Below, in pieces: positions 1 through 64,000 of a stretch of DNA of 64,000 nucleotides (positions within the stretch are counted from its first letter, which is position 1; the number at the start of each line of letters is the position of its first letter). The stretch is taken from contig JAQSCW010000055.1 of NCBI GenBank assembly GCA_029945625.1, forward strand, positions 62,001 to 126,000, written 5' to 3'. A program made the position numbers and the translations under genes. The notes under the pieces are model-generated. The model did not search any database. It saw only the letters and a program-made list of their open reading frames with translations, and was not told the DNA's origin. Source of the DNA: a bacterium (lineage in GTDB: Bacteria; Bacteroidota; Bacteroidia; B-17B0; Aurantibacillaceae).

Positions 1-1
1 T

Positions 2-3000
2 TGTCCTGCAGGCTCCAGCCCCACTATTTCCACAGTAAACGGCGCCTTCTCTCCAACCGTTACAGGGGGTAGTTTGCCTTATGCATTTAACTGGACCGGG
101 CCTTCAGGCTTTACCTCTCTTAGCCAAAACATCTCAAATCTCGCACCAGGCGTGTATAATCTTACAGTGTCAGCAAACGGATGCCCAACGGTAGTTGCCA
201 CAAATGTTGCAACGCCATTGGCACAAGCAATTACAAAAACACTTACTTCAAGCAGCTGCGGTGTATTATGCGACGGAGCCGCTACCATTGCTACTTCCGG
301 GGGAACTCCTACCTACACCTTTCAGTTTGTTACCACGGTTACAGCCACTAATACTACCGGCTTGTTTAGCAATGTTTGTGGAAATTATACGGCCACCGTA
401 ATTGATTCAAAAGGGTGCAGCGTGAGCAGTTCGTCAAACATTCCTGCTCCTGTGCCTTACCTGCCTGGGGTTACTACCACCAGTATTCTCTGTAAAAATG
501 CGTTAACCGGAGTAATAACTAGTTCGCCCACAGGAGGAACTGCACCTTACTCTTACACATTAACAGGTCCGGTAACAAACAGCACAGTTCCCGCAACTGC
601 CTCTCCCGTTACTTTTCCGGGTAAAGGAGCAGGGAGTTATACCTTGTTTATTGGTGATGTGACCTTTCCGGCAACCTGCAGTCAATCTTTCTTAATCGTT
701 TTAGCTGAGCCTGTCGCTACCTTAAATGCAGTTGTTAGCACCACGGCCGCCACTTGCTTTAGTTTGTGTAACGGACAACTAAGTGGTACAGCCGCAGGCG
801 GAACTTCTCCCTATACTTACAACTGGACGTCAAGCATTGCAGCGATTCCTAATTCACAAACAATAATAGGACAATGTGCCGGGCCATTTACACTTCAAGT
901 GATAGACAATAATGCCTGTACTTTTTCTACTACTTCTATATTGACACAACCCACACAAGTAACTGTTACCGTTAATTCAGCTTCTGTGAGTTGTTCTACG
1001 AGTTCAAACGCTGTTTTAACGGCTACCGCAGTAGGCGGATCCGGAGGGCCTTATTCGTTCACCTGGAACCCGGGTGCCATTGTTGGTAATCCTGCTATTA
1101 ACCTTGCCCCGGGGGCATATACGGTAACAGCCGCAGATGGTGCTTGTCCGGGGGGGACCGCATCTGCAATTGTATCTTCACCGCTTCCAATTATTCCTTC
1201 AGTTGTTACCGGCTCAACAAATTGTTCGAATAATTGTACAGGAACAGCAACAATTACAGCCATTCAAGGTACGCCGGGTTATACCTTCAGCGTCAGCAAT
1301 CCTACTTTAAATGTGAGCAACACCACTGGACTTTTCGTGGGGCTTTGCTCGGCAACATATACGCGACTTGTTACCGACGCCAATGGATGCACAACACCCA
1401 TCTCAACATTTTTTATTGGCGCTCCTCTTCCCCTCACTGCGGCTTTAACCGGCACACAAAATAGTTGTTCGTTTTGTTCAGGAGCAGCTACAGTAACAGC
1501 CGGTGGTGGAACTTTACCATATTCTTTTGTATGGACGCACACAGCGGGTGTAATTCCCGGGGCAACAAATCCAACAGTTGCCTCACTCTGCCCTTCTGCT
1601 GCACCTTATACATTAACTGTTACCGATGCTAAATCTTGCACGGCAACTGCATCACCCACCATTAGTGCCGTAATTATTGTTGTTGCGGCAGGCGGACAAA
1701 GTGTGAGCTGTTTTGGTGGAAATAACGGAACAGCTTCTGTGTCTTTAGTAGTAGGTGGCAATCCTGCTTACACGTATAGCTGGATCCCAACCGTACAAAC
1801 CACCTCTGTAGCAAATTCGCTTACTGCGGGCACATACACGGTGAGAGTGACAGATTCAAGTTCGCCCATAAATTGTGTGGGTACAAGTACCATTGCTATT
1901 TTGCAGCCAAGTTTATTGATCGTGCAGGGTACCGTAACAAATGTAACTTGCCCGGGCTTGTTAAATGGCAGCATAACGACTTCTGTTAGCGGCGGACCAA
2001 GCGGCGCTTACACGTACTCCTGGAGTCCATCCGGTCAAACGGTGGCGAGTCCGGTTGGCTTAACAAATGGGGTGCACACAGTTACTGTTACTTCAGGTGT
2101 TTGTAATACTGTTACCACATTTACGGTAGGATCGCCAGATCCGCCAATCACAGGAACTTTTACCGCAGTGAATCCGAACAATTGCGCGGCTCCTAATAAT
2201 GGAAGTATCTGTATCGCAAATGGCGGAGGAAATCTTGCCTACACCTATACATGGTCTCCAAATCCGGGGAACACAAATTGTATTAGCGGCCTAACTGTCG
2301 GTGCATATCAGGTGACAGTAACGAGTAACGCCTGTTTCTCGGTATTTACTACCACCTTATCGCCTCCCATTAGCCCTACTATCTCGTTAGCGAGTTCTCA
2401 ATCAGTGGTCTGTTTTGGAGGAAATACGGGTGCGGCCACCTTTACCACCACCGGATCTGCGCCTTATACGTATACATGGTCACCGGCAACTACTTCCGCC
2501 ATAGCGGGTAATTCTACCTCAGCTTCCAGCATGAGTGCCGGTGTGCTGTATACCGTTACAGTGCGAGATGCCAACAGCTGCACGAATACGGCCGCGGTGT
2601 CACTCACGCAAGCGCCTTCATTTACCGTGGCACAAAATGTTACCAGCGTGACGTGCAACTCAGCTTCTACCGGAATAATATCATTAACTACAACCGGTGC
2701 ATCCCCCGGTGTGCCTGCATATTCATATACATGGTCCAACGGCACAATCAATACCGGCACAAGCTCCTCCATTTCGAGTTTAACGGCAAGCGTCAACTAT
2801 TCTGTGACTATTAAAGACGGGCAAAATTGTACGACCATCCGATCTTTTACGGTTAGTCAGCCTCCTGTTTTTTCAATCACGAGTGTCTCTGCAAATGCGA
2901 CGTGTTTTGGAGTTTGTAACGGCTCCATTGCAGTTACAGCCACAGGTAATGTGGGTCCGGTTTCTTTTAACTGGCCTGCCGTTCCTTCTGCTACATTTGC

Positions 3001-6000
3001 CGGATCAACCAACTCTCTCATTGCCGGTTTATGCGCCGGAATTTATACAGTGGACGTCACGGATGGTCCATGTACTGCTGCGGGCGTGAATACGTTTCAG
3101 ATCACCCAACCCGTTCTGCTTTCGGGTACTGTAATTATCAATCACAATGCAAGTTGTTTCGGACAATGCAATGGTTCGGCAACGTATAGTGTAACGGGGG
3201 GAACTCTTCCATATACCTATACCTGGACGGGCAGCAGTTCTACTCTTATCACTGCTTCCACTTTATGTCCGGTTTCCCACACAGTTTTTGCAACAGATGC
3301 ACAAGGATGCAGCATCTCTTCGGTATTCGCAATTGGGCAACCCACTGCTGCTATTAATGCAACACTCACACCCTTTCATCCAAAGTGTACCGGAGCTTCC
3401 AACGGAAGTGTCAGCACGAGCGTATCGGGAAGTCAGGGAAATGTGTCGTATACATGGGCTCCTTCAGGCGCTGGTCAAAATCCTACCGGTCTGGGCACAG
3501 GAGCTTCTACCCTTGCCGGAAGTAGTTTAATATACACCGTTACGGCAAGCGACGATAGTTTATGTGTATTTACCAAAACAGTTGCCCTTATACAACCACA
3601 ACCACTCATGGTGAATGTTACTTTTACCAATCCTGTGTGTTTTGGAAATTGTAATGGAGCAGCCATCAGTACACCATCTAATGCAGTTGGATCAACAACA
3701 GTCACCTGGCTGCCAATGGGAACAGTGTCTCCTTCTATTGCGGGCCTCTGCAGCAGTCCATTTCTCGGCAATCCCAATATTTATACGGTGAATGTGGTGG
3801 ACGATAATAATTGTACCAATACATTTACATTTGGACTTACTACACCTGCTCAATTAAATATTACGTATACTGCCGGTCCGGCTTTATGCGGTGTAAATAA
3901 TGGGTCAATTGCAGTGGGGGGCACAGGTGGTACCGGTGCTTATAGCTTCTCATGGTTTGCCCCAGTAACCGCTACTAATATCCTGAATGCTCCCTTAAAT
4001 ACTCTAGTGGGAACATTATCACCCGGCGTTTATTCTGTGCAGCTCACCGATATCAATAATTGTGTTACGTCAAGTGTGATTCCAATAAGTGCTTCCAATG
4101 GGCCAACTGCCAATACATCTTCAACTACTGTATTATGTAATGGGTTCTGTACAGGAACAGCTTCCCTTACTGCAATTACTCCCACAAATGCGACGCTTCA
4201 ATGGTTGCCGCCTTTAGCAGGAACACTCACGGCTGCTTCCTTGTCAAGTTTATGCGCGGGAAATTATTCTGTTCAAATCACCAATCCAACGAATAGTTGC
4301 GTGGCATTTTATGGATTCGCTATTTCACAACCACCGCCTGTAGTGACTACTTCTACCATGAGCATTCCTACTTGTTTTGGAATTGCCGATGGATCACTTA
4401 GTATTACTCCGGCGGGTGGAGTTCCAAGCTATACCTATGCATGGACCGGACCTTCATTCTTTACCGCAAACACACAAAATCTTTCCAATGTAAGTGGCGG
4501 AGCTTATACGTTGAATATTATTGATGCAAATAGTTGCACTACTACTTCTACCTATTCAATTCCTGTACTTAATAACATAATCATTCAATCGCCTATTCCC
4601 GTGGTTAGCAATCTGTGTTTTGGTGATTGTAACGGCAGTGCCACTATAAACGTAGTAAGCACTACAACCACGGCTCTTACCGCCACTTTGAGTTGGAGCA
4701 ATGGTCAGTTTGGTTCGGTGGCAAGCAATCTCTGTGCCGGTATTTACAGTGTAATTGTAACCGATAGCAGGGGTTGCAACAGCACCTTTAGTGTGCCTAT
4801 TTCGGCACCTCCGCAAATTACCTTAACAAATACCATCGTACCACCCGATTGTAATAAATGTAACGGATCGGCGGTTGTTGGAGCTTCCGGTGGAAACGGA
4901 CCAAGCTATTCCTATAATTGGACAACCGGTGAAACAACGCCTGCGATTTCAAATTTGTGCGGTGGTTTATATCAGGTGGTAGTTTCCGACGTGAATAATT
5001 GTAAACAACTGAGCAACTTCATCATTAACAGCAGTAAAGGATTTACCGGCGATACCCTTTTACTCAAGCATGAGGTATGTGCCACTCCTTGCAGCGGGGC
5101 CGCAACTGTTACTGCGTTTGGCGGAGCAGTTCCTATCAGCTATGCCTGGATCAGTCCGGCACTCTCATCAACAAGTAATGTTGTATCGAATTTGTGCGCA
5201 GGAAATTATTTTGTACAAATGACCGATGCAAATAAATGCGTAAGAACTTCGCCATTTACCATTAAACCGGCAAATAGTCTTACCGTATCTGCTTTTGTGT
5301 CACCACCGGCATGCGGCTCTATCCCGCCCAACGGGTCGGTTCAAATCAGCGTCTCGGGCAACATTGGAATCCCTACATTTTCATGGGTGCCGGGTGGCGC
5401 CACCTCTCATACCCTTGTGAATTTGGGTGCAGGCAATTACACAGTAACTGTAACTGAGCCGCTCACGGGATGCTCAGCCACAAAGATTGTAAGTATTAGC
5501 AATCTCACGGGCCCCGGAATAGCATTTACACAAAAGAATGTGAATTGCAGTTCTTCGGCCGGTTCAGTGTCTTTAACACTCACAGGTACTACAGCTGCTA
5601 CTTTCTTATGGAGCAACGGTGCTACTACGGCAACTGTAGCAAATCTTCAGGCCGGTGTGAGCACCGTCACGGTCACCGATAGTAATGGCTGTAAATCTGT
5701 GCGCTCGTTTACCATCCTCACCGATCCTTCGGTTGAAATGAATACAAATGCGCAAACCATTCGCTGTAATGCCGGTTGCGATGGCGTGATCACACTTCTT
5801 CCTGTTGGAGGCACGTTGCCTTACCAATTCAATTGGGCTCCTAATACCTCTACCGCAACTCAGGCATCTTCCTTATGTGCGGGAAATTATACAGTGATTG
5901 TTACTGACTCAAAAGGATGCAAAGATACTTCTATCGTAAAACTGGTAAATCCGGTTGCAATCACCCGTACAGTGAATTCCACCAATTCATCCTGCTCCAC

Positions 6001-6961
6001 CATCGCCGATGGTCAGGCCACAGTGACAGTGAGCGGCGGTTTGGCACCATATAAATACAATTGGACAGGTCCTCGTTCTTTCACTGCAACTACATCGTCC
6101 ATAAAAAATGTGCTCGCAGGAAGCTATACAGTTACTGCCAGAGATAGTTTGGGCTGCGTGTCCTCTTCTTCTACAGTAAACATTGTGCCTACCGTAACCA
6201 TTGAAGCCAATGCCGGCCCCGACGTAATTGTTTGTCCTGGCACCGATGTCGTTATTTCCGGATCTAATTCAATTGGAGCCACCAACTATATTTGGCTCAA
6301 TGCAGCTGGTACCGGCACCTATGCTACCACTGTGAATTATGCACTTACCGCCAATGAGTTGGAAACAGGAACGTATCAATTGCTTACACTCTCGGCTTTG
6401 CCAAATTGCAGCGACAGAGATTCGGTAGATGTGCTTGTATACCAAACCCCTTTCCTCGATCCGGGCATTCAATCGTACACCATTCCCGCATCAACTAGCA
6501 CTGTAATAGGAGGGCATCCAACTACCCTCGCCGGGCTGAACACCCATACGTGGTCTCCCGCTAAATATCTCGACGATGCATTCGCTCAAAATCCTGTTAC
6601 CAACAATACAGTGAATGTCACATTCACAGTGAGTGTTTCATTTGGTATTAACTGTTTGTATAGCGACACCGTGCAGGTGTTGATGCTGCCTGAGATTATT
6701 ATTTCAAGTGGTTTCAGTCCAAATGGGGATGGTAAGAACGACTACTGGATTATTGATTACATCCACGAATTTCCTGAAAACACGGTAGAGATCTACAACC
6801 GATGGGGTGAACGTTTGTTTATTTCAAAAGGCTATTCAATTCCCTTCGATGGAAAGTACAAAGGCAATGATCTCCCGGTAGGGACCTACTATTATGTGAT
6901 CAACTTGAACAATACTATTTACAATAAACCTTATACAGGTCCATTAACTATTTTCAGATGA
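2..6961 (+). CDS. SprB-repeat giant surface protein with T9SS type B sorting domain (5' end outside window)
   Basis: The frame is open from base 2, so this is the C-terminal 2,319 residues of a larger secreted protein. It consists of roughly two dozen degenerate repeats of about 80 residues, each with a Cys-x-Gly-x-Cys-Asn-Gly segment, a Gly-Gly-x-x-Pro-Tyr-x-Tyr-x-Trp strand and a Gly-x-Tyr-x-Val-x-Val-x-Asp strand. This is the SprB repeat pattern of gliding adhesins. Composition is rich in Thr, Ser, Asn and Gly and poor in charge. The last about 90 residues (SPNGDGKNDYW, then VEIYNRWGE and PVGTYYYVI) form the gliding-motility-associated C-terminal domain, a type B T9SS signal. The stop overlaps the start of the PorP/SprF gene (ATGA), which is typical for T9SS cargo of this kind. 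Expected role: cell-surface adhesin or motility filament, exported through T9SS. Family is clear; ligand unknown. A TTG at 74 is not the true start. Confidence 0.93.
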   Translation, partial: CPAGSSPTISTVNGAFSPTVTGGSLPYAFNWTGPSGFTSLSQNISNLAPGVYNLTVSANGCPTVVATNVATPLAQAITKTLTSSSCGVLCDGAATIATSGGTPTYTFQFVTTVTATNTTGLFSNVCGNYTATVIDSKGCSVSSSSNIPAPVPYLPGVTTTSILCKNALTGVITSSPTGGTAPYSYTLTGPVTNSTVPATASPVTFPGKGAGSYTLFIGDVTFPATCSQSFLIVLAEPVATLNAVVSTTAATCFSLCNGQLSGTAAGGTSPYTYNWTSSIAAIPNSQTIIGQCAGPFTLQVIDNNACTFSTTSILTQPTQVTVTVNSASVSCSTSSNAVLTATAVGGSGGPYSFTWNPGAIVGNPAINLAPGAYTVTAADGACPGGTASAIVSSPLPIIPSVVTGSTNCSNNCTGTATITAIQGTPGYTFSVSNPTLNVSNTTGLFVGLCSATYTRLVTDANGCTTPISTFFIGAPLPLTAALTGTQNSCSFCSGAATVTAGGGTLPYSFVWTHTAGVIPGATNPTVASLCPSAAPYTLTVTDAKSCTATASPTISAVIIVVAAGGQSVSCFGGNNGTASVSLVVGGNPAYTYSWIPTVQTTSVANSLTAGTYTVRVTDSSSPINCVGTSTIAILQPSLLIVQGTVTNVTCPGLLNGSITTSVSGGPSGAYTYSWSPSGQTVASPVGLTNGVHTVTVTSGVCNTVTTFTVGSPDPPITGTFTAVNPNNCAAPNNGSICIANGGGNLAYTYTWSPNPGNTNCISGLTVGAYQVTVTSNACFSVFTTTLSPPISPTISLASSQSVVCFGGNTGAATFTTTGSAPYTYTWSPATTSAIAGNSTSASSMSAGVLYTVTVRDANSCTNTAAVSLTQAPSFTVAQNVTSVTCNSASTGIISLTTTGASPGVPAYSYTWSNGTINTGTSSSISSLTASVNYSVTIKDGQNCTTIRSFTVSQPPVFSITSVSANATCFGVCNGSIAVTATGNVGPVSFNWPAVPSATFAGSTNSLIAGLCAGIYTVDVTDGPCTAAGVNTFQITQPVLLSGTVIINHNASCFGQCNGSATYSVTGGTLPYTYTWTGSSSTLITASTLCPVSHTVFATDAQGCSISSVFAIGQPTAAINATLTPFHPKCTGASNGSVSTSVSGSQGNVSYTWAPSGAGQNPTGLGTGASTLAGSSLIYTVTASDDSLCVFTKTVALIQPQPLMVNVTFTNPVCFGNCNGAAISTPSNAVGSTTVTWLPMGTVSPSIAGLCSSPFLGNPNIYTVNVVDDNNCTNTFTFGLTTPAQLNITYTAGPALCGVNNGSIAVGGTGGTGAYSFSWFAPVTATNILNAPLNTLVGTLSPGVYSVQLTDINNCVTSSVIPISASNGPTANTSSTTVLCNGFCTGTASLTAITPTNATLQWLPPLAGTLTAASLSSLCAGNYSVQITNPTNSCVAFYGFAISQPPPVVTTSTMSIPTCFGIADGSLSITPAGGVPSYTYAWTGPSFFTANTQNLSNVSGGAYTLNIIDANSCTTTSTYSIPVLNNIIIQSPIPVVSNLCFGDCNGSATINVVSTTTTALTATLSWSNGQFGSVASNLCAGIYSVIVTDSRGCNSTFSVPISAPPQITLTNTIVPPDCNKCNGSAVVGASGGNGPSYSYNWTTGETTPAISNLCGGLYQVVVSDVNNCKQLSNFIINSSKGFTGDTLLLKHEVCATPCSGAATVTAFGGAVPISYAWISPALSSTSNVVSNLCAGNYFVQMTDANKCVRTSPFTIKPANSLTVSAFVSPPACGSIPPNGSVQISVSGNIGIPTFSWVPGGATSHTLVNLGAGNYTVTVTEPLTGCSATKIVSISNLTGPGIAFTQKNVNCSSSAGSVSLTLTGTTAATFLWSNGATTATVANLQAGVSTVTVTDSNGCKSVRSFTILTDPSVEMNTNAQTIRCNAGCDGVITLLPVGGTLPYQFNWAPNTSTATQASSLCAGNYTVIVTDSKGCKDTSIVKLVNPVAITRTVNSTNSSCSTIADGQATVTVSGGLAPYKYNWTGPRSFTATTSSIKNVLAGSYTVTARDSLGCVSSSSTVNIVPTVTIEANAGPDVIVCPGTDVVISGSNSIGATNYIWLNAAGTGTYATTVNYALTANELETGTYQLLTLSALPNCSDRDSVDVLVYQTPFLDPGIQSYTIPASTSTVIGGHPTTLAGLNTHTWSPAKYLDDAFAQNPVTNNTVNVTFTVSVSFGINCLYSDTVQVLMLPEIIISSGFSPNGDGKNDYWIIDYIHEFPENTVEIYNRWGERLFISKGYSIPFDGKYKGNDLPVGTYYYVINLNNTIYNKPYTGPLTIFR

Positions 6962-7875
6962 TGCGTAAACTATATACAATCCTTGTTTTGGTAAGTACGG
7001 GAAGTTTTGCACAGCAGCTTCCCCAGTATTCGCAGTACATGCTTAACGAAATGGCCATCAATCCGGCTGTTGCCGGAAAAGACAATTATTCTGAAGTTCG
7101 ATCGAATAATCGTCAGCAGTGGGTAGGAATCACTGATGCACCGCGCACGTATATGCTTACCTTACAAGGACCCATAAAGGGAAAGAACATGGGTCTTGGC
7201 ATGAGCATGTACACCGACATTGTTGGACCAACGCGGCGAACCGGCCTTAATTTTTCGTATGCGTATCATGTGAAGTTGAAAGAAGACCTAAATTTATCGT
7301 TTGGTTTAAGTGCGGGATTGATGCAATGGGGAATAGACGGAAACAAGATTACACTTCACGATGAAGGAGACCAGCAACTCTTAACAAGTTACAAAACTAC
7401 ACCTGTGCCCGATTTTGGAGCGGGCGTGTATTTTCATAAGAAAGATAAATTCTACGTTGGACTAAGTTTGCCACAACTTTATCAGGCACCCATCAGATTG
7501 TACCCTAATACTTATAACAATAGCAAGCTCGCTCGCCAAATCAACCTTAACGCCGCATACAAATATGCCATCAATGAGGACTTTACCCTGGAGCCTTCTA
7601 TTTTGCTGAAATACGAAAAGCCCGCACCTGCAAAACTAGATGTAGGAGCACGTGCTATTTACAAGAATCAAATCTGGTTAGGAGCTGTATATCGGCATCA
7701 CGACGCAGTTTCGGCCCTGTTGGGATATATGTATCAGGACTATCTGATTATTGGTTATTCTTACGATTTTACCACCACCAAACTCAAACAATATTCAAGC
7801 GGTACACATGAGATCTTGCTGGGGATAAGGTTCACAAAAAAGCAAGCTGCAACCTGGAACAGTAAGCCTCAATAG
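6958..7875 (+). CDS. PorP/SprF family type IX secretion membrane protein
   Basis: This 305-residue protein has an N-terminal signal sequence ending near SFAQQ, followed by QYSQYMLNEMAINPAVAG, the hallmark start of the PorP/SprF family. The rest reads as alternating amphipathic strands of an outer-membrane barrel. Members of this family are needed for surface delivery or anchoring of particular T9SS type B cargo. The start codon overlaps the stop of the upstream giant repeat protein by four bases, so the two are translationally coupled, and this protein is very probably the dedicated partner of that adhesin. The length is usual for the family (about 300-330). Bacteroidota genomes usually have several paralogues, so no sprF symbol is assigned. 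Confidence 0.92.
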   Translation: MMRKLYTILVLVSTGSFAQQLPQYSQYMLNEMAINPAVAGKDNYSEVRSNNRQQWVGITDAPRTYMLTLQGPIKGKNMGLGMSMYTDIVGPTRRTGLNFSYAYHVKLKEDLNLSFGLSAGLMQWGIDGNKITLHDEGDQQLLTSYKTTPVPDFGAGVYFHKKDKFYVGLSLPQLYQAPIRLYPNTYNNSKLARQINLNAAYKYAINEDFTLEPSILLKYEKPAPAKLDVGARAIYKNQIWLGAVYRHHDAVSALLGYMYQDYLIIGYSYDFTTTKLKQYSSGTHEILLGIRFTKKQAATWNSKPQ

Positions 7876-8026
7876 TCGCGCATTTTCTAAGTTAATTTCG
7901 TTCTAATTGTGCTAATTTTTTTAGTGCGACCCCAACTCATTTTTAGATGTGGCTAAACACTTGAAAAATTCCTTATTTAGAATGATTATAAATTAGGGAC
8001 TTGTATAAAATATTTAAAAAATTACC

Positions 8027-8056
8027 TTTATAATTATCAATCTTCTGTTAAATTTG
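8027..8056 (+). promoter_or_regulatory. Candidate housekeeping promoter of the act-cox operon
   Basis: TAAATTTG at 8049-8056 fits the Bacteroidota -7 box TAnnTTTG. TTTA at 8027-8030, 18 bases upstream, is one base off the -33 TTTG box. Transcription would begin near 8062 and leave a leader of about 60 bases before the cytochrome gene. The region is very AT-rich, so chance matches are possible. Confidence 0.4.
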
Positions 8057-8124
8057 CCAACGTTTTATGTCATGAATATGTCATAATTAGAGCGAAAACA
8101 GATTATATTTTCTCATTTTTATAT

Positions 8125-9408
8125 ATGAAAAACCAAATATCCAGGATTCCAATAAAAGCTTTGATGGCGGCAGTTTTCACGGTTTTTTTCTTCTCATCCG
8201 GCCTGCAGGCGCAGGATGGAGCGAAGTTATTCAAGCAAAATTGCGCTGTTTGCCACGTTTCGCATGGTGACCAGAAATTAACAGGACCCGGTTTGAAGGG
8301 GGTTTTTGACCGTGCGCCAAAGGGCGACTGGTTAACTAAGTGGGTATTAAACAGCGAAAAGGTAATTAAGTCGGGGGATGCCTACGCCAATAAGATTTAT
8401 GGTGAAAACGGCAAAGCTGCTATGACTGTTTTTGAAGGTCAACTTAGTCCTAAAGACATTGAAGCGGTATTGGCTTTCATTAAGGCCCCGGCTCCTGTGG
8501 CCGTGGTTGCTCCAAATGCCTCAACAGCACAAAGTGGAGAGCCGGTTCAGAATGGCGGTTCCATAGAGCCCTTGTATCTCTTGTTAGGAGTATTGATCAT
8601 CTTGGCCATTTTGTTGGTGGCTTTGCGCAGTGTAAGAACCTCCTTGCAAAATACCTCCAACCGGGTAGAGGGGAAAGACGAATTACCCGATGTTACCTTT
8701 TGGCAGGAAGTAAAAAACTGGATTTCAGGAAATCGCCGCTTGGTGGGGGTATTATCGATCATCCTTATTTTCGTAGGGATGAAGAGCTGCTGGGATGCGT
8801 GTTATAACATTGGTGTGTATTACAATTATCGTACGCAAGTAGGCTATAAGCCCGAACAACCTATAAAATTTTCACACAAAGTGCATGCAGGAGATAATGA
8901 GATTGCCTGTCAATATTGCCATAATTCTGTTGAAAAATCACGTCACGCAGGTATTCCTACAGTGAATGTATGTATGAATTGTCACAAAGGAATCACCACT
9001 GGTCCGCAATATCAAGGTGTTGAGATTGGTAAAATTTATGCCGCTGCCGGATTTGATGTGAAGACAGGAACATACGATAACAGCAAACAAAATCCATTAA
9101 GATGGATTAAGGTGCATAATCTTCCTGATCATGTCTATTTTAACCACTCGCAGCACGTAGTAGTTGGTCAGGTAGCTTGTGCGACCTGCCATGGCGATTT
9201 AAAAACAATGACAGTAGCTGAGCAAAAAGCGCCTCTCACCATGAAATGGTGTATTGAATGTCATCGTCAAACAGAAGTGTCGATGCAGGGCAATGCTTAT
9301 TATGACAGATTGCACAAGGCTTTAAAAGAAAAATATGCAGGGCAGTACGATGTGAAATTCACCGTGGATAAGATCGGCGGTTTGGAATGTACGAAGTGCC
9401 ACTATTAA
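8125..9408 (+). CDS. actA: Alternative complex III subunit A: multihaem cytochrome c
   Basis: This is the multihaem cytochrome c of the quinol:cytochrome c oxidoreductase (alternative complex III), first gene of the operon. It has a signal sequence, then a mono-haem cytochrome c domain with CAVCH at residues 40-44, two membrane segments (about 150-170 and 205-222), then a pentahaem domain with CQYCH, CMNCH, CATCH, CIECH and CTKCH. Six CxxCH sites are thus visible. The biochemically studied ActA of Rhodothermus is pentahaem, so the N-terminal cytochrome domain is an addition; I recall similar fused forms in Bacteroidota. It passes electrons within the periplasmic part of the complex. The next gene starts 31 bases downstream. 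Confidence 0.93.
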   Translation: MKNQISRIPIKALMAAVFTVFFFSSGLQAQDGAKLFKQNCAVCHVSHGDQKLTGPGLKGVFDRAPKGDWLTKWVLNSEKVIKSGDAYANKIYGENGKAAMTVFEGQLSPKDIEAVLAFIKAPAPVAVVAPNASTAQSGEPVQNGGSIEPLYLLLGVLIILAILLVALRSVRTSLQNTSNRVEGKDELPDVTFWQEVKNWISGNRRLVGVLSIILIFVGMKSCWDACYNIGVYYNYRTQVGYKPEQPIKFSHKVHAGDNEIACQYCHNSVEKSRHAGIPTVNVCMNCHKGITTGPQYQGVEIGKIYAAAGFDVKTGTYDNSKQNPLRWIKVHNLPDHVYFNHSQHVVVGQVACATCHGDLKTMTVAEQKAPLTMKWCIECHRQTEVSMQGNAYYDRLHKALKEKYAGQYDVKFTVDKIGGLECTKCHY

Positions 9409-9439
9409 TAATTACGAATCTTAAGAAATTATATAAGTA

Positions 9440-12400
9440 ATGTCTATGTCAAAGAAATACTGGAAAGGTTTACCTGAGTTACACAATAGCCCTGAATTCC
9501 AGGAGCAGCAAAAAAATGAGTTTGCCGAAGCTCTTCCCATGGAAGAGTTTTTGAGCAGCGACGAAGCGCAAGCTTCCGGCACCTCACGACGTGACTTTTT
9601 AAAGGTGATGGGTTTTTCTACTGCCGCTGTTGCACTAGCTGCCTGCGAAACACCTGTTAACCGCGCAATCCCTTATGTTGTAAAACCGGAAGAAGTGACA
9701 CCGGGTGTTGCTAATTTCTATGCCACCACATTTTACGACGGACACGATTACGCCTCCATACTCGTGAAGACGCGTGAAGGCCGTCCCATCAAAATTGAAG
9801 GAAATGATTTTAAGGGTTTATTACACAGTGGAACAAATGCCCGTGTGCAGGCATCCATCTTGGGACTTTACGATAGTGCACGGTTGCGGGGACCATGGCT
9901 AAATGGAGGCGAAGCCACCTGGAGCAGTGTGGATCAGAAAGTGGCAACATCCCTAGCAGGTGCCAACATTCGTATCCTTAGCTCTACCATCATTAGTCCC
10001 TCTACAAAAGCGGTGATCGCCGAATTCATTGCCAAACACCCAACTACAAAACACGTTACCTACGATGCTATTTCGTATAGCGCCCTTACAAAAGCAAATA
10101 AAAATGTTTTTGGAGAGGCAGTAGTTTCATCCTACGATTTCAGCAAAGCAAAAATAGTTGTTGGGATTGCCTGTGACTTTCTGGGCAACTGGATCTCCGG
10201 CGAAGAATTTTCAAAGGGGTATGCAAAAAACAGAAAAGTATCGAAGGAAAATCCGGACATGAGTCAGCATTTTCACTTTGAGAGTACCCTGTCACTTACC
10301 GGTGCAAATGCCGATTACCGTTACATGGTGAAACCAAGTGAACTTGGAAAAGTTACTGCGGCTTTGTACAATGAAATTGCTTCCGCAACGGGAAACTCAA
10401 AAGTGGCCGGTGATACTAAGATTGCAAGTCCGGATGCTACTGCTGCTATTAAAAAAGCTGCGTCAAAACTAGTTGATCATAAGGGAAAATCGTTGGTTGT
10501 TTCGGGAGTGAACGATGAAGGAATTCAAACCCTAATTAACGGCATCAATAAAATGCTCGACAACTATGGTAAAACCGTGGATGTTGAAAATCATCTTAAT
10601 TTGAAACAAGGAGATGATAAAGAATTTACGGATCTGGTTGCCGAAATGGCCTCGGGAAAAGTGAATGTCTTAATTACCTATAATTGCAATCCGGTGTACA
10701 CCGCTCCTGCTTCTCTAAAGTTTGCCGAAGCTTATAATAAAGTGAGCACCCGCATTTCATTTTCTCAAGTACTTGATGAAACCAGTCAATTGGCAACCAT
10801 CATTTGCCCCGATCATCATTATCTCGAATCTTGGGGCGATGCAAATCCAAAATTGGGAATGTACACGCTTCAGCAACCAACCATCAATCCGGTATTTGCT
10901 CAACCACGTTACGAAGGCACGCGTCAGTTTCAGGATGCAATTTTGAAGTGGTCAGGTTCTAAAATAGATTATCTGGCGTACTTGCAGGGGTATTGGAATA
11001 ACCGTGTATTCCCAAATCAGGGCAAATACACTGATTTTCCAACTTTCTGGGCTCATTCTTTGCATGATGGAGTAGTTAAAATTGCTATCCGCAAAGAAAC
11101 TCCGGTGACACCATTGCCGCAGGATTCTACCGGTGTGCTCATGGCAGGTGTGGCCACTCCTTTTCTTGAAAGTGACACCAACAGTGTGGCTCCGACAGCA
11201 GAAGCTCCAAAAAGCAAAAAAGCAGCCGAGGCAGTTGTTGTTCAGAACCTTCCCACACCCGATTATGCAAAAGCAGCAGCGATGGCTACTTCGGTAAAAG
11301 GGGCAGAACTTGAATTATTTATTTATGAAAAAATAGGCTTAGGAAACGGTAACCAAAGCAATAATCCATGGTTAATGGAATTGCCTGATCCGATTTCAAA
11401 GGTTACCTGGGATAATTATATTACCATGAGTCCGATTGACGTAAAAGCAATGGGATTACGTGAAATGCTTCGTCAGGACATTGATGGTAGCATAGTAGAC
11501 CTAACGGTTAACGGCATTACGATTCAGGTTCCGGTATACCCGCAGCCGGGTCAGGCTCCTGGTTCAATAGGACTGGCTTTGGGATATGGCAGAAAAGCTG
11601 AATCGCTAAAAGTGGCAAACAATGTAGGGGTGAACGCCTTTTCGCTGTTAGAAATTGCGAATGGCACCATTCAACCAATTGCCACCAAAGTGAGCATTAC
11701 TAAAACCGGCGAAAAACATCGTTTTGCGGCTACCCAGATTCAGCATACCATTATGGGTCGTGAAGAGTATCTCCTTCGCGAAGTATCTTTAAAAGAATTT
11801 AAAAACAACGATAAAACGTATTGGAATCCCCCTGTAGAACTTCCAACTCACGAAGGTGGAAAACAACACGTGAGCGAAGTGGATCTTTGGGCAGCACATC
11901 CTCGTCCCGGTCATAAGTGGGGCATGAGCATCGACATGAACCTCTGTTTTGGTTGCGGCGCATGTGTGGTGGCTTGTACATCAGAGAACAATGTGGCAGT
12001 GGTAGGTAAATTGGAAGTAAGCCGCGTGCGTGACATGCATTGGTTGCGAATTGACCGTTACTATAGTTCAGAAATGAACACACGCAAGGGCAAAGAAGAA
12101 GGATTGGGTTCAAAAGAAATGTACATTGAGATGGAAAACCCATCTGCTAATCCGCAGGTGACCTTCCAGCCCATGATGTGTCAACATTGCAACCATGCTC
12201 CCTGCGAAACAGTTTGTCCGGTTTTGGCAACCAGTCACAGCACTGAGGGCTTAAACATGATGACTTACAACCGTTGCATCGGAACTCGTTATTGCGCAAA
12301 TAACTGTCCATTTAAAGTTCGTCGTTTCAATTGGTTTAATTACAGTGGTAATACCGACTTCGCCGATGTGAATCCGGCACAACAGGAATTAGGCCGTATG

Positions 12401-12775
12401 GTTCTTAATCCGGATGTGGTAGTTCGCAGCCGTGGGGTGATGGAAAAATGCAGCATGTGCCAGCAACGTTTGCAGGCAGGAAAATTGGAAGCCAAGAAAG
12501 CAGGAACGCCTGTAAAAGATGGTGCCATTAAAACAGCTTGTCAGGCCGCCTGTTCCACAAATGCCATCATCTTTGGTGACCTGAACGATAGCGAATCGGT
12601 TGTCACAAAAGAAAGAAATGATGAAAGAACTTATTTCCTTTTGGAAGACATTGGGATTAAGCCTACCACTTCTTACAAAGTGAAGGTAAGAAATCAGGAT
12701 GAGCAGATTATTTTTCCTGAAGAAGTAGCAAAAGCAGGAGAACACAAACAAGCAGGTGAGGAAAAACACTCATAA
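9440..12775 (+). CDS. actB: Alternative complex III subunit B: molybdopterin-oxidoreductase-like Fe-S protein
   Basis: The 1,111-residue protein fuses a molybdopterin-oxidoreductase-like domain to a C-terminal four-cluster ferredoxin domain, as in ActB. A twin-arginine motif SRRDFLK lies at residues 49-55, well inside the chain, the variant Tat signal typical of the Bacteroidota protein. The ferredoxin part shows CFGCGACVVAC, CQHCNHAPCETVCP, CIGTRYCANNCP and the final CSMC and CQAACS groups, enough for four Fe-S clusters. Known ActB lacks a molybdenum cofactor, so the large domain is probably structural. It sits between the cytochrome c subunit and the NrfD-like quinol-site subunit, as in other act operons. 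Confidence 0.95.
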   Translation: MSMSKKYWKGLPELHNSPEFQEQQKNEFAEALPMEEFLSSDEAQASGTSRRDFLKVMGFSTAAVALAACETPVNRAIPYVVKPEEVTPGVANFYATTFYDGHDYASILVKTREGRPIKIEGNDFKGLLHSGTNARVQASILGLYDSARLRGPWLNGGEATWSSVDQKVATSLAGANIRILSSTIISPSTKAVIAEFIAKHPTTKHVTYDAISYSALTKANKNVFGEAVVSSYDFSKAKIVVGIACDFLGNWISGEEFSKGYAKNRKVSKENPDMSQHFHFESTLSLTGANADYRYMVKPSELGKVTAALYNEIASATGNSKVAGDTKIASPDATAAIKKAASKLVDHKGKSLVVSGVNDEGIQTLINGINKMLDNYGKTVDVENHLNLKQGDDKEFTDLVAEMASGKVNVLITYNCNPVYTAPASLKFAEAYNKVSTRISFSQVLDETSQLATIICPDHHYLESWGDANPKLGMYTLQQPTINPVFAQPRYEGTRQFQDAILKWSGSKIDYLAYLQGYWNNRVFPNQGKYTDFPTFWAHSLHDGVVKIAIRKETPVTPLPQDSTGVLMAGVATPFLESDTNSVAPTAEAPKSKKAAEAVVVQNLPTPDYAKAAAMATSVKGAELELFIYEKIGLGNGNQSNNPWLMELPDPISKVTWDNYITMSPIDVKAMGLREMLRQDIDGSIVDLTVNGITIQVPVYPQPGQAPGSIGLALGYGRKAESLKVANNVGVNAFSLLEIANGTIQPIATKVSITKTGEKHRFAATQIQHTIMGREEYLLREVSLKEFKNNDKTYWNPPVELPTHEGGKQHVSEVDLWAAHPRPGHKWGMSIDMNLCFGCGACVVACTSENNVAVVGKLEVSRVRDMHWLRIDRYYSSEMNTRKGKEEGLGSKEMYIEMENPSANPQVTFQPMMCQHCNHAPCETVCPVLATSHSTEGLNMMTYNRCIGTRYCANNCPFKVRRFNWFNYSGNTDFADVNPAQQELGRMVLNPDVVVRSRGVMEKCSMCQQRLQAGKLEAKKAGTPVKDGAIKTACQAACSTNAIIFGDLNDSESVVTKERNDERTYFLLEDIGIKPTTSYKVKVRNQDEQIIFPEEVAKAGEHKQAGEEKHS

Positions 12776-12812
12776 TTGATAATTACTAGATTAAAAAAAT
12801 TAAAAAGATAAT

Positions 12813-14204
12813 ATGCACGCAGAATCAGAAATTAGGATCCCGTTAATACTCGGCAATAAAACGTATCGCCAGATCACTGATGATATTATTGCCCCTATTG
12901 AAGGTAAAGCAGCAAGGGGTTGGTACACCATTACCACCATTTGTGCTTTGTGTTTTTTATGGGGAATTTGTTCGCTGGCTTATACCATTGGTGTGGGTAT
13001 TGGATCGTGGGGAAGCAGTAACAATGCAGATTGGGCTTGGGATATCACCAATTTTGTGTGGTGGATCGGTATTGGACACGCAGGCACTTTAATTTCTGCA
13101 GTACTTTTATTGTTCCGTCAGAAATGGCGTATGGCCATTAACCGTTCTGCCGAGGCCATGACTATTTTCGCCGTGTTATGTGCGGCCATTTTCGTGTTAT
13201 TGCACACCGGTCGTCCATGGTTGGATTATATGTTGTTTCCATTGCCGAATCAATTTGGTTCTTTGTGGCCAAACTTTAACTCACCGCTTTTGTGGGACGT
13301 ATTTGCGGTATCCACATACATGACAGTGTCTATTGTATTTTGGTACATTGGGTTGATTCCTGATTTTGGAATGATCCGCGACAGGGTAATTAAACCATGG
13401 CAAAAAAAGTTTTACGGTTTACTTTCTTTTGGTTGGGGTGGAAGTGCTCGCCACTGGAGTCGTTTTGAAGAAACCTCTTTGGTTCTGGCCGGTTTAGCAA
13501 CGCCGCTCGTTTTTTCAGTGCACTCAATTGTATCCATGGATTTTGCCACTTCTGTTGTGCCGGGCTGGCACACGACTATCTTCCCTCCCTACTTCGTTTC
13601 GGGTGCGGTATTCTCAGGATTCGCCATGGTGCTTACCCTTGTGTTGGTGGTGCGGAAAATCTATAAACTAGAGTCCTATGTTACGATCAAACACATTGAA
13701 TATATGAACATTGTAATCATTGTTACAGGTTCAATAGTAGGTGTGGCCTATTTAACAGAATTGTTTGTTGCCTGGTACTCTGGTGTTGAATGGGAACAAT
13801 ATGCATTTCTCAATCGGGCAACCGGACCGGTAGCATGGTCTTATTGGATCATGATGAGCTGTAACGTGGTGTCACCTCAATTATTCTGGTTCAAGAAAGT
13901 ACGTACATCTGTTATAGCGACCTTCATCCTATCCATAGTAGTGAACATAGGGATGTGGTTTGAGCGATTTGTGATTATTGTGCCAACCTTGTGTCGTATG
14001 TATCTGCCATCCACATGGACAACCTATACACCTTCGTTTATTGACGTGGGAATTTTTGTAGGAACGCTGGGAATGTTTGGGATGTTCTTCTTATTGTTTT
14101 CGCGTTACTTCCCGGTAATTGCACAAGCCGAATTAAAGACTATTTTAAAATCATCAGGTGAGTCGCAGAAGAAATTATCTGCTGATTCTCATGCACACCA
14201 CTAA
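12813..14204 (+). CDS. actC: Alternative complex III subunit C: NrfD-like membrane protein
   Basis: The 463-residue polytopic protein belongs to the NrfD/PsrC family. It starts from HAESEIRIPLI and contains about ten hydrophobic segments, with charged/aromatic loop residues such as WWIGIGHAGTLISA characteristic of this quinone-interacting family. In alternative complex III, ActC and ActF are homologous membrane subunits and ActC is thought to carry the quinol site. It lies 37 bases after actB and 18 bases before actD, so the genes are co-transcribed. The C-terminus is hydrophilic and His-rich (DSHAHH), probably in the cytoplasm. Confidence 0.94.
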   Translation: MHAESEIRIPLILGNKTYRQITDDIIAPIEGKAARGWYTITTICALCFLWGICSLAYTIGVGIGSWGSSNNADWAWDITNFVWWIGIGHAGTLISAVLLLFRQKWRMAINRSAEAMTIFAVLCAAIFVLLHTGRPWLDYMLFPLPNQFGSLWPNFNSPLLWDVFAVSTYMTVSIVFWYIGLIPDFGMIRDRVIKPWQKKFYGLLSFGWGGSARHWSRFEETSLVLAGLATPLVFSVHSIVSMDFATSVVPGWHTTIFPPYFVSGAVFSGFAMVLTLVLVVRKIYKLESYVTIKHIEYMNIVIIVTGSIVGVAYLTELFVAWYSGVEWEQYAFLNRATGPVAWSYWIMMSCNVVSPQLFWFKKVRTSVIATFILSIVVNIGMWFERFVIIVPTLCRMYLPSTWTTYTPSFIDVGIFVGTLGMFGMFFLLFSRYFPVIAQAELKTILKSSGESQKKLSADSHAHH

Positions 14205-14222
14205 TTAAAGAATACAAAAAAT

Positions 14223-14792
14223 ATGGCAACTCATAAACATATCATTCACGGAGTTTTTGGCGATGAAGTACCCATGCTGGAAGCCTGTAAAAAACTAAGA
14301 GCTTCGGGTATCCGGATCAAGGATGTATATACTCCCATGCCTATTCACGGGATCGATGCTATCATTGGCGTTCCCCGCACCCGTTTGGCTATTTGCGCGT
14401 TCATTTATGGTCTTATTGGATGCGGACTGGCCACCCTAATGATGTGGTACATGATGATTTCAGATTGGCCTACAGACATTGGAGGTAAACCAAATTGGGC
14501 CTATTATTTTAACGTTCCTGCATTTATTCCTATCACGTTTGAGTCTACTGTATTTTGTGCTGCGCACGGTTTAGCATTGACGTATCTTCTGCGTTGTTTT
14601 TTGGTTCCGGGTGCAAGGGCAAAAAATCCTGATTCACGTACAACAGACGATAAGTTTCTGATTGATCTTGATCTCAACGATGAGCAATCTGAAAAGGCGC
14701 AATCCATCTTAAAAGAGAACGGAGCTGAAGAAGTAAATCTTAAAGGTTCTTATGTTGTTGAACCAAAATATATTTTAGAAGACACACATTAG
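14223..14792 (+). CDS. actD: Alternative complex III subunit D (DUF3341)
   Basis: This 189-residue protein is the DUF3341/ActD type: a soluble N-terminal domain beginning HIIHGVFGDEVPMLEACKKL, two membrane segments around residues 57-80 and 98-125, and an acidic C-terminal tail. ActD peripherally links subunits of the complex; no redox cofactor is expected and no cysteine cluster is present. Placement between actC and actE matches the standard operon order. Spacing to actE is only eight bases. Confidence 0.92.
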   Translation: MATHKHIIHGVFGDEVPMLEACKKLRASGIRIKDVYTPMPIHGIDAIIGVPRTRLAICAFIYGLIGCGLATLMMWYMMISDWPTDIGGKPNWAYYFNVPAFIPITFESTVFCAAHGLALTYLLRCFLVPGARAKNPDSRTTDDKFLIDLDLNDEQSEKAQSILKENGAEEVNLKGSYVVEPKYILEDTH

Positions 14793-14800
14793 TAGATACA

Positions 14801-15451
14801 ATGAAAAGAAATTATAAAACCATAAGATTTGTAATCGGCGCTGCTTTCACAGGGTTGGTACTGGCAAGTTTTTCTTCGTGTGGAAAAAAAGACGCGAATA
14901 GTCCGGGTGTTGAATATATGCCGGACATGTACCGTTCACCCTCGTTGGAATATTACAGCAGCAGCGTGTTTGAAGGCGACACCCTTAACACTGCCCGGTT
15001 GCCGGTAAAAGGCACGGTGGCGCGTGGATTTATTCCATACGCCTATGCAAATACCCCTGAAGGCTATGAGCAGGCTGGTCTTAATTTGCACAATCCACTG
15101 GATGCTTCACAGCGTGAGTTATGGGAGAAAGAGGGAGAGGTTTTATTTGGAAAATTCTGTATTCATTGCCATGGTGCCACAGGGGCAGGCGATGGTAAAG
15201 TTGCGTTGAAGTTACCCGGAGCTCCTCCGGCATATACCAGCGCTGCATTAAAGAATCTGCCTGAAGGAAAGATCTTTCATTCGATCACCTATGGAAAGAA
15301 TTTGATGGGTTCACACAGTAGTCTTTTGAGTGTAGACGAAAGATGGAAACTCGTTTGTTTCGTTCAAAAATTACAGGGACCAAAAGGAGTAGCAGTTGAC
15401 AGTACCGCTAAAGCTGTGGTAACGCCAACAGTGACAGAGGTAAAGAAATAA
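14801..15451 (+). CDS. actE: Alternative complex III subunit E: mono-haem cytochrome c lipoprotein
   Basis: The 216-residue protein has an N-terminal hydrophobic segment ending in a lipobox-like SFSSC (Cys at about residue 27), so it is probably lipid-anchored on the outer face of the inner membrane. A single haem site CIHCHG lies mid-chain, and the distal region GKNLMGSHSSLL offers the axial Met. The segment YMPDMYRSPSLEYY is typical of ActE. It is the likely exit point for electrons to the oxidase. It follows actD by eight bases and precedes actF by 24. Confidence 0.93.
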   Translation: MKRNYKTIRFVIGAAFTGLVLASFSSCGKKDANSPGVEYMPDMYRSPSLEYYSSSVFEGDTLNTARLPVKGTVARGFIPYAYANTPEGYEQAGLNLHNPLDASQRELWEKEGEVLFGKFCIHCHGATGAGDGKVALKLPGAPPAYTSAALKNLPEGKIFHSITYGKNLMGSHSSLLSVDERWKLVCFVQKLQGPKGVAVDSTAKAVVTPTVTEVKK

Positions 15452-15475
15452 TTATTAAAGATTATAAGAGAGACT

Positions 15476-16708
15476 ATGAACACCGAAAAATTAAATTTTA
15501 CACTACCGTCGAGCGCGAGGTTATTTTCCTTTGCCCTTATGGCCGTTGGTCTGTTATCTATCATCTTAATGTTTCTTAACGATCACGTTGAAGGAGATGC
15601 ATCTTACCATCACGCAAGGGCATGGAGCAATGTATTTGCAGGAACATTCTTTTTTATGGCCATTTCATTGGCAGCCTCATTCTTTCTCGGCTTGCAATAT
15701 GCCGCGGAAGCAGGCTGGTCAACCACTGTGAAAAGGGTGATAGAAGCAGTTACGATGTATCTTCCATGGGGCTTGTCGGTGATGATGTTGTTATTTGTAC
15801 TTGGTCAGCTTGGTGTTCATCATATTTATCACTGGATGACGCCCGGAATAGCAGATCCTGCCAGTCCGAATTACGATGAAGTGATAGCCGGAAAGATTGG
15901 GTATTTTGGACCATTTTGGTGGGTTAGAACAGTACTGTATATGTTCGGTTGGATTTGGTTTACACTGCGCTTAAGAAAAAATTCAGTGGAAGCCGACAAA
16001 TTAGATGTGGATATTAATAACAGTTATCACTGGAAGAATGTTAAGCTCGGTGCCTGGTTCATGGTGCTTTTTGCAGTTACATCTTCTACGGCCTCCTGGG
16101 ATTGGTTAATGAGTATTGATACTCATTGGTTCTCCACCTTATTTGGCTGGTACATTTTTTCCGGTATGTGGGTGAGTGCGCTTACTGCCATAACCATTCT
16201 GGTGATTTGGTTAAAGAAAATGGGGTATCTTGATTTTGTAACTGAAAGCACGATTCACGATTTGGGTAAATGGATGTTTGCCATTTCATTCCTGTGGACC
16301 TATTTGTATTTCTCGCAATTCATGTTGATTTGGTATGCCAATATCCCTGAAGAGGTAACTTATTTTCAAACACGCTGGGAAAGCTATAAAGCCCTTATGT
16401 GGACCGTCTTCTTTATCAATTTTGCACTCCCAATGGTGATGCTGATGAGTAGGGATTCAAAACGTAATTTCTTTTTCCTGATGTTTGTGGGCACTATTAT
16501 TTTTGTGGGTCACTATTTGGACGTGATCATGATTGTGATGCCGGGCACAGTGGGTCATCATTGGACCGGACTCAGCTGGATGGAATTCGGAAATTTCTTT
16601 TTCTTTTTGGGATTATTTATTTACGTTGTTCTGAATGCTTTGGCCAAGGCGCCATTGCGTGTAAAGAATCACCCGTTCATAGAAGAGAGTATTCACCACT
16701 CGACCTAA
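15476..16708 (+). CDS. actF: Alternative complex III subunit F: quinol-binding membrane protein
   Basis: A 410-residue polytopic membrane protein with about ten hydrophobic segments, homologous to ActC. Recognisable features are the loop WLMSIDTHWFSTLFGWY and the later MFAISFLWTYLYFSQFML segment, both typical of the quinol:cytochrome c oxidoreductase quinone-binding subunit 2. With actA-E it completes all six subunits. coxB follows after 52 bases, so complex III and the oxidase are encoded in one transcription unit and probably form a supercomplex. Confidence 0.94.
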   Translation: MNTEKLNFTLPSSARLFSFALMAVGLLSIILMFLNDHVEGDASYHHARAWSNVFAGTFFFMAISLAASFFLGLQYAAEAGWSTTVKRVIEAVTMYLPWGLSVMMLLFVLGQLGVHHIYHWMTPGIADPASPNYDEVIAGKIGYFGPFWWVRTVLYMFGWIWFTLRLRKNSVEADKLDVDINNSYHWKNVKLGAWFMVLFAVTSSTASWDWLMSIDTHWFSTLFGWYIFSGMWVSALTAITILVIWLKKMGYLDFVTESTIHDLGKWMFAISFLWTYLYFSQFMLIWYANIPEEVTYFQTRWESYKALMWTVFFINFALPMVMLMSRDSKRNFFFLMFVGTIIFVGHYLDVIMIVMPGTVGHHWTGLSWMEFGNFFFFLGLFIYVVLNALAKAPLRVKNHPFIEESIHHST

Positions 16709-16760
16709 ATTGATAATTAATTGTTAAAAATTTTGTAAAAATTTAAATAAAAGTAGCAAG

Positions 16761-17795
16761 ATGAATTTATTAGTTCTGTTAGCCATAGTGTTATTGATAA
16801 TTGCGGGACACCAGTTATTAAAAATAATTGAGTTAAGCCGAGGGCTCAAAAAAACAAAGGAATGGCAAGTTACCGATACGGATAATAACATGATGGGAAA
16901 GGTCATGTTGGCATTCATGATCGTATTTTTTGTTTTCTTTTTCTGGCAAATTGAGCGCTGGATAGATAGATCACTTCCTCCTGCAGCCTCCGTGCATGGC
17001 AAACTGATTGACCAATTGTGGGATGCAAACATGTATCTGATCACCGTTATTTTTCTGGTTACAAACTTCTTTTTATTCTGGTTTGCTTATAAATACCGTG
17101 GTAATAGCAAACGCAAAGCGGTGTATTATGCTCATAATAATAAACTGGAAATGATTTGGACAGTGGTTCCTGCTGTTGCATTAGCGTTCATCATTATTTT
17201 CGGTTTAAAATACTGGAATGAGATTATGGCTGACGCAAAAGACCCTAATAAAGTGGTGGTGGAATTGTACGCCAAACAGTTTGATTGGACCGCACGTTTC
17301 CCGGGTAAAGATGGTAAGCTGGGCGAATCAGACTACAGGCAGATTACCGGGAGTAATTCAGTGGGTTTAGATTCTACAGATGTGGCGGGTAATGATGATG
17401 TGCTTGTAAAAAATGAAATGCACATTCCTGTAAATCGCGAAATCGAATTAAACATTAGAAGTCGCGATGTGATACACAGTGCTTACTTGCCTCATTTTCG
17501 TGCACAAATGAATGCAGTGCCGGGCATGATTACGTATTTTAAGTTTATCCCAAATAAAACCACAGTTGAGATGCGCAAGGACCCCTATACAGTTAAGATG
17601 ATGGATGGGATCAACAAACAACGTGCACTCAATGGCAAAGAGCCGATTGAATTTGATTACCTGCTGTTATGTAATAAGATTTGCGGGGTTTCACACTTCA
17701 ATATGCAAATGACCATTATTGTTGATACAGAGGCCGATTATACAAAATGGCTTGCTACGCAAAAAGCATACAAAACAGTTGCAGTTAAACAATAA
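16761..17795 (+). CDS. coxB: Cytochrome c oxidase subunit II
   Basis: The 344-residue subunit II carries the CuA domain. The CuA ligands are complete: His in RDVIHSAYLPHF and the C-x3-C-x3-H-x2-M set in CNKICGVSHFNM near the C-terminus. The Glu usual between the two cysteines is replaced (KI instead of Glu-x), a form I associate with Bacteroidota. Four hydrophobic segments precede the CuA domain, more than the canonical two; the first (residues 1-20) and second (about 50-72) form an N-terminal extension. No haem c site is fused. It accepts electrons from a cytochrome c, possibly directly from the act complex, and passes them to subunit I. Confidence 0.95.
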   Translation: MNLLVLLAIVLLIIAGHQLLKIIELSRGLKKTKEWQVTDTDNNMMGKVMLAFMIVFFVFFFWQIERWIDRSLPPAASVHGKLIDQLWDANMYLITVIFLVTNFFLFWFAYKYRGNSKRKAVYYAHNNKLEMIWTVVPAVALAFIIIFGLKYWNEIMADAKDPNKVVVELYAKQFDWTARFPGKDGKLGESDYRQITGSNSVGLDSTDVAGNDDVLVKNEMHIPVNREIELNIRSRDVIHSAYLPHFRAQMNAVPGMITYFKFIPNKTTVEMRKDPYTVKMMDGINKQRALNGKEPIEFDYLLLCNKICGVSHFNMQMTIIVDTEADYTKWLATQKAYKTVAVKQ

Positions 17796-17823
17796 TTTTT
17801 TAAAATTTCTAAATTAACACACG

Positions 17824-19647
17824 ATGGCGACCCCGATTAACACAGGATTAGAAAAGGATCATTTGGTACACCACGATCATGTTCATGATCACGATGATCA
17901 CGAACAAAGTTTTGTAAGTAAATATGTTTTCAGCATGGATCACAAGGTGATCTCGCGTCAGTTCCTGATTACTGCCGTAATTATGGCGGTGGTGGCGATG
18001 ACCATGTCTGTTATTTTTCGTTTACAATTAGCCTGGCCGGGAGAAAAGTTCGCCTTTGTGAACGCCCTACTTGGCGACAAATGGGGTAAGGACGGCATTC
18101 TTGATCCAAACATGTACCTCGCTTTAGTAACAATACACGGTACCATTATGGTGTTTTTTGTTTTAACGGGAGGATTAAGCGGCACATTCAGTAACTTACT
18201 TATTCCCCTTCAAGTAGGAGCCCGTGATATGGCCTCCGGTTTTTTAAACATGTTATCGTATTGGTTCTTTTTCGTTTCATCGGTAATCATGCTGGCTTCT
18301 TGTTTTATTCAGGACGGTCCTGCTTCTGCCGGATGGACGATTTACCCGCCTTTATCAGCATTGCCGGAAGCAATTCCCGGTTCTAAATTGGGGATGACCA
18401 TGTGGTTAATCTCAATGGCCATCTTCATTATTTCATCGCTGTTGGGAAGTTTGAATTATATCATTACGGTGATTAACCTTCGCGCTAAAGGAATGACCAT
18501 GACACGTCTCCCCCTGTCGATTTGGGCATTTTTAGTTACAGCCATATTAGGTGTGCTCTCTTTCCCTGTATTGTTTTCTTGCGCCTTGTTATTGATTTTT
18601 GACAGAAGCTTTAACACCTCGTTTTATCTTTCGGATATTTACATTGGAGGCCGGCCATTGGATAATGTTGGTGGTAGCCCTATTTTGTTTGAGCACTTGT
18701 TTTGGTTTCTAGGTCACCCCGAAGTATATATTGTATTGTTACCCGCTTTGGGTATTGCTTCTGAAGTGATTGCCACCAATTCACGGAAACCAATTTTTGG
18801 GTACCGCGCCATGATTGGTTCTATTATGGCAATTGGTTTTCTGTCATTTATTGTATGGGGTCATCACATGTTTATGACCGGTATGAACCCGTTCCTTGGT
18901 TCGGTGTTTGTGTTCACCACCCTCTTGATTGCTATTCCTTCGGCGGTAAAAGCATTTAATTACATCACTACCATGTGGAAAGGTAACCTTCAATTTACAC
19001 CGGCCATGTTATTTGCCATAGGTTTGGTATCTTCATTTATTACGGGTGGTGTAACAGGAATCATTTTAGCGGACTCTACACTCGATATTAACGTGCACGA
19101 TACCTATTTTGTGGTGGCTCACTTCCATATTGTAATGGGGTTAAGTGCGATCTTCGGAATGTTTGCGGGTGTATATCACTGGTTCCCTAAATTATTTCTT
19201 CGTATGATGAATAAGAAGTTGGGTTACCTGCACTTCTGGATTACCATCACCATGGCCTATGGGGTATTTTTTCCGATGCACTTTTTGGGCTTAGCGGGGG
19301 TTCCCCGTCGTTATTATACCAATAGTAATTTTCCAATGTTTGACAACTTAGTTGACATCAATGAAATTGTAACTTACTGTGCAATTATTGGCGCATTGGG
19401 GCAATTGGTCTTCTTATTTAACTTTTTCTATAGCATGTTCCGCGGCGAGAGGGCACCACAAAATCCCTGGAATGCAAATTCACTGGAATGGACCACCCCT
19501 ATGGCACACATCCATGGAAACTGGCCGGGCGAGTTACCAACTGTTCACCGTTGGGCTTACGACTACAGTAAACCGGGGCAAGCACGAGATTTTGTACCGC
19601 AAACTGTTCCTTTAGCTGAGGGCGAAGAGGATGGCGGCGGCCATTAA
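17824..19647 (+). CDS. coxA: Cytochrome c oxidase subunit I, A1-type
   Basis: The 607-residue catalytic subunit contains all haem and copper ligands: His in TIHGTIMVFF (haem a), GHPEVY with the CuB His and cross-linked Tyr, the HH pair in WGHHMF, and HDTYFVVAHFHIVMG (haem a3 and haem a). The Glu in GHPEV marks the A1 subfamily with a standard D-channel. The N-terminus has an unusual His/Asp-rich stretch (HHDHVHDHDDHE, residues 17-28) before the first helix. It reduces oxygen to water and pumps protons. A strong terminator follows, so no subunit III or IV gene is in this operon. Confidence 0.97.
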   Translation: MATPINTGLEKDHLVHHDHVHDHDDHEQSFVSKYVFSMDHKVISRQFLITAVIMAVVAMTMSVIFRLQLAWPGEKFAFVNALLGDKWGKDGILDPNMYLALVTIHGTIMVFFVLTGGLSGTFSNLLIPLQVGARDMASGFLNMLSYWFFFVSSVIMLASCFIQDGPASAGWTIYPPLSALPEAIPGSKLGMTMWLISMAIFIISSLLGSLNYIITVINLRAKGMTMTRLPLSIWAFLVTAILGVLSFPVLFSCALLLIFDRSFNTSFYLSDIYIGGRPLDNVGGSPILFEHLFWFLGHPEVYIVLLPALGIASEVIATNSRKPIFGYRAMIGSIMAIGFLSFIVWGHHMFMTGMNPFLGSVFVFTTLLIAIPSAVKAFNYITTMWKGNLQFTPAMLFAIGLVSSFITGGVTGIILADSTLDINVHDTYFVVAHFHIVMGLSAIFGMFAGVYHWFPKLFLRMMNKKLGYLHFWITITMAYGVFFPMHFLGLAGVPRRYYTNSNFPMFDNLVDINEIVTYCAIIGALGQLVFLFNFFYSMFRGERAPQNPWNANSLEWTTPMAHIHGNWPGELPTVHRWAYDYSKPGQARDFVPQTVPLAEGEEDGGGH

Positions 19648-19663
19648 CATATAAATGTTTAGT

Positions 19664-19697
19664 AAAAAGGCTCCATTATTTTTGGGGCCTTTTTTTT
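19664..19697 (+). terminator. Rho-independent terminator of the act-cox operon
   Basis: AAAAAGGCTCC (19664-19674) pairs with GGGGCCTTTTT (19684-19694) through an 11-bp stem with one G-U pair, followed by a T run. It lies 17 bases after the coxA stop. Confidence 0.88.
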
Positions 19698-19766
19698 GCA
19701 AGAGTGTGTGGGAGATTGAAGTTCATAAACTAGCGAATATTACGTAGTTTAGTATAACGAACAAAC

Positions 19767-20204
19767 ATGGAAAAAGAAGCAACATTAAACTATTCAAACG
19801 ATGATATTACCATTTTGTGGAAGCCCTCTTTGTGCATACACTCTGCCAAATGCTGGAAGGGCGCAACAGGGCTCTTGGAAGTATTTAACCCGCAGTTAAA
19901 GCCCTGGATAAACCCCACAGGCGCTTCTACAGACAAGATCATTGCGCAAGTGAATCAATGTCCCAGCGGCGCCCTGAGCTATCGCCATAATAAATCTGTA
20001 GAGTTGCAGGCTCCTGTAATTTCTGAAACAGTGGTGGAAACGGTGGCGGGAGGTCCGCTCTTAGTTCATGGGGATCTTTTAGTAAAAGATCACCGGGGAC
20101 AGGAATCAAAAAAAAGCAAGGTGACCGCATTTTGCCGGTGTGGGAACTCGGCGAACAAACCGTTTTGTGATGGCAGTCACCGGGCACATAAATTTGAAGG
20201 TTAA
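19767..20204 (+). CDS. Fe-S protein with divergent 4Fe-4S and CDGSH domains
   Basis: The 145-residue protein joins a divergent mono-cluster ferredoxin domain (Cys at about 23 and 29, then NQCPSGAL near 71) with a C-terminal CDGSH domain, FCRCG...KPFCDGSH, whose three Cys and one His bind a 2Fe-2S cluster. This two-domain layout is common in bacteria and is thought to serve redox or Fe-S handling; the exact role is unknown. It is probably cytoplasmic, as there is no signal sequence. It has its own upstream region after the cox terminator. Confidence 0.88.
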   Translation: MEKEATLNYSNDDITILWKPSLCIHSAKCWKGATGLLEVFNPQLKPWINPTGASTDKIIAQVNQCPSGALSYRHNKSVELQAPVISETVVETVAGGPLLVHGDLLVKDHRGQESKKSKVTAFCRCGNSANKPFCDGSHRAHKFEG

Positions 20205-20339
20205 TCCGGGCAGTTCTAAGAGAGACTTTAGACACTAGGGTATTAAAGAAAATACTGATGTTTTTTTTGACTGAAAAATAAAAGGTGTTTTGTGAATTGA
20301 TAAATTCTCACCGGTACTATTTTTAAAAATGTACAGATG

Positions 20340-20575
20340 ATTTCAAAAGCTAGGATACGGGTTTCTGCGCCAGGGATTGAGCCTTTGTTTGAGCTCCTCA
20401 AATTTGTCCCGCAGGGCAAATTTGAGAGCGAGTGGCGAAAGCCCGCCTCGGCTTACAAAATAAGGCGGGGGGCACAAGGGTAGCACGCATGTGCGTGAGA
20501 TGGTGCCACGCGCCGTAAATTTTGTTATGCCGGGGGCGCCCAAAAGTGACGACAACACTTGAGCGTGGGAGCCAA
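20340..20575. repeat. GC-rich structured intergenic element with nested hairpins
   Basis: This fills most of the 409-base gap between the CDGSH gene and the next gene. It is clearly more GC-rich than the flanks. A hairpin at 20397-20426 pairs CTCAAATTTG-CCC with GGGCAAATTTGAG (13 bp with one bulged T, loop GCA). A second at 20442-20469 pairs CCCGCCT with AGGCGGG. Reading frames across it give no recognisable protein. The pattern (hairpin flanked by GATTGAG and GTGGCGAAAGCCCG) reminds me of structured repeats dispersed in Flavobacteriia genomes. A REP-like element or small RNA is possible. Confidence 0.55.
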
Positions 20576-20613
20576 AAAATAATTATTTATAATCGAGTTA
20601 AGAAAATAGAAAG

Positions 20614-21285
20614 ATGAAAAAAACAAGAGTAATTTTAACCGGAGCAACCGGAATGGTGGGAGAAGGGGTATTGCACGAATGTTTGCTGCATGCTGATGTG
20701 GAAGCGGTGTTGGTGATTACCCGTAAGGCAATTGCCACACAACATGCAAAACTTAAAGTTGTTGTGCATGAAGATTTTTATGATTTTTCAACGATTGCGG
20801 AACAGTTGACAGGATATGATTCTTGTTTATTTTGTTTGGGAGTTTCGTCGGTAGGGATGAAGGAGAAAGATTATGCGCATGTTACCTATGATCTTACCAT
20901 GGCTTTGGCGCGTGTGCTTGCGAGTGTAAATGCCGATCTAACTTTTTGTTACATTTCGGGTGCTGCAACCGATAGCAGTGAGAAGGGGAGAAGTATGTGG
21001 GCACGGGTTAAAGGAAAAACGGAGAATGATCTTTTGAATTTGTTTAAGAACGGGTATATGTTCAGGCCGGGGTATATGAGTCCGACCAAGGGTTTGAACA
21101 ATATTTTGAAATATTATAACTATGTGGATTGGATGTATCCCGGTTTGAGACTGCTTTTTCCGAATTTTGTTTCCACGTTACGTGAACTCGGTTTGGCCAT
21201 GATTAACAGTGCCCTAAAGGGTTACGATAAAAGAGTACTGGAGGTAAAAGATATTGTGAAATTGGCAGGGAAAAAGACCCAATGA
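20614..21285 (+). CDS. Rossmann-fold NAD(P)-binding epimerase-like protein
   Basis: The 223-residue protein opens with the dinucleotide-binding motif GATGMVGEG (residues 10-18). SLFCLGVSS and a short-chain-dehydrogenase-like YISGAATDSSEKGRSMWARVKGK region follow. It resembles the YbjT/NmrA-like and HTATIP2-type NAD(P)H-binding proteins found in many Bacteroidota. Substrate unknown. It is followed 37 bases later by carbonic anhydrase on the same strand. Confidence 0.8.
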   Translation: MKKTRVILTGATGMVGEGVLHECLLHADVEAVLVITRKAIATQHAKLKVVVHEDFYDFSTIAEQLTGYDSCLFCLGVSSVGMKEKDYAHVTYDLTMALARVLASVNADLTFCYISGAATDSSEKGRSMWARVKGKTENDLLNLFKNGYMFRPGYMSPTKGLNNILKYYNYVDWMYPGLRLLFPNFVSTLRELGLAMINSALKGYDKRVLEVKDIVKLAGKKTQ

Positions 21286-21322
21286 TATTTTTTAGTAGAA
21301 TAAAAACAAAAAAAGATAAGGT

Positions 21323-21967
21323 ATGCCTAAGTATGAAGAAATATTTGAAAACAACTTGAGATGGTTAGAACAGAAGAAAGGTTCGGATCATTCTTTTTTT
21401 GAGAAGCTTGCTAAAGATCAGCATCCCGAGTATTTATACATTGGGTGCAGTGATAGCAGAGTTACCGCAGAAGAGATGATGGGCGCTGAGCCCGGTGAAA
21501 TATTTGTACACCGCAACATTGCCAACTTGGTAAACGCTACCGATTTGAATGTGATGGCAGTAATAAATTATGCGGTAAGATATTTGGGTGTAAAACATGT
21601 TGTTGTTTGCGGGCACTATGGCTGTGGAGGGGTGAAAGCGGCAATGCAGCCTAAAGATATGGGAATATTAAATCCCTGGCTTCGGAATATCAGAGACGTT
21701 TATCGCATTCATATGCAAGAATTGGATGCGATTACCGATGAACACAAAAAGTATGACCGTTTGGTGGAGCTCAATGTGCAAGAACAATGCGTGAATGTTA
21801 TTAAGTTAGCCAGTGTTCAGCAGGAATATATAAAGAGTAGATTCCCCACTGTTCACGGCTGGGTATTTGACATGAAGACTGGTAAAATTATTGATTTGAA
21901 ATTGGATTTTAATAAGATATTAAAAGACATCCAGAAAATATACAACCTTACAGATTCTGCAACATGA
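21323..21967 (+). CDS. can: Beta-class carbonic anhydrase
   Basis: The 214-residue protein has the complete beta carbonic anhydrase zinc site: Cys42 and the Asp44/Arg46 dyad in GCSDSRV, then His98 and Cys101 in CGHYGCGG. EPGEIFVHRNIANLV is the family signature. It interconverts CO2 and bicarbonate in the cytoplasm. The length is normal. It converges with the bestrophin-like gene, with only eight bases between the stops. Confidence 0.96.
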   Translation: MPKYEEIFENNLRWLEQKKGSDHSFFEKLAKDQHPEYLYIGCSDSRVTAEEMMGAEPGEIFVHRNIANLVNATDLNVMAVINYAVRYLGVKHVVVCGHYGCGGVKAAMQPKDMGILNPWLRNIRDVYRIHMQELDAITDEHKKYDRLVELNVQEQCVNVIKLASVQQEYIKSRFPTVHGWVFDMKTGKIIDLKLDFNKILKDIQKIYNLTDSAT

Positions 21968-21975
21968 TGTGGTGA

Positions 21976-22974
21976 CTACATCAGGATGTTGTTGATGGGC
22001 ACTAGGGGAGAAGGAATATTGTTTTCGTCGAGCATTTCCCGCAGATCGATTTCAATGGTGCGACTGATGCTGGTTATTGGAACGTCGTTAGCTCCGCCTT
22101 CAAATGGATTTTCGGTGGCTTCACCAATGCGCTCCATCACATAAAATACCCAAGCCACAATAACCGAACATGGCACGGTGGCCCATATAAACAATGGTCC
22201 TACGGCCTCTGTTATTTTTGCAATCTCTTGTAAAATTCCAAACGGAAGCATGGTAACAAACAACCGAATGAACATTTGATTAATGGTGGCAAATTGGCGG
22301 GGATACGGAAAGTTCTTGATTCGTTCTGCTTTTCCCTGGTGTTCGTATAAGGCCGCCAGTGTTCTTTCCAGCTCAATAAAATCCAGTTCCGATAAGGCTT
22401 TGCCATCTTTGAGTTGTGCGAGATGAGAGGATTGCATGCCAATGAGATGGGTGGCTCTGTTTTTTTTGCTGAGCACATACTGAAACTCTTCTGCCGAGAG
22501 GAGTAATTTGAGTTCATCTTCCAATTTGGATTCCCACTCGGGCACTTTATAAAAACGAGCGTATTCTCTGTTGCTTTTTAGAGACATGTTCTCCCATATT
22601 TTTGATTCACGCAATTGAAAACGTAAAGCAGTGACCCAGGCTAAATGACGGTAAATCAGGAGTTGAATATCGGCTCTGTCTGACCGCACCGTGTCTTTCA
22701 CCTGCATGCCCCACGTGCGGCTAGAATTGATGATGGAGCCCCATATTTGTCGGGCTTCCCACAAGCGGTTGTAGGTTTGTGTGTTTTTGAATCCAACAAT
22801 AAAAGCAGAGGCGGTGCCTACCAGGGCTATGGCCACCCAGGGAATTATGAGCCACTTAATTTGGAAAAAATAATAGAGAGCCGTGGGAACAGCCGCTACC
22901 ACTATAAAAATATACAGGTCACGACGCGTCCAATAAAGGACTTCTTTGAGTGTAAATCTTCTTCCGGAATGCAT
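21976..22974 (-). CDS. Bestrophin-like (YneE family) membrane channel
   Basis: The 332-residue protein matches the bacterial bestrophin family: two N-terminal membrane segments (about 18-65), FIVGFKNTQTYNRLWEARQIWGSIINSSR, a long helical cytoplasmic region, then a second membrane pair near 225-270 ending in FYVMERIGEATENPFEGGANDVPI, with the acidic/Pro-rich motif that follows the last helix in bestrophins. Bacterial homologues form pentameric ion channels. The neighbouring carbonic anhydrase suggests an ion or bicarbonate link, but that is only a guess from convergent placement. Confidence 0.88.
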   Translation of the reverse strand: MHSGRRFTLKEVLYWTRRDLYIFIVVAAVPTALYYFFQIKWLIIPWVAIALVGTASAFIVGFKNTQTYNRLWEARQIWGSIINSSRTWGMQVKDTVRSDRADIQLLIYRHLAWVTALRFQLRESKIWENMSLKSNREYARFYKVPEWESKLEDELKLLLSAEEFQYVLSKKNRATHLIGMQSSHLAQLKDGKALSELDFIELERTLAALYEHQGKAERIKNFPYPRQFATINQMFIRLFVTMLPFGILQEIAKITEAVGPLFIWATVPCSVIVAWVFYVMERIGEATENPFEGGANDVPITSISRTIEIDLREMLDENNIPSPLVPINNILM

Positions 22975-23028
22975 CTTTTTTTAATTGTCTAAAATAAGCA
23001 TTCTTCGAAACTTGAGAAAATTTCTATT

Positions 23029-24237
23029 TCAGTCGTAGGCGTAATCGCTGAGGTACTCGTAATTAAGTGTGAGTTTGCCGTCTTTACAGATGCTGGCTCG
23101 TTTGATAATTTTATCCTTGTCATCACCTAACACAAAAGGAAGTACGCGTTCTGAAAGGTCTTTTCCAAAATCATCGCTCGCATTTCGAGGAAGTTCACAG
23201 GGCAAATTATCAACGGCCATTATACAGATGGCATCTTTGGCAAAAGGCAGATCTTCTTTTTCGGTGTTTACGTTGTATCCGTAAAACGGCTGTGCTATGC
23301 TGCTGGCCCTAATGGTGGTGGGAACTGAGCCATCAATATCGCAAGTAACATCGGCGATGAGCGACACATGGAAGTCGGGCGATTTGAGATCTTTCTTAGT
23401 GAACATCCTTGGAGATTTTGGATCCCAGTAGTGCGTTGAAATATAAATATCGGCCACCTTGGTGAAGGGTGCGAACTTGGACACAAAATTTTCGGGGTGC
23501 GTGAAAAAATCATTGAGGTCGAAATTATGATCGCTGGGGCGCTCCACGTAATCGCGCGGATTTAATTGACAGTACACAGGTTCACGAAACGTGGCCATCA
23601 AAAATTCTTCGGGCGTTACTTTGCGAATTCGAAGCGCGCCTAAGGTTTCAATGGCCCCATTGGCAACACGTCCGCCGCCGGTAATGGCAATTTTAATAAT
23701 GGGTAATTTGGCGCGTTTTAATTCTTCTTCCATCTCTGCCTTGTCGCGGCACTGGTTAGCGGGTTTCAAACTAAATAGATCGTATTTGAGGCCGTACCCT
23801 AAGATGGCATTGTAGGCACCTACTACTCCGGCGTATCTTCCAAAACCAATGATGCGATTATTTTTTTTATCGGTGAGCGTCTCATAGTCGATCATTTGGA
23901 TCTTTTTCTCGATGAGCGCCTTCATGAGTTTTTTATTATGAGCTTGTTTTTTGATGGTATGTGAAAAGAAAAAATATTTTTTAGTTGGGATCAATTTATC
24001 GGGCGGGACTTCTTTCACACCCATCAGAATATCACAATCGCTGAGATCTTCCTGCAGGGTAATGCCAAAGGCGGTGTATTCCTCATCCGAATAACATCTA
24101 ATCTTACTGGGCTGTACCACTATATCCACCTCGGGATATTTTCGTTTGAGGTCTGAACAGATTAAAGGTGTAAGAGGAACACGCTTGTCGGGCGGGGACT
24201 TTTCTTCGCGCAGGACGCCAATCTTGAATCTTGCCAT
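23029..24237 (-). CDS. AlaDH/PNT-type NAD(P)-dependent dehydrogenase (saccharopine dehydrogenase-like)
   Basis: The 402-residue enzyme begins FKIGVLREEKSPPDKRVPLTP, the start shared by alanine dehydrogenase, transhydrogenase alpha and lysine-forming saccharopine dehydrogenases. A Rossmann motif GGGRVANGAIETLG follows near residue 187. The C-terminal IADVTCDIDGSVPTT resembles the saccharopine-dehydrogenase branch more than true alanine dehydrogenase. Bacteroidota commonly carry this protein under a generic oxidoreductase name, and the substrate is not settled. It is transcribed divergently from the S41 protease gene, with only 29 bases between start codons. Confidence 0.75.
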   Translation of the reverse strand: MARFKIGVLREEKSPPDKRVPLTPLICSDLKRKYPEVDIVVQPSKIRCYSDEEYTAFGITLQEDLSDCDILMGVKEVPPDKLIPTKKYFFFSHTIKKQAHNKKLMKALIEKKIQMIDYETLTDKKNNRIIGFGRYAGVVGAYNAILGYGLKYDLFSLKPANQCRDKAEMEEELKRAKLPIIKIAITGGGRVANGAIETLGALRIRKVTPEEFLMATFREPVYCQLNPRDYVERPSDHNFDLNDFFTHPENFVSKFAPFTKVADIYISTHYWDPKSPRMFTKKDLKSPDFHVSLIADVTCDIDGSVPTTIRASSIAQPFYGYNVNTEKEDLPFAKDAICIMAVDNLPCELPRNASDDFGKDLSERVLPFVLGDDKDKIIKRASICKDGKLTLNYEYLSDYAYD

Positions 24238-24252
24238 AAATTCGTATTTTTA

Positions 24253-24286
24253 CAAAGATAGCAATTATGCGATTTTTAAAGGCAAA
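24253..24286 (-). promoter_or_regulatory. Candidate promoter of the AlaDH-like gene
   Basis: On the minus strand TATCTTTG (24260-24253) matches TAnnTTTG exactly. TTTG (24286-24283) lies 22 bases upstream, slightly long for the -33 box. The promoter would overlap the first codons of the divergent S41 gene and give a leader of about ten bases. Confidence 0.4.
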
Positions 24287-25727
24287 ATCAGGGTTTATTT
24301 TCCTTGTTGCAGCGTTGCTGTTTCAACGGTGTATTGGACCCCATGCCTCTCTTTTGTCAAAAAAATATTCGCCTGCCCAATTACGAGAAGATGCACAACT
24401 GTTGAATGATGTTATTCTTGAAATGCATCCCGCAAGTGGCCTGTATCACCCGCGGGATTATTATAAGCAGCTCTTTGCTAATTTTATTTTTTCACTCAAC
24501 GATAGTTTAACGGAGAAACAATTTCGGACCCGAACAAAATTGGTTCTGGATGAACTGCATTGCGGGCACACAGAAGTACTGTATTCCAAATCATTTTACC
24601 GTGAAGTAAAACCGATGAAATTTAATTATTCACCCTATATATTTTTGCCGGTGAATACGAAGCTCTTTGTCATTGCGAACCTTAATAAAAAGCAAGACAG
24701 CACCATTCGTAAGGGCGTAGAAGTGACACGAATCAATGGCATTGCGCTGGATTCTATTTTTAAGTATTCAAAGCGGTTCATTAGTACTGACGGGTACAAT
24801 CAAACCGGTAAAGATCATTTTTTGCAATTGGGTTTCAATACTTATTTTTTGGGGCAATTTGGGCGACCCGATACCTTTGAGTTGGAGTATAAAGAAGGAA
24901 AGGTACTGAAACAAACAAATTACGCAGCGATCAAACTTAAAGACATGCCCCCAATACCTCTGGGGCCAAAGGACGATAGTTTATTTACCAAGTACCGACG
25001 TGCCAAAATTAAATACCGTTTTCTCGATTCGGCTTCCACCGGCATGCTGATGAAAGTGGAGAAATTCGCTCACAGTGGGAGTAGCAGAGTGTATCGCAAG
25101 ATTTTTAAAAAACTTAACAAAACGAACACCGAAAATCTTGTGCTTGATCTCAGAAATAATGGAGGAGGGAGTTTGGCAAATGCCTACCGGTTACTTACGT
25201 ATTTGATGGATACCGTTGCCACACAAACCTTACGAACACCCTTAAAGAACTACCCTTACCGGCGGTACACGCATGGGAACGGGGCCTTTAAATTCACACG
25301 ATTTGCATTTAAATTGTTGGGAGAGAAAAAGACAGTGCGCGATACCGATTATTTTGCCTATAAGATGAGACCCCGCACAAAAAACCATTTTGGGGGAAAT
25401 ATTTTTATTTTGATTAATGGCGGATCCTTTTCAGCATCTTGTTTGGTGGCTGCGTACCTAGATGGCAACCCGCGCGTGACCTTAATTGGTGAGGAGACGG
25501 GAGGGGCGAGGGAGGGCTGCAATGCCGGGGTGACGCCGTATTATAAATTACCGAACACACGAATTCGGGTGAGAGTTCCGGCCTTTCGAGTGATAAATGA
25601 TGTGAGTCCGAAAATAACGGGCAGAGGAATTTTCCCTGATTATGCATTAACCTATTCGTATAAGGATCTTGTTTTGAAGCGCGATTTGGAGCTCTTAAAA
25701 GTTAAAGAATTGCTAAAACTGAAATAA
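24267..25727 (+). CDS. S41 family peptidase, probable lipoprotein
   Basis: The 486-residue protein has an N-terminal hydrophobic segment ending at a possible lipobox (LFQRC). The middle contains a PDZ-like stretch (KGVEVTRINGIALDSIF), and the C-terminal S41 domain includes LVLDLRNNGGG, the nucleophile region INGGSFSASC and the loop IGEETGG. These are the tail-specific protease family motifs with the catalytic Ser in GGSFSA. It probably acts in the periplasm or at the cell surface; the target is unknown. It ends 42 bases before the tmRNA. Confidence 0.87.
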   Translation: MRFLKAKSGFIFLVAALLFQRCIGPHASLLSKKYSPAQLREDAQLLNDVILEMHPASGLYHPRDYYKQLFANFIFSLNDSLTEKQFRTRTKLVLDELHCGHTEVLYSKSFYREVKPMKFNYSPYIFLPVNTKLFVIANLNKKQDSTIRKGVEVTRINGIALDSIFKYSKRFISTDGYNQTGKDHFLQLGFNTYFLGQFGRPDTFELEYKEGKVLKQTNYAAIKLKDMPPIPLGPKDDSLFTKYRRAKIKYRFLDSASTGMLMKVEKFAHSGSSRVYRKIFKKLNKTNTENLVLDLRNNGGGSLANAYRLLTYLMDTVATQTLRTPLKNYPYRRYTHGNGAFKFTRFAFKLLGEKKTVRDTDYFAYKMRPRTKNHFGGNIFILINGGSFSASCLVAAYLDGNPRVTLIGEETGGAREGCNAGVTPYYKLPNTRIRVRVPAFRVINDVSPKITGRGIFPDYALTYSYKDLVLKRDLELLKVKELLKLK

Positions 25728-25769
25728 GCCGCTAAAAATTGCGTAAATTTGCTTGTTCTTTAATTTTAT

Positions 25770-26136
25770 GGGTCCGACCGGTTTTGACAGTGAGCGCATT
25801 AGATAAGTAAGCATGTAGAGCGTTGTAAGACGAGCTCTTAAAACTGAACTTTCAAAATTTTTATTTGGCGAAGATAACTCTTACGCTATGGCTGCTTAAT
25901 TTAGAATTAAGTGTCCTTTGCTTTCCGAGGAGCTAAACTGCTCTGCGCTTCGGGTAAAGCATCATAAATGTGCAGTTTGTTTTGCCGATGTTACTGAGTA
26001 AAACAATATTAGTAACTAAGTTGGAGATTGGTTTGATATAGCGCCTGTCTTCAGCCTACAATCAAGCTATAGCTAAACATCGTAGAAAGCTTATTTATTC
26101 CTTATTTGGACGAGAGTTCGAATCTCTCCGGATCCA
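25770..26136 (+). ncRNA. ssrA: tmRNA
   Basis: The 5' end GGGTCCG pairs with CGGATCC at the 3' end to form the acceptor stem; ACCGGTTTTGACAG follows the 5' strand as in other tmRNAs. The 3' end holds a T arm (GAGAG-TTCGAAT-CTCTC) and discriminator A at 26136, and no CCA is encoded. The tag frame at 25867-25899 reads GEDNSYAMAA then TAA, close to the Bacteroidota tag type ending ALAA. It rescues stalled ribosomes by trans-translation. TAAATTTG at 25744-25751 could be the -7 promoter box but no -33 box was found. The 3' end is the attachment site of the downstream island. Confidence 0.95.
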
Positions 26137-26137
26137 C
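26112..26137 (+). other. attL-type site: tmRNA 3' end
   Basis: The 26 bases from GAGAGTTCGAATCTCTCC to the end of the acceptor stem recur exactly at 41621-41646, and the last 17 recur at 26434-26450. tmRNA 3' ends are classic tyrosine-recombinase targets, and recombinase remnants sit beside both distal copies. I infer that these are att sites. Confidence 0.85.
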
Positions 26138-26153
26138 GGGTTGACCAATACAG

Positions 26154-26188
26154 GGGATTCTGCCGAAAGGCAGAATCCCTTTTTTGTT
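26154..26188 (+). terminator. Rho-independent terminator after tmRNA
   Basis: GGGATTCTGCC (26154-26164) and GGCAGAATCCC (26169-26179) form a perfect 11-bp stem with a GAAA tetraloop, followed by TTTTTTG. It lies 17 bases beyond the tmRNA end. Confidence 0.93.
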
Positions 26189-26214
26189 TTTGTAACCGAG
26201 GCGGCAAGCTCTGC

Positions 26215-26440
26215 TTGCGAACGAGGGGACAAAAACAAAAAACGGCTCAGCTTTGCTGAGACGCTGTATTGGTCCACTACACGGGAAAGGAGAGATCAGC
26301 GTGAGCTAATCTCTTCCTGACTTGCTTAGCATTAAAAATTTTGCGAACGAGGGGACAAAAACAAAAAACGGCTCAGCTTTGCTGAGACGCTGTATTGGTC
26401 CACTACACGGGAAAGGAGAGATCAGCTTGAGCTAATCTCT
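26215..26440. repeat. 100-bp direct repeat, two copies
   Basis: Bases 26215-26314 and 26341-26440 match over 100 bp with one difference (G at 26301, T at 26427); the period is 126 bp. Each copy starts TTGCGAACGAGGGGAC, contains the hairpin GGCTCAGCTTTGCTGAG(AC), and ends in an att-like stretch with GGAGAGAT and ATCTCT arms. The second copy runs straight into the tmRNA-like acceptor-stem sequence. Probably a duplication left by repeated insertion or excision at the tmRNA. Confidence 0.9.
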
Positions 26441-26450
26441 CCGGATCCAC
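26415..26450. other. Secondary att-like site with palindrome
   Basis: A near-perfect 28-bp palindrome at 26415-26442 has arms GGAGAGAT and ATCTCTCC with an inner AGCT-TG-AGCT. It overlaps 17 bases (26434-26450) identical to the tmRNA 3' end. A terminator and the recombinase remnant follow directly, the same order as at 41621. Confidence 0.75.
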
Positions 26451-26459
26451 ATTGCCAAT

Positions 26460-26493
26460 AACCCCTGAAAGGCCGGCTTTCAGGGGTTTTTTT
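26460..26493. terminator. Strong terminator hairpin beside att site
   Basis: AACCCCTGAAAG and CTTTCAGGGGTT form a 12-bp perfect stem around GCCGG, followed by a T run. A related hairpin with the same AACCCCTGA/TCAGGGGTT arms lies beside the att site at 41656, so the two flanks share ancestry. Confidence 0.9.
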
Positions 26494-26579
26494 GTTTTCC
26501 GGTGGACTCTGTTTTGGCTCCGGAGTAAGGTATTGGAGTAAGGTTTTTTTGCTCCGACGCTGAAGCTTTGGCGCAAGCG

Positions 26580-27011
26580 TCACTTTTTAGCCTTCTTTTT
26601 AAACACCGAGAAGTTCTCTTTTGCCTCATCACGGGTCACTTCTTTATCGTAATAATGCTTATCGGTCATGGATGGATTTTTATGGTTGGTGAGTGCGGTT
26701 GAAGCCATTCCAAATTCTTTGTAGGCGCTGGTCATAAAGGTTTTTCTGAGGTTGCGGAAGGTGATGGCTTTGCCTGTATTTAGGAGCGCATAATAATGCG
26801 AAAAGGATCGGCTGATAATTCCGGCCACGTTTGAGCGTTTTAGGCCATCCTCCGGGGCTATTATGTACTTGTCGGTACCTTTGTACCTTTCAAAGCCCAT
26901 TTCAACCAAAAGCTCCCCAAGTTCTTGCGTAATGGCAAAGTACTTCCTAATCCGGTCGTTTTCGCTGATCCGGTGGCTATTTGCGCTATCAATTTTGTGG
27001 TCAATGTGGTA
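26580..27011 (-). pseudogene. Tyrosine recombinase, C-terminal remnant 1
   Basis: The minus-strand frame is open for about 144 codons, from a stop at 27012-27014 to the stop at 26580, without a proper start. The product matches the C-terminal half of a phage-type integrase: ITFRNLRKTFMTSA (the HxxR-like box, with F in place of H), a following LTNHKNPSMTDKHYYD containing the candidate nucleophile Tyr, and a Lys-rich tail. The N-terminal arm-binding and core-binding domains and the first catalytic Arg are absent, so it is probably inactive. A second, shorter copy of the same 3' end lies at 41745-41905. Both sit immediately beyond a tmRNA-derived att site. Confidence 0.8.
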
Positions 27012-27068
27012 TTAAAGTCAATCTGAAAAATCCTACTTTCTCAATGAATTTCATCTTTTGAAATAATT

Positions 27069-27626
27069 TTAATATTTGAAGCCTTTGCCAGCATCGTGTT
27101 CCAATTTTACTCCTAATCCAAGAACCAATCTGTTGACAAAGTTAAAATAGCCAATTACTAATGTTGCATCTAAGATCGCCCTATCTTCTACACCAAGAGT
27201 CTTTAATTTTTGCATTAATAGTTCAGTTGTAATATTCGGAACTCGAGTCAATTGCCACGCTAATTCGCAAAGAGTTAGATCAACCGCTGAAAGTTCTGCC
27301 TTTGCGAAATCTCTTTTTAATTGCGAAATTATAGTTTCATTTTTTAAATACTTATTTAAAGCCTCGGTATGATGCGCAACACAATAGTCACATTGATTTG
27401 TAACACTTACCACAACTGCTATCATTTCTCGCTGTGTTCGAGTTAAAGGTGATTTCCCAAACATAAGCGTCATATATAAATCCATGTGTTTTACGATGGA
27501 TTCAGGGTTTAGGCTTTGTATCTTGTGAACTTCAGCGAGTTTCCCTCTTTTAGAAACAAGGTCATCGTAAATTACTTTCAATTCTCCTTCAGATTCTTCG
27601 TGTTCTATAACTTTAATTAGTGCCAT
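27069..27626 (-). CDS. AhpD-like carboxymuconolactone decarboxylase family protein
   Basis: The 185-residue protein has the CMD/AhpD core with the redox motif Cys79-DY-Cys82-VAHH, as in peroxidase-related AhpD-like enzymes. It begins with LIKVIEHEESEGELKVIYDDL, typical of the uncharacterised peroxidase-related subfamily. Likely role: peroxide or hydroperoxide reduction with a thiol partner, fitting the thioredoxins upstream. It is the last gene of the island's first minus-strand block and lies 45 bases after the small membrane protein gene. Substrate unproven. Confidence 0.85.
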   Translation of the reverse strand: MALIKVIEHEESEGELKVIYDDLVSKRGKLAEVHKIQSLNPESIVKHMDLYMTLMFGKSPLTRTQREMIAVVVSVTNQCDYCVAHHTEALNKYLKNETIISQLKRDFAKAELSAVDLTLCELAWQLTRVPNITTELLMQKLKTLGVEDRAILDATLVIGYFNFVNRLVLGLGVKLEHDAGKGFKY

Positions 27627-27671
27627 TAAAATTTAATTAGACGCTTTGTATTTACTATTTGTGTATGGTTT

Positions 27672-27872
27672 TTAAGAATTAATTTCCTTCAAGGCTTTGC
27701 CAGATGAGTATAGTGAAACGCAAAATGGCACGGCGTAGGTCATGAGAATTTTTGCGATCAGTTTGAAATCCCAATTATTTAGTAGAATCACATCCCAACT
27801 GTTAATCAGATTGAGCAAAGTGCCAACCGTTAATGCTATTTTTATTGCAGTAAGGGTATTTTTGTTTCGCAT
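27672..27872 (-). CDS. Small two-helix membrane protein, NrtS-like
   Basis: This 66-residue protein has two hydrophobic segments (about 8-26 and 36-58). The pattern GTLLNLINSWD...ILMTYAVPFCVSLYSS resembles the short NrtS nitrate/nitrite transporter family, which I recall as two-helix proteins with GTxLNxINQGD and TYxVPYCVS motifs. Its start overlaps the 3' end of the upstream thioredoxin-family gene by 31 bases, so it is translationally coupled. Function is inferred from motif memory only. Confidence 0.6.
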   Translation of the reverse strand: MRNKNTLTAIKIALTVGTLLNLINSWDVILLNNWDFKLIAKILMTYAVPFCVSLYSSGKALKEINS

Positions 27873-28465
27873 TTTTGAATTAGAGTTGCTATTTCTGAAA
27901 TAATTGTTTGGCCTTTATCCCGTGCATACCATAAATGAAGGTCATTTTCAAATTCATCCCAGCTAATGGTAGATTTGTTTTCTTTCCAATTTAACATAAT
28001 GGCCTGCGCTGCCATAGGTCTTGGTCCCCACGTCGTACAAACTTCGTTCGATTCTGAATTGATAACTATCAATTTCGGGATCGACTTAGTTCCATTTGTT
28101 TGAAAATTTTCAATTAATTCAGGGAAGGTATCTCTAGATATAATTCTAAACTCTATTTTTCCGTTTGAAACATCTGCCAACTTATTCAGTATTGGAATAA
28201 TCTGTGCGCAATCACCACACCACGCGTCTCCTATCAACAGCCATTTCTGAGTTCTTTTGATTCGTGTGAAATTTGGAATAAGATCTGAGGAGATCTGAAT
28301 CGTTTTGTCCAATCGATTCATCCTTTGAATATTAAGTTTAGTGTACTTCAAAAGCTGCTCGCTTTGAGCAAAACCGGTGGTATGCCCTTGCAAAACTAAT
28401 TGATCTATTAATGCACGGTATTTTGCGTATGTAAGACCAAACTCATATATAGTTTTAATTTCCAT
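27842..28465 (-). CDS. Thioredoxin-family protein, CGDC active site
   Basis: The ATG at 28465, one base after the upstream stop, is preferred over an upstream in-frame TTG at 28480. The product (207 residues) has no signal sequence. It carries WCGDC in a thioredoxin-like fold (LLIGDAWCGDCAQIIPIL), with the cis-Pro region KSIPKLIVI. This is the Thioredoxin_9 type seen in Bacteroidota and Firmicutes. Probably a cytoplasmic thiol oxidoreductase; partner unknown. It overlaps the next gene downstream by 31 bases. Confidence 0.82.
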   Translation of the reverse strand: MEIKTIYEFGLTYAKYRALIDQLVLQGHTTGFAQSEQLLKYTKLNIQRMNRLDKTIQISSDLIPNFTRIKRTQKWLLIGDAWCGDCAQIIPILNKLADVSNGKIEFRIISRDTFPELIENFQTNGTKSIPKLIVINSESNEVCTTWGPRPMAAQAIMLNWKENKSTISWDEFENDLHLWYARDKGQTIISEIATLIQKCETKIPLLQ

Positions 28466-28466
28466 A

Positions 28467-28907
28467 TTATTGCCCAACAAATTGTTTTAGAATATTTAGT
28501 AATTCTTCGGGGGAATGATAACCTACCGCCTTTCCAATAAACTTGCCGTCAGGTTGCAAAAACATCAAAGAGGGATAACTATCAACTGCATACTTCCTCG
28601 CGAGACTGGGGCCTTCGCCTTCTTCCATATCAATTGCAACACATACATAATATTTATTGAAATGCTCTCCAACTTTAGCGTCAGTAAACGTTTTGCGCTT
28701 CATCGCTTTACAAGGGCCACACCAACTAGCGTAAGCATCTAAAAAAATGAGTTTATCTTCCTTTTTAGCTTTTGCTAGTGCCTCCTCCCATGAACCTTTG
28801 AAGAATTGAATACCGGAGCTTTTATCCTCAAAATTAGTTTGGCTTCTAAATGCTACAACTAAGGCTCCAATTGTAAATATTAATAGGACTATTGCAATCT
28901 GTTTCAT
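28467..28907 (-). CDS. Exported thioredoxin-like protein, CGPC active site
   Basis: The 146-residue protein has an N-terminal signal anchor (residues 3-20) and a thioredoxin domain with WCGPC (Cys63 and Cys66) and cis-Pro in DSYPSLMFL. It resembles the DsbD-gamma/Thioredoxin_7 type, so it probably reduces periplasmic thiols. It is followed one base later by the ATG of the cytoplasmic CGDC protein; the two may act in one reductive relay. A 150-bp gap separates it from the NRDE gene upstream. Confidence 0.87.
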   Translation of the reverse strand: MKQIAIVLLIFTIGALVVAFRSQTNFEDKSSGIQFFKGSWEEALAKAKKEDKLIFLDAYASWCGPCKAMKRKTFTDAKVGEHFNKYYVCVAIDMEEGEGPSLARKYAVDSYPSLMFLQPDGKFIGKAVGYHSPEELLNILKQFVGQ

Positions 28908-29057
28908 TTTATTTTGTTCTATAATTTTTTAATTGTTTTAAGGCTGCTCCACGTCTCAAACATTTGATCTTAAACTACATTTTGATATTTAGGTTGATTG
29001 TTCATCTTTACAATTAGCTATTCACACTTCCATCATCAAACGTTTCCCAATGTAATT

Positions 29058-29798
29058 TTAGAATGCATTTGCGTATTCAGTTTGATCCAACTTAATCAAA
29101 CTTGTTTTATTACGGATTAAATCAACGTATTTGAAAAAAGCATTGTCGTTTTTTAAATGTATTTGTGAAATGCTTAGGGTTCGAAGGTCTTTATATCCCT
29201 GCATCAAGATGTCATTTGTTGAATCTAAACCATGCTTTCTATTATGGAAATCGAGAATCATTTTATCTTCAAACTGCTCATGTTTTTTTATCCAGTTTTC
29301 AAACAAGCTCAGCCTAATATCCTGTATTGGTTTTGAGTATAAGGTTGCTGATGACCATATTTGAGTATCAACTTGAGATAATGATTTTAAATATTTATTT
29401 TGTCCATCCCAACGAAATTCGTTAAAGTATTGCAAGGCACCATTCGAATAATCAAGAATAAGTAATGTAAACGGCTCAACTCCATCTAAGTTGGTTTTGT
29501 CAGAAAACTCCGAGATGTCTTTGTATTCAAAACTTTCAAGTAAAATCAACCCTCGGCTTTTTACATAGTTGTATTCTTTTTTATGATTTACAAAAGCCCC
29601 ATTTAACAAACAAGCAGTTTTACCTTTGGAATCAGAAGCAATCCATGTACCACCCGCCTTTTCATCTTTGGGATAAATAAGACTTCTACCATTTTCTGAA
29701 TATCTGACAGGAGGAATGGTACGTCGACTTACTCTTTCATCTCTGCTGGAGGTGAAATAAAATCCATCTGAAGTTGGAACAAAAGTTACTGTGCACAT
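29058..29798 (-). CDS. NRDE/TANGO2 family protein
   Basis: The 246-residue protein begins MCTVTFVP and contains SRDERVSR, the NRDE-like motif region, plus DEKAGGTWIASDSKG and ACLLNGAF, all standard for the TANGO2/NRDE family. The N-terminal Cys may become the catalytic nucleophile of an Ntn-type fold after Met removal. Eukaryotic and bacterial relatives have been linked to haem handling, which would suit the neighbouring cytochrome P460, but this is inference. The start overlaps the end of the DinB gene by 13 bases. Confidence 0.85.
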   Translation of the reverse strand: MCTVTFVPTSDGFYFTSSRDERVSRRTIPPVRYSENGRSLIYPKDEKAGGTWIASDSKGKTACLLNGAFVNHKKEYNYVKSRGLILLESFEYKDISEFSDKTNLDGVEPFTLLILDYSNGALQYFNEFRWDGQNKYLKSLSQVDTQIWSSATLYSKPIQDIRLSLFENWIKKHEQFEDKMILDFHNRKHGLDSTNDILMQGYKDLRTLSISQIHLKNDNAFFKYVDLIRNKTSLIKLDQTEYANAF

Positions 29799-30292
29799 AC
29801 TTTAATATGACGAATGGTTGATGGAGCGTAACCAAAGTTATCCTTAACTAAGGAAGTCAATTCCATTTCTGTTATGGCAACTTTAATTAATGCTTGATGA
29901 TGAATACTATGTTCGAGATTATAAGCAAGCTCCCTGTAGAAGGAGGATTGAATATTAGTAGCATTTTGATTTTCGATTACTGAATAATCTGCGACAAATG
30001 TTACAGTGAAATCACATTTGACCTCCTTTAAAGCGATCACAATTTCTTCAATAGTATTTGTCGCAAATTGAAGATTGGTTTCCAACATTAGATCTCGTTG
30101 ACGAGCATCATAGTTAACGATTTTGCTTTCTTTCCCTTTGAAAAGGCATTGATAGAATTCTAAAATGTGCCTCACATGCTGTCCTATTGAAGCTTCGCTT
30201 AAGATTTCAAGCTTACGGTTATATTGATCCGCATTTAGACCGTTAAGTAGGTTCTTTATTTCTAATAAGTTATTTATGATGTGTCCCGTCAT
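29786..30292 (-). CDS. DinB-like four-helix protein
   Basis: The 168-residue protein has the DinB/YfiT layout: GQHVRHILEFY (first metal His) and YNLEHSIHHQALIKVAI (two more His), on a four-helix scaffold. Many members use a divalent metal in thiol transfer reactions with bacillithiol or mycothiol-like cofactors; most are uncharacterised. It overlaps the downstream NRDE gene by 13 bases and follows the cytochrome P460 gene in the same block. Confidence 0.82.
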   Translation of the reverse strand: MTGHIINNLLEIKNLLNGLNADQYNRKLEILSEASIGQHVRHILEFYQCLFKGKESKIVNYDARQRDLMLETNLQFATNTIEEIVIALKEVKCDFTVTFVADYSVIENQNATNIQSSFYRELAYNLEHSIHHQALIKVAITEMELTSLVKDNFGYAPSTIRHIKVCAQ

Positions 30293-30347
30293 GATTTAAT
30301 TATTTAATTATTGGCATATCCAATTATCGGCTAAGCCTTGGCGAATA

Positions 30348-30887
30348 TTATTTGGAAAAGATAAAATCCTTGCTTGAAGCAGCATTGTGACATCCGCCGC
30401 ACATTCCACTCATTAAACTAGCACCACGCATTGGTTGGCCACCGGCATCTTTGGCAATTTTGCCATCGGGCATAAGCATAAAAAATTCCCAATCACCTAT
30501 GCTCGAGTTAAAATTGTTTCCACGTTTCACCATCGCCACAGTTTCACTTACAGTATTTGCTGGATTTGTGCTTCGCTTCACTATAATAGTACCAACAGGA
30601 TACTTCCCACTAACCGGATTTTGACCATCCTTAAAATGCACCATTCTTGTTACAGTGCTGTCGTTACCCGCATGCGCAGTTCCTAAAGAAGGACTCGGTC
30701 CAGTTTTCACAGATTGTACGGTCCAAGTTGTATAACTTAAAAAGGATGTGCTATCCGCGATGAACTCCTGAGTAGCTGTTGGTGTTGGTTCAGGTGTTAC
30801 ATCATTTTTTTCCTTTTTACAAGATTGAGTAATTGCAAGCGTAAGAAATAGAAAGCCAATTGTTATGGAAAGGGTTGTTTTTTTCAT
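30348..30887 (-). CDS. Cytochrome P460-family lipoprotein
   Basis: The 179-residue protein has a lipoprotein signal (TQSCKKEK, Cys near 23), a mid-region YPVGTIIVKR and WEFFMLMPDGK, and a C-terminal haem site CGGCH (residues 163-167) followed by SSKDFIF. This C-terminal CxxCH after an all-beta domain is the cytochrome P460/cytochrome c'-beta pattern. Relatives oxidise hydroxylamine or bind NO. P460 itself needs a cross-linking Lys whose presence I cannot assign. It heads a block of seven minus-strand genes and has the ECF-type promoter motif upstream. Confidence 0.8.
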   Translation of the reverse strand: MKKTTLSITIGFLFLTLAITQSCKKEKNDVTPEPTPTATQEFIADSTSFLSYTTWTVQSVKTGPSPSLGTAHAGNDSTVTRMVHFKDGQNPVSGKYPVGTIIVKRSTNPANTVSETVAMVKRGNNFNSSIGDWEFFMLMPDGKIAKDAGGQPMRGASLMSGMCGGCHNAASSKDFIFSK

Positions 30888-30928
30888 GGTTTATCTTAAT
30901 TTAGATTTATGAATAATTCTTTATAATT

Positions 30929-30959
30929 TAATAGTCGTGCATTTACCCCTTTCCTTACA
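30929..30959 (-). promoter_or_regulatory. ECF-type promoter motif C (cytochrome P460 block)
   Basis: Read on the minus strand, TGTAAGGA (30959-30952) is followed after 14 bases by CGACTATTA (30937-30929). The same arrangement and spacing occurs at 33957-33987 and 37176-37206. The start codon of the P460 gene is 42 bases downstream. Confidence 0.7.
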
Positions 30960-31062
30960 TTCAAAATCAGAAATTCCTTTTATTATCAAAGAGATATTCC
31001 GATAGATAATAGCCTCTTAATATTGTTAACCTTATATCATTGATATTGAGTTAGTTAAGGCT

Positions 31063-31734
31063 CTAATGATTTGTTAGCGACTTCAATGCTATGGCCGTAT
31101 TTATTTCGGCAACAATATCCTGGGCAACCTCCTTTTTAGACTTGAGTTCAAAATCAGTATGGGTTAAGTCTTTTCTCAAAACAGAAACTTTGTTCGTGTC
31201 ATGGCCAAATCCTTCGCCAGTTGCATTGGTGGTATTTAGGACTATAAAATCAAAATTTTTCTTTTTAAGTTTCCCCTCTCCATACTGCATAAGGTTGTCT
31301 GTTTCTAGAGCAAAACCAACTGAAATCTGATTGGGATTCTTTATTTTTCCAAATTCAAAAGCGATGTCCGGATTCTTAATTAATTCAATAGTCATCCTAT
31401 CATCATTCTTTTTTATTTTGGAAGCCTCCATTTTCATTGGTCTATAATCGGCCACCGCAGCAGTAAAAATGGCTATATCGATTTGCTGGAAGTGCTTGTT
31501 GCACACTTCCAACATTTCCAAGGCCGATTGAATTTTATAAACTCGCTCTGATGGCAAATTAGAATTTATGCATGAGGGGCCTGTGACCAAAATAACATCA
31601 GCACCTTCACTGTATAGCAGTTCTGCGATAGCATACCCCATTTTGCCCGTTGATGCATTGGAAATAAACCTTACAGGATCAATAAGTTCTTTAGTTGGAC
31701 CCGCTGTGATAAGTATCCGCTTTCCTTTTATCAT
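31063..31734 (-). CDS. Stand-alone CoaB-type phosphopantothenate-cysteine ligase domain
   Basis: The ATG at 31734, four bases after the YceI stop, is chosen over a TTG at 31749; the product is 223 residues. It contains the CoaB signature: ITAGPTKELIDPVRFISNAS followed by TGKMG, FTAAVADYRP, and a Lys-rich loop LKKKNFDFIVLN. In most bacteria this domain is fused behind the CoaC decarboxylase in CoaBC; here the CoaC part is absent. It would join cysteine to 4'-phosphopantothenate using CTP. As an island gene it may be an extra copy or act on another thiol-building substrate. Last gene of the second block. Confidence 0.82.
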   Translation of the reverse strand: MIKGKRILITAGPTKELIDPVRFISNASTGKMGYAIAELLYSEGADVILVTGPSCINSNLPSERVYKIQSALEMLEVCNKHFQQIDIAIFTAAVADYRPMKMEASKIKKNDDRMTIELIKNPDIAFEFGKIKNPNQISVGFALETDNLMQYGEGKLKKKNFDFIVLNTTNATGEGFGHDTNKVSVLRKDLTHTDFELKSKKEVAQDIVAEINTAIALKSLTNH

Positions 31735-31738
31735 TGAA

Positions 31739-32299
31739 TTAATATTCAATTTTAAAGGTCACTTCGATAGTCTTAGCAATATTTTTCGAAGGCTTACCCT
31801 TTTCGAAGGCTATTTTATAATCAGCCAAAACTATTTTTAATTTTGTATCTACAGTAATAAGACCTCCCTTTACAGAAATTACTGCTTTTTCTGTTACAGG
31901 GTTAGTCGTTTCCTTAATTGTCATATCACCACTAACTGTAGCATTATAAACGCCGTCTTTCGAAAAATTAATATCTTTTAAGTTGGTAATTTTTCCCTTA
32001 AATTTTGCTTTAGGAAATGTCTTAGTATTAAGAAAATCTTTACTATTGAAATGCTTTTGCATAAGCGCTTTTTCAAATTCAAAACTTTGCATGGGTACCG
32101 AAACAACCACTTCTCCATTTTCCTTGCTTAACGTAGCGGTTGAGGCATAATTAACGGCCTTAATATCTTCTGCGTCGGTGTGTGAAAAAATATCAACTTG
32201 ACTTTTTTTACTAACTAATTTCTCATCTGTTTGCTTAAAACTAAATAGGCCTACCATTGATAAGATCATTACTGTGGTTTTTAAATTTTTCATTTTCAT
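31739..32299 (-). CDS. YceI-like secreted lipid-binding protein
   Basis: The 186-residue protein has a signal sequence and the YceI beta-barrel features: MQSFEFEKALMQKHFNSKDFL, FPKAKFKG, and GDMTIKETTNPVTEKAVI. YceI proteins bind polyisoprenoid or similar lipids in the periplasm. It sits between the OB-fold protein and CoaB in one block, 26 bases after the former and four bases before the latter's ATG. Ligand unknown. Confidence 0.88.
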   Translation of the reverse strand: MKMKNLKTTVMILSMVGLFSFKQTDEKLVSKKSQVDIFSHTDAEDIKAVNYASTATLSKENGEVVVSVPMQSFEFEKALMQKHFNSKDFLNTKTFPKAKFKGKITNLKDINFSKDGVYNATVSGDMTIKETTNPVTEKAVISVKGGLITVDTKLKIVLADYKIAFEKGKPSKNIAKTIEVTFKIEY

Positions 32300-32325
32300 T
32301 TTTTGTTAGATTATTTATAATTAAA

Positions 32326-32811
32326 TTATTGGTTTATAATGTCACACTTTTCAAGTAGAACGTTTTCATAAAGTTCTAAGTCGCTGTCATAGTTGGCGCC
32401 GGATCGAATGATGCCTTTGATTGATACTTTTTGACCAGCATGTATTATTTCCGCATGTTTATTTGTAGAAGCCATGAACACACATTTAACTCCGGCCTTG
32501 TCAGTTTCGCTTTGCAGCAAAATAGTTATCTGATTATTCATGTCTATATCTATAGATTTTACTATTCCATTCACAACAAATATTTTCGAATTACCTTCGT
32601 CACTTAAATATTTGCCGTTCGCTTTTTTCTCGTCCTGTAAATACTCCATTACTAAGTTTGAAGCATCTATTGAAAAGTCGGCCTTTTGCGCTTGAACGTC
32701 TAAGTGTGGCATATTTAATAAGTAAAGAACATAAGCACCCCCAAACAATATTCCCAAAGCTAGAGTCAATAGAATATAATTTCTTCTTTTTTTTGTTTTA
32801 TCTGTAGCCAT
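32326..32811 (-). CDS. Membrane-anchored OB-fold protein (tRNA_anti-like)
   Basis: The ATG at 32811 (ATDKTKKRRNYILL) is preferred over the upstream frame extension to 32862. The 161-residue product has one N-terminal membrane segment after a KKRR patch. A soluble domain follows with VVNGIVKSIDIDMNNQITILLQ and GVKCVFM...GQKVSIKGI, the OB-fold pattern called tRNA_anti-like in Bacteroidota. These are extracytoplasmic proteins of unknown role, often near YceI genes, as here. Confidence 0.75.
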   Translation of the reverse strand: MATDKTKKRRNYILLTLALGILFGGAYVLYLLNMPHLDVQAQKADFSIDASNLVMEYLQDEKKANGKYLSDEGNSKIFVVNGIVKSIDIDMNNQITILLQSETDKAGVKCVFMASTNKHAEIIHAGQKVSIKGIIRSGANYDSDLELYENVLLEKCDIINQ

Positions 32812-32882
32812 ATTATAGTGTAAGTGTAATTGTTTTAAAATATGTAATGAATTAAAGTTCAAAATTATACTGTTGTGCGACT

Positions 32883-33311
32883 TTATTTCGACTCTTTTAC
32901 AAACTGTGTTACTACCATTCCAAAAATTACATGTCCCATAATACTACCAATCATCATTAATATCATGCTGCCCTCCATTGCTGGCATTCCACCAATCATA
33001 GCATCCATAATTCCAATGGCAATTTGCGCGAAAATAAAACTGGCTAATCCAAAAATCGCACCTTTTAGTAAATTGTTGTTTATCTTTTTCAATATATTGA
33101 AGAAAAAGAAGGCATATATGAGAGCGAAAATTATTCCAATCATAAAATGCATAAACCATCCTACAATTATTGGAAGACCCATCATCATTGATAGCATTGC
33201 AGGTGGACTCATCTTAGGTATGCCCATCTTTGGTGCAATCATCATCACAGCTGTCATCACTAAAGTGCCTGTAATACCTCCAATAAATGATTTTGATATT
33301 TTATTTTCCAT
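32883..33311 (-). CDS. Four-helix membrane protein (DUF6789-like)
   Basis: The 142-residue protein is almost wholly hydrophobic with four segments and many Met/Gly residues (MMIAPKMGIPKM, AIGIMDAMIGGMPAMEGSMI). It begins FIGGITGTLVMTAVMMIAPKMG, typical of the small DUF6789 membrane family. A plus-strand reading frame across the same bases is a shadow of its low-complexity sequence. Function unknown; in the same block as YceI and the thioredoxin. Confidence 0.75.
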   Translation of the reverse strand: MENKISKSFIGGITGTLVMTAVMMIAPKMGIPKMSPPAMLSMMMGLPIIVGWFMHFMIGIIFALIYAFFFFNILKKINNNLLKGAIFGLASFIFAQIAIGIMDAMIGGMPAMEGSMILMMIGSIMGHVIFGMVVTQFVKESK

Positions 33312-33340
33312 TGTTTTAGTTTTAAATTGTTTGAAATAAA

Positions 33341-33368
33341 TTGGGGACTATTTAAACATTGTCCCCAA
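33341..33368. repeat. Intergenic hairpin TTGGGGAC/GTCCCCAA
   Basis: A perfect 8-bp inverted repeat with a 12-base loop between the micro-ORF and the DUF6789 gene. It lacks a clear T run on the minus strand, so it may be an attenuator or processing site rather than a terminator. Confidence 0.5.
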
Positions 33369-33373
33369 CTCGT

Positions 33374-33496
33374 TTAATTTACTTTTACGTTTTGTATGCT
33401 ACTGTGCATTTTATCCTTTTTCAAAATTTGACTACAACTACATCCCGTCTTTGCACTTTGCAGTACGGCCATATTTTTTGATGGTATTTTTATCAT
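33374..33496 (-). CDS. Micro-ORF, 40 residues with CSCSQ
   Basis: On the minus strand an ATG at 33496 opens a 40-codon frame ending with TAA at 33374. It fills the gap between the thioredoxin gene (34 bases upstream) and DUF6789. The predicted peptide is basic and contains a Cys-Ser-Cys pair (TGCSCSQ). There is no clear Shine-Dalgarno, but neighbours lack one too. It may be a real small protein or a chance frame; not recognised. Confidence 0.3.
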   Translation of the reverse strand: MIKIPSKNMAVLQSAKTGCSCSQILKKDKMHSSIQNVKVN

Positions 33497-33529
33497 TTTT
33501 GTTAGGACTCTTTAAATAATGTGCTTAGA

Positions 33530-33928
33530 TCAGGCCCTTTTTAACGCTTTGTTAATAGTCTCTTTTATTTCTTCTGAGCTTTTTGCCACACTTATAGTTT
33601 CGATTACCTTTTTAGTTTTGAAGTCAATTAAAGTAATGATTCCGGTCGAAGTTGAGTTTTCTGCTACTTTAGTTATTCCTGCCGCATCTAAATCTTTTTT
33701 ACAGGCCTTTTTGGTAGCATCATCAGTAAGATCATTTGCAACCACCATTACATTTCCATCTTTGAACGAGGAAAAAACTTCTTTTCCCATTCGTTCGCCA
33801 TTTGCTTTACACGTTGGACACCAGTTGGCCTTTGTAACAAGGCAGATAACTTTTGGTTTAGATTGTGCAAAAACATTTACACCGATAAATAGAATAAAAA
33901 GCGCTAGTAAAATTTTAATTTTTTTCAT
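33530..33928 (-). CDS. Exported thioredoxin-like protein, CPTC active site
   Basis: The 132-residue protein has a signal sequence cleaved after VFAQ (residue 22) and a thioredoxin-like domain with WCPTC (Cys37 and Cys40). The Cys pair comes unusually soon after the signal, so the first strand and helix are short. A second Cys occurs in KKACKKDLD. Probably periplasmic. It is first in the second minus-strand block and lies 29 bases downstream of ECF-type promoter motif B. A plus-strand frame over it is a shadow. Confidence 0.82.
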   Translation of the reverse strand: MKKIKILLALFILFIGVNVFAQSKPKVICLVTKANWCPTCKANGERMGKEVFSSFKDGNVMVVANDLTDDATKKACKKDLDAAGITKVAENSTSTGIITLIDFKTKKVIETISVAKSSEEIKETINKALKRA

Positions 33929-33956
33929 TGTTTTTATTTTTTAGAGGTTTATACTA

Positions 33957-33987
33957 CATTAGTAGGACAGATTCTTGAATCCTTACA
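33957..33987 (-). promoter_or_regulatory. ECF-type promoter motif B (thioredoxin block)
   Basis: On the minus strand TGTAAGGATTC (33987-33977) is followed after exactly 11 bases by CTACTAATG (33965-33957). Sequence and spacing match motifs A and C. The start codon of the thioredoxin gene is 29 bases downstream. Confidence 0.72.
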
Positions 33988-34084
33988 GAAAATTCGAATT
34001 TTTTTTAATTGCGTTTCAATTAGGTATTTTGAAACAACAGTTTGTCTAAAAACGCTTCAGGAATATTTAACAAATTATGCTGTA

Positions 34085-34777
34085 TTAGTTTCTGATACTC
34101 ATATACAAATCGTTTTTCTTGATATAAAGATTAATGGTTTCGGGATTCATGTAACGTTGATTTAATTTTTCCGCATTGCCATCACTGGCCGCACCTTTCC
34201 ATTCTTTAATTTGAAGAGATTCTCTTACATATTTACTCCAATCAAACAACTGAAACCCTAAACCATGATTAATACATGCAAGATCAGTATTGAATTCAAA
34301 TCGGTCAGTATTGCTAGATTTGAATTTTTTAAAAAAAAGGCGGATCAGCTGAAAAGATGTTTTGTTATTAAATTCAACTAAATGTGCCAGTTCATGACCC
34401 AAGACACCGATCTGTGCGTTATACGGCAAGTTTTTAAATAAGATTGGACGTATTTGCTTGATTGTATTCTTGCTTATAGTTATGATATATGTGCGTTGTT
34501 TCCTTTTTCTAATTAATCCCATCAAACGTGGCCTTGTTGACAGAGGAGTTATTCGGTTTCGGAACTGGAAGATAATTTTTGATTCTTTTAATTCGGGATA
34601 ACAAGACAAAGCATTTAGAACCTGACTTTTAATTTCTTCGGGAATAGTTTTTCGGTTACCTAAATTTGTATCGCACAAAGCTTGGCCTTGTGCTGCACTC
34701 AAACATTGAACAGGAAATTGGGCCGACAAAATGCTAGCTGAGCAGAATATTAATAGGATGATGACAAGTTTATCCAT
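34085..34777 (-). CDS. Exported HExxH protein, putative metallopeptidase
   Basis: The 230-residue protein has a signal sequence ending near ILSAQ and a zinc motif GHELAHLVEF (His128, Glu129, His132). A later Asp or Glu region (RFEFNTDLACINHG) could give the third ligand in a gluzincin-like arrangement. Not assigned to a named family. It is the last gene of the LysE/ATP-grasp block, one base after the barrel protein. If active it acts outside the cytoplasm. The 156 bases downstream contain the next block's promoter motif. Confidence 0.65.
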   Translation of the reverse strand: MDKLVIILLIFCSASILSAQFPVQCLSAAQGQALCDTNLGNRKTIPEEIKSQVLNALSCYPELKESKIIFQFRNRITPLSTRPRLMGLIRKRKQRTYIITISKNTIKQIRPILFKNLPYNAQIGVLGHELAHLVEFNNKTSFQLIRLFFKKFKSSNTDRFEFNTDLACINHGLGFQLFDWSKYVRESLQIKEWKGAASDGNAEKLNQRYMNPETINLYIKKNDLYMSIRN

Positions 34778-34778
34778 G

Positions 34779-35372
34779 CTAAGTTCTCTTAAGCATATAA
34801 TTGAAGTGAAGTAATAGACTGTTCATCCAGCCCTGCCCAACATCCTTTCCATTTGTCACAACATTAATTTCTCTCCCAAATCCAGTTGTAATTCCAAACT
34901 GTAAGGGAATTGACTTAAGGCGAATAAAATAGCCACCCTCTATCCAAGGCTGGAGGACTAAAGTGTAAGTTTGACCCTTTGTATAGTTCGGTTCTCCAAT
35001 ATCATTTTTCCAATTTATCCACATGTTCCAAATATCACAATGGAGACCAAAAACTATTTTACCCAACTTTAATGGAACGTGTTTCCTGTATCCCATTGAT
35101 CCGCCAAAACCTTTCCCTTTCTCATTATCGTTGTAGGGACTATAGTCTTTTCTGTCTGCATAATTAATTCCTAATCGAAACAAAAGAGAGCCTTTTTGAG
35201 AAACGTAATTTTCGAACGTAACACATGAAATAAGCCCAGCGGGATAGATTTGTAGGGAAAGACCAACTGTTTTAAAGGAATGTATTGTGTCTTTTTTTTG
35301 TGCAAATAACCGATGGCCTTTCACTATGCAAATCATAAGTAAGAAAATGTAAATAATCCGTTTCGTTTTCAT
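34779..35372 (-). CDS. Exported beta-strand-rich protein, probable outer-membrane barrel
   Basis: The 197-residue protein has a signal sequence ending at LFAQ. A series of amphipathic strands rich in Tyr, Trp and Gly follows (FKTVGLSLQIYPAG, GSLLFRLGINYAD, TLVLQPWIEGGYF), ending with LLLHFNYMLKRT, an aromatic C-terminal strand. This looks like a small outer-membrane barrel of the kind common in Bacteroidota; no specific family is recognised. Three bases separate its start from the ATP-grasp stop. Confidence 0.6.
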   Translation of the reverse strand: MKTKRIIYIFLLMICIVKGHRLFAQKKDTIHSFKTVGLSLQIYPAGLISCVTFENYVSQKGSLLFRLGINYADRKDYSPYNDNEKGKGFGGSMGYRKHVPLKLGKIVFGLHCDIWNMWINWKNDIGEPNYTKGQTYTLVLQPWIEGGYFIRLKSIPLQFGITTGFGREINVVTNGKDVGQGWMNSLLLHFNYMLKRT

Positions 35373-35375
35373 TAA

Positions 35376-36422
35376 TTAAATCAATTTCAGTTGTTCTTCC
35401 AATTGTTTATTTGCCCTGAGCATTTCACGGCCAGCTTTATAATCAAGATATGGATGTCCATTGTTAAAGTTCATCCTGCTTATTGAGTACATAAGTTTCC
35501 AATGTTTTATTATTTCTTTCCAAGCAAATAATAAAGAATGTTTTGGGTCATAAATATGTGTGGGGTCACTTCCTGCTCCGTTAAGTTCAATAATGCTAAA
35601 ATTTCGACCTTGTTTTAATTCATCCATTGACGAATACCGTATATCTAATCTTCCGAAAAAGAAACCGGGAATCTGTGTACAAATCTTATTCATTGTATCA
35701 GTCAGCTTTTGATCAACCTCATGGGTAATATCTAAAAATTTAGCGCCTCTGGTATGGCTTCCAAATGGAACTAAAATAAAGATTTGCTTAGCCACTAAGA
35801 TGGTGTTCAAGTAATCGCCGTATTTTCTTTTTAAAGTTTTGAGCTGAAAATGACTTCTCGGATCTTTTTTAATTAGTTGTAGAATACTTTGAATACCATC
35901 TCCCTCCACACACATAAACTCTTTTGAAACAATACCAGTTATAATTCCGTGAGATTCATTTGGAAGTCGCACATAAAACAAACCTATTTCATGTGGAAAT
36001 TCTATTAACTCTTGCAATAAAAAACTATATGGCATTTTGGCCATGTAATTTTGCAGTTCTTCATCAGAGTTAATTTTATCAACGCCAAATGATTTCATGC
36101 CTATATCAGGCTTGGCTATCATTGGAAATTCAATCCCTTTGGTGCGGCAATAAGTAAGGATAGATTCTATATTTCTGTTATCGTTTACAAGAATGGTCTT
36201 AGGGATATATTGTTGTGGAATCAAATCATAAATTTCTTCTTTAGATTCCATTGCCATTCCGCCATTTTTAATACTTGGATTTGCAGCATTAAAAAAGAAG
36301 AAAGATCTCGCCTTTAACGCCAAATAGAACCAAACGGGGAAAATAGGGTAATAAACCATGGCCATTGGCCAATATTCCCAATTTAGTAGTCGATGAATTT
36401 TCAATTTTATGTAAGTCTGCAT
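35376..36422 (-). CDS. ATP-grasp domain protein
   Basis: The 348-residue protein shows the ATP-grasp order: a Lys-bearing FPMIAKPDIGMKSFGVDKI (about 115-133), YSFLLQELIEFPHEIGLFYVR, and the metal-binding FFFGRLDIRYSS...FSIIELNGAGSDPTHIYD near residues 270-305. The HEIGLFYVR and ELNG motifs resemble D-Ala-D-Ala ligase-like proteins. The first 45 residues are aromatic and could associate with the membrane. It presumably ligates an acid to an amine using ATP. Neighbours are a LysE-type exporter, a barrel and a metallopeptidase. Substrate unknown. Confidence 0.72.
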   Translation of the reverse strand: MQTYIKLKIHRLLNWEYWPMAMVYYPIFPVWFYLALKARSFFFFNAANPSIKNGGMAMESKEEIYDLIPQQYIPKTILVNDNRNIESILTYCRTKGIEFPMIAKPDIGMKSFGVDKINSDEELQNYMAKMPYSFLLQELIEFPHEIGLFYVRLPNESHGIITGIVSKEFMCVEGDGIQSILQLIKKDPRSHFQLKTLKRKYGDYLNTILVAKQIFILVPFGSHTRGAKFLDITHEVDQKLTDTMNKICTQIPGFFFGRLDIRYSSMDELKQGRNFSIIELNGAGSDPTHIYDPKHSLLFAWKEIIKHWKLMYSISRMNFNNGHPYLDYKAGREMLRANKQLEEQLKLI

Positions 36423-36428
36423 AAATAA

Positions 36429-37103
36429 TTATTTTCTCTCTTCTCTATTAATTTCAAGCAATTTCAATCGAGCAATTTTTAAAAATGGGAACATCAAATA
36501 AAGTGCAAACCCTAGGTAAAAAAGGCCCATTATCCATGAGATTAACGCACTGTACTTTGTGTAATTTTCAAAAATGAGTCGTCCTGCAAAAATAAAAATC
36601 AGAAAACCTGCCACAGAACCAATAGCAATTCCGAAAATATAAAAAGAGAACATACCGGGTTGTTTATCCAATGTATTTTTTGCGATTAACACAGTGTTCC
36701 AACTAGCCCAAAACGGCAGATGCATTGGGTTCAAAGCGCTCATCAATAATCCAAGTAAGAACGGAGATTGTATTAAAGGAAATGGTGTTTTACTAAACTC
36801 AACATTGGATGCGTTTGTTGCCGAGTGAAAATTTGAAACAGCAAGAAACAAGAGTAAGGAAATAGTAACTGGCATCAAATAGTTGAACAGTTTGCTGCCA
36901 ATCTTTAGTTTATCCGTAAAATTTAGTGAAAGTCTAACGATAATTAATTCGACAAGAATAGCAGCCGCAGAAAAAATTAGTGCAGCCTTAGTTGTCTGAG
37001 AGGCAGTAATCTGAAAGGCTGTAATATTTAGGCTGCCAAATGGCAGACTTCCTAAAAAGCTTATGAAGAGTCCGGATGAATAAATTTTCAAACGCCTCTT
37101 CAT
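36429..37103 (-). CDS. LysE/RhtB-type exporter
   Basis: The ATG at 37103 (KRRLKIYSSG) is preferred over a TTG at 37109. The 224-residue product has six hydrophobic segments, beginning GLFISFLGSLPFGSLNITAF, the LysE-family N-terminal pattern (PGP replaced by PFG). ALNPMHLPFWASWNTV matches the NPxxxxFW motif in the fourth helix. LysE-family proteins export amino acids or derivatives. It is first in the block that continues with the ATP-grasp ligase six bases later, suggesting export of its product. ECF-type motif A lies 73 bases upstream. Confidence 0.78.
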   Translation of the reverse strand: MKRRLKIYSSGLFISFLGSLPFGSLNITAFQITASQTTKAALIFSAAAILVELIIVRLSLNFTDKLKIGSKLFNYLMPVTISLLLFLAVSNFHSATNASNVEFSKTPFPLIQSPFLLGLLMSALNPMHLPFWASWNTVLIAKNTLDKQPGMFSFYIFGIAIGSVAGFLIFIFAGRLIFENYTKYSALISWIMGLFYLGFALYLMFPFLKIARLKLLEINREERK

Positions 37104-37175
37104 GCCCAAGGATAAGAATTAGATGATTTCCTGCTCTTTTGATCCGAAAAAGATAGTGATATAATGTACATACTC

Positions 37176-37206
37176 TAATAGTAGTACAGTAGAACGAATC
37201 CTTACA
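37176..37206 (-). promoter_or_regulatory. ECF-type promoter motif A (LysE/ATP-grasp block)
   Basis: On the minus strand TGTAAGGATTC (37206-37196), then 11 bases, then CTACTATTA (37184-37176). It sits in the gap between the anti-sigma gene and the LysE gene. The same 31-base layout recurs at 33957 and 30929. Confidence 0.72.
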
Positions 37207-37212
37207 AAGAAA

Positions 37213-37494
37213 TTAGTAATTTTCTGAATTATCTTCAATAACCTTCGATATCCTCATTTTACTGGCGTCGGATAGCTTTAAATTGTTTACTTGAACATTC
37301 TTAACCCTACCTGAGTTTAATACATTCTCGATCAACAAACTTTGTTTTAGGTAGTTAGTGCAATGCTTGCACATTTTTAAGTGCATATTTAGCTGCATTC
37401 TTTCCAAATAACCTAAAGGTCGGCCATGACCCTTCTCGATTAGAAAAGTCGCCTTTTGACAAGAAAGCATTAAAAAATTCATCAATTTTTTCAT
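37213..37494 (-). CDS. Zinc-type anti-sigma factor-like protein
   Basis: The 93-residue protein starts three bases after the sigma factor stop. It contains the zinc anti-sigma pattern His38-x3-Cys42-x2-Cys45 (MHLKMCKHC), with another Cys at 12 and a helical C-terminal part. It has no membrane segment, so it would be a soluble, possibly redox-sensing anti-sigma factor. Its place right behind the sigma gene is the usual arrangement. The redox-type cargo downstream fits thiol sensing, but that is inference. Confidence 0.78.
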   Translation of the reverse strand: MKKLMNFLMLSCQKATFLIEKGHGRPLGYLERMQLNMHLKMCKHCTNYLKQSLLIENVLNSGRVKNVQVNNLKLSDASKMRISKVIEDNSENY

Positions 37495-37497
37495 CAG

Positions 37498-38076
37498 CTA
37501 GGTATTAATCCAATTTTTTTCAAGGCAAGCTCTTAATTGAAGCTTGGCGCGATGAATGATTACCCAATAGTTAGTCGCAGTAATATTCAATTCCTTACAC
37601 ACTATTTCAGTTTCTTGTTCTTCAACCAATTTTAACAAAATTAATTGCTTTTGGTTTTCCTGCAATTTATCAATGCATTGATTTAAGGCATGAGCTAATT
37701 CCTTATTTTCAACCGCCTTTGAGTAATCAATTCCCCAATCTTTTGGCTGTGATTCTTGTTTCCAATCACCATCATCTGCAAAATGATTCGTAGAATTCTC
37801 AACACCATTAAATTGCAAAGACCTTAATTCATATTTAGTCGAGGATTTTCTATAATAGTCGGCAATTTTAAATTTCAATATTGCTAGCAACCAAGTTTTC
37901 TCTGTACTATCTCCTTTAAAGTTGTTTTGTGATTTAAGTCCGGCAAGAAATGTTTCCTGAACCCAATCTTCAGCCAATTGCGTATTACTAGTTTTCCTCA
38001 TTGCGTATGCAAAGAGATCGTCTCCGAAATCTTTTATCCAGTTTTGAGGTTGCAATACGTTTTTCGTTTCGGCCAT
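37498..38076 (-). CDS. ECF-type RNA polymerase sigma factor
   Basis: The 192-residue protein has region 2 (DDLFAYAMRKTSNTQLAEDWVQETFLAGLKS, with the core-binding and -10 motifs) and region 4 (LQENQKQLILLKLVEEQETEIVCKELNITATNYWVIIHRAKLQLRACLE, the -35 helix-turn-helix), with no region 3. This is an ECF sigma factor. It is followed by a zinc-type anti-sigma gene. It has a good housekeeping promoter of its own rather than the TGTAAGGA motif. I infer that it reads promoter motifs A, B and C in this island. Confidence 0.9.
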   Translation of the reverse strand: MAETKNVLQPQNWIKDFGDDLFAYAMRKTSNTQLAEDWVQETFLAGLKSQNNFKGDSTEKTWLLAILKFKIADYYRKSSTKYELRSLQFNGVENSTNHFADDGDWKQESQPKDWGIDYSKAVENKELAHALNQCIDKLQENQKQLILLKLVEEQETEIVCKELNITATNYWVIIHRAKLQLRACLEKNWINT

Positions 38077-38087
38077 AAATTATTTTA

Positions 38088-38119
38088 CAAAGGTAAGAAA
38101 GTATGTATATTTTGCTAAA
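38088..38119 (-). promoter_or_regulatory. Housekeeping promoter of the sigma/anti-sigma pair
   Basis: On the minus strand TACCTTTG (38095-38088) fits TAnnTTTG exactly, with TTTA (38119-38116) 20 bases upstream as the -33 box. Transcription would start close to the ATG at 38076, leaving a very short leader. Confidence 0.5.
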
Positions 38120-38162
38120 ACCGGTTAAACAGTATTTATTTGAGCGATATTAAGAAACTAAA

Positions 38163-38465
38163 TTAGTTGTTCTGCTTTTCATGATGTCTTTTATGAAAAT
38201 AGGTATAGCACAATTTCCCAACAACAAAATAACAGACAAGTACAAATAATGCACCAGCATAAATTCCATTACTTTTAATCCCATCAATTCCGTATCTATA
38301 AAGGAATAAGGAAATAGAGATGGCAAAATTTAAAATGCCATAAACGATATTAGCAGTATTTCCAAAGCCGAATGCGCTCAGCATTCTACCTTTCCAAATA
38401 CCCAAAACAAAGTGAGGGATTGTGTTAATGAGCGTTAGTCCAATAATAAAATCAATAATATTCAT
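38163..38465 (-). CDS. Small membrane protein divergent from TetR regulator
   Basis: The ATG at 38465 (NIIDFIIGL) is preferred to an upstream in-frame start at 38519 because the latter would run through the operator. The 100-residue product has three to four hydrophobic segments and a His/Lys tail (HKRHHEKQNN). Family not recognised. It is transcribed away from the TetR-type gene and shares the 83-bp intergenic region with the palindromic operators, so it is the likely target of that regulator. Confidence 0.65.
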   Translation of the reverse strand: MNIIDFIIGLTLINTIPHFVLGIWKGRMLSAFGFGNTANIVYGILNFAISISLFLYRYGIDGIKSNGIYAGALFVLVCYFVVGKLCYTYFHKRHHEKQNN

Positions 38466-38483
38466 GATAGGTAGTTTAAGGAT

Positions 38484-38527
38484 TAGTACAAATGTACTAA
38501 TATTTCGAATATAGTACAACTGTCCTA
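38484..38527. promoter_or_regulatory. Twin palindromic operators for the TetR-type regulator
   Basis: TAGTACA-AA-TGTACTA (38484-38499) is a perfect palindrome, and TAGTACA-AC-TGTCCTA (38512-38527) is the same with one mismatch; their starts are 28 bases apart. They lie between the divergent small membrane protein gene and the regulator gene, the normal place for a TetR operator. Confidence 0.72.
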
Positions 38528-38548
38528 ATTATTTTCTACTTTTGTTTT

Positions 38549-39172
38549 GTGACCACAAAAGAGAAAATACTGGATGCATCTAGGAGATTGTTCAATACCG
38601 ATGGATTGGCTAAAGTATCTGTAAGGGACATTTGTAAAGAACTTAATATCAGTGCAGGAAATTTCTCTTATCATTTTCCAAACAAGGACAAAATAATTTT
38701 AGGGCTTTACAAGGATATGCTTAAAGAGGTGCAAGTTGCGTTTGAAACACTTCCTAGGGCCGAGATTTCGATTACTCTCTATCTGGAATCGCACAAGAAA
38801 GTGTTTCTGATTCAGTCGAAGTACAAATTCATTTTTTTGAACTTATTTGAAATCCTTACAAATTATCCGGAGGTAAAAGCAATTTATTTGAGAAATGCAG
38901 CCTTTGAAAGGCAAATGGCTAGAGAGCTGTTCAACTTATATGTTTCAAAAGGAATCATAAAGAAGGGAATTAACGAACTCCAATTTGAGAGAATATTAAA
39001 TGTTGGACAGATTTTGAATACTGCTTGGGTTATTGATGCTGAAATTGTTTTTAAAGGGAATAAGAAACAACAGATGGCTTATTACCTGAGTATTTGCTGT
39101 GGTTTGTTGGAACCTTATTTGATGGAGAATTCATTAGATGAATACAAAATGTACTTCAATAATCTAGTTTAA
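38549..39172 (+). CDS. TetR/AcrR-family transcriptional regulator
   Basis: The gene starts with GTG at 38549. The 207-residue protein has the TetR helix-turn-helix: ILDASRRLFNTDGLAKVSVRDICKEL followed by ISAGNFSYHFPNKDKIILGLY. The C-terminal ligand domain is the Bacteroidota-type long helical region ending DEYKMYFNNLV. It is the only plus-strand gene in the island and reads away from the small membrane protein. Twin operators lie just upstream. Ligand unknown. Confidence 0.9.
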   Translation: MTTKEKILDASRRLFNTDGLAKVSVRDICKELNISAGNFSYHFPNKDKIILGLYKDMLKEVQVAFETLPRAEISITLYLESHKKVFLIQSKYKFIFLNLFEILTNYPEVKAIYLRNAAFERQMARELFNLYVSKGIIKKGINELQFERILNVGQILNTAWVIDAEIVFKGNKKQQMAYYLSICCGLLEPYLMENSLDEYKMYFNNLV

Positions 39173-39267
39173 CGCTTTTTCTACCCTTTCTTTTAGGCAA
39201 AAATAGCTCGGATTTTCTCCTTCAACCTATCTCATCTGAAGGGAGTGTATAGGTGGACTTTTGGAGT

Positions 39268-39370
39268 AAGGAATTGGTTAAGGAATTGCACGAAAATGCT
39301 CCAAAATGTTCGGTTTTGCATTTCTGAAACCCCCGTAAACACTGATAATCAGAGTGGACCCGGAGAGTTC
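39268..39370. repeat. 103-bp direct repeat, left copy, ending in broken att site
   Basis: Bases 39268-39370 align without gaps to 41526-41628 (offset 2,258 bp). The last 47 bases are identical, including GTGGACCCGGAGAGTTC. At 39371 the tmRNA-like sequence stops and a stretch resembling the region beyond the right-hand terminator (CGTGTCCA) resumes, so half the att site and its hairpin were deleted. The 313-base gap 39173-39485 holds nothing else recognisable. Confidence 0.88.
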
Positions 39371-39485
39371 TACTAATTTCCGTGTCCAACTTTCTAACTG
39401 ATTGAAGCTGTATGAATTAGCTAACGCTTTTTGAAATTTTTGTACTACAATGGGCTGAATTATTCAATGGGAATGAATACAAAAA

Positions 39486-40307
39486 CTATAACTCTTTTAG
39501 TAACTGAGAAACCATTTTAAATCGTTCAATTACTTTATCTCCTGCATCTCTCACTTCATACATGGCATTAATTTCATCTTCAGAAAATCCTTGTAAGCGA
39601 GTAGATAAAATTTGCTTTAACTTATCTGATAATTCTGAATTGCCAGCAACAATTATTTTGATCTCTCGGCCAAGTAGTTTCGCAGAAGCAATTGGAAAAT
39701 CGAAGTTGTCCCTTATTAAATCTTCGTGTTCTACACCTTCAAATAATTGGTCTCCAGCTATCTCGCCATAATTTTCTAACAAGAAATAAAAATCCTGTAA
39801 ATCCTTTGCTCGTCTATCAGGCTTTTCAAGAAAGGCAATCAATTTTAATATGCATAGACCGGGCAGGGTAACAACCTTAAAGTCGCCTTCAACAATTTGT
39901 GCGTGAGCCACAGCTTCTTTGGTTCCGTAAACAGAAAGTTCGGTCGGAGGATTCTCTAAAAGAACTTCCCCGTTTTTTTCGATGCCACCAAATGGAATGA
40001 GATCAATAGTTCCATTGAAATAAAAACGATAAGGTTCTTCTTCATCTCTTTTAAAACCATAAGTTTCAGTTAGTGCTTTAATGAGATCTTGATATTGTTT
40101 GTGTTCATTGATGTAAATACAAAAGTCAACGTCCTCTGTTGTTCGCTTTTCGCCAAGGGGAATATGATCCGTCCACAAATCTCTCGCACGTGCGCCAATC
40201 AAATAATAATCTATCCCGAAGTTTTTAAAAACTAGTTCGAGAACTTCGAAAGTCTCCTTGAGGCCTTTGTTTTTTAAGCGTTCAAAATTTTCCTTTAAGA
40301 ATGTCAT
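39486..40307 (-). CDS. AbiEii-type nucleotidyltransferase toxin
   Basis: The ATG at 40307 lies inside the 3' end of the upstream gene (26-base overlap); a TTG at 40331 is also possible. The 273-residue protein has the nucleotidyltransferase layout: YYLIGARARDL, then TTEDVDFCIYI with the metal-binding Asp pair, then FNGTIDLIPFGG with a third Asp. It is followed by a helical region with LKLIAFLEKPDRRAKDLQDFYFLL, typical of AbiEii/AbiGii-like proteins. Such toxins modify tRNA or other acceptors and underlie abortive infection. Paired with an AbiEi antitoxin upstream, it forms a type IV toxin-antitoxin locus. Confidence 0.85.
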   Translation of the reverse strand: MTFLKENFERLKNKGLKETFEVLELVFKNFGIDYYLIGARARDLWTDHIPLGEKRTTEDVDFCIYINEHKQYQDLIKALTETYGFKRDEEEPYRFYFNGTIDLIPFGGIEKNGEVLLENPPTELSVYGTKEAVAHAQIVEGDFKVVTLPGLCILKLIAFLEKPDRRAKDLQDFYFLLENYGEIAGDQLFEGVEHEDLIRDNFDFPIASAKLLGREIKIIVAGNSELSDKLKQILSTRLQGFSEDEINAMYEVRDAGDKVIERFKMVSQLLKEL

Positions 40308-41292
40308 TATAAATTTTTTGTGCTGTTTCAATGCAACGATGATCTCCGGTATTCATTAAATCTGTATAAACAAGAATTGGATCAACGGCTTCAAAATTTG
40401 CATTATCGTGATTCCAAAATTTCTTGTACGCAATCACATATCCTTTTGGATCTGGAATTAGTTTATAGTTTTTCATTAACTCAACTCTGGTTTCCGTTGT
40501 GTATAAAGTCAGCACTCCGGGCTTCAAGTAATTGGTAAGTAATTGTCCCGCCGGTTCCCCGCCCCAGCAAGTCTTACCCGGCTTTAATTGAATGTCTCGC
40601 CAATTAATAAAATCATCAGGCTTTAAGAACTTGTATCTTCCAATTTCCAATTCGGGTTGAAGCTTTTCCGCATATTTAACCATCCATGTATTCAACAGTT
40701 CCTTTTTGTTGATGAGTAAATTTTCGTCCTTGTTCTTTCTAAGAAGGAATCCCTTTTCTTTCAGTCCATTCAGAATGTAGTTCACATTTCCCAAGGCGAT
40801 ATCGGCTCTGTTGGCTATTTCACGGTAAGGAGCGTTTATTAAGGTTTCGTCTCTAAAAATGTCATATACCACTTTTAAGCCTGTTTTTGTAAACGCTCTG
40901 TTTATTTTTTCTTTCTCTTCCGGAAGTGTTTTGTTCGTTTCTATCCAAATCAAGTTTTTTCCGAATTTTAACCAAACATTCCCGTTGCCTTCTAAATAAG
41001 CAATGTTATGCCTTCGTAGTTCCTCTTTTATTTTCGGAAAGATGTGATTGGCTATCACCATAAGTGGTGCAGCCTTTTTTGCCAAAGCGTAAATTTGGGG
41101 AAGGTGGATTGTTCTGAGGTTATTTTTGACCTCGGCATTTAATTTAATCAGATTTCCTTCATGGGCGAGGTCTATTTGTCCGTCAATTTCGGTCTCTTTC
41201 CCTTTTAAGGCAATAGTTCTCCATTTACCTTTAATATGGGTAGTTTTTTGGAGGTTCGCCAAGGCCAGCGTTGCTATTTCAGGTTCGTTCAT
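40282..41292 (-). CDS. AbiEi-type antitoxin and autorepressor
   Basis: ATG at 41292 is chosen; a GTG two codons upstream overlaps a GTTCAC site. The 336-residue protein has a winged-helix region (INAPYREIANRADIALGNVNYILNGLKEKGFL) and the C-terminal AbiEi pattern, GGEPAGQLLTNYLKPG and later VDPILVYTDLMNTGDHRCIETAQ. The N-terminal part (IKLNAEVKNNLRTIHLPQIYALAKKA) resembles a nuclease-like fold seen in this subgroup. AbiEi proteins bind inverted repeats in their own promoter and neutralise the toxin. The upstream GTTCAC array fits that role. Confidence 0.85.
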   Translation of the reverse strand: MNEPEIATLALANLQKTTHIKGKWRTIALKGKETEIDGQIDLAHEGNLIKLNAEVKNNLRTIHLPQIYALAKKAAPLMVIANHIFPKIKEELRRHNIAYLEGNGNVWLKFGKNLIWIETNKTLPEEKEKINRAFTKTGLKVVYDIFRDETLINAPYREIANRADIALGNVNYILNGLKEKGFLLRKNKDENLLINKKELLNTWMVKYAEKLQPELEIGRYKFLKPDDFINWRDIQLKPGKTCWGGEPAGQLLTNYLKPGVLTLYTTETRVELMKNYKLIPDPKGYVIAYKKFWNHDNANFEAVDPILVYTDLMNTGDHRCIETAQKIYNDILKGKF

Positions 41293-41399
41293 GTTCACTT
41301 ATTAATATCGTTCACGTAATCGTGAACATACAAATATAGTGAACAAAAGCTAAAAAACCAAACCGTTCACTTTCCCGCTTTGTTCACGAATTCGTGAAC
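41293..41399. promoter_or_regulatory. GTTCAC operator array of the AbiE locus
   Basis: Two palindromes, GTTCACG-TAAT-CGTGAAC (41310-41327) and GTTCACGAATTCGTGAAC (41382-41399), plus single GTTCAC/GTGAAC half sites at 41293, 41339 and 41365. Seven half sites in 107 bases directly before the antitoxin gene suggest cooperative autoregulation, as known for AbiEi. Confidence 0.82.
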
Positions 41400-41509
41400 A
41401 TGAAAATGAAGGTAAAACTGATCGTAAAAAAAGGTGCTTTTCCGCTAAATTTTTGCGATGTTAGATAATAGATTTTCTTGAAAGTATTTCAACAAAAAAG
41501 TTGACACAT

Positions 41510-41546
41510 GGTTAAGGAATTGGTTAAGGAATTGGTTAAGGAATTG
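41510..41546. repeat. Three tandem 12-bp repeats (GGTTAAGGAATT)
   Basis: Perfect triplicate at 41510-41545. One or two copies of the same unit recur near 39268 and 41720, each time close to an att site or recombinase remnant, so they may be recombinase arm sites. Confidence 0.75.
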
Positions 41547-41628
41547 TTCAAAAATGCATGAAAATGTAAGATTTTGCAATCCTGAAACCCCCGTAAACAC
41601 TGATAATCAGAGTGGACCCGGAGAGTTC
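41526..41628. repeat. 103-bp direct repeat, right copy, joined to intact att site
   Basis: Partner of 39268-39370. Here the repeat continues into the full tmRNA-like sequence. The pair brackets the AbiE genes as a 2,258-bp unit. Confidence 0.88.
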
Positions 41629-41646
41629 GAATCTCTCCGGATCCAC
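41612..41646. other. attR-type site with 14-bp inverted repeat
   Basis: GTGGACCCGGAGAG and CTCTCCGGATCCAC are inverted with one mismatch around TTCGAAT. The right 26 bases (41621-41646) are identical to the tmRNA 3' end at 26112-26137. It marks the right boundary of the inserted material, 15.5 kb from the tmRNA. Confidence 0.85.
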
Positions 41647-41655
41647 AGAACTGAT

Positions 41656-41689
41656 AACCCCTGAAAGCTTTGCTATCAGGGGTTTTTTC
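41656..41689. terminator. Terminator hairpin beside attR
   Basis: AACCCCTGA and TCAGGGGTT form a 9-bp stem followed by a T run. It corresponds in position and arms to the hairpin at 26460. Confidence 0.85.
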
Positions 41690-41744
41690 ATTTTTTCGTG
41701 TCCACTTTTTTTCGATGGAGTAAGGAATTGGTTAAGGAATTTCA

Positions 41745-41905
41745 TTATTTTTTCTTCTTTTTAAACACCGAGAAGTTCTCTTTTGCTTCATCACGGGTCA
41801 CTTCTTTATCGTAATAATGCTTGTCCGTCATGGATGGATTTTTATGGTTGGTAAGAGCCGTTGAAGCCATTCCAAATTTTTTGTAGGCAAGGTCATAAAT
41901 GTGAC
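41745..41905 (-). pseudogene. Tyrosine recombinase, C-terminal remnant 2
   Basis: About 53 codons of the minus strand match the 3' end of the remnant at 26580 nearly base for base (through GAAGTTCTC...CACGGGTCACTTC...CATGGATGGATTTTT). The tail reads FKKKKK then stop. Near 41890 one base is lost relative to the other copy, breaking the frame, and similarity ends after 41902. Only the nucleophile region remains, so it is not functional. Confidence 0.85.
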
Positions 41906-41943
41906 GCCAAGCTCGAGAAAATTAATGCAACCGGATGTATTCT

Positions 41944-43326
41944 TTACGTTCGCACCCCAAAAATCAACACATCGTCTACTTGTTCGTAAGTGCCTTTCCA
42001 ATGATCAAAGTTTGATTTAAGTTTATTACTTATTTCTTGCATGGATAAATGGGAGTAATTTAAGATGAGTTCTTTAAGAGCCTGGTGCATAAATTTTTTT
42101 CCATTTGGTCCCCCAAACTGATCTGCGTATCCGTCGGTAATCATCACTACCAAATCGCCATCCCGCAAATCTATTACTTGTTCTTTAAATGGAATCAATT
42201 GCCCCATTGGTTTTCCTACGGGCATTTTATCGGGCTTAAATTCAATAAGCTCGCCCTTTCTGATTAACCAGAGCGGGTTGTTGGCAGCTGCAAATCGTAA
42301 TTGTTTCTTCTCAAAATTAAAACAGGCCAAAACAGCATCCATGCCATCTTTGCCACCATCCTTACTCCCATCATTGGCCATATGTTCCATAATGCGTGCT
42401 CTGGTAACATCTAACGCAGGGGCAGGATTCAGAAAATCATTGTCTCTCAACGTTTCGTTTAAACACGAAATGTTAAGCATGCTCATAATTGCGCCGGGTA
42501 CTCCGTGACCGGTGCTATCGGCAACAACCACGGCAAAGGAATTATTAATTAAAGGAGCTGCCCAATAGAAGTCGCCACTCACAATATCTTTGGGTTGGAA
42601 AAAAATAAAATGTTCAGGAAGGTGCCGGGAGAGCAGTTTTTCTGTGGCTAATAGAGATGTCTGAATTCGTTTTGCATAGTTGATACTGTCCGTAATATCT
42701 CTGTTTTTGTCTTGAATAATTGCCGAGGCGGTTTTGATTCTGTGACTACTGATGAAATTACTTTTTGTCAATTTATAGCGAATGTTGGCACCCGAAAGTG
42801 AAAACAAAATCATAAAGAGTTGAATAATATTTGTACTCAAAATATTGGGTAACGAAAAATAGGATTCCGGTCTAAAGGCAAGTGTGGCTGCAAGTATAAG
42901 CAGGTGATTAAAAATTGCCATGGCCGCTACTTTAGATACTTCCTGACAATACAGTAACCCGCGCACTACCGTGATAATAGAAACAATTAGGAAGTAGGTA
43001 AAAACAGTGTCGCGGGTGGTCATAATGGCCGATATGGTAGAAACTAACGCCACTAGTGCCGATGTGCCATAAGTGGTTACTACCGTGGGGTACTTTATCT
43101 TTCTTCGGAAAATATGCGCAAGAAATACAACAATACACGAACCAAAATCGACAATATAAAAGGGATTAATATACTCTGCGTTCCCTCTGTTTTGAATTTC
43201 AACAAAGATGAAGAAGAAGCAACAAAAGGCAGTTAAGGGCCAACTCGTTTCTGCGGCCTTTAAGGTCAAGACTTTAATTTCATCTTGCCAGTCTTTTTCC
43301 AAGATAACTTCTTGATTTTTCGTCAT
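41944..43326 (-). CDS. Membrane-bound SpoIIE/PP2C-type serine phosphatase
   Basis: The 460-residue protein has an N-terminal membrane region of six or seven hydrophobic segments (about 28-185) and a linker helix DITDSINYAKRIQTSLL. The SpoIIE phosphatase domain follows, with DIVSGDFYW, VVVADSTGHGVPGA, and DGDLVVMITDGYADQFGG carrying the metal-binding Asp residues. Such proteins dephosphorylate anti-anti-sigma or other Ser/Thr-phosphorylated regulators in response to membrane signals. No partner switch genes are adjacent. It is the first chromosomal gene after the island. The 283-base gap upstream holds nothing I recognise. Confidence 0.88.
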   Translation of the reverse strand: MTKNQEVILEKDWQDEIKVLTLKAAETSWPLTAFCCFFFIFVEIQNRGNAEYINPFYIVDFGSCIVVFLAHIFRRKIKYPTVVTTYGTSALVALVSTISAIMTTRDTVFTYFLIVSIITVVRGLLYCQEVSKVAAMAIFNHLLILAATLAFRPESYFSLPNILSTNIIQLFMILFSLSGANIRYKLTKSNFISSHRIKTASAIIQDKNRDITDSINYAKRIQTSLLATEKLLSRHLPEHFIFFQPKDIVSGDFYWAAPLINNSFAVVVADSTGHGVPGAIMSMLNISCLNETLRDNDFLNPAPALDVTRARIMEHMANDGSKDGGKDGMDAVLACFNFEKKQLRFAAANNPLWLIRKGELIEFKPDKMPVGKPMGQLIPFKEQVIDLRDGDLVVMITDGYADQFGGPNGKKFMHQALKELILNYSHLSMQEISNKLKSNFDHWKGTYEQVDDVLIFGVRT

Positions 43327-43609
43327 ACTTAATTCTCTCTGATTGTGTCCAATGTAAGAAAGAAATCTAAAAATACCTATTTGAAAATGTGGTCTTACAC
43401 GAAGGGACTGAAATAACGAAATGCATTTTGGATAAGAATTTTAGAGCGAAAGTGAACTCACCCAACAAATTTACTTAAATTGACCCTGCCAGGGGTCAAA
43501 GGGAGATGTGGGGAGAATTTTTTGAGCGAGGCCCCCATGACGAAAACGCCGGTGGTGTTGAGGACACTATTTCTCTCCACAGGTTTCTATTTTGATCAAC
43601 AGAAGAGGC

Positions 43610-44697
43610 TCAACCAGTAAGCTCTTTATTGTTAGTATATTTATTTTTAGGAGGCTTATCATCGCCAAATAGTACGCCCCACTTTTTAAACTGTTCAGTA
43701 TGGTCAAATATTATTTTAAAAACCGCCATCAATGGCAGCGATAAAAACATCCCTGTAATTCCTGCTAGTGCTCCACCTACAAAAACTCCAAAAAGACTAA
43801 CCAAGGCATTAATTCTAATTTTAGACCCAACAATGAAAGGCATCAAAATATTATTATCTAAAACCTGAACTACCCCTATTGTTATCAAAACAGTAAAGAC
43901 CGGACCGAGGTCGGGGGTTGAACTTAAGGTGAGTAATACACCCAAAATATTGCCTATAAGAGCACCAACGTAGGGTATAAGATTGAGGATCGCAAATATA
44001 ATGGCAATGAGAAAGGCGTAGTTAATGCCAAAAATCAATAGCGTACCACCCAACAAAATTGTCATATAAGTAAATTGGATCAAAAGGCCAACGATATAGC
44101 TTTGAATGATGGACTCAATGCTCTTTAATGTTTCAGTAACTTGTAAATTTTCCTCCTCTTTAAACCACATCAGTAAGAACTTTCTTAATAGCGATTTATA
44201 ATAGAGAATAAAAAAAGTGTAAATGGGGAACAAACCAAAGAACACCAGGAGCGTGCTAATAGAACTCATGGCGTTGTTAAGGTAATTACTGGCGGAGTCT
44301 AGAAAATTATTTGTTTGTTGTTGAATTAGTTCGGCCTGTGTCGTCGTAGAAAGATTCGTTTTAGTACTGAGCCACTTGCTTAGTGCAGTGATGTGATTGA
44401 TAATATTTAACTTAATAGTGGTAAAATTATGGATGAGTGGTTTAATTTGGGAGGAAATAAAAAACACAATGAGGCCCAAAACAATTGCCAGAAGTAATAT
44501 TGTTAGAAAAATTGAAATGCCATTTGGTATTTTTTTTCGAACGAAAAATCGATACACGGGCAGCAGAGCAATAGAGGCCACCAAGGCCATGAGCATGGGC
44601 ATAATGATATTTTGCAATTGACTAATTACGACGGTAGCCAACACAAGACCCATTAATTCTATGGAGCGTTTTACGGTGAGGGGCATTTGGTGTATCA
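43610..44697 (-). CDS. AI-2E family transporter
   Basis: The ATG at 44697 is preferred over a TTG at 44713. The 362-residue protein has the AI-2E/YdiK/PerM family pattern: two N-terminal helices, a long soluble loop (residues about 80-150), then five more segments including ILNLIPYVGALIGNILGV and the C-terminal FVGGALAGITGMFLSLPLMAVFKII. Members export diverse small molecules or sodium; only a few transport autoinducer-2. Substrate unknown. Confidence 0.9.
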
Positions 44698-44713
44698 TTG
44701 GTTGTATGGACAA

Positions 44714-45110
44714 GGAGGAGCCGCAAAGCTGGAAAATACTAGAAGAAAATAGTTATAATAACGGAGTAAAAAGTTACAAGATTCACGCATTTCAAACTTA
44801 GGGGATGACAAGGATGCGTTAATGAGTTTCGGTTTCTGCACTTGCTCTAGGCATAATAGGTTAGGTTTCATGCTTGATACAATGGGGGGTCTAGCGCGGG
44901 AGATAGCACCGGTAGCGACAATGTAATAATCGGCACTGCACTAGTAGTCTCTAGTTTTTGTTTATGGGTATGTGAATTATATAAGTCTGAACTGTAATTG
45001 TATAAGAACCTTGGTGAGCATGGCGTTTACATTTACCCTGTAAAGTGATAGGAATTTTTGCTTTATGAATAATAGAAACGGGAAAGAACAGTGTTCGCCA
45101 ACTACGCAGA
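44714..45110. other. Intergenic gap, no gene seen
   Basis: This 397-base divergent region between the AI-2E transporter and the alpha/beta hydrolase contains no frame, RNA fold or repeat that I can support. It presumably holds the promoters of both genes. Confidence 0.6.
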
Positions 45111-46229
45111 ATGGAAAATTATAGAGAAGAGAAAACGAGATTGGAATTAAATAAATTGATTTTGGACATCACCACTACGATTCAGGCAGAAAACCCTGAA
45201 TTGCTGAACTATTTGAATGAAATGCCGGTGACGATTCCTAATGAAGCGCATCCGGAAGTAGATGTGAACACATTAAGAGCTTATTACGAATCACTCGTAA
45301 TTTTATTAGATAGATATGAGGGCACTCATTCAAAAAAGCGCAATCCTGAAGAACGTGCAACTATACCGGTAACTGAAATTAGGACGATGAAAGAAGATAA
45401 ATCAAGTAAACAGTTAGTGATGGAACTCAACAACGTTGTTGTTTCCTATCAGGATGTGGGGGAAGGAAGTGTTCCAATCCTATTTCTTCACGGGTTTCCC
45501 TTTGATAAATGGATGTGGAAGGGTCAACTAGATGATCTAAAATCTTCAAATCGCGTGATTGCCTATGATATTCGAGGATTTGGCAAATCTACCGATGAGA
45601 AGTCGCCGCTAAGCATTGATCTTTTTACGGAAGATTTAGTGTTGTTCATGGATAAGTTAAATATTGAAAAGGCCATTATTTGCGGGCTCTCCATGGGAGG
45701 ATACATTGTGTTGAATGCCATAAAAAGATTTCCAGAACGCTTTGCAGCGATTATTTTATGTGATACCCAGTGCATAGCCGATACACCTGAAGTAAAAGAA
45801 AAGCGCTATGCGACCATTGAACAAATTAAGCTGAATGGTGCAGAGGCGTTTAATGAAAAATTTGTTCAGAGTGTGTTCCACCCCGATTCATTAGTGGAGA
45901 TGGGGGAGCTCGTTAAAAATTTGCGAAGTACGGTGTTTTCAAATTCCGATCAAATTATCGCAGCGGGGTTAACCGCTTTGGCAGAGCGTGGGGAAACGTG
46001 TTCTATTTTAGAGGCTATAAAAGTTCCAACACTTATAATGTGCGGGAAAGCAGATCAATTAACACCGGTGGCACAAGCTGAATTTATGCATAAGCATATT
46101 AAGGGTTCTCGCGTAGAGGTGATTGAGAAGGCGGGACATGTTTCTAATCTTGAACAACCGGATGAGTTTAACAAACATCTGCGTGACTTTCTGAAGTCAG
46201 TAAGCTTAGGCATTCAATTAGAAAAGTAA
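45111..46229 (+). CDS. Alpha/beta hydrolase with N-terminal helical extension
   Basis: The C-terminal about 260 of 372 residues form an alpha/beta hydrolase: oxyanion region LFLHGFPFDKWMW, AYDIRGFGKS, nucleophile GLSMGG (Ser near 193), acid in CGKADQLTP and His in AGHVSNLEQP. The first about 110 residues form an acidic helical extension (EKTRLELNKLILDITTTIQ) with no enzyme motif and no signal sequence, so the protein is probably cytoplasmic. The family includes esterases, lactonases and haloperoxidase-like enzymes; substrate unknown. It stands alone on the plus strand. Confidence 0.88.
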   Translation: MENYREEKTRLELNKLILDITTTIQAENPELLNYLNEMPVTIPNEAHPEVDVNTLRAYYESLVILLDRYEGTHSKKRNPEERATIPVTEIRTMKEDKSSKQLVMELNNVVVSYQDVGEGSVPILFLHGFPFDKWMWKGQLDDLKSSNRVIAYDIRGFGKSTDEKSPLSIDLFTEDLVLFMDKLNIEKAIICGLSMGGYIVLNAIKRFPERFAAIILCDTQCIADTPEVKEKRYATIEQIKLNGAEAFNEKFVQSVFHPDSLVEMGELVKNLRSTVFSNSDQIIAAGLTALAERGETCSILEAIKVPTLIMCGKADQLTPVAQAEFMHKHIKGSRVEVIEKAGHVSNLEQPDEFNKHLRDFLKSVSLGIQLEK

Positions 46230-46372
46230 AAAATTAGCAATAAAGTGATGACGAAAAATTAATGTGTTTTTGCTCGGTTTGGCGTGCCTCCATGCGGAGG
46301 TGACTGCGGGGACGTTAGGAGACAACTAGCCGCTCTGTTGCATGAGACTAGTAGGGCACGAAATTAGGGCCT

Positions 46373-47407
46373 TCATTTATTCTGATGGGCATTTACAAGG
46401 GGAATCACTTTTGACCCAATCAATTCAATGGCGTGCATCAATTTAGTGTGTGACAATCCGGCATTGTCCATTTGAAAGCTAAAACGAGATATTCCTCCCA
46501 ATGCCCTACTATGTCTGATAATTTTTTCAGCAACTTCTTCGGGTCCGCCTACCACAAGCGCTCCTAGAGGGCCTTGTTGCGCATCAAACCTGGCTCGCGT
46601 AACGGGTGGCCAGCCACGCTCTTTGCCTATTCGTGTAAATGTTTCGGCATATCCGGGAAAGTAGTCATTCACCGCTTCTTCTGTGCCCGTGCCCACATAA
46701 CCAAGCGAATGTAGGCCCACTTGAAGTTTTTCGGGTGCGTGTCCCGCTTTCCTTCCGGCTTCTTTGTATAAATCTACTAATGGTTTAAATCGATGCGTTT
46801 CGCCACCAATGATGGCAATCATAAGTGGCAATCCTAAATGGCCGGCTCTCACAAATGATTGTGGTGTGCCTCCAACCCCAACCCAAATGGGGAGTTGCTT
46901 TTGAACCGGTCGCGGATAAATTGCCTGATTTACAAGTGCAGGTCTAAATTTACCGGTCCAATTTACAATTTCATGATCACGGATGGCAAGGAGTAATTCT
47001 AATTTCTCGGCATATAACTGATCATAATCTTCCAGATGATAACCAAAGAGGGGAAATGATTCGATGAAGGATCCTCTTCCTGTAACAATTTCGGCTCGCC
47101 CATTTGACACCAAATCCAGAGTCGCAAATTGCTGAAATACTCTTACGGGATCGGCGGCGCTTAAAACGGTGACCGCGCTCGTTAAACGAATTTGTTTGGT
47201 TTTAGAAGCGGCAGCTGCCAGGATGATAGAAGGAGCGGAGTCTAAGAATTCTTTGCGATGGTGTTCACCTATACCAAATACATGTAAGCCCTTTTGATCG
47301 GCATGTTCAATTCTTTCAAGCAATTCAGCTATCATCTGCGATGAGTTGGCACTTACTTTTCCTTGTAAAGAAAGGCCTGAAGCAAAACTGTCGATCCCTA
47401 TTTCCAT
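46373..47407 (-). CDS. LLM-class flavin-dependent oxidoreductase
   Basis: The 344-residue protein matches the bacterial luciferase-like family: LHVFGIGEHHRKEF near residue 40, IRLTSAVTVLSAADPVRVFQQFATLD, LVSNGRAEIVTGRGSF, and PIWVGVGGTPQSFVRAGHLGLPLM. These proteins use reduced FMN or F420; Bacteroidota ones generally use FMN. Substrate unknown. It follows the SRPBCC protein gene by 12 bases and is the last gene of the MarR-linked cluster. Confidence 0.9.
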   Translation of the reverse strand: MEIGIDSFASGLSLQGKVSANSSQMIAELLERIEHADQKGLHVFGIGEHHRKEFLDSAPSIILAAAASKTKQIRLTSAVTVLSAADPVRVFQQFATLDLVSNGRAEIVTGRGSFIESFPLFGYHLEDYDQLYAEKLELLLAIRDHEIVNWTGKFRPALVNQAIYPRPVQKQLPIWVGVGGTPQSFVRAGHLGLPLMIAIIGGETHRFKPLVDLYKEAGRKAGHAPEKLQVGLHSLGYVGTGTEEAVNDYFPGYAETFTRIGKERGWPPVTRARFDAQQGPLGALVVGGPEEVAEKIIRHSRALGGISRFSFQMDNAGLSHTKLMHAIELIGSKVIPLVNAHQNK

Positions 47408-47419
47408 GCGACTATTGTT

Positions 47420-47842
47420 TTAAAGATGTATTCCTTCAATATAATTTTTGCTTTTTATTACTGCTGATTTTAATAAGTCGGAATTATTGGCCGTTTGCCT
47501 GTTTTCTCGGAATTCCCAATTCATTACATACGTAAGAAGCGTTGAGTGTTCATTAAGTGCTTTGGCATAATTCTCTACGTAGCCTTTTACGAGCGGATGT
47601 TCAATAATTTGAAACCGAACACAATAGGGTGTTGCTGTTATTTTTTCGGTGACAGAATTTGTTCCCACAGGCATCGTTAGATCCATTTTACGAAGGGTCG
47701 CATCTGCTGATTTCTCAAGTATTTTTACATTAGAAACGCCGGGCACAAAGTTTTCGGGATGGTCTATTTTGTAAAGTAGGTGTTCCCATACTTTTTGTAA
47801 TGGAGCCTGAACTGTTTCGCTATGATGGATTGTATTTTCCAA
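47420..47842 (-). CDS. SRPBCC/AtaL-like domain protein
   Basis: The start appears to be TTG at 47842, two bases after the upstream stop, since no ATG occurs until far inside the domain; coupling to the upstream gene would support this. The 140-residue product resembles a helix-grip lipid/ligand-binding protein of the AtaL-like group: TVQAPLQKVWEHLLYKIDHPENFVPGV, then VTEKITATPYCVRFQII and LTYVMNWEFRE. It may bind or modify a small aromatic ligand. It sits between the DUF6069-like and luciferase-like genes. Confidence 0.72.
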   Translation of the reverse strand: MENTIHHSETVQAPLQKVWEHLLYKIDHPENFVPGVSNVKILEKSADATLRKMDLTMPVGTNSVTEKITATPYCVRFQIIEHPLVKGYVENYAKALNEHSTLLTYVMNWEFRENRQTANNSDLLKSAVIKSKNYIEGIHL

Positions 47843-47844
47843 CC

Positions 47845-48258
47845 TTATTGTTTTGCTTTAGTTGCTTTACCAATAAAAAACAAGAGTGCGGCCACAACCA
47901 CGACATGCATAACATTTAATGAAACGGCATACGCCGCCGTTACGCCCGGAATACCCATGAAAGGATTAATAAATGAAAGAAGCAAAAGCACAATGGATAC
48001 GATGCGGAAGAGGTGAAAGCCATTAGTGGTGAATTTCTCGATTAGGAAAAAGACGGAACAGGCAATTAGTGCGGGAACTATAGTGGCAATAATAACCGGA
48101 ACTGCCGTAAGCGGTGTGTTGGGTTGAATAAAGATGTTATCAGTGATTGTACCCACTGCTTTAAAAATAAAAAAGAGGGCTAGGTTAATGACCACAGCGG
48201 CACCTGCTGCAAATGCACCTGCTTTCATGGATTGTGCAAACGTTAATTTTGTTTTCAT
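47845..48258 (-). CDS. Four-helix membrane protein (DUF6069-like)
   Basis: The 137-residue protein has four hydrophobic segments and the order seen in DUF6069 proteins (AGAAVVINLALFFIFKA...TPLTAVPVIIATIVPALIA...GVTAAYAVSLNVMHVVVVAALL). Function unknown. It is first in a three-gene set with the SRPBCC and luciferase-like genes, and a MarR-type operator copy lies 42 bases before its start. Confidence 0.75.
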   Translation of the reverse strand: MKTKLTFAQSMKAGAFAAGAAVVINLALFFIFKAVGTITDNIFIQPNTPLTAVPVIIATIVPALIACSVFFLIEKFTTNGFHLFRIVSIVLLLLSFINPFMGIPGVTAAYAVSLNVMHVVVVAALLFFIGKATKAKQ

Positions 48259-48299
48259 AGGTTTCGTTTTTTTAGGTTTATTTATATGTATCTATTATG

Positions 48300-48313
48300 A
48301 TTGTATGTACAAT
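48300..48313. promoter_or_regulatory. MarR-type operator, copy 1
   Basis: ATTGTA-TG-TACAAT, identical in its core to the operator before the marR-like gene, lies between that gene's stop and the DUF6069-like gene. It suggests that the regulator controls the downstream trio. Confidence 0.7.
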
Positions 48314-48332
48314 TAGTTAGTCAAAAAAAAGT

Positions 48333-48788
48333 TCAATCTTCTCTTAGCTCATTCAGCCATTCATTCATGAGTTTTGCTTTTTCTACATTAAATGTTTTAG
48401 CTTTTGTTCTTGTTGGATTAGGTGTAGCATCAATTTTTTCAATCAAATCAAGTCCTTTTTTGTTGATCCTAATATCAACGAGCCTTCTATCGGTTTTATC
48501 TTCGGTTCGATGGATTAATTTTTTTTCTAGCAGTTTATCTACGATGCGTGTTGAATTGGACGATTTATCAATCATCCGTTCAGTGATCTCATGATTGCAA
48601 TATCCCTCCGGGAATTTTCCTCTTAATATGCGAAGTACATTGTATTGATGCGGAGTAATACCAAAAGGCTTAAGAAGTAACGCAAAACTTGAATTTTGCC
48701 AACTCGCCGTAACTTGAATATTCACGATAAGTTTTTGAAACTCGCTCTTAAAGGGTTTTGTTTGTTTTATTACTTCTTCAACTTTCAC
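48333..48788 (-). CDS. MarR-family transcriptional regulator
   Basis: It starts with GTG at 48788. The 151-residue protein has the winged-helix pattern FGITPHQYNVLRILRGKFPEGY, then EITERMIDKSSNSTRIVDKLLEKKLIHRTEDKTDRRLVDIRINKKGLDLI with the DRR wing. It probably represses itself and the downstream DUF6069/SRPBCC/luciferase-like genes through two matching palindromes. The inducing ligand is unknown but could be the substrate of the flavoenzyme. Confidence 0.92.
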   Translation of the reverse strand: MKVEEVIKQTKPFKSEFQKLIVNIQVTASWQNSSFALLLKPFGITPHQYNVLRILRGKFPEGYCNHEITERMIDKSSNSTRIVDKLLEKKLIHRTEDKTDRRLVDIRINKKGLDLIEKIDATPNPTRTKAKTFNVEKAKLMNEWLNELRED

Positions 48789-48806
48789 GCAGCAAAGATA
48801 TGCAAA

Positions 48807-48826
48807 TTAATTGTATGTACAATTAA
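48807..48826. promoter_or_regulatory. MarR-type operator, copy 2
   Basis: TTAATTGTATGTACAATTAA is a perfect palindrome (9-bp arms, TG centre) 18 bases upstream of the marR start. It shares its 14-base core with copy 1. Confidence 0.78.
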
Positions 48827-48896
48827 AATTGAAAAAAAGATGAAATTACTGTGTATGACCCTGATGTTGCCTCGTTGGATGCGCGTTACCTTGATT

Positions 48897-50255
48897 TCAG
48901 GTGATCGGATTATTGTGTTTAATAAAATCGTCTTTCCCCCTTGTGAGTTCATCCACAATATGCTGTCTTTTAGAGATAAGAGCAGCGACATACTGCGTTT
49001 TTCTGTAAAAAAGGGAAAAGATCCGCCACTTGCCGCGCAAGTCTTTAAAGCGCCGGTAATAGAAGAACGCAAAAAGGCCGGAAATGGGGAGGGTGATGGC
49101 ATACCCCAGAGTGATTCGCCAGTCGCTGAAATACATGTTTACCAGCCAGATTTGCAACGCATAAAAGAGGAGAAATGCAAAAGTGCCCATCGTGAGCGCG
49201 ATAGACCCAAAAAAGTCGGGACGTCGTGTGATTAGAGTTGCTGCCCAAAATGGTAATCGGAACGGGAGATAATTATTTAGGAATCCAAAAAAGAAAAATG
49301 GAAGTCCAAGCAGCAGATAAAAGGCCGATTTAATGGCGTCTAAAGCAGGGGAGGCACTTCCCACACCTTTAATATGTTTATCATTTAGTTTGAGGCGCTC
49401 AATTTGATGTAAATATGTTTCAATTTCTTTCTTAAACTCCTGAACCCGCTTCGGTTCAGTTGCTTTAAAATGTCTCACCGAATCCCGGATCCGTTTCGTG
49501 GTATTAAAATCATCGGCCATTTCTTTGGGAGACTGACCCAACTCAAGAAGCAATTGTGATTTGTAGATGGCTTCAATACGTGCTACCAATTTGTCTTCTT
49601 CGGCATCTTCAATGGCTACCACCTGAGTTTCGAGGTGGCGACGGATCTCGTCGGTTAGCGCATGAGCTCCTTTGAAAGGATCCTGTTTATAGGCTTCGTA
49701 GAAATCCGAAACATGTATAGCCTGATCCACATTAATAAACGCATCGCTGTAAAATGTATGCGGATCAGAAAAATTTAAACCCACTGTGATAATTTTGAGA
49801 TCCAATGCAAAATTATTTTCCGCTTCAGCTCCTAAACAAATGCGTGCAGTACCTGACTGGATCTTTTTTAGTTTCCGTTCGGTTACCGAAATGCCCTCAG
49901 GAAACGCAAGTATGGCTCCGCCTTTGGCGAGATGTTTATAACAGATGGAAAAGATCTCTTTGTTTTTCTTGCCTTGGCCGGGTGTTTCACTGCTTCTAAA
50001 AATGGGAATCATGTTGAATTTAGGCAGAATCCATTGGGCGAATCTCCCTTCAAACAAGGCACCTTTGGCTAAGAAAAATAGTCTGCGGTTCGTAATGGTC
50101 GCAATCACAATGGGATCCATAAATGCACTGGGATGATTGGCCACAAAAAAAACCGGCCCTTTCTCGGGAATGTTTTCTACACCCTTTACCTGAAAGGTTC
50201 TGAAGTAAAACCTGTTTGCCACTCTAAACAGAAGACGCAGTAAATAATATAACAT
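48897..50255 (-). CDS. PlsC-type acyltransferase
   Basis: The 452-residue membrane protein carries the glycerophosphate acyltransferase motifs: NHPSAFMD (His41-x4-Asp46), IPIFRSSE and FPEGIS. The family transfers acyl groups to lysophosphatidate or related acceptors at the inner membrane. It is longer than the 240-residue PlsC norm: after the catalytic domain there is a coiled segment (about 215-290) and three to four C-terminal hydrophobic segments. Bacteroidota often have this long form. Acceptor unknown. Confidence 0.87.
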   Translation of the reverse strand: MLYYLLRLLFRVANRFYFRTFQVKGVENIPEKGPVFFVANHPSAFMDPIVIATITNRRLFFLAKGALFEGRFAQWILPKFNMIPIFRSSETPGQGKKNKEIFSICYKHLAKGGAILAFPEGISVTERKLKKIQSGTARICLGAEAENNFALDLKIITVGLNFSDPHTFYSDAFINVDQAIHVSDFYEAYKQDPFKGAHALTDEIRRHLETQVVAIEDAEEDKLVARIEAIYKSQLLLELGQSPKEMADDFNTTKRIRDSVRHFKATEPKRVQEFKKEIETYLHQIERLKLNDKHIKGVGSASPALDAIKSAFYLLLGLPFFFFGFLNNYLPFRLPFWAATLITRRPDFFGSIALTMGTFAFLLFYALQIWLVNMYFSDWRITLGYAITLPISGLFAFFYYRRFKDLRGKWRIFSLFYRKTQYVAALISKRQHIVDELTRGKDDFIKHNNPIT

Positions 50256-50672
50256 TGGAACTAAGATACGATTTTAATTATTGCATCCTAAACCGGTGGT
50301 GCATGATGAATTGTTTTGTGAAATTCGCGCCTGGTTGTAGATTATTGTTTTTAAAGTTCGCCGAATGGCATAACTTTAGAGATGATTTCTTTTTGTTTGG
50401 TAAAACGTTATCTGTTTTATTTTTTAAGTCAATCGTTAAAACAAAATTTGTGGAGGCCTGTCCACCGCTAACGATTTGCCATAAGGCGCGAGGGAAGAGT
50501 TGAAGAAACGAATGTTCTTTACAAAAGGAATAGCAAAGACCTGCCCGAACGATGTAGGAGGCTATTTTCTTGGTGGGGTAGACCCGAATAATTTTTGTCT
50601 GATCCAAGTGACTCCTTTAAAGGGATTTGCCCTTAAATTGCGGTTTAATATTTTATATCCATATTTGCAGAT
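50256..50672. other. Intergenic gap with nested inverted repeat
   Basis: No convincing gene in 417 bases; frames on both strands give no recognisable protein. At 50431-50476 AATCGTTA and TAACGATT enclose an inner GTGGA/TCCAC hairpin, giving a cruciform-like structure of unknown role. Confidence 0.5.
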
Positions 50673-51338
50673 ATGCAGGTGCATTTACAAAGACTGATTG
50701 TGTTTTCTATGTTCTTATCGCAAGCCGCGCTTTCTCAAAAGCATGCGGTAGGATCGTGGCAACTAAAGAAGGCTGAAAACGGAATTTCAGTGTATTCGAG
50801 AGATGCCCTGAATTCTAAATTTAAAGAAGTAAGATCTGTTTTTCTGGTGAAGACCTCCTTATCGAGTGTAGTGGCTCTTTTAAATGATTTCGACTCCTAT
50901 ACGCAGTGGGTGTATCGATGTGGAGCTTCCTCCACGGTGAAACATATTTCTGAAAAGGAACATCTTCATTACCAATCGGTGATCGCACCCTGGCCGGTTG
51001 ATAATAGGGATTTTGTAGTAATGGTGAAACAATCGCAGGATCCCCATACTAAAGTAGTAACTCAAAAAGGGACCTCTGTTCCCGAAGCCTGTGCTCCTGT
51101 GCCCCATCATGTGCGGATTATTCAATTCACTGCACAATGGACGATTACACCATTAAATGGCGGAATGGTAAGTGTGGAATACCAATTGCTGGTTGATCCG
51201 GGTGGTAATATTCCGGCCTGGCTGGTAAATCTTGCAGCGTTGGAGGGTCCCTACGATACTGCACTGGCCATGAAAGAATGGATCTTTAAAGAGAAGTATC
51301 AGAAGGCCTTGGTTTCTTATATTAAAGAACCTGAATGA
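50673..51338 (+). CDS. Exported START-domain protein
   Basis: The 221-residue protein has a signal sequence ending near AALSQ and a START lipid-binding domain: WQLKKAENGISVYSRD, VVALLNDFDSYTQWVYRC, IAPWPVDNRDFVVM, and VDPGGNIPAWLVN. It is of the StarD-like type common in Bacteroidota and presumably binds a hydrophobic ligand in the periplasm. It converges with the PEP-synthase-like gene. Confidence 0.87.
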   Translation: MQVHLQRLIVFSMFLSQAALSQKHAVGSWQLKKAENGISVYSRDALNSKFKEVRSVFLVKTSLSSVVALLNDFDSYTQWVYRCGASSTVKHISEKEHLHYQSVIAPWPVDNRDFVVMVKQSQDPHTKVVTQKGTSVPEACAPVPHHVRIIQFTAQWTITPLNGGMVSVEYQLLVDPGGNIPAWLVNLAALEGPYDTALAMKEWIFKEKYQKALVSYIKEPE

Positions 51339-51384
51339 ATTTCACAGAAGTTAAATGACTGGGGAGGAGAGCTGTCGCCCTATT

Positions 51385-53859
51385 TTATTCGTGTTGAGAA
51401 AGGAGCGTTATCTTTCCGGTACCTCCATTCATTTCAATTAAATCGCCGTCTTTCACGTACGCCAATAAACCTTTTGTTCCAACAATGGAAGGGATTCCCA
51501 TTTCGCGACAAAGAATCGCGGTATGTCCCAGCAAGTTTCCGCGCACAGAAATTAAGCCCGACGCCAATGAAAATAAATGTAATTTGCCGGGTTCAAAATA
51601 ATTGGCAACAAGAATCTTTCCTGAAATCGATTCCGATTCTAAAAAATCGACCGACACAATTTTTATGCGGGCCTTTACGATGCCGCTACAGCAGCCTATT
51701 CCTCTTATGACGGAGTCTTTCGCTGATAACGAAACAGGCTCGGCTTGAATAAATTGTGTTCCTGTTTGGATATAGCGGGTAGACCTCTCTGCCGCTTTGT
51801 AAATTTCAAATTCATGCTTTCTTTTTAAAATAAGATCTTTGTACGTGCTGCTTTGTTGAGGTTCTGTAATTTCATTCAGCTTCAAATATAAACTGTCGTT
51901 TGCTTCGGAAATAAGGTTCTTTGAAAGCAGATCCTGATCCAATGTTCTGAATATTCTTCTCACCAGACTATATGTCTTTGTGCGCATGAACCGGAAATTC
52001 TCACGATCTCTCAATCTGGTAATGGTCAGCTTAACAAGTTGCATAAAAAAGATTCTTTTTAATAAATTGATACGGTATTCGCTCTTGAGAACCTCAGCGT
52101 AATTAAAGGCAGGTGCCTTTTTATCTTCTCCATGATCGTATCTTAGATTTTCTTTTAAATAGATAATGAATCTCAGTGGATCTTCACGGTAGTTGATTGT
52201 TTCCATTTTTAATTCTGCGTCTGATGACCGTTCTCCGAATTTCTGTATATAACTCTTAATCTTATTAAATAGAATTATGTTTGTGGCAGGGAGTTCGCGG
52301 TATAGATCTGCCGCTTCCCTTTGTAAAAATAAATTCAGCATCGCGGGTTCTTTTTTGATGTCCTTCAACAGCGCTTGAAACTCTCTGATGATGGTTACGG
52401 AGATCACATCTCCCTGGGCAAACAGGGCATCGTTAATAAAATTGGGATACTTTAGCTGCAACCGTGAATTGTTTACCAGTTTCTTGAGCAGCATCATGGA
52501 GGTGACCGCAAAAAAATTATTCAACATGGGAGCTTCCCAGTTCGACGTTAATTGGGTTTCTAAATCGATGTAGAGTTTTGACAATTGCTCATGTTCCTTT
52601 TTTGTAAGATCTATTTTTTCAAATTGTGCATGCACGGTGGCATGGTGCACGAGATATTTTTTTCGAATTGAAATAAAGGAGAAAAGAGAAATTAACAGGT
52701 TCAACAGCAGTTTTGGTTTTACAACTATTCCGGACTCGTTTTTTTCCGGAAAAAAGTCGGCAGGTTCCATGCCCCAAATTCCCGGAAGGGCGGTGCTTGC
52801 TTTTTTCCCGAATGGCAATTGATAAATCAACTTTTGCCAGGCAGTTACGTTGTAGTACAAACCGCCATCTATTTCGCCGATCATCTGTTGAAGCAAATTA
52901 TCGTTGGTTTTCAAAAGTTTTACAGGCATACCAATGAAGCGGGCCATATTGCTGTACGCCAGATAAAATGACCGTTTAATGAGTGAACTGCTCAGCGGCA
53001 GTAATGTTCCGGGATAATTTCCCTCGGCCGCTGTATTATCCCAGATAAAAGGCTCCAGTTCGCCGGTAGTAATTGGTCTTACCTGCAACCAGTATATTTT
53101 GCCGAGTGCAATACAAAACTCAATATCCAAAGGTACTTTTTTGAGTTTGTAAAGTAATTGTGTGCCACGGATGAGTTGTGGTAATGCGGCACTAAGATCC
53201 GTTCTAATTTGATGCCCGCTTTTGCTAATATCCGTGAGCTGCGTGGTGTATTTCTTTCCATGGAAGGAATCCTCAACATTGAGGTAACTGAACTTCCCCT
53301 TCGCATACGTGATTGAAAAGGCTTCTTCTTTTCCCGATACTAAATTTTCGCCAAGTCCGGGCACAACATTGATAAATATTGTTTCATCCTTCATGTTTGA
53401 AGGATTATGAGAAAACACCACACCCGAATAATCGGGCCGAATCATTTCCTGAATGATAATTCCAAATTCCGCTTTTTTTTGGGACGTATAATTTTGGTCA
53501 ACTAATGTGGCATAGGATGCAAGCACTTTTTGAATCGCACCCTCGAGTTCATGAAGTTTTACATTTGTAACGGTATTAAAAAATCCGGCAAAGGACTTTT
53601 GCAATCCATCTTCGTTATCGGCACTTGATCGAACCGCCCACAAAGAAGCTGTATCAATTGAGTAAGAACTAACCCATTTGTGAAGGAGTGAGTTTAATGT
53701 TGTGGAACCTGAGCTAATTTCAGACAAGGAGTTGTAATCAAGAATATAAAAAGGCGGGGTCTCAAATTTATTGGATTGTAGAAACAGAAGGCCACGTGCT
53801 TTCCCGCCAATTTCTGACTGTGCTAGCGAAATCCGATGGCTATGTATGATTTCAGACAT
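51385..53859 (-). CDS. PEP/pyruvate-binding phosphotransferase (PEP synthase/Rph-like)
   Basis: The 824-residue protein has an N-terminal PEP/pyruvate-binding ATP-grasp domain (LAQSEIGGKARGLLFL, LWAVRSSADNEDGLQKSFAGFF, IIQEMIRPDYSGVVFSHNP). A long helical middle follows, then a C-terminal mobile phosphohistidine domain with LLGHTAILCREMGIPSIVG. The swivelling domain sits at the very end, as in rifampin phosphotransferases rather than in PEP synthase, which has a further barrel domain. It would phosphorylate a small acceptor from ATP. Substrate unknown; antibiotic inactivation is one option only by family analogy. Confidence 0.82.
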   Translation of the reverse strand: MSEIIHSHRISLAQSEIGGKARGLLFLQSNKFETPPFYILDYNSLSEISSGSTTLNSLLHKWVSSYSIDTASLWAVRSSADNEDGLQKSFAGFFNTVTNVKLHELEGAIQKVLASYATLVDQNYTSQKKAEFGIIIQEMIRPDYSGVVFSHNPSNMKDETIFINVVPGLGENLVSGKEEAFSITYAKGKFSYLNVEDSFHGKKYTTQLTDISKSGHQIRTDLSAALPQLIRGTQLLYKLKKVPLDIEFCIALGKIYWLQVRPITTGELEPFIWDNTAAEGNYPGTLLPLSSSLIKRSFYLAYSNMARFIGMPVKLLKTNDNLLQQMIGEIDGGLYYNVTAWQKLIYQLPFGKKASTALPGIWGMEPADFFPEKNESGIVVKPKLLLNLLISLFSFISIRKKYLVHHATVHAQFEKIDLTKKEHEQLSKLYIDLETQLTSNWEAPMLNNFFAVTSMMLLKKLVNNSRLQLKYPNFINDALFAQGDVISVTIIREFQALLKDIKKEPAMLNLFLQREAADLYRELPATNIILFNKIKSYIQKFGERSSDAELKMETINYREDPLRFIIYLKENLRYDHGEDKKAPAFNYAEVLKSEYRINLLKRIFFMQLVKLTITRLRDRENFRFMRTKTYSLVRRIFRTLDQDLLSKNLISEANDSLYLKLNEITEPQQSSTYKDLILKRKHEFEIYKAAERSTRYIQTGTQFIQAEPVSLSAKDSVIRGIGCCSGIVKARIKIVSVDFLESESISGKILVANYFEPGKLHLFSLASGLISVRGNLLGHTAILCREMGIPSIVGTKGLLAYVKDGDLIEMNGGTGKITLLSQHE

Positions 53860-54394
53860 TACTGCAATTGAATACGAAAGTAAATAAAATAGCGGAGCCT
53901 GCTTCCAATTTCAAGGATCTCAAATTTATGTGAAACTTGCGCGTTCATTTTCTATAAAATTTAAACACAGAGGCACAAGTGGTAAAAAGTCACGCAGGGC
54001 ATACTACTATAAAACTGTGAATCGCTGTTCCTAGGTGTCTATGCACTTGTTGCTTCCTTTTTAACCCTGCCCGACTTATTTGAATATATTTGGTCGTTCA
54101 GGCGGGCACAATGGACACAAAGATTTACTCAGAGGGCATGGAGAAGAGAAAAAATCTGTGAGTACTCTAAGTTTTTTTCTCCGCGTGCCCCTTGTCCATA
54201 CGCCCGAACGACATAGGAAGATGTTTGCTTTGGTCGGGCTGGGTTCTGTCTCCTTTTGGTGTTTATAAATAAAAATTTCATTCTCTTGTTCCTAAACCTA
54301 ATACCTTTCAGTCAATTTGGTTTAGTTGCTCCAAGTCATCGAACCCGGTAAGCATGTGGGAGAAAACATCAATCAGATTCCCTCCGGGCGAATT
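53860..54394. other. Intergenic gap, repeat-rich
   Basis: No gene in 535 bases. It contains CACAGAGGCACAAGTGG-like sequence at about 53966 with a degenerate inverted partner near 54040, and the long palindromic element at 54064-54244. Confidence 0.6.
54064..54244. repeat. 180-bp imperfect palindromic (MITE-like) element
   Basis: ACCCTGCCCGAC (54064-54075) is inverted at 54233-54244 with one mismatch. Inside it, GTCGTTCAGGCG pairs with CGCCCGAACGAC, ATGGACA with TGTCCAT, and GGCATGGAGAA with TTCTCCGCGTGCC in nested order, so the whole element can fold into one long hairpin around 54160. No transposase is present. Confidence 0.7.
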
Positions 54395-56233
54395 TCAATT
54401 CAAGCTCTTTTGGATCTCAATCACTTTATAATAATTTGATCGTCGTGGGGAATCGTGGAAAACGGCACGAAGCCAAAAAATTGCTTTATCGTATTTCTTT
54501 TCGCTAATGTAAATGGCGGCTAAATTGAGTTTGGGGTCATCAAAGCGAGGACTGATGCGCGCTGCTTCCTCATACAATTGTTTTGCGCGTTCGGGGTCTT
54601 TGCGCATCATATAGGCCGAACCCAGATCATTTAATACATTTCGCTGATACGGACTCACTTTTAATGCCTTTTCAAAACACATAATTGCTTTTTGGTAATT
54701 GCCCATGGCGGCGTGTGCGCTGCCACCATACCAATTGATGGGAACAGAGGTGGGGTCGGTGGAATAGGCAAAACTAAGGGCATTTTCGCCATCTTTTAAG
54801 CTCAACCAGGTAGCGTTTGATGTTCGGTCGTTATAAAGTTTTCGTGTATATACTTCACCTTGCAAGTGCAAATATGAAACAATGACTACAAAAGAGAGCA
54901 CAAAAAGCGTAAGCAGTTTACCATAGGAATTGATGGGGATGAGGAAAAAAGTTTTGAGGAGTTGGTTTTGTCGAATGGTGACGTAAGAAATGGCAAGTAT
55001 CACGTTGAATAAAATGGTGTGTTCAATACGTTCTTTTGGGAAGTCAAAAAAAGATATCAGTAAAAATCCGCTCACAAATGAAATGCATAAGAGCGTCTTC
55101 ATCGTTTCAGTTCTGTTTCCTTTTTGCAGAGGCAGATTACTGATTAGGAGCAGAAGGATGGAAAAGATAAAAAGGAGGTAGAAGTTCAATCCAATAATTC
55201 CGGTTTCAGACATAATCCAAAGCAAATCGTTATGAGGTCGTTGAAAGGTAACGTCAAGATCTTCTGCCCGCCAAATCCCGCTCAACGTGGCGTCGGGAAA
55301 GTGGGTTTGCCAATTACCATTTCCAACGCCCACGAGCGGTTGCTTTCGAATCATGTCATACGTTTTTTCCCAAAGAACAAGTCGTTCATTTTCAGCGCCT
55401 GATTGCGAACTCGTTGATTGAGTGGTATTGGGAGTTTGATTTGAAAGTGTTGTTGAAATAATATTCGGAAGCCATTTTAAGAAGAAGATATTCAGCATAA
55501 CCATCAGCGTTAGCAGGGAAACAAGGAATACTCGGCGACTTCTGACTTGCCACTTAACAAACACCAGGTAGCAGATTCCGAAAAAGAAAAGACTTAACAA
55601 AAGTGTCAACCAAACTGCCTTAGTTTGCAAAATCAGGATGAGAATGACACTTAATCCGATAAATAGTATGGATATGATTTTCCAGACTCCCTTAAAAGTA
55701 ATGCTCCCGTAAATGAGAAAAAACAAATTAAGAAAAAGAAAACTGGACAAAAGATTTTTGTGAGCGCTGAGGCCGGTCACTCCATAAATTAGGGCTTTTG
55801 AAATTGACCGGATATTCAGAAACTGGCCCATGGCAAGCAGTGCCGACAGCAGAAAAAGAATTAGCATCAGTTTCAGAAATAGGCCTTCAATGATTTTGGG
55901 ATTTTTGTAAAAGGAAGAGGAGGCAATAAGAAATATTGAAAAGGCCAGAATGTTTCGGGAGCTGCTGTAAAGTGCTTCAGCGGAGTTCACGCTCCAGAGC
56001 GTAGAAGCGCATGAAAACAGGGTGTAGATGAAATAAAAGAGCAACACCAGATCTACAGGAACGTTGCGTTTCTGCTCTTTTGTTTTGAGAAAAATAATCG
56101 AAAATAAAACGATGAGAGCGAGGGAGAGACTTCTTATGCCAAGGTTGGCATCAATGGCAAAAGGAGCCACCAAAAGAGAGGAAACAAAGAGGCCGCTGAA
56201 AAAGAAGGTGCCTATACGTTTGTTGCTTTCCAT
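54395..56233 (-). CDS. O-antigen ligase/polymerase-like membrane protein with TPR tail
   Basis: The 612-residue protein has about eleven hydrophobic segments (10-440) and the Wzy_C/WaaL-type periplasmic loop MIRKQPLVGVGNGNWQTHFP with following RPHNDLLWIMSETGIIGL. The C-terminal 150 residues form TPR-like repeats (YGGSAHAAMGNYQKAIMCFEKALKVSP, LNDLGSAYMMRKDPERAKQLYEEAARISP). O-antigen ligases attach or polymerise glycans on the periplasmic side of the inner membrane. Nearby sugar-nucleotide and glycosyltransferase genes support a glycan role. Confidence 0.87.
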   Translation of the reverse strand: MESNKRIGTFFFSGLFVSSLLVAPFAIDANLGIRSLSLALIVLFSIIFLKTKEQKRNVPVDLVLLFYFIYTLFSCASTLWSVNSAEALYSSSRNILAFSIFLIASSSFYKNPKIIEGLFLKLMLILFLLSALLAMGQFLNIRSISKALIYGVTGLSAHKNLLSSFLFLNLFFLIYGSITFKGVWKIISILFIGLSVILILILQTKAVWLTLLLSLFFFGICYLVFVKWQVRSRRVFLVSLLTLMVMLNIFFLKWLPNIISTTLSNQTPNTTQSTSSQSGAENERLVLWEKTYDMIRKQPLVGVGNGNWQTHFPDATLSGIWRAEDLDVTFQRPHNDLLWIMSETGIIGLNFYLLFIFSILLLLISNLPLQKGNRTETMKTLLCISFVSGFLLISFFDFPKERIEHTILFNVILAISYVTIRQNQLLKTFFLIPINSYGKLLTLFVLSFVVIVSYLHLQGEVYTRKLYNDRTSNATWLSLKDGENALSFAYSTDPTSVPINWYGGSAHAAMGNYQKAIMCFEKALKVSPYQRNVLNDLGSAYMMRKDPERAKQLYEEAARISPRFDDPKLNLAAIYISEKKYDKAIFWLRAVFHDSPRRSNYYKVIEIQKSLN

Positions 56234-56265
56234 GGCTCCTCAAAAATAGAAAAAGGTGGCAATAA

Positions 56266-56291
56266 AAAAAGCCGGTGATCACCGGCTTTTT
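56266..56291. terminator. Perfect palindromic terminator
   Basis: A-run, GCCGGTGATCACCGGC, T-run: a 26-bp perfect palindrome, able to act in both directions, placed just after the stop of the minus-strand T9SS protein gene. Confidence 0.92.
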
Positions 56292-56294
56292 CAG

Positions 56295-57125
56295 TTACTT
56301 ATTAATGACGACTATTTTTATTTTCTCTCGGGAGGTAATGAGGTAGTAGATACCTTCGGTGAGATTGGTAATAGTTGTTTCCGACTGATCACTCAAGCTG
56401 ATCTCTCTTACTTTTTGTCCAAATTGGTTAATGATGAGGGCAGTACCCGTTTGAGGTCCTGAATACACAAAATTGCCATTGTTTGGGTTCGGATAAACAC
56501 GGCCACTTCCATTGTTAAATGAATGGAGTTGTTCAATACCCACGCAGTTAGAAATATTGAGGGTGATCTTAGCACTATTGGTACATGAACCAAGTGTGAG
56601 GAGCAAGGTATAAGTAGTGGTGGCAGGAGGTGTGGCAATAACCGACCGAGTAGTGGTAGCATTGAGTCCGGTTGAAGGTGTCCATAAATAATTTAGTGTA
56701 GAACTTCCCGAAATAAGGGTAGGACTGGCCATTAACACGGTGGGTGATCCTTGACATACATTGGTAAGACCCGAAAATGTAACGGTGGGTGTTTCATAAA
56801 CTTTTACCGGCATGGAAACCAGACTACTGGTACCGGAAGAGTTGATGGCCATACAGAAAACGGTATAAGTTAAATTGGTATTCGGGAAAATGATGCTGGT
56901 GGTGTCGGATGTTGGATTAAGAATTACAACACCGTTTGCCGGAAGCACGATCCAAGAAAATGAAAGGGGATTATTGCTCGCAGAAGCAGTATAACATTTT
57001 GCGGAAGCGGGTGGGGAACAAACCACCGAGGCACCCTGGATGGGGTTCATCACAGGAACTTGCGCTACAAGTGAAAATGCAGGTACCATTAGGAGCAAAA
57101 AAAGGTAGGATAAAGATCGTAACAT
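56295..57125 (-). CDS. Secreted T9SS type A protein with Ig-like/PKD domains
   Basis: The 276-residue protein has a signal sequence ending at LVAQ and two Ig-like/PKD-type modules (CYTASASNNPLSFSWIVLP; YLWTPSTGLNATTTRSVIATPPATTTYTL, split by the Cys-rich linker TNVCQGSP). A C-terminal type A T9SS sorting domain follows, RVYPNPNNGNF ... EGIYYLITSREKIKIVVINK. No enzymatic domain is seen, so it is probably a surface or released structural protein. Confidence 0.88.
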   Translation of the reverse strand: MLRSLSYLFLLLMVPAFSLVAQVPVMNPIQGASVVCSPPASAKCYTASASNNPLSFSWIVLPANGVVILNPTSDTTSIIFPNTNLTYTVFCMAINSSGTSSLVSMPVKVYETPTVTFSGLTNVCQGSPTVLMASPTLISGSSTLNYLWTPSTGLNATTTRSVIATPPATTTYTLLLTLGSCTNSAKITLNISNCVGIEQLHSFNNGSGRVYPNPNNGNFVYSGPQTGTALIINQFGQKVREISLSDQSETTITNLTEGIYYLITSREKIKIVVINK

Positions 57126-57253
57126 AGACTAAATTTTAATTGGTCAAAAATAGCGTAATTTTATGAATGACAACCACGAATTAAAGAAATCAAAAAATAT
57201 TTTTAAAGTACTTAAAATTATACCTTAAACTTTATCATTTTTAAAAATTAAAT

Positions 57254-57544
57254 ATGAGTCAGTTAGAAGTAAAACACCGCGCTACGCAAGCAAAAGGCTT
57301 ATTTTACATAGAAGATGAAGGAAAAACCGTTGCCTCTTTGCACTATGTTTTTGCCGGAGAAAGTCGGATCATTATTGATCACACGGAAGTAGATGCAACC
57401 TACGGCGGCAAAGGCTTGGGTGCGAGGTTGATTGAGGCGGTTGTCAACTTCGCAAGAGAAGGCACACTTAAAATTATGCCTTTATGTCCCTATGCAAAAA
57501 AGGTGATGGAGCGGACTGCGGAATACAGTGACGTGTTGTTTTGA
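57254..57544 (+). CDS. Small GNAT-type acetyltransferase
   Basis: The 96-residue protein matches the YjdJ-like minimal GNAT family: ATQAKGLFYIEDEGKTVASLHYVF, IIDHTEVDATYGGKGLGARLIEAVVNFA (acetyl-CoA loop GGKGLG) and the conserved ending LCPYAKKVMER. These small proteins have only the acetyl-CoA core; the acceptor is unknown. A 207-base AT-rich gap follows before the M4 protease gene. Confidence 0.92.
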   Translation: MSQLEVKHRATQAKGLFYIEDEGKTVASLHYVFAGESRIIIDHTEVDATYGGKGLGARLIEAVVNFAREGTLKIMPLCPYAKKVMERTAEYSDVLF

Positions 57545-57751
57545 ACTAGGGGCAAAAGGAGAAAATACCTAAAAAATCTAAATTTTAGATGAGAACTCTG
57601 TTAAAATCGGTAGAAACTTCCAAGTATGAGACCAAAATAGCTGTGCCAATTACAGAAATTTCCTATCTTGTGAGACTGAAAATACGATGAGTTATTTATT
57701 TGACTTTGATTCAGGAATAATTGATTAAACAACGCAAAAAACAAGTAATAC

Positions 57752-60568
57752 ATGAAAAAAACAATCCCCGCAATTTTCTTTCTCCTTACTACCTTATTGG
57801 CTGTCGGGCAAAATTCAAAATTAACGCCTTATGCTGAGCAAATGACGCTGAATGAGCACCAGCAAGTGAATTTTATCCAATTTAAGGAAACCTACCGGGT
57901 TCAGGAATCAGAAGTGGCAGAATTTATCCACGCGATGTTTCTCACAAATGACCGAAATTCTGTAGTAGTTTCTAATTCAGAACGTGATGGAATTGGTTAT
58001 ACACATATTCGTTACAATGTGTATCAGGATGGTTTTCAGGTGATGAACAAGATGATCATTGCTCATTGTTACGGAGGAAAATTGCTTTCCCTGAATGGGG
58101 ATTTAACAGATCCTCAAATTAGCTCTAATTCCTTTGTTATCAGCGAAAGTGCGGCGCTTAGCGCTGCTTTGAATAAGGTAAATGCTGCTAAGTATATGTG
58201 GGAAAACAAGGTGGAAGAAGAACTTGCCCGTCAAACCCTTAATCAACCCGATTATACAAGTTTCCCTAAAGCCATCAAAGTTGTTTTGGAAAAAGACGGG
58301 AAATCATTTAAGGCCTATATGTTTAATATTTATGCCGAACAACCAATGTATAGGGCCAACGTATTTGTAGACGCCACCAGCGGTAAAATTTTGGATGAGC
58401 AAAACCTATTATGTACAATTGATGTTCCGGGTGCTGCCGCCACCAAATACAGTGGAAGTCAAACGATTACCTGCACCCAAAATGGCACCGTGTATACCTT
58501 AAAAGAAGCAGTAAGAGGTATTGGATTGGGAATGGAAACACTGAATCTAAACAATGGCACTAATTTTGGAAGCAGCACCAGTTTTACAAGTGCGAGTGCC
58601 GCATTTACCACTACAGGTTTTGATCAAGCGGCCACCGATGCGCATTGGGGTGCTGAAAAAACATACGATTATTATTATACCCAACATAACCGAAACAGCA
58701 TCAATAACTCTGGATTTAAGTTAACCAGTTATGTGCATTACAGTACTAATTGGTCAAACGCATCTTGGGATGGACTCCGCATGAGATATGGTGATGGAAA
58801 CGGATCTTCTTACAAAGTATTTACCACACTAGACATTTGCGGACATGAGATCACCCATGGATTGACCTCTAATTCAGCGAACCTCAACTACAGTTATGAA
58901 TCAGGGGCATTAAATGAAAGCTATTCTGATATCTTTGGAAATTCGATCGAAAATTTTGCCCGTCCATCTAGTTGGAACTGGAAAATTGGCGAAGACATGA
59001 CGACGAGCGGAAATGGATTACGAAGCATGGCAAATCCAAATGCCGATGGGAATCCCGATACGTATTTAGGAGCAAATTGGTATGTGGGGACAGGCGACAA
59101 TGGAGGCGTGCACACCAACAGTGGCGTAAGTAATTTTTGGTACTATTTGCTGGTGAATGGCGGCAGTGGAACAAATGATATTGGAAATGCCTACAGTGTT
59201 ACAGGAATTGGCTTTACAAAAGCCGCCAAAATTGCTTTCAGGGCACTTACGGTCTATTACACGCCTACTACGAATTACTCAACTGCTAGAAATCTTTCTA
59301 TTCAGGCTGCTACAGACCTTTACGGCATGTGCAGCAACGAGGTGATCCAAACGATTAATGCTTGGCATGCCGTAGGAATTGGTCAAAAATTAAATGCCAC
59401 CGGTATTGTACCGGAATTTTCGGCTGCAAATACTAATTTTTGTGCCTTGCCCGCTACTGTCAACTTTAACAATAGCACGGCCTATGGTTTTTCCTACCTC
59501 TGGGATTTTGGTGATGGTTCACCGGTGGTAACCACTACCAATGCCGTTCACAGTTATACAGCAAACGGTTCCTTCAACGTTAAGTTAACTGCCATTGGCT
59601 GCAATAGCATGACCGATAGCACAATTAAGAATTCCTACGTTCAGGTAAATGTGGCAGGTCTTCCGGTAGTATCGGGTGTAATGGCTTGCAAAAATTCACC
59701 TGCTGTGCTTACTACCACCGGCGGTGTTGTAGTAAAATGGTACGATGCCACTGCGACTAATCTTGTAGGAGTAGGGAGTAGTTTTACCACACCGGTATTA
59801 ACCACCGGGGCAACGTACTATGTCGTTAACACCATTCCCAATACGTCGGCTTTTGGGGGTATGGCTTCCAATACAGGTGGATCTTATTTAACCAGCAATA
59901 CACAATACATGGTGTTTGATGTCAGCTCTACAGGCACCTTAAACACAGTAATGGTATACGCTGCTACGGCCGGTATTAGAACCATAGAATTGAGAGACGC
60001 CACAAATACAGTACTAAACACTACTATTGTGAACCTTACGATTGGGACAAACACGGTGCCATTGTGGTTTCCACTTACGGTGGGTACAAATTACCGCTTA
60101 GCATTAGGAAGTACCTCTGCAGCCTATTTATATCGTTCTACATCGGGCATGAGTTATCCTTATAATATTGGTAGCTGTATTAGTATCACCGGGTCAAGCA
60201 CAGGCTCAAGTGCCTATTATTGGTTTTATAATTGGGAAGTAACCAAGGAAGATTGCTCCAGTCCTATGGTTCAGGTTTCATTTTCCCTCGAAGCCTGCAC
60301 CGGTATACAAAGTTTTAATGCAGAAAACTCCCTGTTTGAAGTGTATCCCAATCCGGCAAAAGATAATTTGGTGTTGAAGAATTTATCCGGTCATCAAGGT
60401 GTGAACGTCACCATTTCTGATGCAAGTGGAAGGGTTATTCTCACAAAAACAATGGATGCCAACGAAGAGAAATTGCCTTTGCAAAATGTAGCGAGCGGCA
60501 TGTATATCCTGTCTATCAGTGATAATTCCGACCAGCTGATTCGGACATTGAAAATTATAAAAGACTAA
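57752..60568 (+). CDS. Secreted M4 family metallopeptidase with PKD and T9SS type A domains
   Basis: The 938-residue protein has a signal sequence (to about residue 19), an FTP/PepSY-like propeptide (to about 210) and an M4 thermolysin domain with His365-Glu-Ile-Thr-His369 and the downstream GALNESYSDIFG supplying the third zinc ligand Glu. A PKD domain (YLWDFGDGSP, near 580), a second beta module with GMASNTGGSYL, and a T9SS type A sorting domain (VYPNPAKDNL to LIRTLKIIKD) follow. It is an extracellular protease, likely nutritional. Its stop overlaps the convergent glycosyltransferase stop by four bases. Confidence 0.95.
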   Translation: MKKTIPAIFFLLTTLLAVGQNSKLTPYAEQMTLNEHQQVNFIQFKETYRVQESEVAEFIHAMFLTNDRNSVVVSNSERDGIGYTHIRYNVYQDGFQVMNKMIIAHCYGGKLLSLNGDLTDPQISSNSFVISESAALSAALNKVNAAKYMWENKVEEELARQTLNQPDYTSFPKAIKVVLEKDGKSFKAYMFNIYAEQPMYRANVFVDATSGKILDEQNLLCTIDVPGAAATKYSGSQTITCTQNGTVYTLKEAVRGIGLGMETLNLNNGTNFGSSTSFTSASAAFTTTGFDQAATDAHWGAEKTYDYYYTQHNRNSINNSGFKLTSYVHYSTNWSNASWDGLRMRYGDGNGSSYKVFTTLDICGHEITHGLTSNSANLNYSYESGALNESYSDIFGNSIENFARPSSWNWKIGEDMTTSGNGLRSMANPNADGNPDTYLGANWYVGTGDNGGVHTNSGVSNFWYYLLVNGGSGTNDIGNAYSVTGIGFTKAAKIAFRALTVYYTPTTNYSTARNLSIQAATDLYGMCSNEVIQTINAWHAVGIGQKLNATGIVPEFSAANTNFCALPATVNFNNSTAYGFSYLWDFGDGSPVVTTTNAVHSYTANGSFNVKLTAIGCNSMTDSTIKNSYVQVNVAGLPVVSGVMACKNSPAVLTTTGGVVVKWYDATATNLVGVGSSFTTPVLTTGATYYVVNTIPNTSAFGGMASNTGGSYLTSNTQYMVFDVSSTGTLNTVMVYAATAGIRTIELRDATNTVLNTTIVNLTIGTNTVPLWFPLTVGTNYRLALGSTSAAYLYRSTSGMSYPYNIGSCISITGSSTGSSAYYWFYNWEVTKEDCSSPMVQVSFSLEACTGIQSFNAENSLFEVYPNPAKDNLVLKNLSGHQGVNVTISDASGRVILTKTMDANEEKLPLQNVASGMYILSISDNSDQLIRTLKIIKD

Positions 60569-61308
60569 AAAAACTGGAAGAGCTTGAGGAATGGTTTCAA
60601 ATACAAGGTGTAGAACCTTGGTTTGAGACCATTTACTTCCCAGGCTTTTCTATCTTCCATATTGGCTTTGAAGCGATTCGTGAGTGACAGATTACTCTTG
60701 CCACCTACTCTCATTTTCACCGTATATTCAGGAAGATAAGCTATAGATATGTTATGACCTTGAATAAATCGAAGCATTAATTCATAATCAGCCGCAGTTT
60801 TAAAATCCAGATTAAATTTTCCGAATTTCCTGTAAATATCTTTTTTAACGAAGAAGGTGGGATGTGGCGGCATCCAGCCATTCACAAACGCATTCGGTTT
60901 GTAGTTTCCACTTTTCCATTTGCGAATGATTTTATCGGGATTGTTCTTGTCAACATAATACAGATCGCTGTACACAGCGTCCACTTTCTTTTCTGTAAAA
61001 AGTTCCGCGTATTTTCTCAGAACATCCTTGTCAATATAAAAATCATCAGAATGCAGGATCCCAATTACATCGCCGGAAGCGAGGTCAATTCCCTTATTCA
61101 GGGCATCGTACAATCCTCTGTCTTTTTCGGAAATTATCCGGGACACCCGGCCTTCATATTTTTTTAGGATCGCCGCAGTGCCGTCGCTTGATTGTCCGTC
61201 TACAATAATGTATTCCACATCCTCATAATTTTGATTCAATACCGAAAGAATTGTTTCTTCCAGCGTATCGGCAGAATTATACGTGACGGTTATGATGGAG
61301 AGTTTCAC
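60565..61308 (-). CDS. Family 2 glycosyltransferase
   Basis: It starts with GTG at 61308, overlapping the gmhB-like stop (GTGA). The 247-residue protein has the GT-A fold motifs LSIITVTYNSADTLEETILSVLNQ, VEYIIVDGQSSDGT, HSDDFYI (a variant DXD) and PPHPTFFVKKDIYRKFGKF with the later FKTAADYELMLRF. WcaA/WbbL-like enzymes of this type add sugars in polysaccharide synthesis. It ends the heptose operon, so it may transfer the heptose or the next sugar. Confidence 0.93.
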   Translation of the reverse strand: MKLSIITVTYNSADTLEETILSVLNQNYEDVEYIIVDGQSSDGTAAILKKYEGRVSRIISEKDRGLYDALNKGIDLASGDVIGILHSDDFYIDKDVLRKYAELFTEKKVDAVYSDLYYVDKNNPDKIIRKWKSGNYKPNAFVNGWMPPHPTFFVKKDIYRKFGKFNLDFKTAADYELMLRFIQGHNISIAYLPEYTVKMRVGGKSNLSLTNRFKANMEDRKAWEVNGLKPRFYTLYLKPFLKLFQFF

Positions 61309-61859
61309 CAGCTGTTTTGTAAAGAGATCACTACGTCGTTCAGCGACCTGAAATTAAAATCAATGCGCGAATCTTCGCGGTCCTGATCTGAAATAAAAGC
61401 AGTTTTCATGCCGGCATTTCTGCCAAATTCCATATCACTCATGCTGTCGCCTACTATCAAACTTTTTGAAAAATCTATTTTAGGAAAATCCTTTTTTGCG
61501 CTCAGAGCCATGCCAATTCCGGGTTTACGACTGGGATGCGCTTCCGATGCCAGATGCGGTGAGAAATACACTTTGTCGATCCTGCCTCCATGATAGTCAA
61601 TTTCGTACAACATGTTTTTGTGAATGATCTCCAAATCTTCGGCTCGGTATAAACGTTTGCCAATGCCTTGTTGATTGGTAACCACAACTATATGTCCGAA
61701 TACCGAACTCAAAAACTTTAGGGCATCCACTGCGCCCTCCATGAATTCGAATTCGATCCAGTGTTTTACGTAGTCGTTCTCCAGCTTCTTATTAATCACG
61801 CCATCGCGATCAAGAAACAAGGACCAGGTAGTGTCAATAGTTAAATCCTTTAAAATCAT
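61305..61859 (-). CDS. gmhB: D-glycero-D-manno-heptose bisphosphate 7-phosphatase-like HAD protein
   Basis: ATG at 61859 (ILKDLTIDT) is preferred over the longer frame to 61919; it overlaps the upstream gene by 26 bases. The 184-residue protein has HAD motifs FLDRDGVIN, VVTNQQGIGK, and VGDSMSDMEFGRNAGM, with the GmhB-like KVYFSPH and KPGIGM between. It removes the 7-phosphate in heptose-nucleotide synthesis. Its neighbours, a sugar nucleotidyltransferase and the isomerase, complete most of that route. Confidence 0.87.
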   Translation of the reverse strand: MILKDLTIDTTWSLFLDRDGVINKKLENDYVKHWIEFEFMEGAVDALKFLSSVFGHIVVVTNQQGIGKRLYRAEDLEIIHKNMLYEIDYHGGRIDKVYFSPHLASEAHPSRKPGIGMALSAKKDFPKIDFSKSLIVGDSMSDMEFGRNAGMKTAFISDQDREDSRIDFNFRSLNDVVISLQNSW

Positions 61860-62544
61860 CTTGCGCTTTTTCGTAATCTTCCGGAATTCCAATATCAATA
61901 AAATAACCCTCAAAATCAAATCCTTTCATGATGAGGTGTTGCAGCTGCTTTTCAAAGAAGTCCTTTTCAATTGAAAAGCGCTTGTCTGCCACGGTATTGT
62001 TCAAAAACACCTTGCGGTCTAAAATATAAATCCCGGCATTGATCAATCCTTCCTTGGTGTGGCCGCTTTTTTCTGAAAACAAAGTGATACGATCATCTTC
62101 CTCTTTTTGAATGGTGCCATAGCGTGCTGCGTCTTTTACCTTTCTTAAGGCGAGAGAAATTTGAGCATGTTTCTGAAGGTGCAATCCGTAAAATGTGGGA
62201 AGATCAATATCAAAAAAAGAATCACCATTGAGTACGAAAACGGACTCTTCGGTGCAGTTCTGAAGTGCTAAACGAATGCCACCACCCGTGCCCAGAGGTT
62301 TTTCTTCCAGGGCATAAGTAATCTGTAGTCCTTCAAATGAGGATTGATAGTAGTCTTGAATCTTGTTTGCTAAATGGCCCACCGATAGGATGATCTTCGT
62401 AATGCCGTAATGTTTTAAAAATCTTAATTGGTAATTTAAAAAGGGCTCTGCATTCACAGGGGCCATTGGCTTTGGCACATCATGCACACGCGATTGAAGG
62501 CGCGTTCCGAATCCTCCCGCTACTATGATGGCAGTATTCAACAT
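61834..62544 (-). CDS. Sugar-1-phosphate nucleotidyltransferase (heptose-type)
   Basis: ATG at 62544 (LNTAIIVAGGFGTRL) is preferred over an upstream extension to 62604. The 236-residue protein has the nucleotidyltransferase signature AGGFGTRLQSRVHDVPKPMAPV and FVLNGDSFFDID. In this operon it most likely is HddC, making GDP-D-glycero-alpha-D-manno-heptose; an RfbA/GlmU-type function is less likely. It lies seven bases after the gmhA-like gene and overlaps the phosphatase gene. Confidence 0.83.
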   Translation of the reverse strand: MLNTAIIVAGGFGTRLQSRVHDVPKPMAPVNAEPFLNYQLRFLKHYGITKIILSVGHLANKIQDYYQSSFEGLQITYALEEKPLGTGGGIRLALQNCTEESVFVLNGDSFFDIDLPTFYGLHLQKHAQISLALRKVKDAARYGTIQKEEDDRITLFSEKSGHTKEGLINAGIYILDRKVFLNNTVADKRFSIEKDFFEKQLQHLIMKGFDFEGYFIDIGIPEDYEKAQDDFKGFNY

Positions 62545-62551
62545 TGAAAAA

Positions 62552-63133
62552 TTATTTTTTTGGGAACACCTGCAGTTCCACCATTTCGCAGATGGTATGT
62601 CCAAGCAGCATGTGACATTCCTGAATTCTTGGTGTATCGGTACTGGGAATGTTTACGAGGTACTTACAATGGTCTTTCATTTTACCACCTGTTTGGCCGG
62701 TGAATCCCACTGTAATCATTCCTAATTTATTCGCTGCTTCAAGCGCTCTTATCACATTGGCGCTATTTCCACTGGTACTCAAGCCAATTAGTACATCGCC
62801 TTTTTTTCCCATGGCTTCCACCAGACGGCTAAAAATCACGTCGTAGCTGTAATCGTTCGCTACCGCTGTGATGTAACTGGTATTCACGTGTAGGGCTTCA
62901 GAAAACAAGGGCGGCCTGTCGTAGTAGAAACGTCCGCTTAACTCCGCGGCCAGATGTTGGGCATCGGCAGCACTACCTCCATTGCCACACCATAATACTT
63001 TTCCTCCCTGTTTATAACAAGCTACTATTTCATTCACACTTTCATTTACGGCATTCAAAATTGCCACATTGCTAAGTAAAGAAGTTTTCAGCTGGATGGA
63101 GCTTTGCAGCTTCGACTTAATGAAATCTATCAT
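62552..63133 (-). CDS. gmhA: Sedoheptulose-7-phosphate isomerase (SIS domain)
   Basis: The 193-residue SIS-domain protein has the GmhA pattern: VLWCGNGGSAADAQHLAAELSGRF, VIFSRLVEAMGKKGDVLIGL, STSGNSANVIRALEAANK and a C-terminal CHMLLGHTICEMVE. It converts sedoheptulose 7-phosphate to heptose 7-phosphate, the first step of nucleotide-heptose synthesis. It is the first gene of a tightly packed four-gene minus-strand operon. Confidence 0.93.
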   Translation of the reverse strand: MIDFIKSKLQSSIQLKTSLLSNVAILNAVNESVNEIVACYKQGGKVLWCGNGGSAADAQHLAAELSGRFYYDRPPLFSEALHVNTSYITAVANDYSYDVIFSRLVEAMGKKGDVLIGLSTSGNSANVIRALEAANKLGMITVGFTGQTGGKMKDHCKYLVNIPSTDTPRIQECHMLLGHTICEMVELQVFPKK

Positions 63134-63365
63134 GGTTTAAATTTATGTTTTTTACACCTAAAATCACTCATTATTGTGAAAATAATACCTGAATACTGCT
63201 TTGATCCTAATTGCACTGCGGGGCGACGGCCAAACTCTGACAAGTATCAGCACCCCGTTCTTTTTCAAAATCAAATAAAAATGTTATGTTTGTTTTTTAA
63301 TTTGAAACACCTGCCCATCCAAGGGGACTATCACGTAAAGGAACCTCAAGGCAGATCGACAAAAA

Positions 63366-64000
63366 ATGAGTATGAACATAGAAGTTTGTTTTAGCCCTCA
63401 ATCCTATTCACTTTTTCACAAGGAGGGTGCCGTGGTGGTGGTAATCGACATTTTCCGTGCTTCATCAGCCATTACCACTGCTTTTTTTCACGGTGTTTCA
63501 AAAATGATCCCCGTGGCCACGTTGGAGGAAGCTGCAAAATACAAAGCCGAAGGTTTTTTGGTGGCTGCTGAGCGAAATGCAGAAATTGTGAAAGGGTTTG
63601 ATTTGGGTAATAGTCCTTTCGGATACATGAGCGCCAAGGTGAAAGGTAAAACCATTGCAATTACTACTTCTAATGGAACCATGGCGATAAATGAGGCGAG
63701 AAATGCCAGTAAAGTAGTTATAGGTAGTTTTTTGAATTTTGATGTGATGGTGGAATTTCTGAAAAAAGAGAAAAAAGATGTTTTGTTTTTATGTTCGGGC
63801 TGGAAAAACAAATTTAATTTGGAAGACACCTTATATGCCGGAGCGGTGGCAGAGTCGCTCATCTATAAATACGGCTTCACTACTTCCTGCGATTCCACCA
63901 TTGCGGCCGTAGAGCTCTATAATCTTTCGAAACACGATATGTATGGTTTTTTGGGCACCTCTTCGCACCGAAACCGCTTGGCAAAGTTAGATCTGGAGCG
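63366..64000 (+). CDS. 2-phosphosulfolactate phosphatase-like protein, ComB family (3' end outside window)
   Basis: ATG at 63366 opens a frame that runs off the window after 211 codons; ATG at 63372 is an alternative start. The product has the ComB features: VVVIDIFRASSAITTAFFHGV near the N-terminus, VAAERNAEIVKGFDLGNSPF, TIAITTSNGTMAINEA, and LEDTLYAGAVAESL. ComB cleaves 2-phosphosulfolactate in coenzyme M synthesis, but Bacteroidota homologues probably have another role, perhaps sulfolactate- or sulfonolipid-related. The first part of the 232-base gap before it looks unremarkable. Confidence 0.87.
   Translation, partial: MSMNIEVCFSPQSYSLFHKEGAVVVVIDIFRASSAITTAFFHGVSKMIPVATLEEAAKYKAEGFLVAAERNAEIVKGFDLGNSPFGYMSAKVKGKTIAITTSNGTMAINEARNASKVVIGSFLNFDVMVEFLKKEKKDVLFLCSGWKNKFNLEDTLYAGAVAESLIYKYGFTTSCDSTIAAVELYNLSKHDMYGFLGTSSHRNRLAKLDLE

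Follow-up and report, generated by a model that had tools for sequence, protein, structure and literature searches.

The minus strand of the window (the whole analysed stretch of 64,000 nucleotides) carries an island of redox and envelope genes in three blocks, each headed by the same ECF-type promoter motif. The locus raises the question of which sigma factor would read these motifs and how its output would be restrained. The preferred answer, given a probability of about 80%, is a self-contained, horizontally transferred ECF regulon in which the adjacent sigma factor would serve three block promoters and a further promoter inside its own gene, placed to drive the anti-sigma gene and to make the circuit self-limiting. 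The features concerned are the following:

38088 to 38095, minus strand: Bacteroidota -7 box TACCTTTG, likely the housekeeping promoter of the sigma gene
37498 to 38076, minus strand: ECF sigma factor gene, 192 aa (PF04542, E = 3e-11; PF08281, E = 7e-7)
37572 to 37599, minus strand: in-gene ECF motif TGTAAGG-N15-CGACTA, an exact match within the codons of the sigma region 4.2 helix-turn-helix
37213 to 37494, minus strand: cytoplasmic zinc (ZAS) anti-sigma gene, 93 aa (NCBIfam NF052368, over cut-off; C-X25-H-X3-C-X2-C)
37176 to 37206, minus strand: ECF promoter motif heading block 1 (pattern match; relatives have a corresponding site past the anti-sigma gene)
34085 to 37103, minus strand: block 1, encoding a LysE-type exporter, an ATP-grasp protein and two proteins of unknown family
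33957 to 33987, minus strand: ECF promoter motif heading block 2 (pattern match)
31063 to 33928, minus strand: block 2, encoding thioredoxin-fold, DUF6789, OB-fold (tRNA_anti-like), YceI and CoaB/DFP domain proteins
30929 to 30959, minus strand: ECF promoter motif heading block 3 (equivalent block-3 head site in loci L035-L038 and L040)
27069 to 30887, minus strand: block 3, encoding a cytochrome P460-like lipoprotein, DinB-like and TANGO2/NRDE proteins, two thioredoxins, a small protein and a CMD (AhpD-like) protein

The sigma protein is of ECF size and contains sigma-70 regions 2 and 4 only (PF04542, PF08281); its closest NCBIfam model, TIGR02943, scored 142.8 bits, under the cut-off of 162.2. 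Of 34 loci examined, 33 have an anti-sigma gene next after sigma. The ZAS motif, in the form C/H-X23-26-H-X3-C-X2-C, is present in all 33 relatives of the anti-sigma protein, and no transmembrane helix was found in these relatives (highest 19-residue mean hydropathy, 1.5). The original prediction had placed an ECF sigma and a zinc anti-sigma gene directly upstream of the blocks, behind a promoter of housekeeping type, and the domain matches and the -7 box agree with it on each point. Upstream of sigma, TAnnTTTG occurs at 14 of 33 loci compared with 1 of 33 after shuffling, and no ECF site was found ahead of the sigma gene in the window.

The three minus-strand motifs are all present as predicted, with identical spacing. 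They lie about 72, 29 and 42 nt ahead of the first start codons of their blocks (ATG at 37103, and 33928 and 30887), matching the predicted range of 29-73 bases, and the 16-17 genes expected behind them correspond to 16 ORFs (4 + 5 + 7) and a further ORF of about 40 aa. This short ORF (33374-33496, minus strand), which falls under the length threshold of the ORF lists, carries a CSC motif and lies just past the block-2 thioredoxin-like gene. A pattern search of the 4,118,804-base genome, which the original prediction had proposed, returned four matches to TGTAAGGA-N14-CNACTA, all on the minus strand of the island, so the motif is not scattered at random; the reversed pattern returned none. With the looser TGTAAG-N16-CKWCTA, five matches were obtained, four of them the island sites and one elsewhere, and its control also gave five in the genome. 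The three block motifs are not a product of chance. The fourth strict copy (37599-37572) ends 77 nt before the ATG of the anti-sigma gene. A weak match with two mismatches at 38475 (plus strand) was set aside. It falls between a TetR regulator gene (38549-39172, plus strand) and a divergent gene for a small membrane protein (together 38163-39172), where a palindrome, TTAGTACATTTGTACTAA, is the likely TetR operator and accounts for the match.

Comparison across the family connects the motif with the sigma gene, which has a clear orthologue in about 30 of the 87 genomes. Among genomes with sigma, 26 of 30 contain the motif, compared with 11 of 57 among those lacking it (Fisher p ~1e-9, uncorrected for relatedness); at least one of the genomes counted as lacking sigma, G062, carries a sigma gene truncated where a contig ends. 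In sigma-bearing genomes, most of the sites away from the sigma locus lie 31-85 nt ahead of a gene, and the genes behind them include those for MsrA, MsrB, CFA synthase (cfa), an AhpC/TSA-type peroxiredoxin and a DUF255 thioredoxin, as well as an Omp28-like protein, LpxR and another ECF factor. In genomes without sigma, most matches are antisense within genes.

The sigma loci are of two sorts. Clade A, whose sigma proteins are 62-67% identical to that of the window, carries versions of the window island, whereas most of the others precede a metallophore operon encoding an HvfA-type precursor, HvfB/MNIO, HvfC/DUF2063 and DoxX. In the clade-A loci L035-L040 the motif is present both within sigma and past the anti-sigma gene, and islands available at full length have it at the block-3 head as well. 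In L036, the block-2 type of promoter heads the homologous thioredoxin-like gene, which there immediately follows the anti-sigma gene. Matches to the looser pattern fall inside the island in 3 of 3 cases in G052, 3 of 4 in G047 and 3 of 5 in G063, all clade-A genomes. The original prediction of a promoter set tied to the neighbouring sigma factor is thus borne out by its confinement to the island, its equivalent places in relatives and its co-occurrence with the gene. That the three motifs instead belong to some other regulator, or are housekeeping promoters unlinked to this sigma, is very improbable: the link does come from sequence comparison, but the motif tracks the sigma gene across the 87 genomes, adjoins it in each of the six clade-A islands, and resembles the Neisseria sigmaE consensus (PMC2893595) rather than the Bacteroidota TTTG/TAnnTTTG promoter.

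The cargo behind the motifs varies. Block 1 is absent from the other island loci compared. In G049, one such motif heads MsrB, and the genes downstream encode homologues of DinB, TANGO2, ATP-grasp and LysE, the same as in blocks 1 and 3 of the window. Methionine sulfoxide reductase (msrA/msrB) and MNIO-DUF2063-DoxX targets are seen in other family members; the window genome has no strict site off the island, and no match to MNIO (PF05114) was found anywhere in it. Likewise, the HvfA/BufA precursor with its MNIO enzyme (the Bufferin/Hvf locus) was found in other family members and not in the window genome. One locus (L040, genome G019, 1466-9830) combines a clade-A sigma gene, an HvfA/MNIO/HvfC/DoxX operon and block-3 island genes, and likely joins the two island types. 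Five loci (L051, L057, L059, L065 and L066) have a further ECF gene, paired with a candidate anti-sigma gene of its own, 0.3-0.9 kb beyond the metallophore operon; at L051 the same motif stands about 37 nt ahead of this second gene, suggesting a sigma cascade.

The island also moves between genomes. Its DNA is 92.6-94.6% identical between three genera (G052, G016 and G063), while the coxA regions of the same genomes are 70-78% identical, and identity so far above that of coxA indicates that this version of the island has recently been transferred horizontally. The copy in the window is about 70% identical to that version. A C-terminal remnant of a tyrosine recombinase (26580-26909, minus strand; weak PF00589 match) lies at the island's distal end in the window, and upstream of the island is an AbiEii/AbiEi type IV toxin-antitoxin pair (39486-41298, minus strand).

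Neither this transfer nor the motif inside the sigma gene formed part of the original prediction. The in-gene copy is found in the same place in most relatives, where the end of its -10 element lies a median of 73 nt before the anti-sigma ATG. The corresponding codons of the 34 family orthologues read TGT AAG GAA ... xCG TCT AA. One explanation is that the block promoters are real and the in-gene match merely reflects conserved amino acids (C-K-E ... S/A/P-S/T-N) together with codon habit, with no promoter there. At the protein level the C-K pair and the residues after it do show strong conservation, and coding therefore dictates some of the match. The bases left free by the code nevertheless run against codon habit: TGT is used in 32 of 34 orthologues, AAG in 34 of 34 compared with 20% of lysine codons nearby, and xCG in 31 of 34 compared with a background of about 11%. 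The four columns with the highest synonymous conservation, out of 184, all fall within the motif or on the base immediately ahead of it. Where the wobble base departs, as in CCT ACT and ACT ACT, the DNA still reads CTACTA.

The wider set of 112 Bacteroidota orthologues gives the same picture. At loci with no site upstream of sigma, 84 of 88 xCN codons are xCG, whether they encode Ser, Ala, Pro or Thr (TCG 39, GCG 26, CCG 18, ACG 1), whereas loci with an upstream site have xCG in only 4 of 14, all of these counts coming from related and not independent sequences. On a tree built without the motif columns, at least 32 changes were counted at the first two bases of this codon and at least 9 at the wobble base. 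Non-orthologous ECF genes gave too few aligned rows to serve as a codon control. These codon patterns show the in-gene site to be under selection at the level of DNA, and coding constraint with codon habit as the whole explanation is unlikely.

Selection on the DNA could also come from binding by a repressor, an RNA structure that couples translation to the anti-sigma gene or a pausing signal. This is less probable still, although many Flavobacteriaceae have in-gene variants (TGTAAT or CGTCAA) that stray from the sigma consensus, with no further copy found genome-wide in three of these genomes, a point that also weighs against the preferred reading. Against it, the in-gene site agrees with the operon promoters in its two boxes, its exact gap of 16 nt and its median distance from the start of the anti-sigma gene. 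The codons for the DNA-reading segment of sigma seem also to spell a promoter that would switch on its own inhibitor.

The position of the site divides the lineages. The window's family and Flavobacteriaceae have a site inside sigma and none upstream, while Pedobacter, Mucilaginibacter and Chitinophaga have one upstream and none inside. Among the 112 loci, only L150 has both and fourteen have neither at the patterns used. As correlated evolution, this exclusivity was not significant in independent pairs; because evolutionary switches were few, the split between upstream and in-gene sites is only suggestive of mutual exclusion.

From these elements a circuit is proposed in which the activity of the sites as promoters, the inducing stress and the sign of the feedback are all predicted. 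Sigma and its cytoplasmic zinc anti-sigma would be made at a low level from the housekeeping promoter. If, as the ZAS motif suggests, the anti-sigma thiols were oxidised or attacked by metal, sigma would be freed and would then fire the three TGTAAGG-N15-CKACTA promoters and with them the 16 redox and envelope genes. Free sigma would also fire the promoter in the helix-turn-helix codons of region 4.2. Because this promoter would drive the anti-sigma gene alone, stress would raise the inhibitor without raising sigma, and since sigma itself has a housekeeping box and no ECF site ahead of it, the loop should limit itself. A broader proposal is somewhat favoured: in much of the Bacteroidota, the helix-turn-helix codons of this ECF factor may be a conserved overlapping code, a promoter for sigma's own use that drives the anti-sigma gene, and a shift of the site from ahead of sigma to inside it may flip a self-amplifying circuit into a self-limiting one, or the reverse.

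The analysis connects a redox island that lacked annotation with a stress regulon known across phyla, with its methionine sulfoxide repair and metallophore operons, and shows a mobile island equipped with a sigma factor, an inhibitor and matching promoters of its own. If true, the in-gene site would amount to a clear instance of dual coding, the DNA-reading segment of a regulator being its own target as well, and the sign of the feedback could be compared across sister lineages and tested by synonymous mutations alone.

Among the closest known counterparts is sigmaE-MseR of Neisseria meningitidis (rpoE operon NMB2140-2145), which is alike in promoter type and small ZAS anti-sigma and, as regards other family members, in msrA/msrB targets. 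The Neisseria sigmaE promoter has -35 GTMAGBWTT and -10 CGTCTAAH with a spacer of 12-13, msrA and msrB are among its targets, and MseR is a small ZAS protein whose motif cysteines matter for activity (PMC2893595). The corresponding pattern, GTAAGG(TT)-12/13 nt-CGTCTA, is found here with CTACTA or CGACTA in the window and CGWCTA in other family members, where genes for DUF2063 (NGO1945-type), MNIO and DoxX accompany sigma in Neisseria-like fashion. The two systems differ in wiring and content. In N. meningitidis the promoter lies ahead of the whole operon and autoregulation is positive (PMC3240639), whereas the window has no site before sigma and one inside it, ahead of the anti-sigma gene; the window genome also lacks an MNIO gene, and its island has its own cargo.

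RpoE2-HrsE of Haemophilus influenzae (ECF group 13) shares the small cytoplasmic anti-sigma and, with other family members, the MsrAB targets. In the portion of PMC7907618 available, RpoE2 controls MsrAB and a DoxX/UPF0276/DUF2063 cluster with a link to HOCl stress, HrsE is a 67-aa anti-sigma, autoregulation is described as little, and no in-gene promoter is reported; nor is the system an island of 16 cargo genes such as that of the window. Caulobacter crescentus SigF-NrsF shares with the sigma relatives an ECF factor over an MNIO-type operon (PMC3511200), and an MNIO match was obtained in the Caulobacter control genome. It was rejected as a template: its promoter is GTAACC-N16-CGAA, NrsF has six transmembrane segments and sigF is transcribed from its own upstream promoter.

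For an anti-sigma promoter inside a sigma gene there is an experimentally shown precedent in Corynebacterium glutamicum, where a SigH-dependent promoter within sigH transcribes rshA alone, starting 62-66 nt before the start codon, with a proposed role in shutting down the response (PMC3489674). That system belongs to another phylum and uses another promoter (GGAA/GTT type), and no mention of helix-turn-helix codons serving as the promoter, or of deep conservation, was seen in PMC3489674. A promoter in helix-turn-helix codons and a mobile island without the metallophore operon were likewise not found in the open-licence papers searched.

By promoter, anti-sigma type and the targets seen across the family, the window system appears to belong with ECF group 13, alongside Neisseria sigmaE and Haemophilus RpoE2. 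Since these three traits match known systems, the original prediction that the system was undescribed is only partly right: its kind is known, and what is new is the putative in-gene promoter, the upstream copy without an in-gene copy in Pedobacter and Mucilaginibacter, and the transfer of a self-contained regulon without the metallophore operon.

Follow-up and report, generated by a model that had tools for sequence, protein, structure and literature searches.

We found that four tightly packed genes in a Bacteroidota genome are a local version of a larger team of genes: an ATP-grasp ligase accompanied by a TANGO2-like protein, a metal-site protein and a transporter. We regard it as an even call that the block belongs to a conserved metabolite module, that is, a ligate-modify-deacylate-export pathway for a small amide. 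As the ligase travels with a TANGO2 relative, a metal-site protein and a transporter, the product of the module is probably a small amide-linked molecule. This reading draws on gene linkage, a gene fusion and conserved residues, all of which we observed, and on folds predicted by models; the catalytic steps, their order and their substrate are what we infer. The relevant genes of the window (the whole 64,000-nucleotide stretch of DNA that was analysed) are as follows.

37498..38076, minus strand: ECF sigma factor (TIGR02943-like, below the model's cut-off)
37213..37494, minus strand: anti-sigma factor (NF052368, 53.8 versus 50 bits)
36429..37109, minus strand: LysE-type exporter, which belongs to this family by PF01810 (42.1 versus 25.6 bits, E = 8.8e-11)
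35376..36422, minus strand: ATP-grasp ligase, 348 aa (AF2 model, match to the CphA1 ligase domain, conserved residues)
34779..35372, minus strand: small exported protein, barrel-like, 197 aa (homologue right behind ATP-grasp in loci L021 and L022)
34085..34777, minus strand: exported HExxH putative metallopeptidase, 230 aa (invariant motif, ATP-grasp linkage)
31739..32299, minus strand: YceI-like protein, possible accessory (PF04264, E = 2.2e-19)
31063..31749, minus strand: standalone DFP/CoaB-type ligase paralogue, possible accessory (PF04127, E = 1.9e-66)
29786..30292, minus strand: DinB-like protein, module core (PF05163, 18.8 bits, below the cut-off of 23 for assignment to the DinB superfamily)
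29058..29798, minus strand: divergent TANGO2/NRDE Ntn-fold protein, module core (PF05742, 54.7 versus 22.6 bits)

Consistent with the preliminary description, the LysE, ATP-grasp, barrel-like and HExxH genes form a tight block on the minus strand, with intergenic gaps of 6, 3 and 1 bases in the ORF list. Among the 58 ORFs of the window, this is the sole same-strand run of at least three ORFs in which no gap exceeds 6 bases (simple ORF set, ORFs of at least 80 aa, overlaps of up to 30 bases allowed). The LysE ORF encodes 226 aa from a TTG start; an alternative ATG lies at 37103, which had been taken as the end of the block. Immediately upstream of the block, also on the minus strand, come the ECF sigma and anti-sigma genes. 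The anti-sigma gene ends 103 bases ahead of LysE, and the operon probably starts farther up than LysE, toward these genes. ECF-like genes also occur no more than eight genes from ATP-grasp in 5 of 63 other loci (L032, L034, L038, L049 and L053). The better-conserved partners of the ligase, DinB and NRDE, fall outside the interval first described (34085–37103). Their genes, which overlap by 13 bases, form a pair (29058–30292) that sits 3.8 kb downstream of the block, and six genes separate the two halves of the module core in the window.

For 64 loci we counted the same-strand neighbours of the ATP-grasp gene up to 8 kb away, with overlapping ORFs kept. This set includes the window and comprises 55 of 80 ATP-grasp places (one of the 80 being that of the window) with flanks and 9 further loci, minus L041, which has no ATP-grasp ORF; L025, a fragment, was also left out, as were the GC-rich loci L088, L094 and L095 from the scripted counts. 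Three homologues (G280, G081 and G153) contain an internal stop, and their ORF-finder output was taken unchanged. DinB-like genes were found in 46 of the 64 loci (absent from 18), divergent NRDE genes in 32 (absent from 32) and LysE genes in 31, with profiles that were built from the counted loci, so that their members match by construction; some contigs are short, and a missing neighbour can be a contig end. All 32 loci with NRDE carry DinB too. In L033, NRDE and ATP-grasp are fused in a single protein of 596 aa, and the DinB–NRDE overlap is exactly 13 bases in 21 of the 33 loci with both genes (window and fusion counted). The frequency of LysE supports the earlier proposal that an amide ligase is coupled to an exporter.

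The four genes fared differently as a unit. Because all four occur together in just 2 of the 64 loci (the window and L022), ATP-grasp homologues being mostly found without the full set, the grouping proposed in the preliminary description is largely refuted, and we rejected it as a conserved unit. The barrel-like gene is present in 3 loci, window counted, and the HExxH gene in 11; as 53 loci lack the latter, peptide trimming by the HExxH protein is not supported as the general function. A link between the HExxH gene and the ligase held in part. In a separate count over 395 genomes (own genome included), 7 of the 42 places with HExxH homologues have ATP-grasp no more than 8 kb away, always on the same strand, but congeners show a different gene order with other genes in between. 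We therefore consider it very improbable indeed that exactly these four genes make, export and proteolytically trim a small peptide: a ligase and an exporter are present, and 7 genomes of that sample show linkage between the HExxH gene and ATP-grasp, but the counts of the full set, the HExxH gene and the barrel-like gene argue against it.

In the HExxH protein, the HELAH motif and a downstream E-x3-D are kept, with H128, E129, H132, E161 and D165 invariant in eight sequences. At an E threshold of 0.1, neither Pfam nor NCBIfam gave a match for this protein or for the small barrel-like protein. Four of the eight HExxH sequences matched M48 weakly (best E = 0.021), and a search of the HExxH profile against PDB sequences gave no convincing match, with one chance ribosomal match at E = 0.94. 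The barrel label of the small protein comes from reading its sequence, which suggests a likely signal peptide and a strand-like pattern.

The AF2 model of the ligase adopts an ATP-grasp fold, which places the protein in the ATP-grasp superfamily, although it reached none of the curated cut-offs listed (PF13535, its best Pfam match, 18.3 versus 27 bits; NCBIfam matches also fell short). Models of the ligase and NRDE were built from 4–6 sequences and have a mean pLDDT of just 73–76, with rmsd values of 3.7–4.2 Å to their best templates. The best fold and profile match of the ligase is the ligase domain of CphA1/CphA2 (CphA1, VIA: Z 15.1 over 262 residues, 4.2 Å; profile to 7ta5 by hmmsearch, E = 1.8e-7). 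K104, R258, D260, E279 and N281 are conserved at 98–100% in 63 sequences; we take K104 to be the ATP-site lysine and D260, E279 and N281 to be the Mg ligands. Cyanophycin synthetases combine an ATP-grasp domain with a Mur-ligase-like domain in about 630–880 aa. The window protein, by contrast, consists of the ATP-grasp part alone, shares about 13–18% identity with CphA1/CphA2 and has DinB and NRDE as partners, and it does not fit the definition of a cyanophycin synthetase; a Vibrio homologue (L089) scored 20.6 versus 850 bits against TIGR02068. It was also rejected as a D-alanine–D-alanine ligase (TIGR01205, 12.6 versus 245.65 bits). The N-terminal part is short and hydrophobic, without a full pre-ATP-grasp domain. 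A classical transmembrane segment was rejected for its N-terminal helix, the median hydropathy of which (0.88 in 62 sequences) is not above that of the best later segment (0.89), and we therefore describe the N terminus as just hydrophobic. The ligase tree leaves out L073, which is short.

NRDE is a TANGO2/NRDE family member by its PF05742 score and by a TANGO2 fold in its model, which matched human TANGO2 with a Z of 18.5 over 228 residues at 3.7 Å (templates 8sv7 and 9bwa). Set beside human TANGO2 and Shewanella HtpA, it keeps Cys2 but only part of the N-R-D-E motif: Cys2 and R-D-E are invariant in 12 sequences and M1-C2-T3 is kept, but the motif of the window copy is SRDE, with S in place of N. 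Canonical TANGO2 differs in its linkage. In 395 Bacteroidia genomes (own genome counted), we split PF05742 places into two groups between E 1e-30 and 1e-19, with no place in that gap. ATP-grasp is no more than 8 kb away from 35 of 68 divergent NRDE genes, 34 of them on the same strand, whereas this holds for 0 of 46 canonical TANGO2 genes. ATP-grasp is present in 46 of the 68 genomes with divergent NRDE versus 33 of 327 others (Fisher p = 2.5e-22, uncorrected for kinship), and canonical TANGO2 co-occurs with it just weakly at the genome level (p = 0.011). Among the 79 ATP-grasp genomes of this sample, 33 gave no divergent NRDE match at all. Because canonical TANGO2 is never linked to ATP-grasp, our conclusions may not carry to human TANGO2.

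In the DinB-like protein, H39, R41, H42, R64, R66, R120, E121, H128, H131 and H132 are invariant in 12 sequences. Co-occurrence could not discriminate a link to bacillithiol through DinB, as 318 of 345 genomes have BshC. Trees of DinB and NRDE did not place the copies from the window.

Outside Bacteroidia, we found VTT–ATP-grasp–DinB–NRDE on Vibrio, Photobacterium and Salinivibrio replicons; thus, the ATP-grasp/DinB/NRDE partnership crosses phyla with its transporter swapped (LysE versus VTT). In Vibrio L089 and Photobacterium L092 the gene order is VTT–ATP-grasp–DinB–NRDE–YHS–DoxX, and the 13-base DinB–NRDE overlap also occurs in both Salinivibrio loci read. The coupling of ligase and exporter extends to proteobacteria, where VTT is the membrane protein; in Azospirillum, VTT and ligase form one fused protein. 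Among 72,556 plasmid records, 8 carry the divergent NRDE type, the same 8 carry the DinB type, and all of them fall among the 28 with ATP-grasp; the other 20 showed no such NRDE or DinB. A search for the YHS selenoprotein family in the genome from which the window comes gave no match. Literature searches, judged by titles and abstracts, found no published description of the ATP-grasp/DinB/NRDE/LysE or YHS/DoxX/DinB combinations.

In the proposed pathway, the ATP-grasp enzyme, perhaps membrane-associated, would couple an amine with a carboxylate at the expense of ATP and form an amide. DinB, which has four invariant arginines and a His-rich site presumed to bind metal, may modify an anionic intermediate, and NRDE, with Cys2 as its presumed nucleophile, could cleave or transfer an N-acyl group. 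LysE, or VTT in proteobacteria, would move the product across the inner membrane. In this lineage the exported barrel-like and HExxH proteins may work in the periplasm or at the outer membrane; expression of the module could be under the control of the neighbouring ECF/anti-sigma pair. Ergothioneine synthesis uses EgtA, EgtB (with a DinB domain) and EgtC, that is, a ligase, a His metal site and an Ntn amidohydrolase. Such a pathway is marked by the EgtB sulfoxide synthase and the EgtD methyltransferase. The likeness would lie in the ligase–DinB–Ntn logic alone, and the DinB protein of the window (168 aa) is, unlike EgtB, too short for an FGE-like domain. A more specific version, which we hold tentatively and think somewhat doubtful, is an amide pathway common to Bacteroidota and Vibrionaceae with this ergothioneine-like logic on a new substrate, in which the TANGO2-family protein would be a dedicated Ntn N-acyl-amide hydrolase or acyltransferase acting on the ATP-grasp product and DinB a metal-dependent catalyst.

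That the genes merely share their regulation, such as within a stress regulon, without acting on a common compound is unlikely. Co-regulation would fit with the ECF/anti-sigma or Crp genes that some loci have close to the module, with variable accessory genes and with incomplete co-occurrence, but the NRDE–ATP-grasp fusion, the overlap kept across two phyla and the exchange of LysE for VTT while the core stays argue against it.

A rival reading is that the module modifies an amino-acid-containing membrane lipid. The ligase could attach an amino acid to a lipid of the N-acyl amino-acid type and NRDE remove or exchange acyl groups, which in Bacteroidota could include a Gly-Ser (or Gly-Ser-Orn) lipid ligase. 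An OlsF-like synthase gene adjoins the module in Vibrio L089, starting 1 base past DoxX (NF052615, 428 bits, below the cut-off of 620), and by eye a similar frame lies behind DoxX in Photobacterium L092. MlaE-, ABC- and MlaD-type genes precede ATP-grasp–LysE in L065, where they were checked; L066 and L077 show the same order by gene size and order only. The VTT–ligase fusion also fits, as does the resemblance of the NRDE model to NAAA, isopenicillin N acyltransferase and penicillin V acylase. GlsB is present in the window's own genome, and PMC12746155 and PMC10191378 describe the serine-adding step as unknown. However, none of the 64 Bacteroidia loci has an OlsF-like frame, and GlsB-type acyltransferases are not associated with ATP-grasp genome-wide (48 of 79 ATP-grasp genomes versus 198 of 316 others; odds ratio 0.92, p = 0.80). 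The other 31 ATP-grasp genomes had no GlsB-like match at 1e-15, and a control, Bacteroides ihuae, has GlsB but no TANGO2-family match. An aminolipid substrate is thus supported locally but failed the genome-wide test; a ligase acting on GlsB products was rejected, as the predicted association is absent, and the lipid reading as a whole is rather improbable.

It is highly unlikely that the module handles haem or tetrapyrroles and that NRDE carries haem. Haem binding has been reported for the Shewanella TANGO2 homologue HtpA in PMC10470608, and 4 of 64 loci have HemJ-type UPF0093 genes, one of them Pfam-checked, close to DinB and ATP-grasp. However, these four loci (L054, L059, L070 and L075) have no same-strand NRDE within 8 kb, haem traffic needs no ligase and the haem role is disputed in PMC12782551. 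The chemistry of the TANGO2 family is disputed in the literature, between acyl-CoA binding, haem traffic and, by fold, an Ntn enzyme; in humans, loss of TANGO2 leads to disease. Gene order, the 13-base overlap and the fusion tie a bacterial branch of this family to an ATP-dependent amide ligase, and this tie turns the question of what the TANGO2 fold does into a short list of bench assays in harmless bacteria. If the amide-pathway reading is true, the fold gains a genetically defined enzymatic partner. The module may also point the way to an undescribed exported metabolite.

None of the genes between the two halves of the module in the window recurs as a partner in the 63 other loci, apart from the DFP-type gene, which has a homologue between NRDE and ATP-grasp in L037. 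A second DFP lies elsewhere in the window's own genome, within a 416-aa frame. YceI genes occur near ATP-grasp in 12 of 64 loci, and the window's copy did not match those of other loci by phmmer at 1e-5. Beyond the window's NRDE gene lie two thioredoxin-type genes, each of which matches one locus.

The LysE exporter, ATP-grasp ligase, small barrel-like protein and HExxH protein that had been described as one tight operon are encoded in that arrangement on the minus strand, separated by 6, 3 and 1 bases, and form the only such tight run in the window (simple ORF set). Genes for an ECF sigma factor and an anti-sigma factor lie upstream on the same strand; further up, beyond the sigma factor gene, a candidate toxin-antitoxin pair (39486-41298) consists of genes for an AbiEii-like nucleotidyltransferase and an AbiEi-like regulator. 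The LysE assignment is secure. The ATP-grasp protein scored under the curated cut-offs of every listed family, and its AlphaFold2 model (six sequences, mean pLDDT 75.5) matched the ligase domain of cyanophycin synthetase (Z 15.1, 262 residues, 4.2 A) and, more weakly, GshF, RimK, LysX and D-Ala ligases. The protein retains the expected ATP and Mg residues; a short helical, fairly hydrophobic part (first 60 residues) replaces the usual pre-ATP-grasp domain. Neither the barrel-like nor the HExxH protein matched a Pfam or NCBIfam family at E 0.1. The same genome encodes a second HExxH paralogue, 25% identical, outside the window (G000:C55:11663-12220).

The preliminary description proposed that the four genes synthesize, export and trim a small peptide or conjugate. 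As a conserved set they did not hold up. Among 64 loci with the ATP-grasp gene, all four are confined to the window and L022, a locus from a Flavobacteriaceae MAG, so that ATP-grasp homologues are largely found without the full set; locus L021 holds three. Counting same-strand genes within 8 kb, with neighbour profiles built from these same 64 loci, we found DinB-like genes in 46, the divergent TANGO2/NRDE protein (PF05742; hereafter NRDE) in 32 (a fusion counted), LysE in 31, YHS in 22, DoxX in 20, YceI in 12, HExxH and an unassigned OMP-like protein in 11 each, ECF in 8, anti-sigma in 6, HemJ-type in 4 and the barrel in 3. The complete core of DinB, NRDE and ATP-grasp is present in 32 of 64 loci, 17 of which also have LysE. 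The conserved team is YHS-DoxX-DinB-NRDE-ATP-grasp-LysE, and several loci keep this order. The four-gene unit is lineage-specific and leads to a larger module, the most notable member of which is encoded outside the unit first described; the literature reached by our searches held no description of this module. Four loci (L054, L059, L070 and L075) lack NRDE and combine DinB and ATP-grasp with a HemJ/UPF0093-type gene and an unassigned protein of ~300 aa, and Lacibacter luteus (L024) has two ATP-grasp paralogues in one neighbourhood (3382-4461 and 7917-9029).

In the ligase tree, the window copy grouped with L021 and L022 (100/99), away from the two groups formed by the ten congener copies included, and the LysE tree agreed. 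The DinB and NRDE trees gave no resolved placement. A Flavobacteriaceae-like source may have supplied the LysE-ATP-grasp-barrel-HExxH block.

Across 395 Bacteroidia genomes, 79 have the ATP-grasp gene. PF05742 matches split into 68 divergent and 46 canonical TANGO2 proteins. ATP-grasp accompanied divergent NRDE in 46 of 68 genomes versus 33 of 327 others (Fisher p 2.5e-22, without correction for kinship). In 35 of the 68 cases the NRDE gene lies within 8 kb of ATP-grasp, and in 34 of these the two share a strand (the window's pair included). Canonical TANGO2 was found in ATP-grasp genomes in 16 of 46 cases (p 0.011) and was linked to the gene in 0 of 46. HExxH homologues occur at 42 places in 37 genomes; 7 are linked to ATP-grasp, all on the same strand (own counted), and genome-level co-occurrence alone was not significant in the 395 genomes (p 0.13).

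In the window, the DinB-NRDE pair lies 3.8 kb downstream of the four-gene block, six genes away:

29786-30292, same strand as the block, DinB
29058-29798, same strand as the block, NRDE

The two genes overlap by 13 bases, as in 21 of 33 loci having both (window and fusion counted) and in both Salinivibrio loci read; among the remaining 12, the arrangement ranges from a 14-base overlap through abutting genes to a gap of up to 24 bases. The 13-base overlap takes in both the stop of DinB and the M-C-T start of NRDE, which suggests translational coupling. In L033, NRDE and ATP-grasp are fused in a single 596-aa frame (L033:8251-10041). A cytochrome P460-like protein (30348-30887) adjoins DinB, and a standalone DFP/CoaB-type gene lies at 31063-31749; contig C2 of the genome has another DFP (416-aa frame).

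The NRDE model (four sequences, mean pLDDT 73.4) best matched human TANGO2 crystal structures (Z 18.5, 228 residues), followed by phospholipase-B-like proteins, isopenicillin N acyltransferase, bile salt hydrolases, penicillin V acylases and NAAA. The alignments start at residue 2 of the model and, on the template side, at residue 2 for bile salt hydrolases or residue 1 for penicillin V acylase, the positions of the nucleophile cysteines in those enzymes. All 12 NRDE sequences compared share M1-C2-T3 and R-D-E; the window motif has S where most have N. Published studies propose an Ntn fold for TANGO2 (PMC7612213), report acyl-CoA binding (PMC11867700) and haem binding by HtpA (PMC10470608), and dispute the haem role (PMC12782551).

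The ATP-grasp family occurs in 28 of 72,556 plasmid records. DinB and NRDE accompany it in eight of these, which all come from Vibrionaceae (Vibrio, Photobacterium, Salinivibrio), and Vibrio protein queries at E 1e-8 found neither in the plasmid records beyond these. The Vibrionaceae order read is VTT-ATP-grasp-DinB-NRDE, followed by YHS and DoxX in Vibrio and Photobacterium. Azospirillum oryzae and Azospirillum sp. B510 carry the VTT membrane domain and the ligase as a single fused protein:

L086:6320-8038 and L096:5326-7098, Azospirillum VTT-ATP-grasp fusions

The core therefore persists although the transporter changes between LysE and VTT. The Komagataeibacter and Paracoccus records that were read show neither DinB nor NRDE annotated beside the ligase.

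VTT as module transporter would suit a lipid substrate, as would the OlsF-like gene starting 1 base after DoxX in Vibrio, the Mla-type genes preceding ATP-grasp in L065 and the N-acyl-amide enzymes among NRDE relatives. The lipid literature describes the serine-adding enzyme for glycine lipids as unknown (PMC12746155, PMC10191378) and reports Gly-Ser-Orn lipids in Chitinophaga (PMC8433624). However, GlsB-type genes are not enriched with ATP-grasp (48 of 79 versus 198 of 316 genomes), and we therefore did not adopt a lipid as the main reading. Other members hint at thiol chemistry. BshC, present in 318 of 345 genomes, is too general to discriminate here. The DinB family has a role in thiol chemistry, the YHS family is named for selenoproteins, and a standalone CoaB-type ligase gene is found close to DinB-NRDE in the window, while in L037 NRDE and ATP-grasp flank such a gene.
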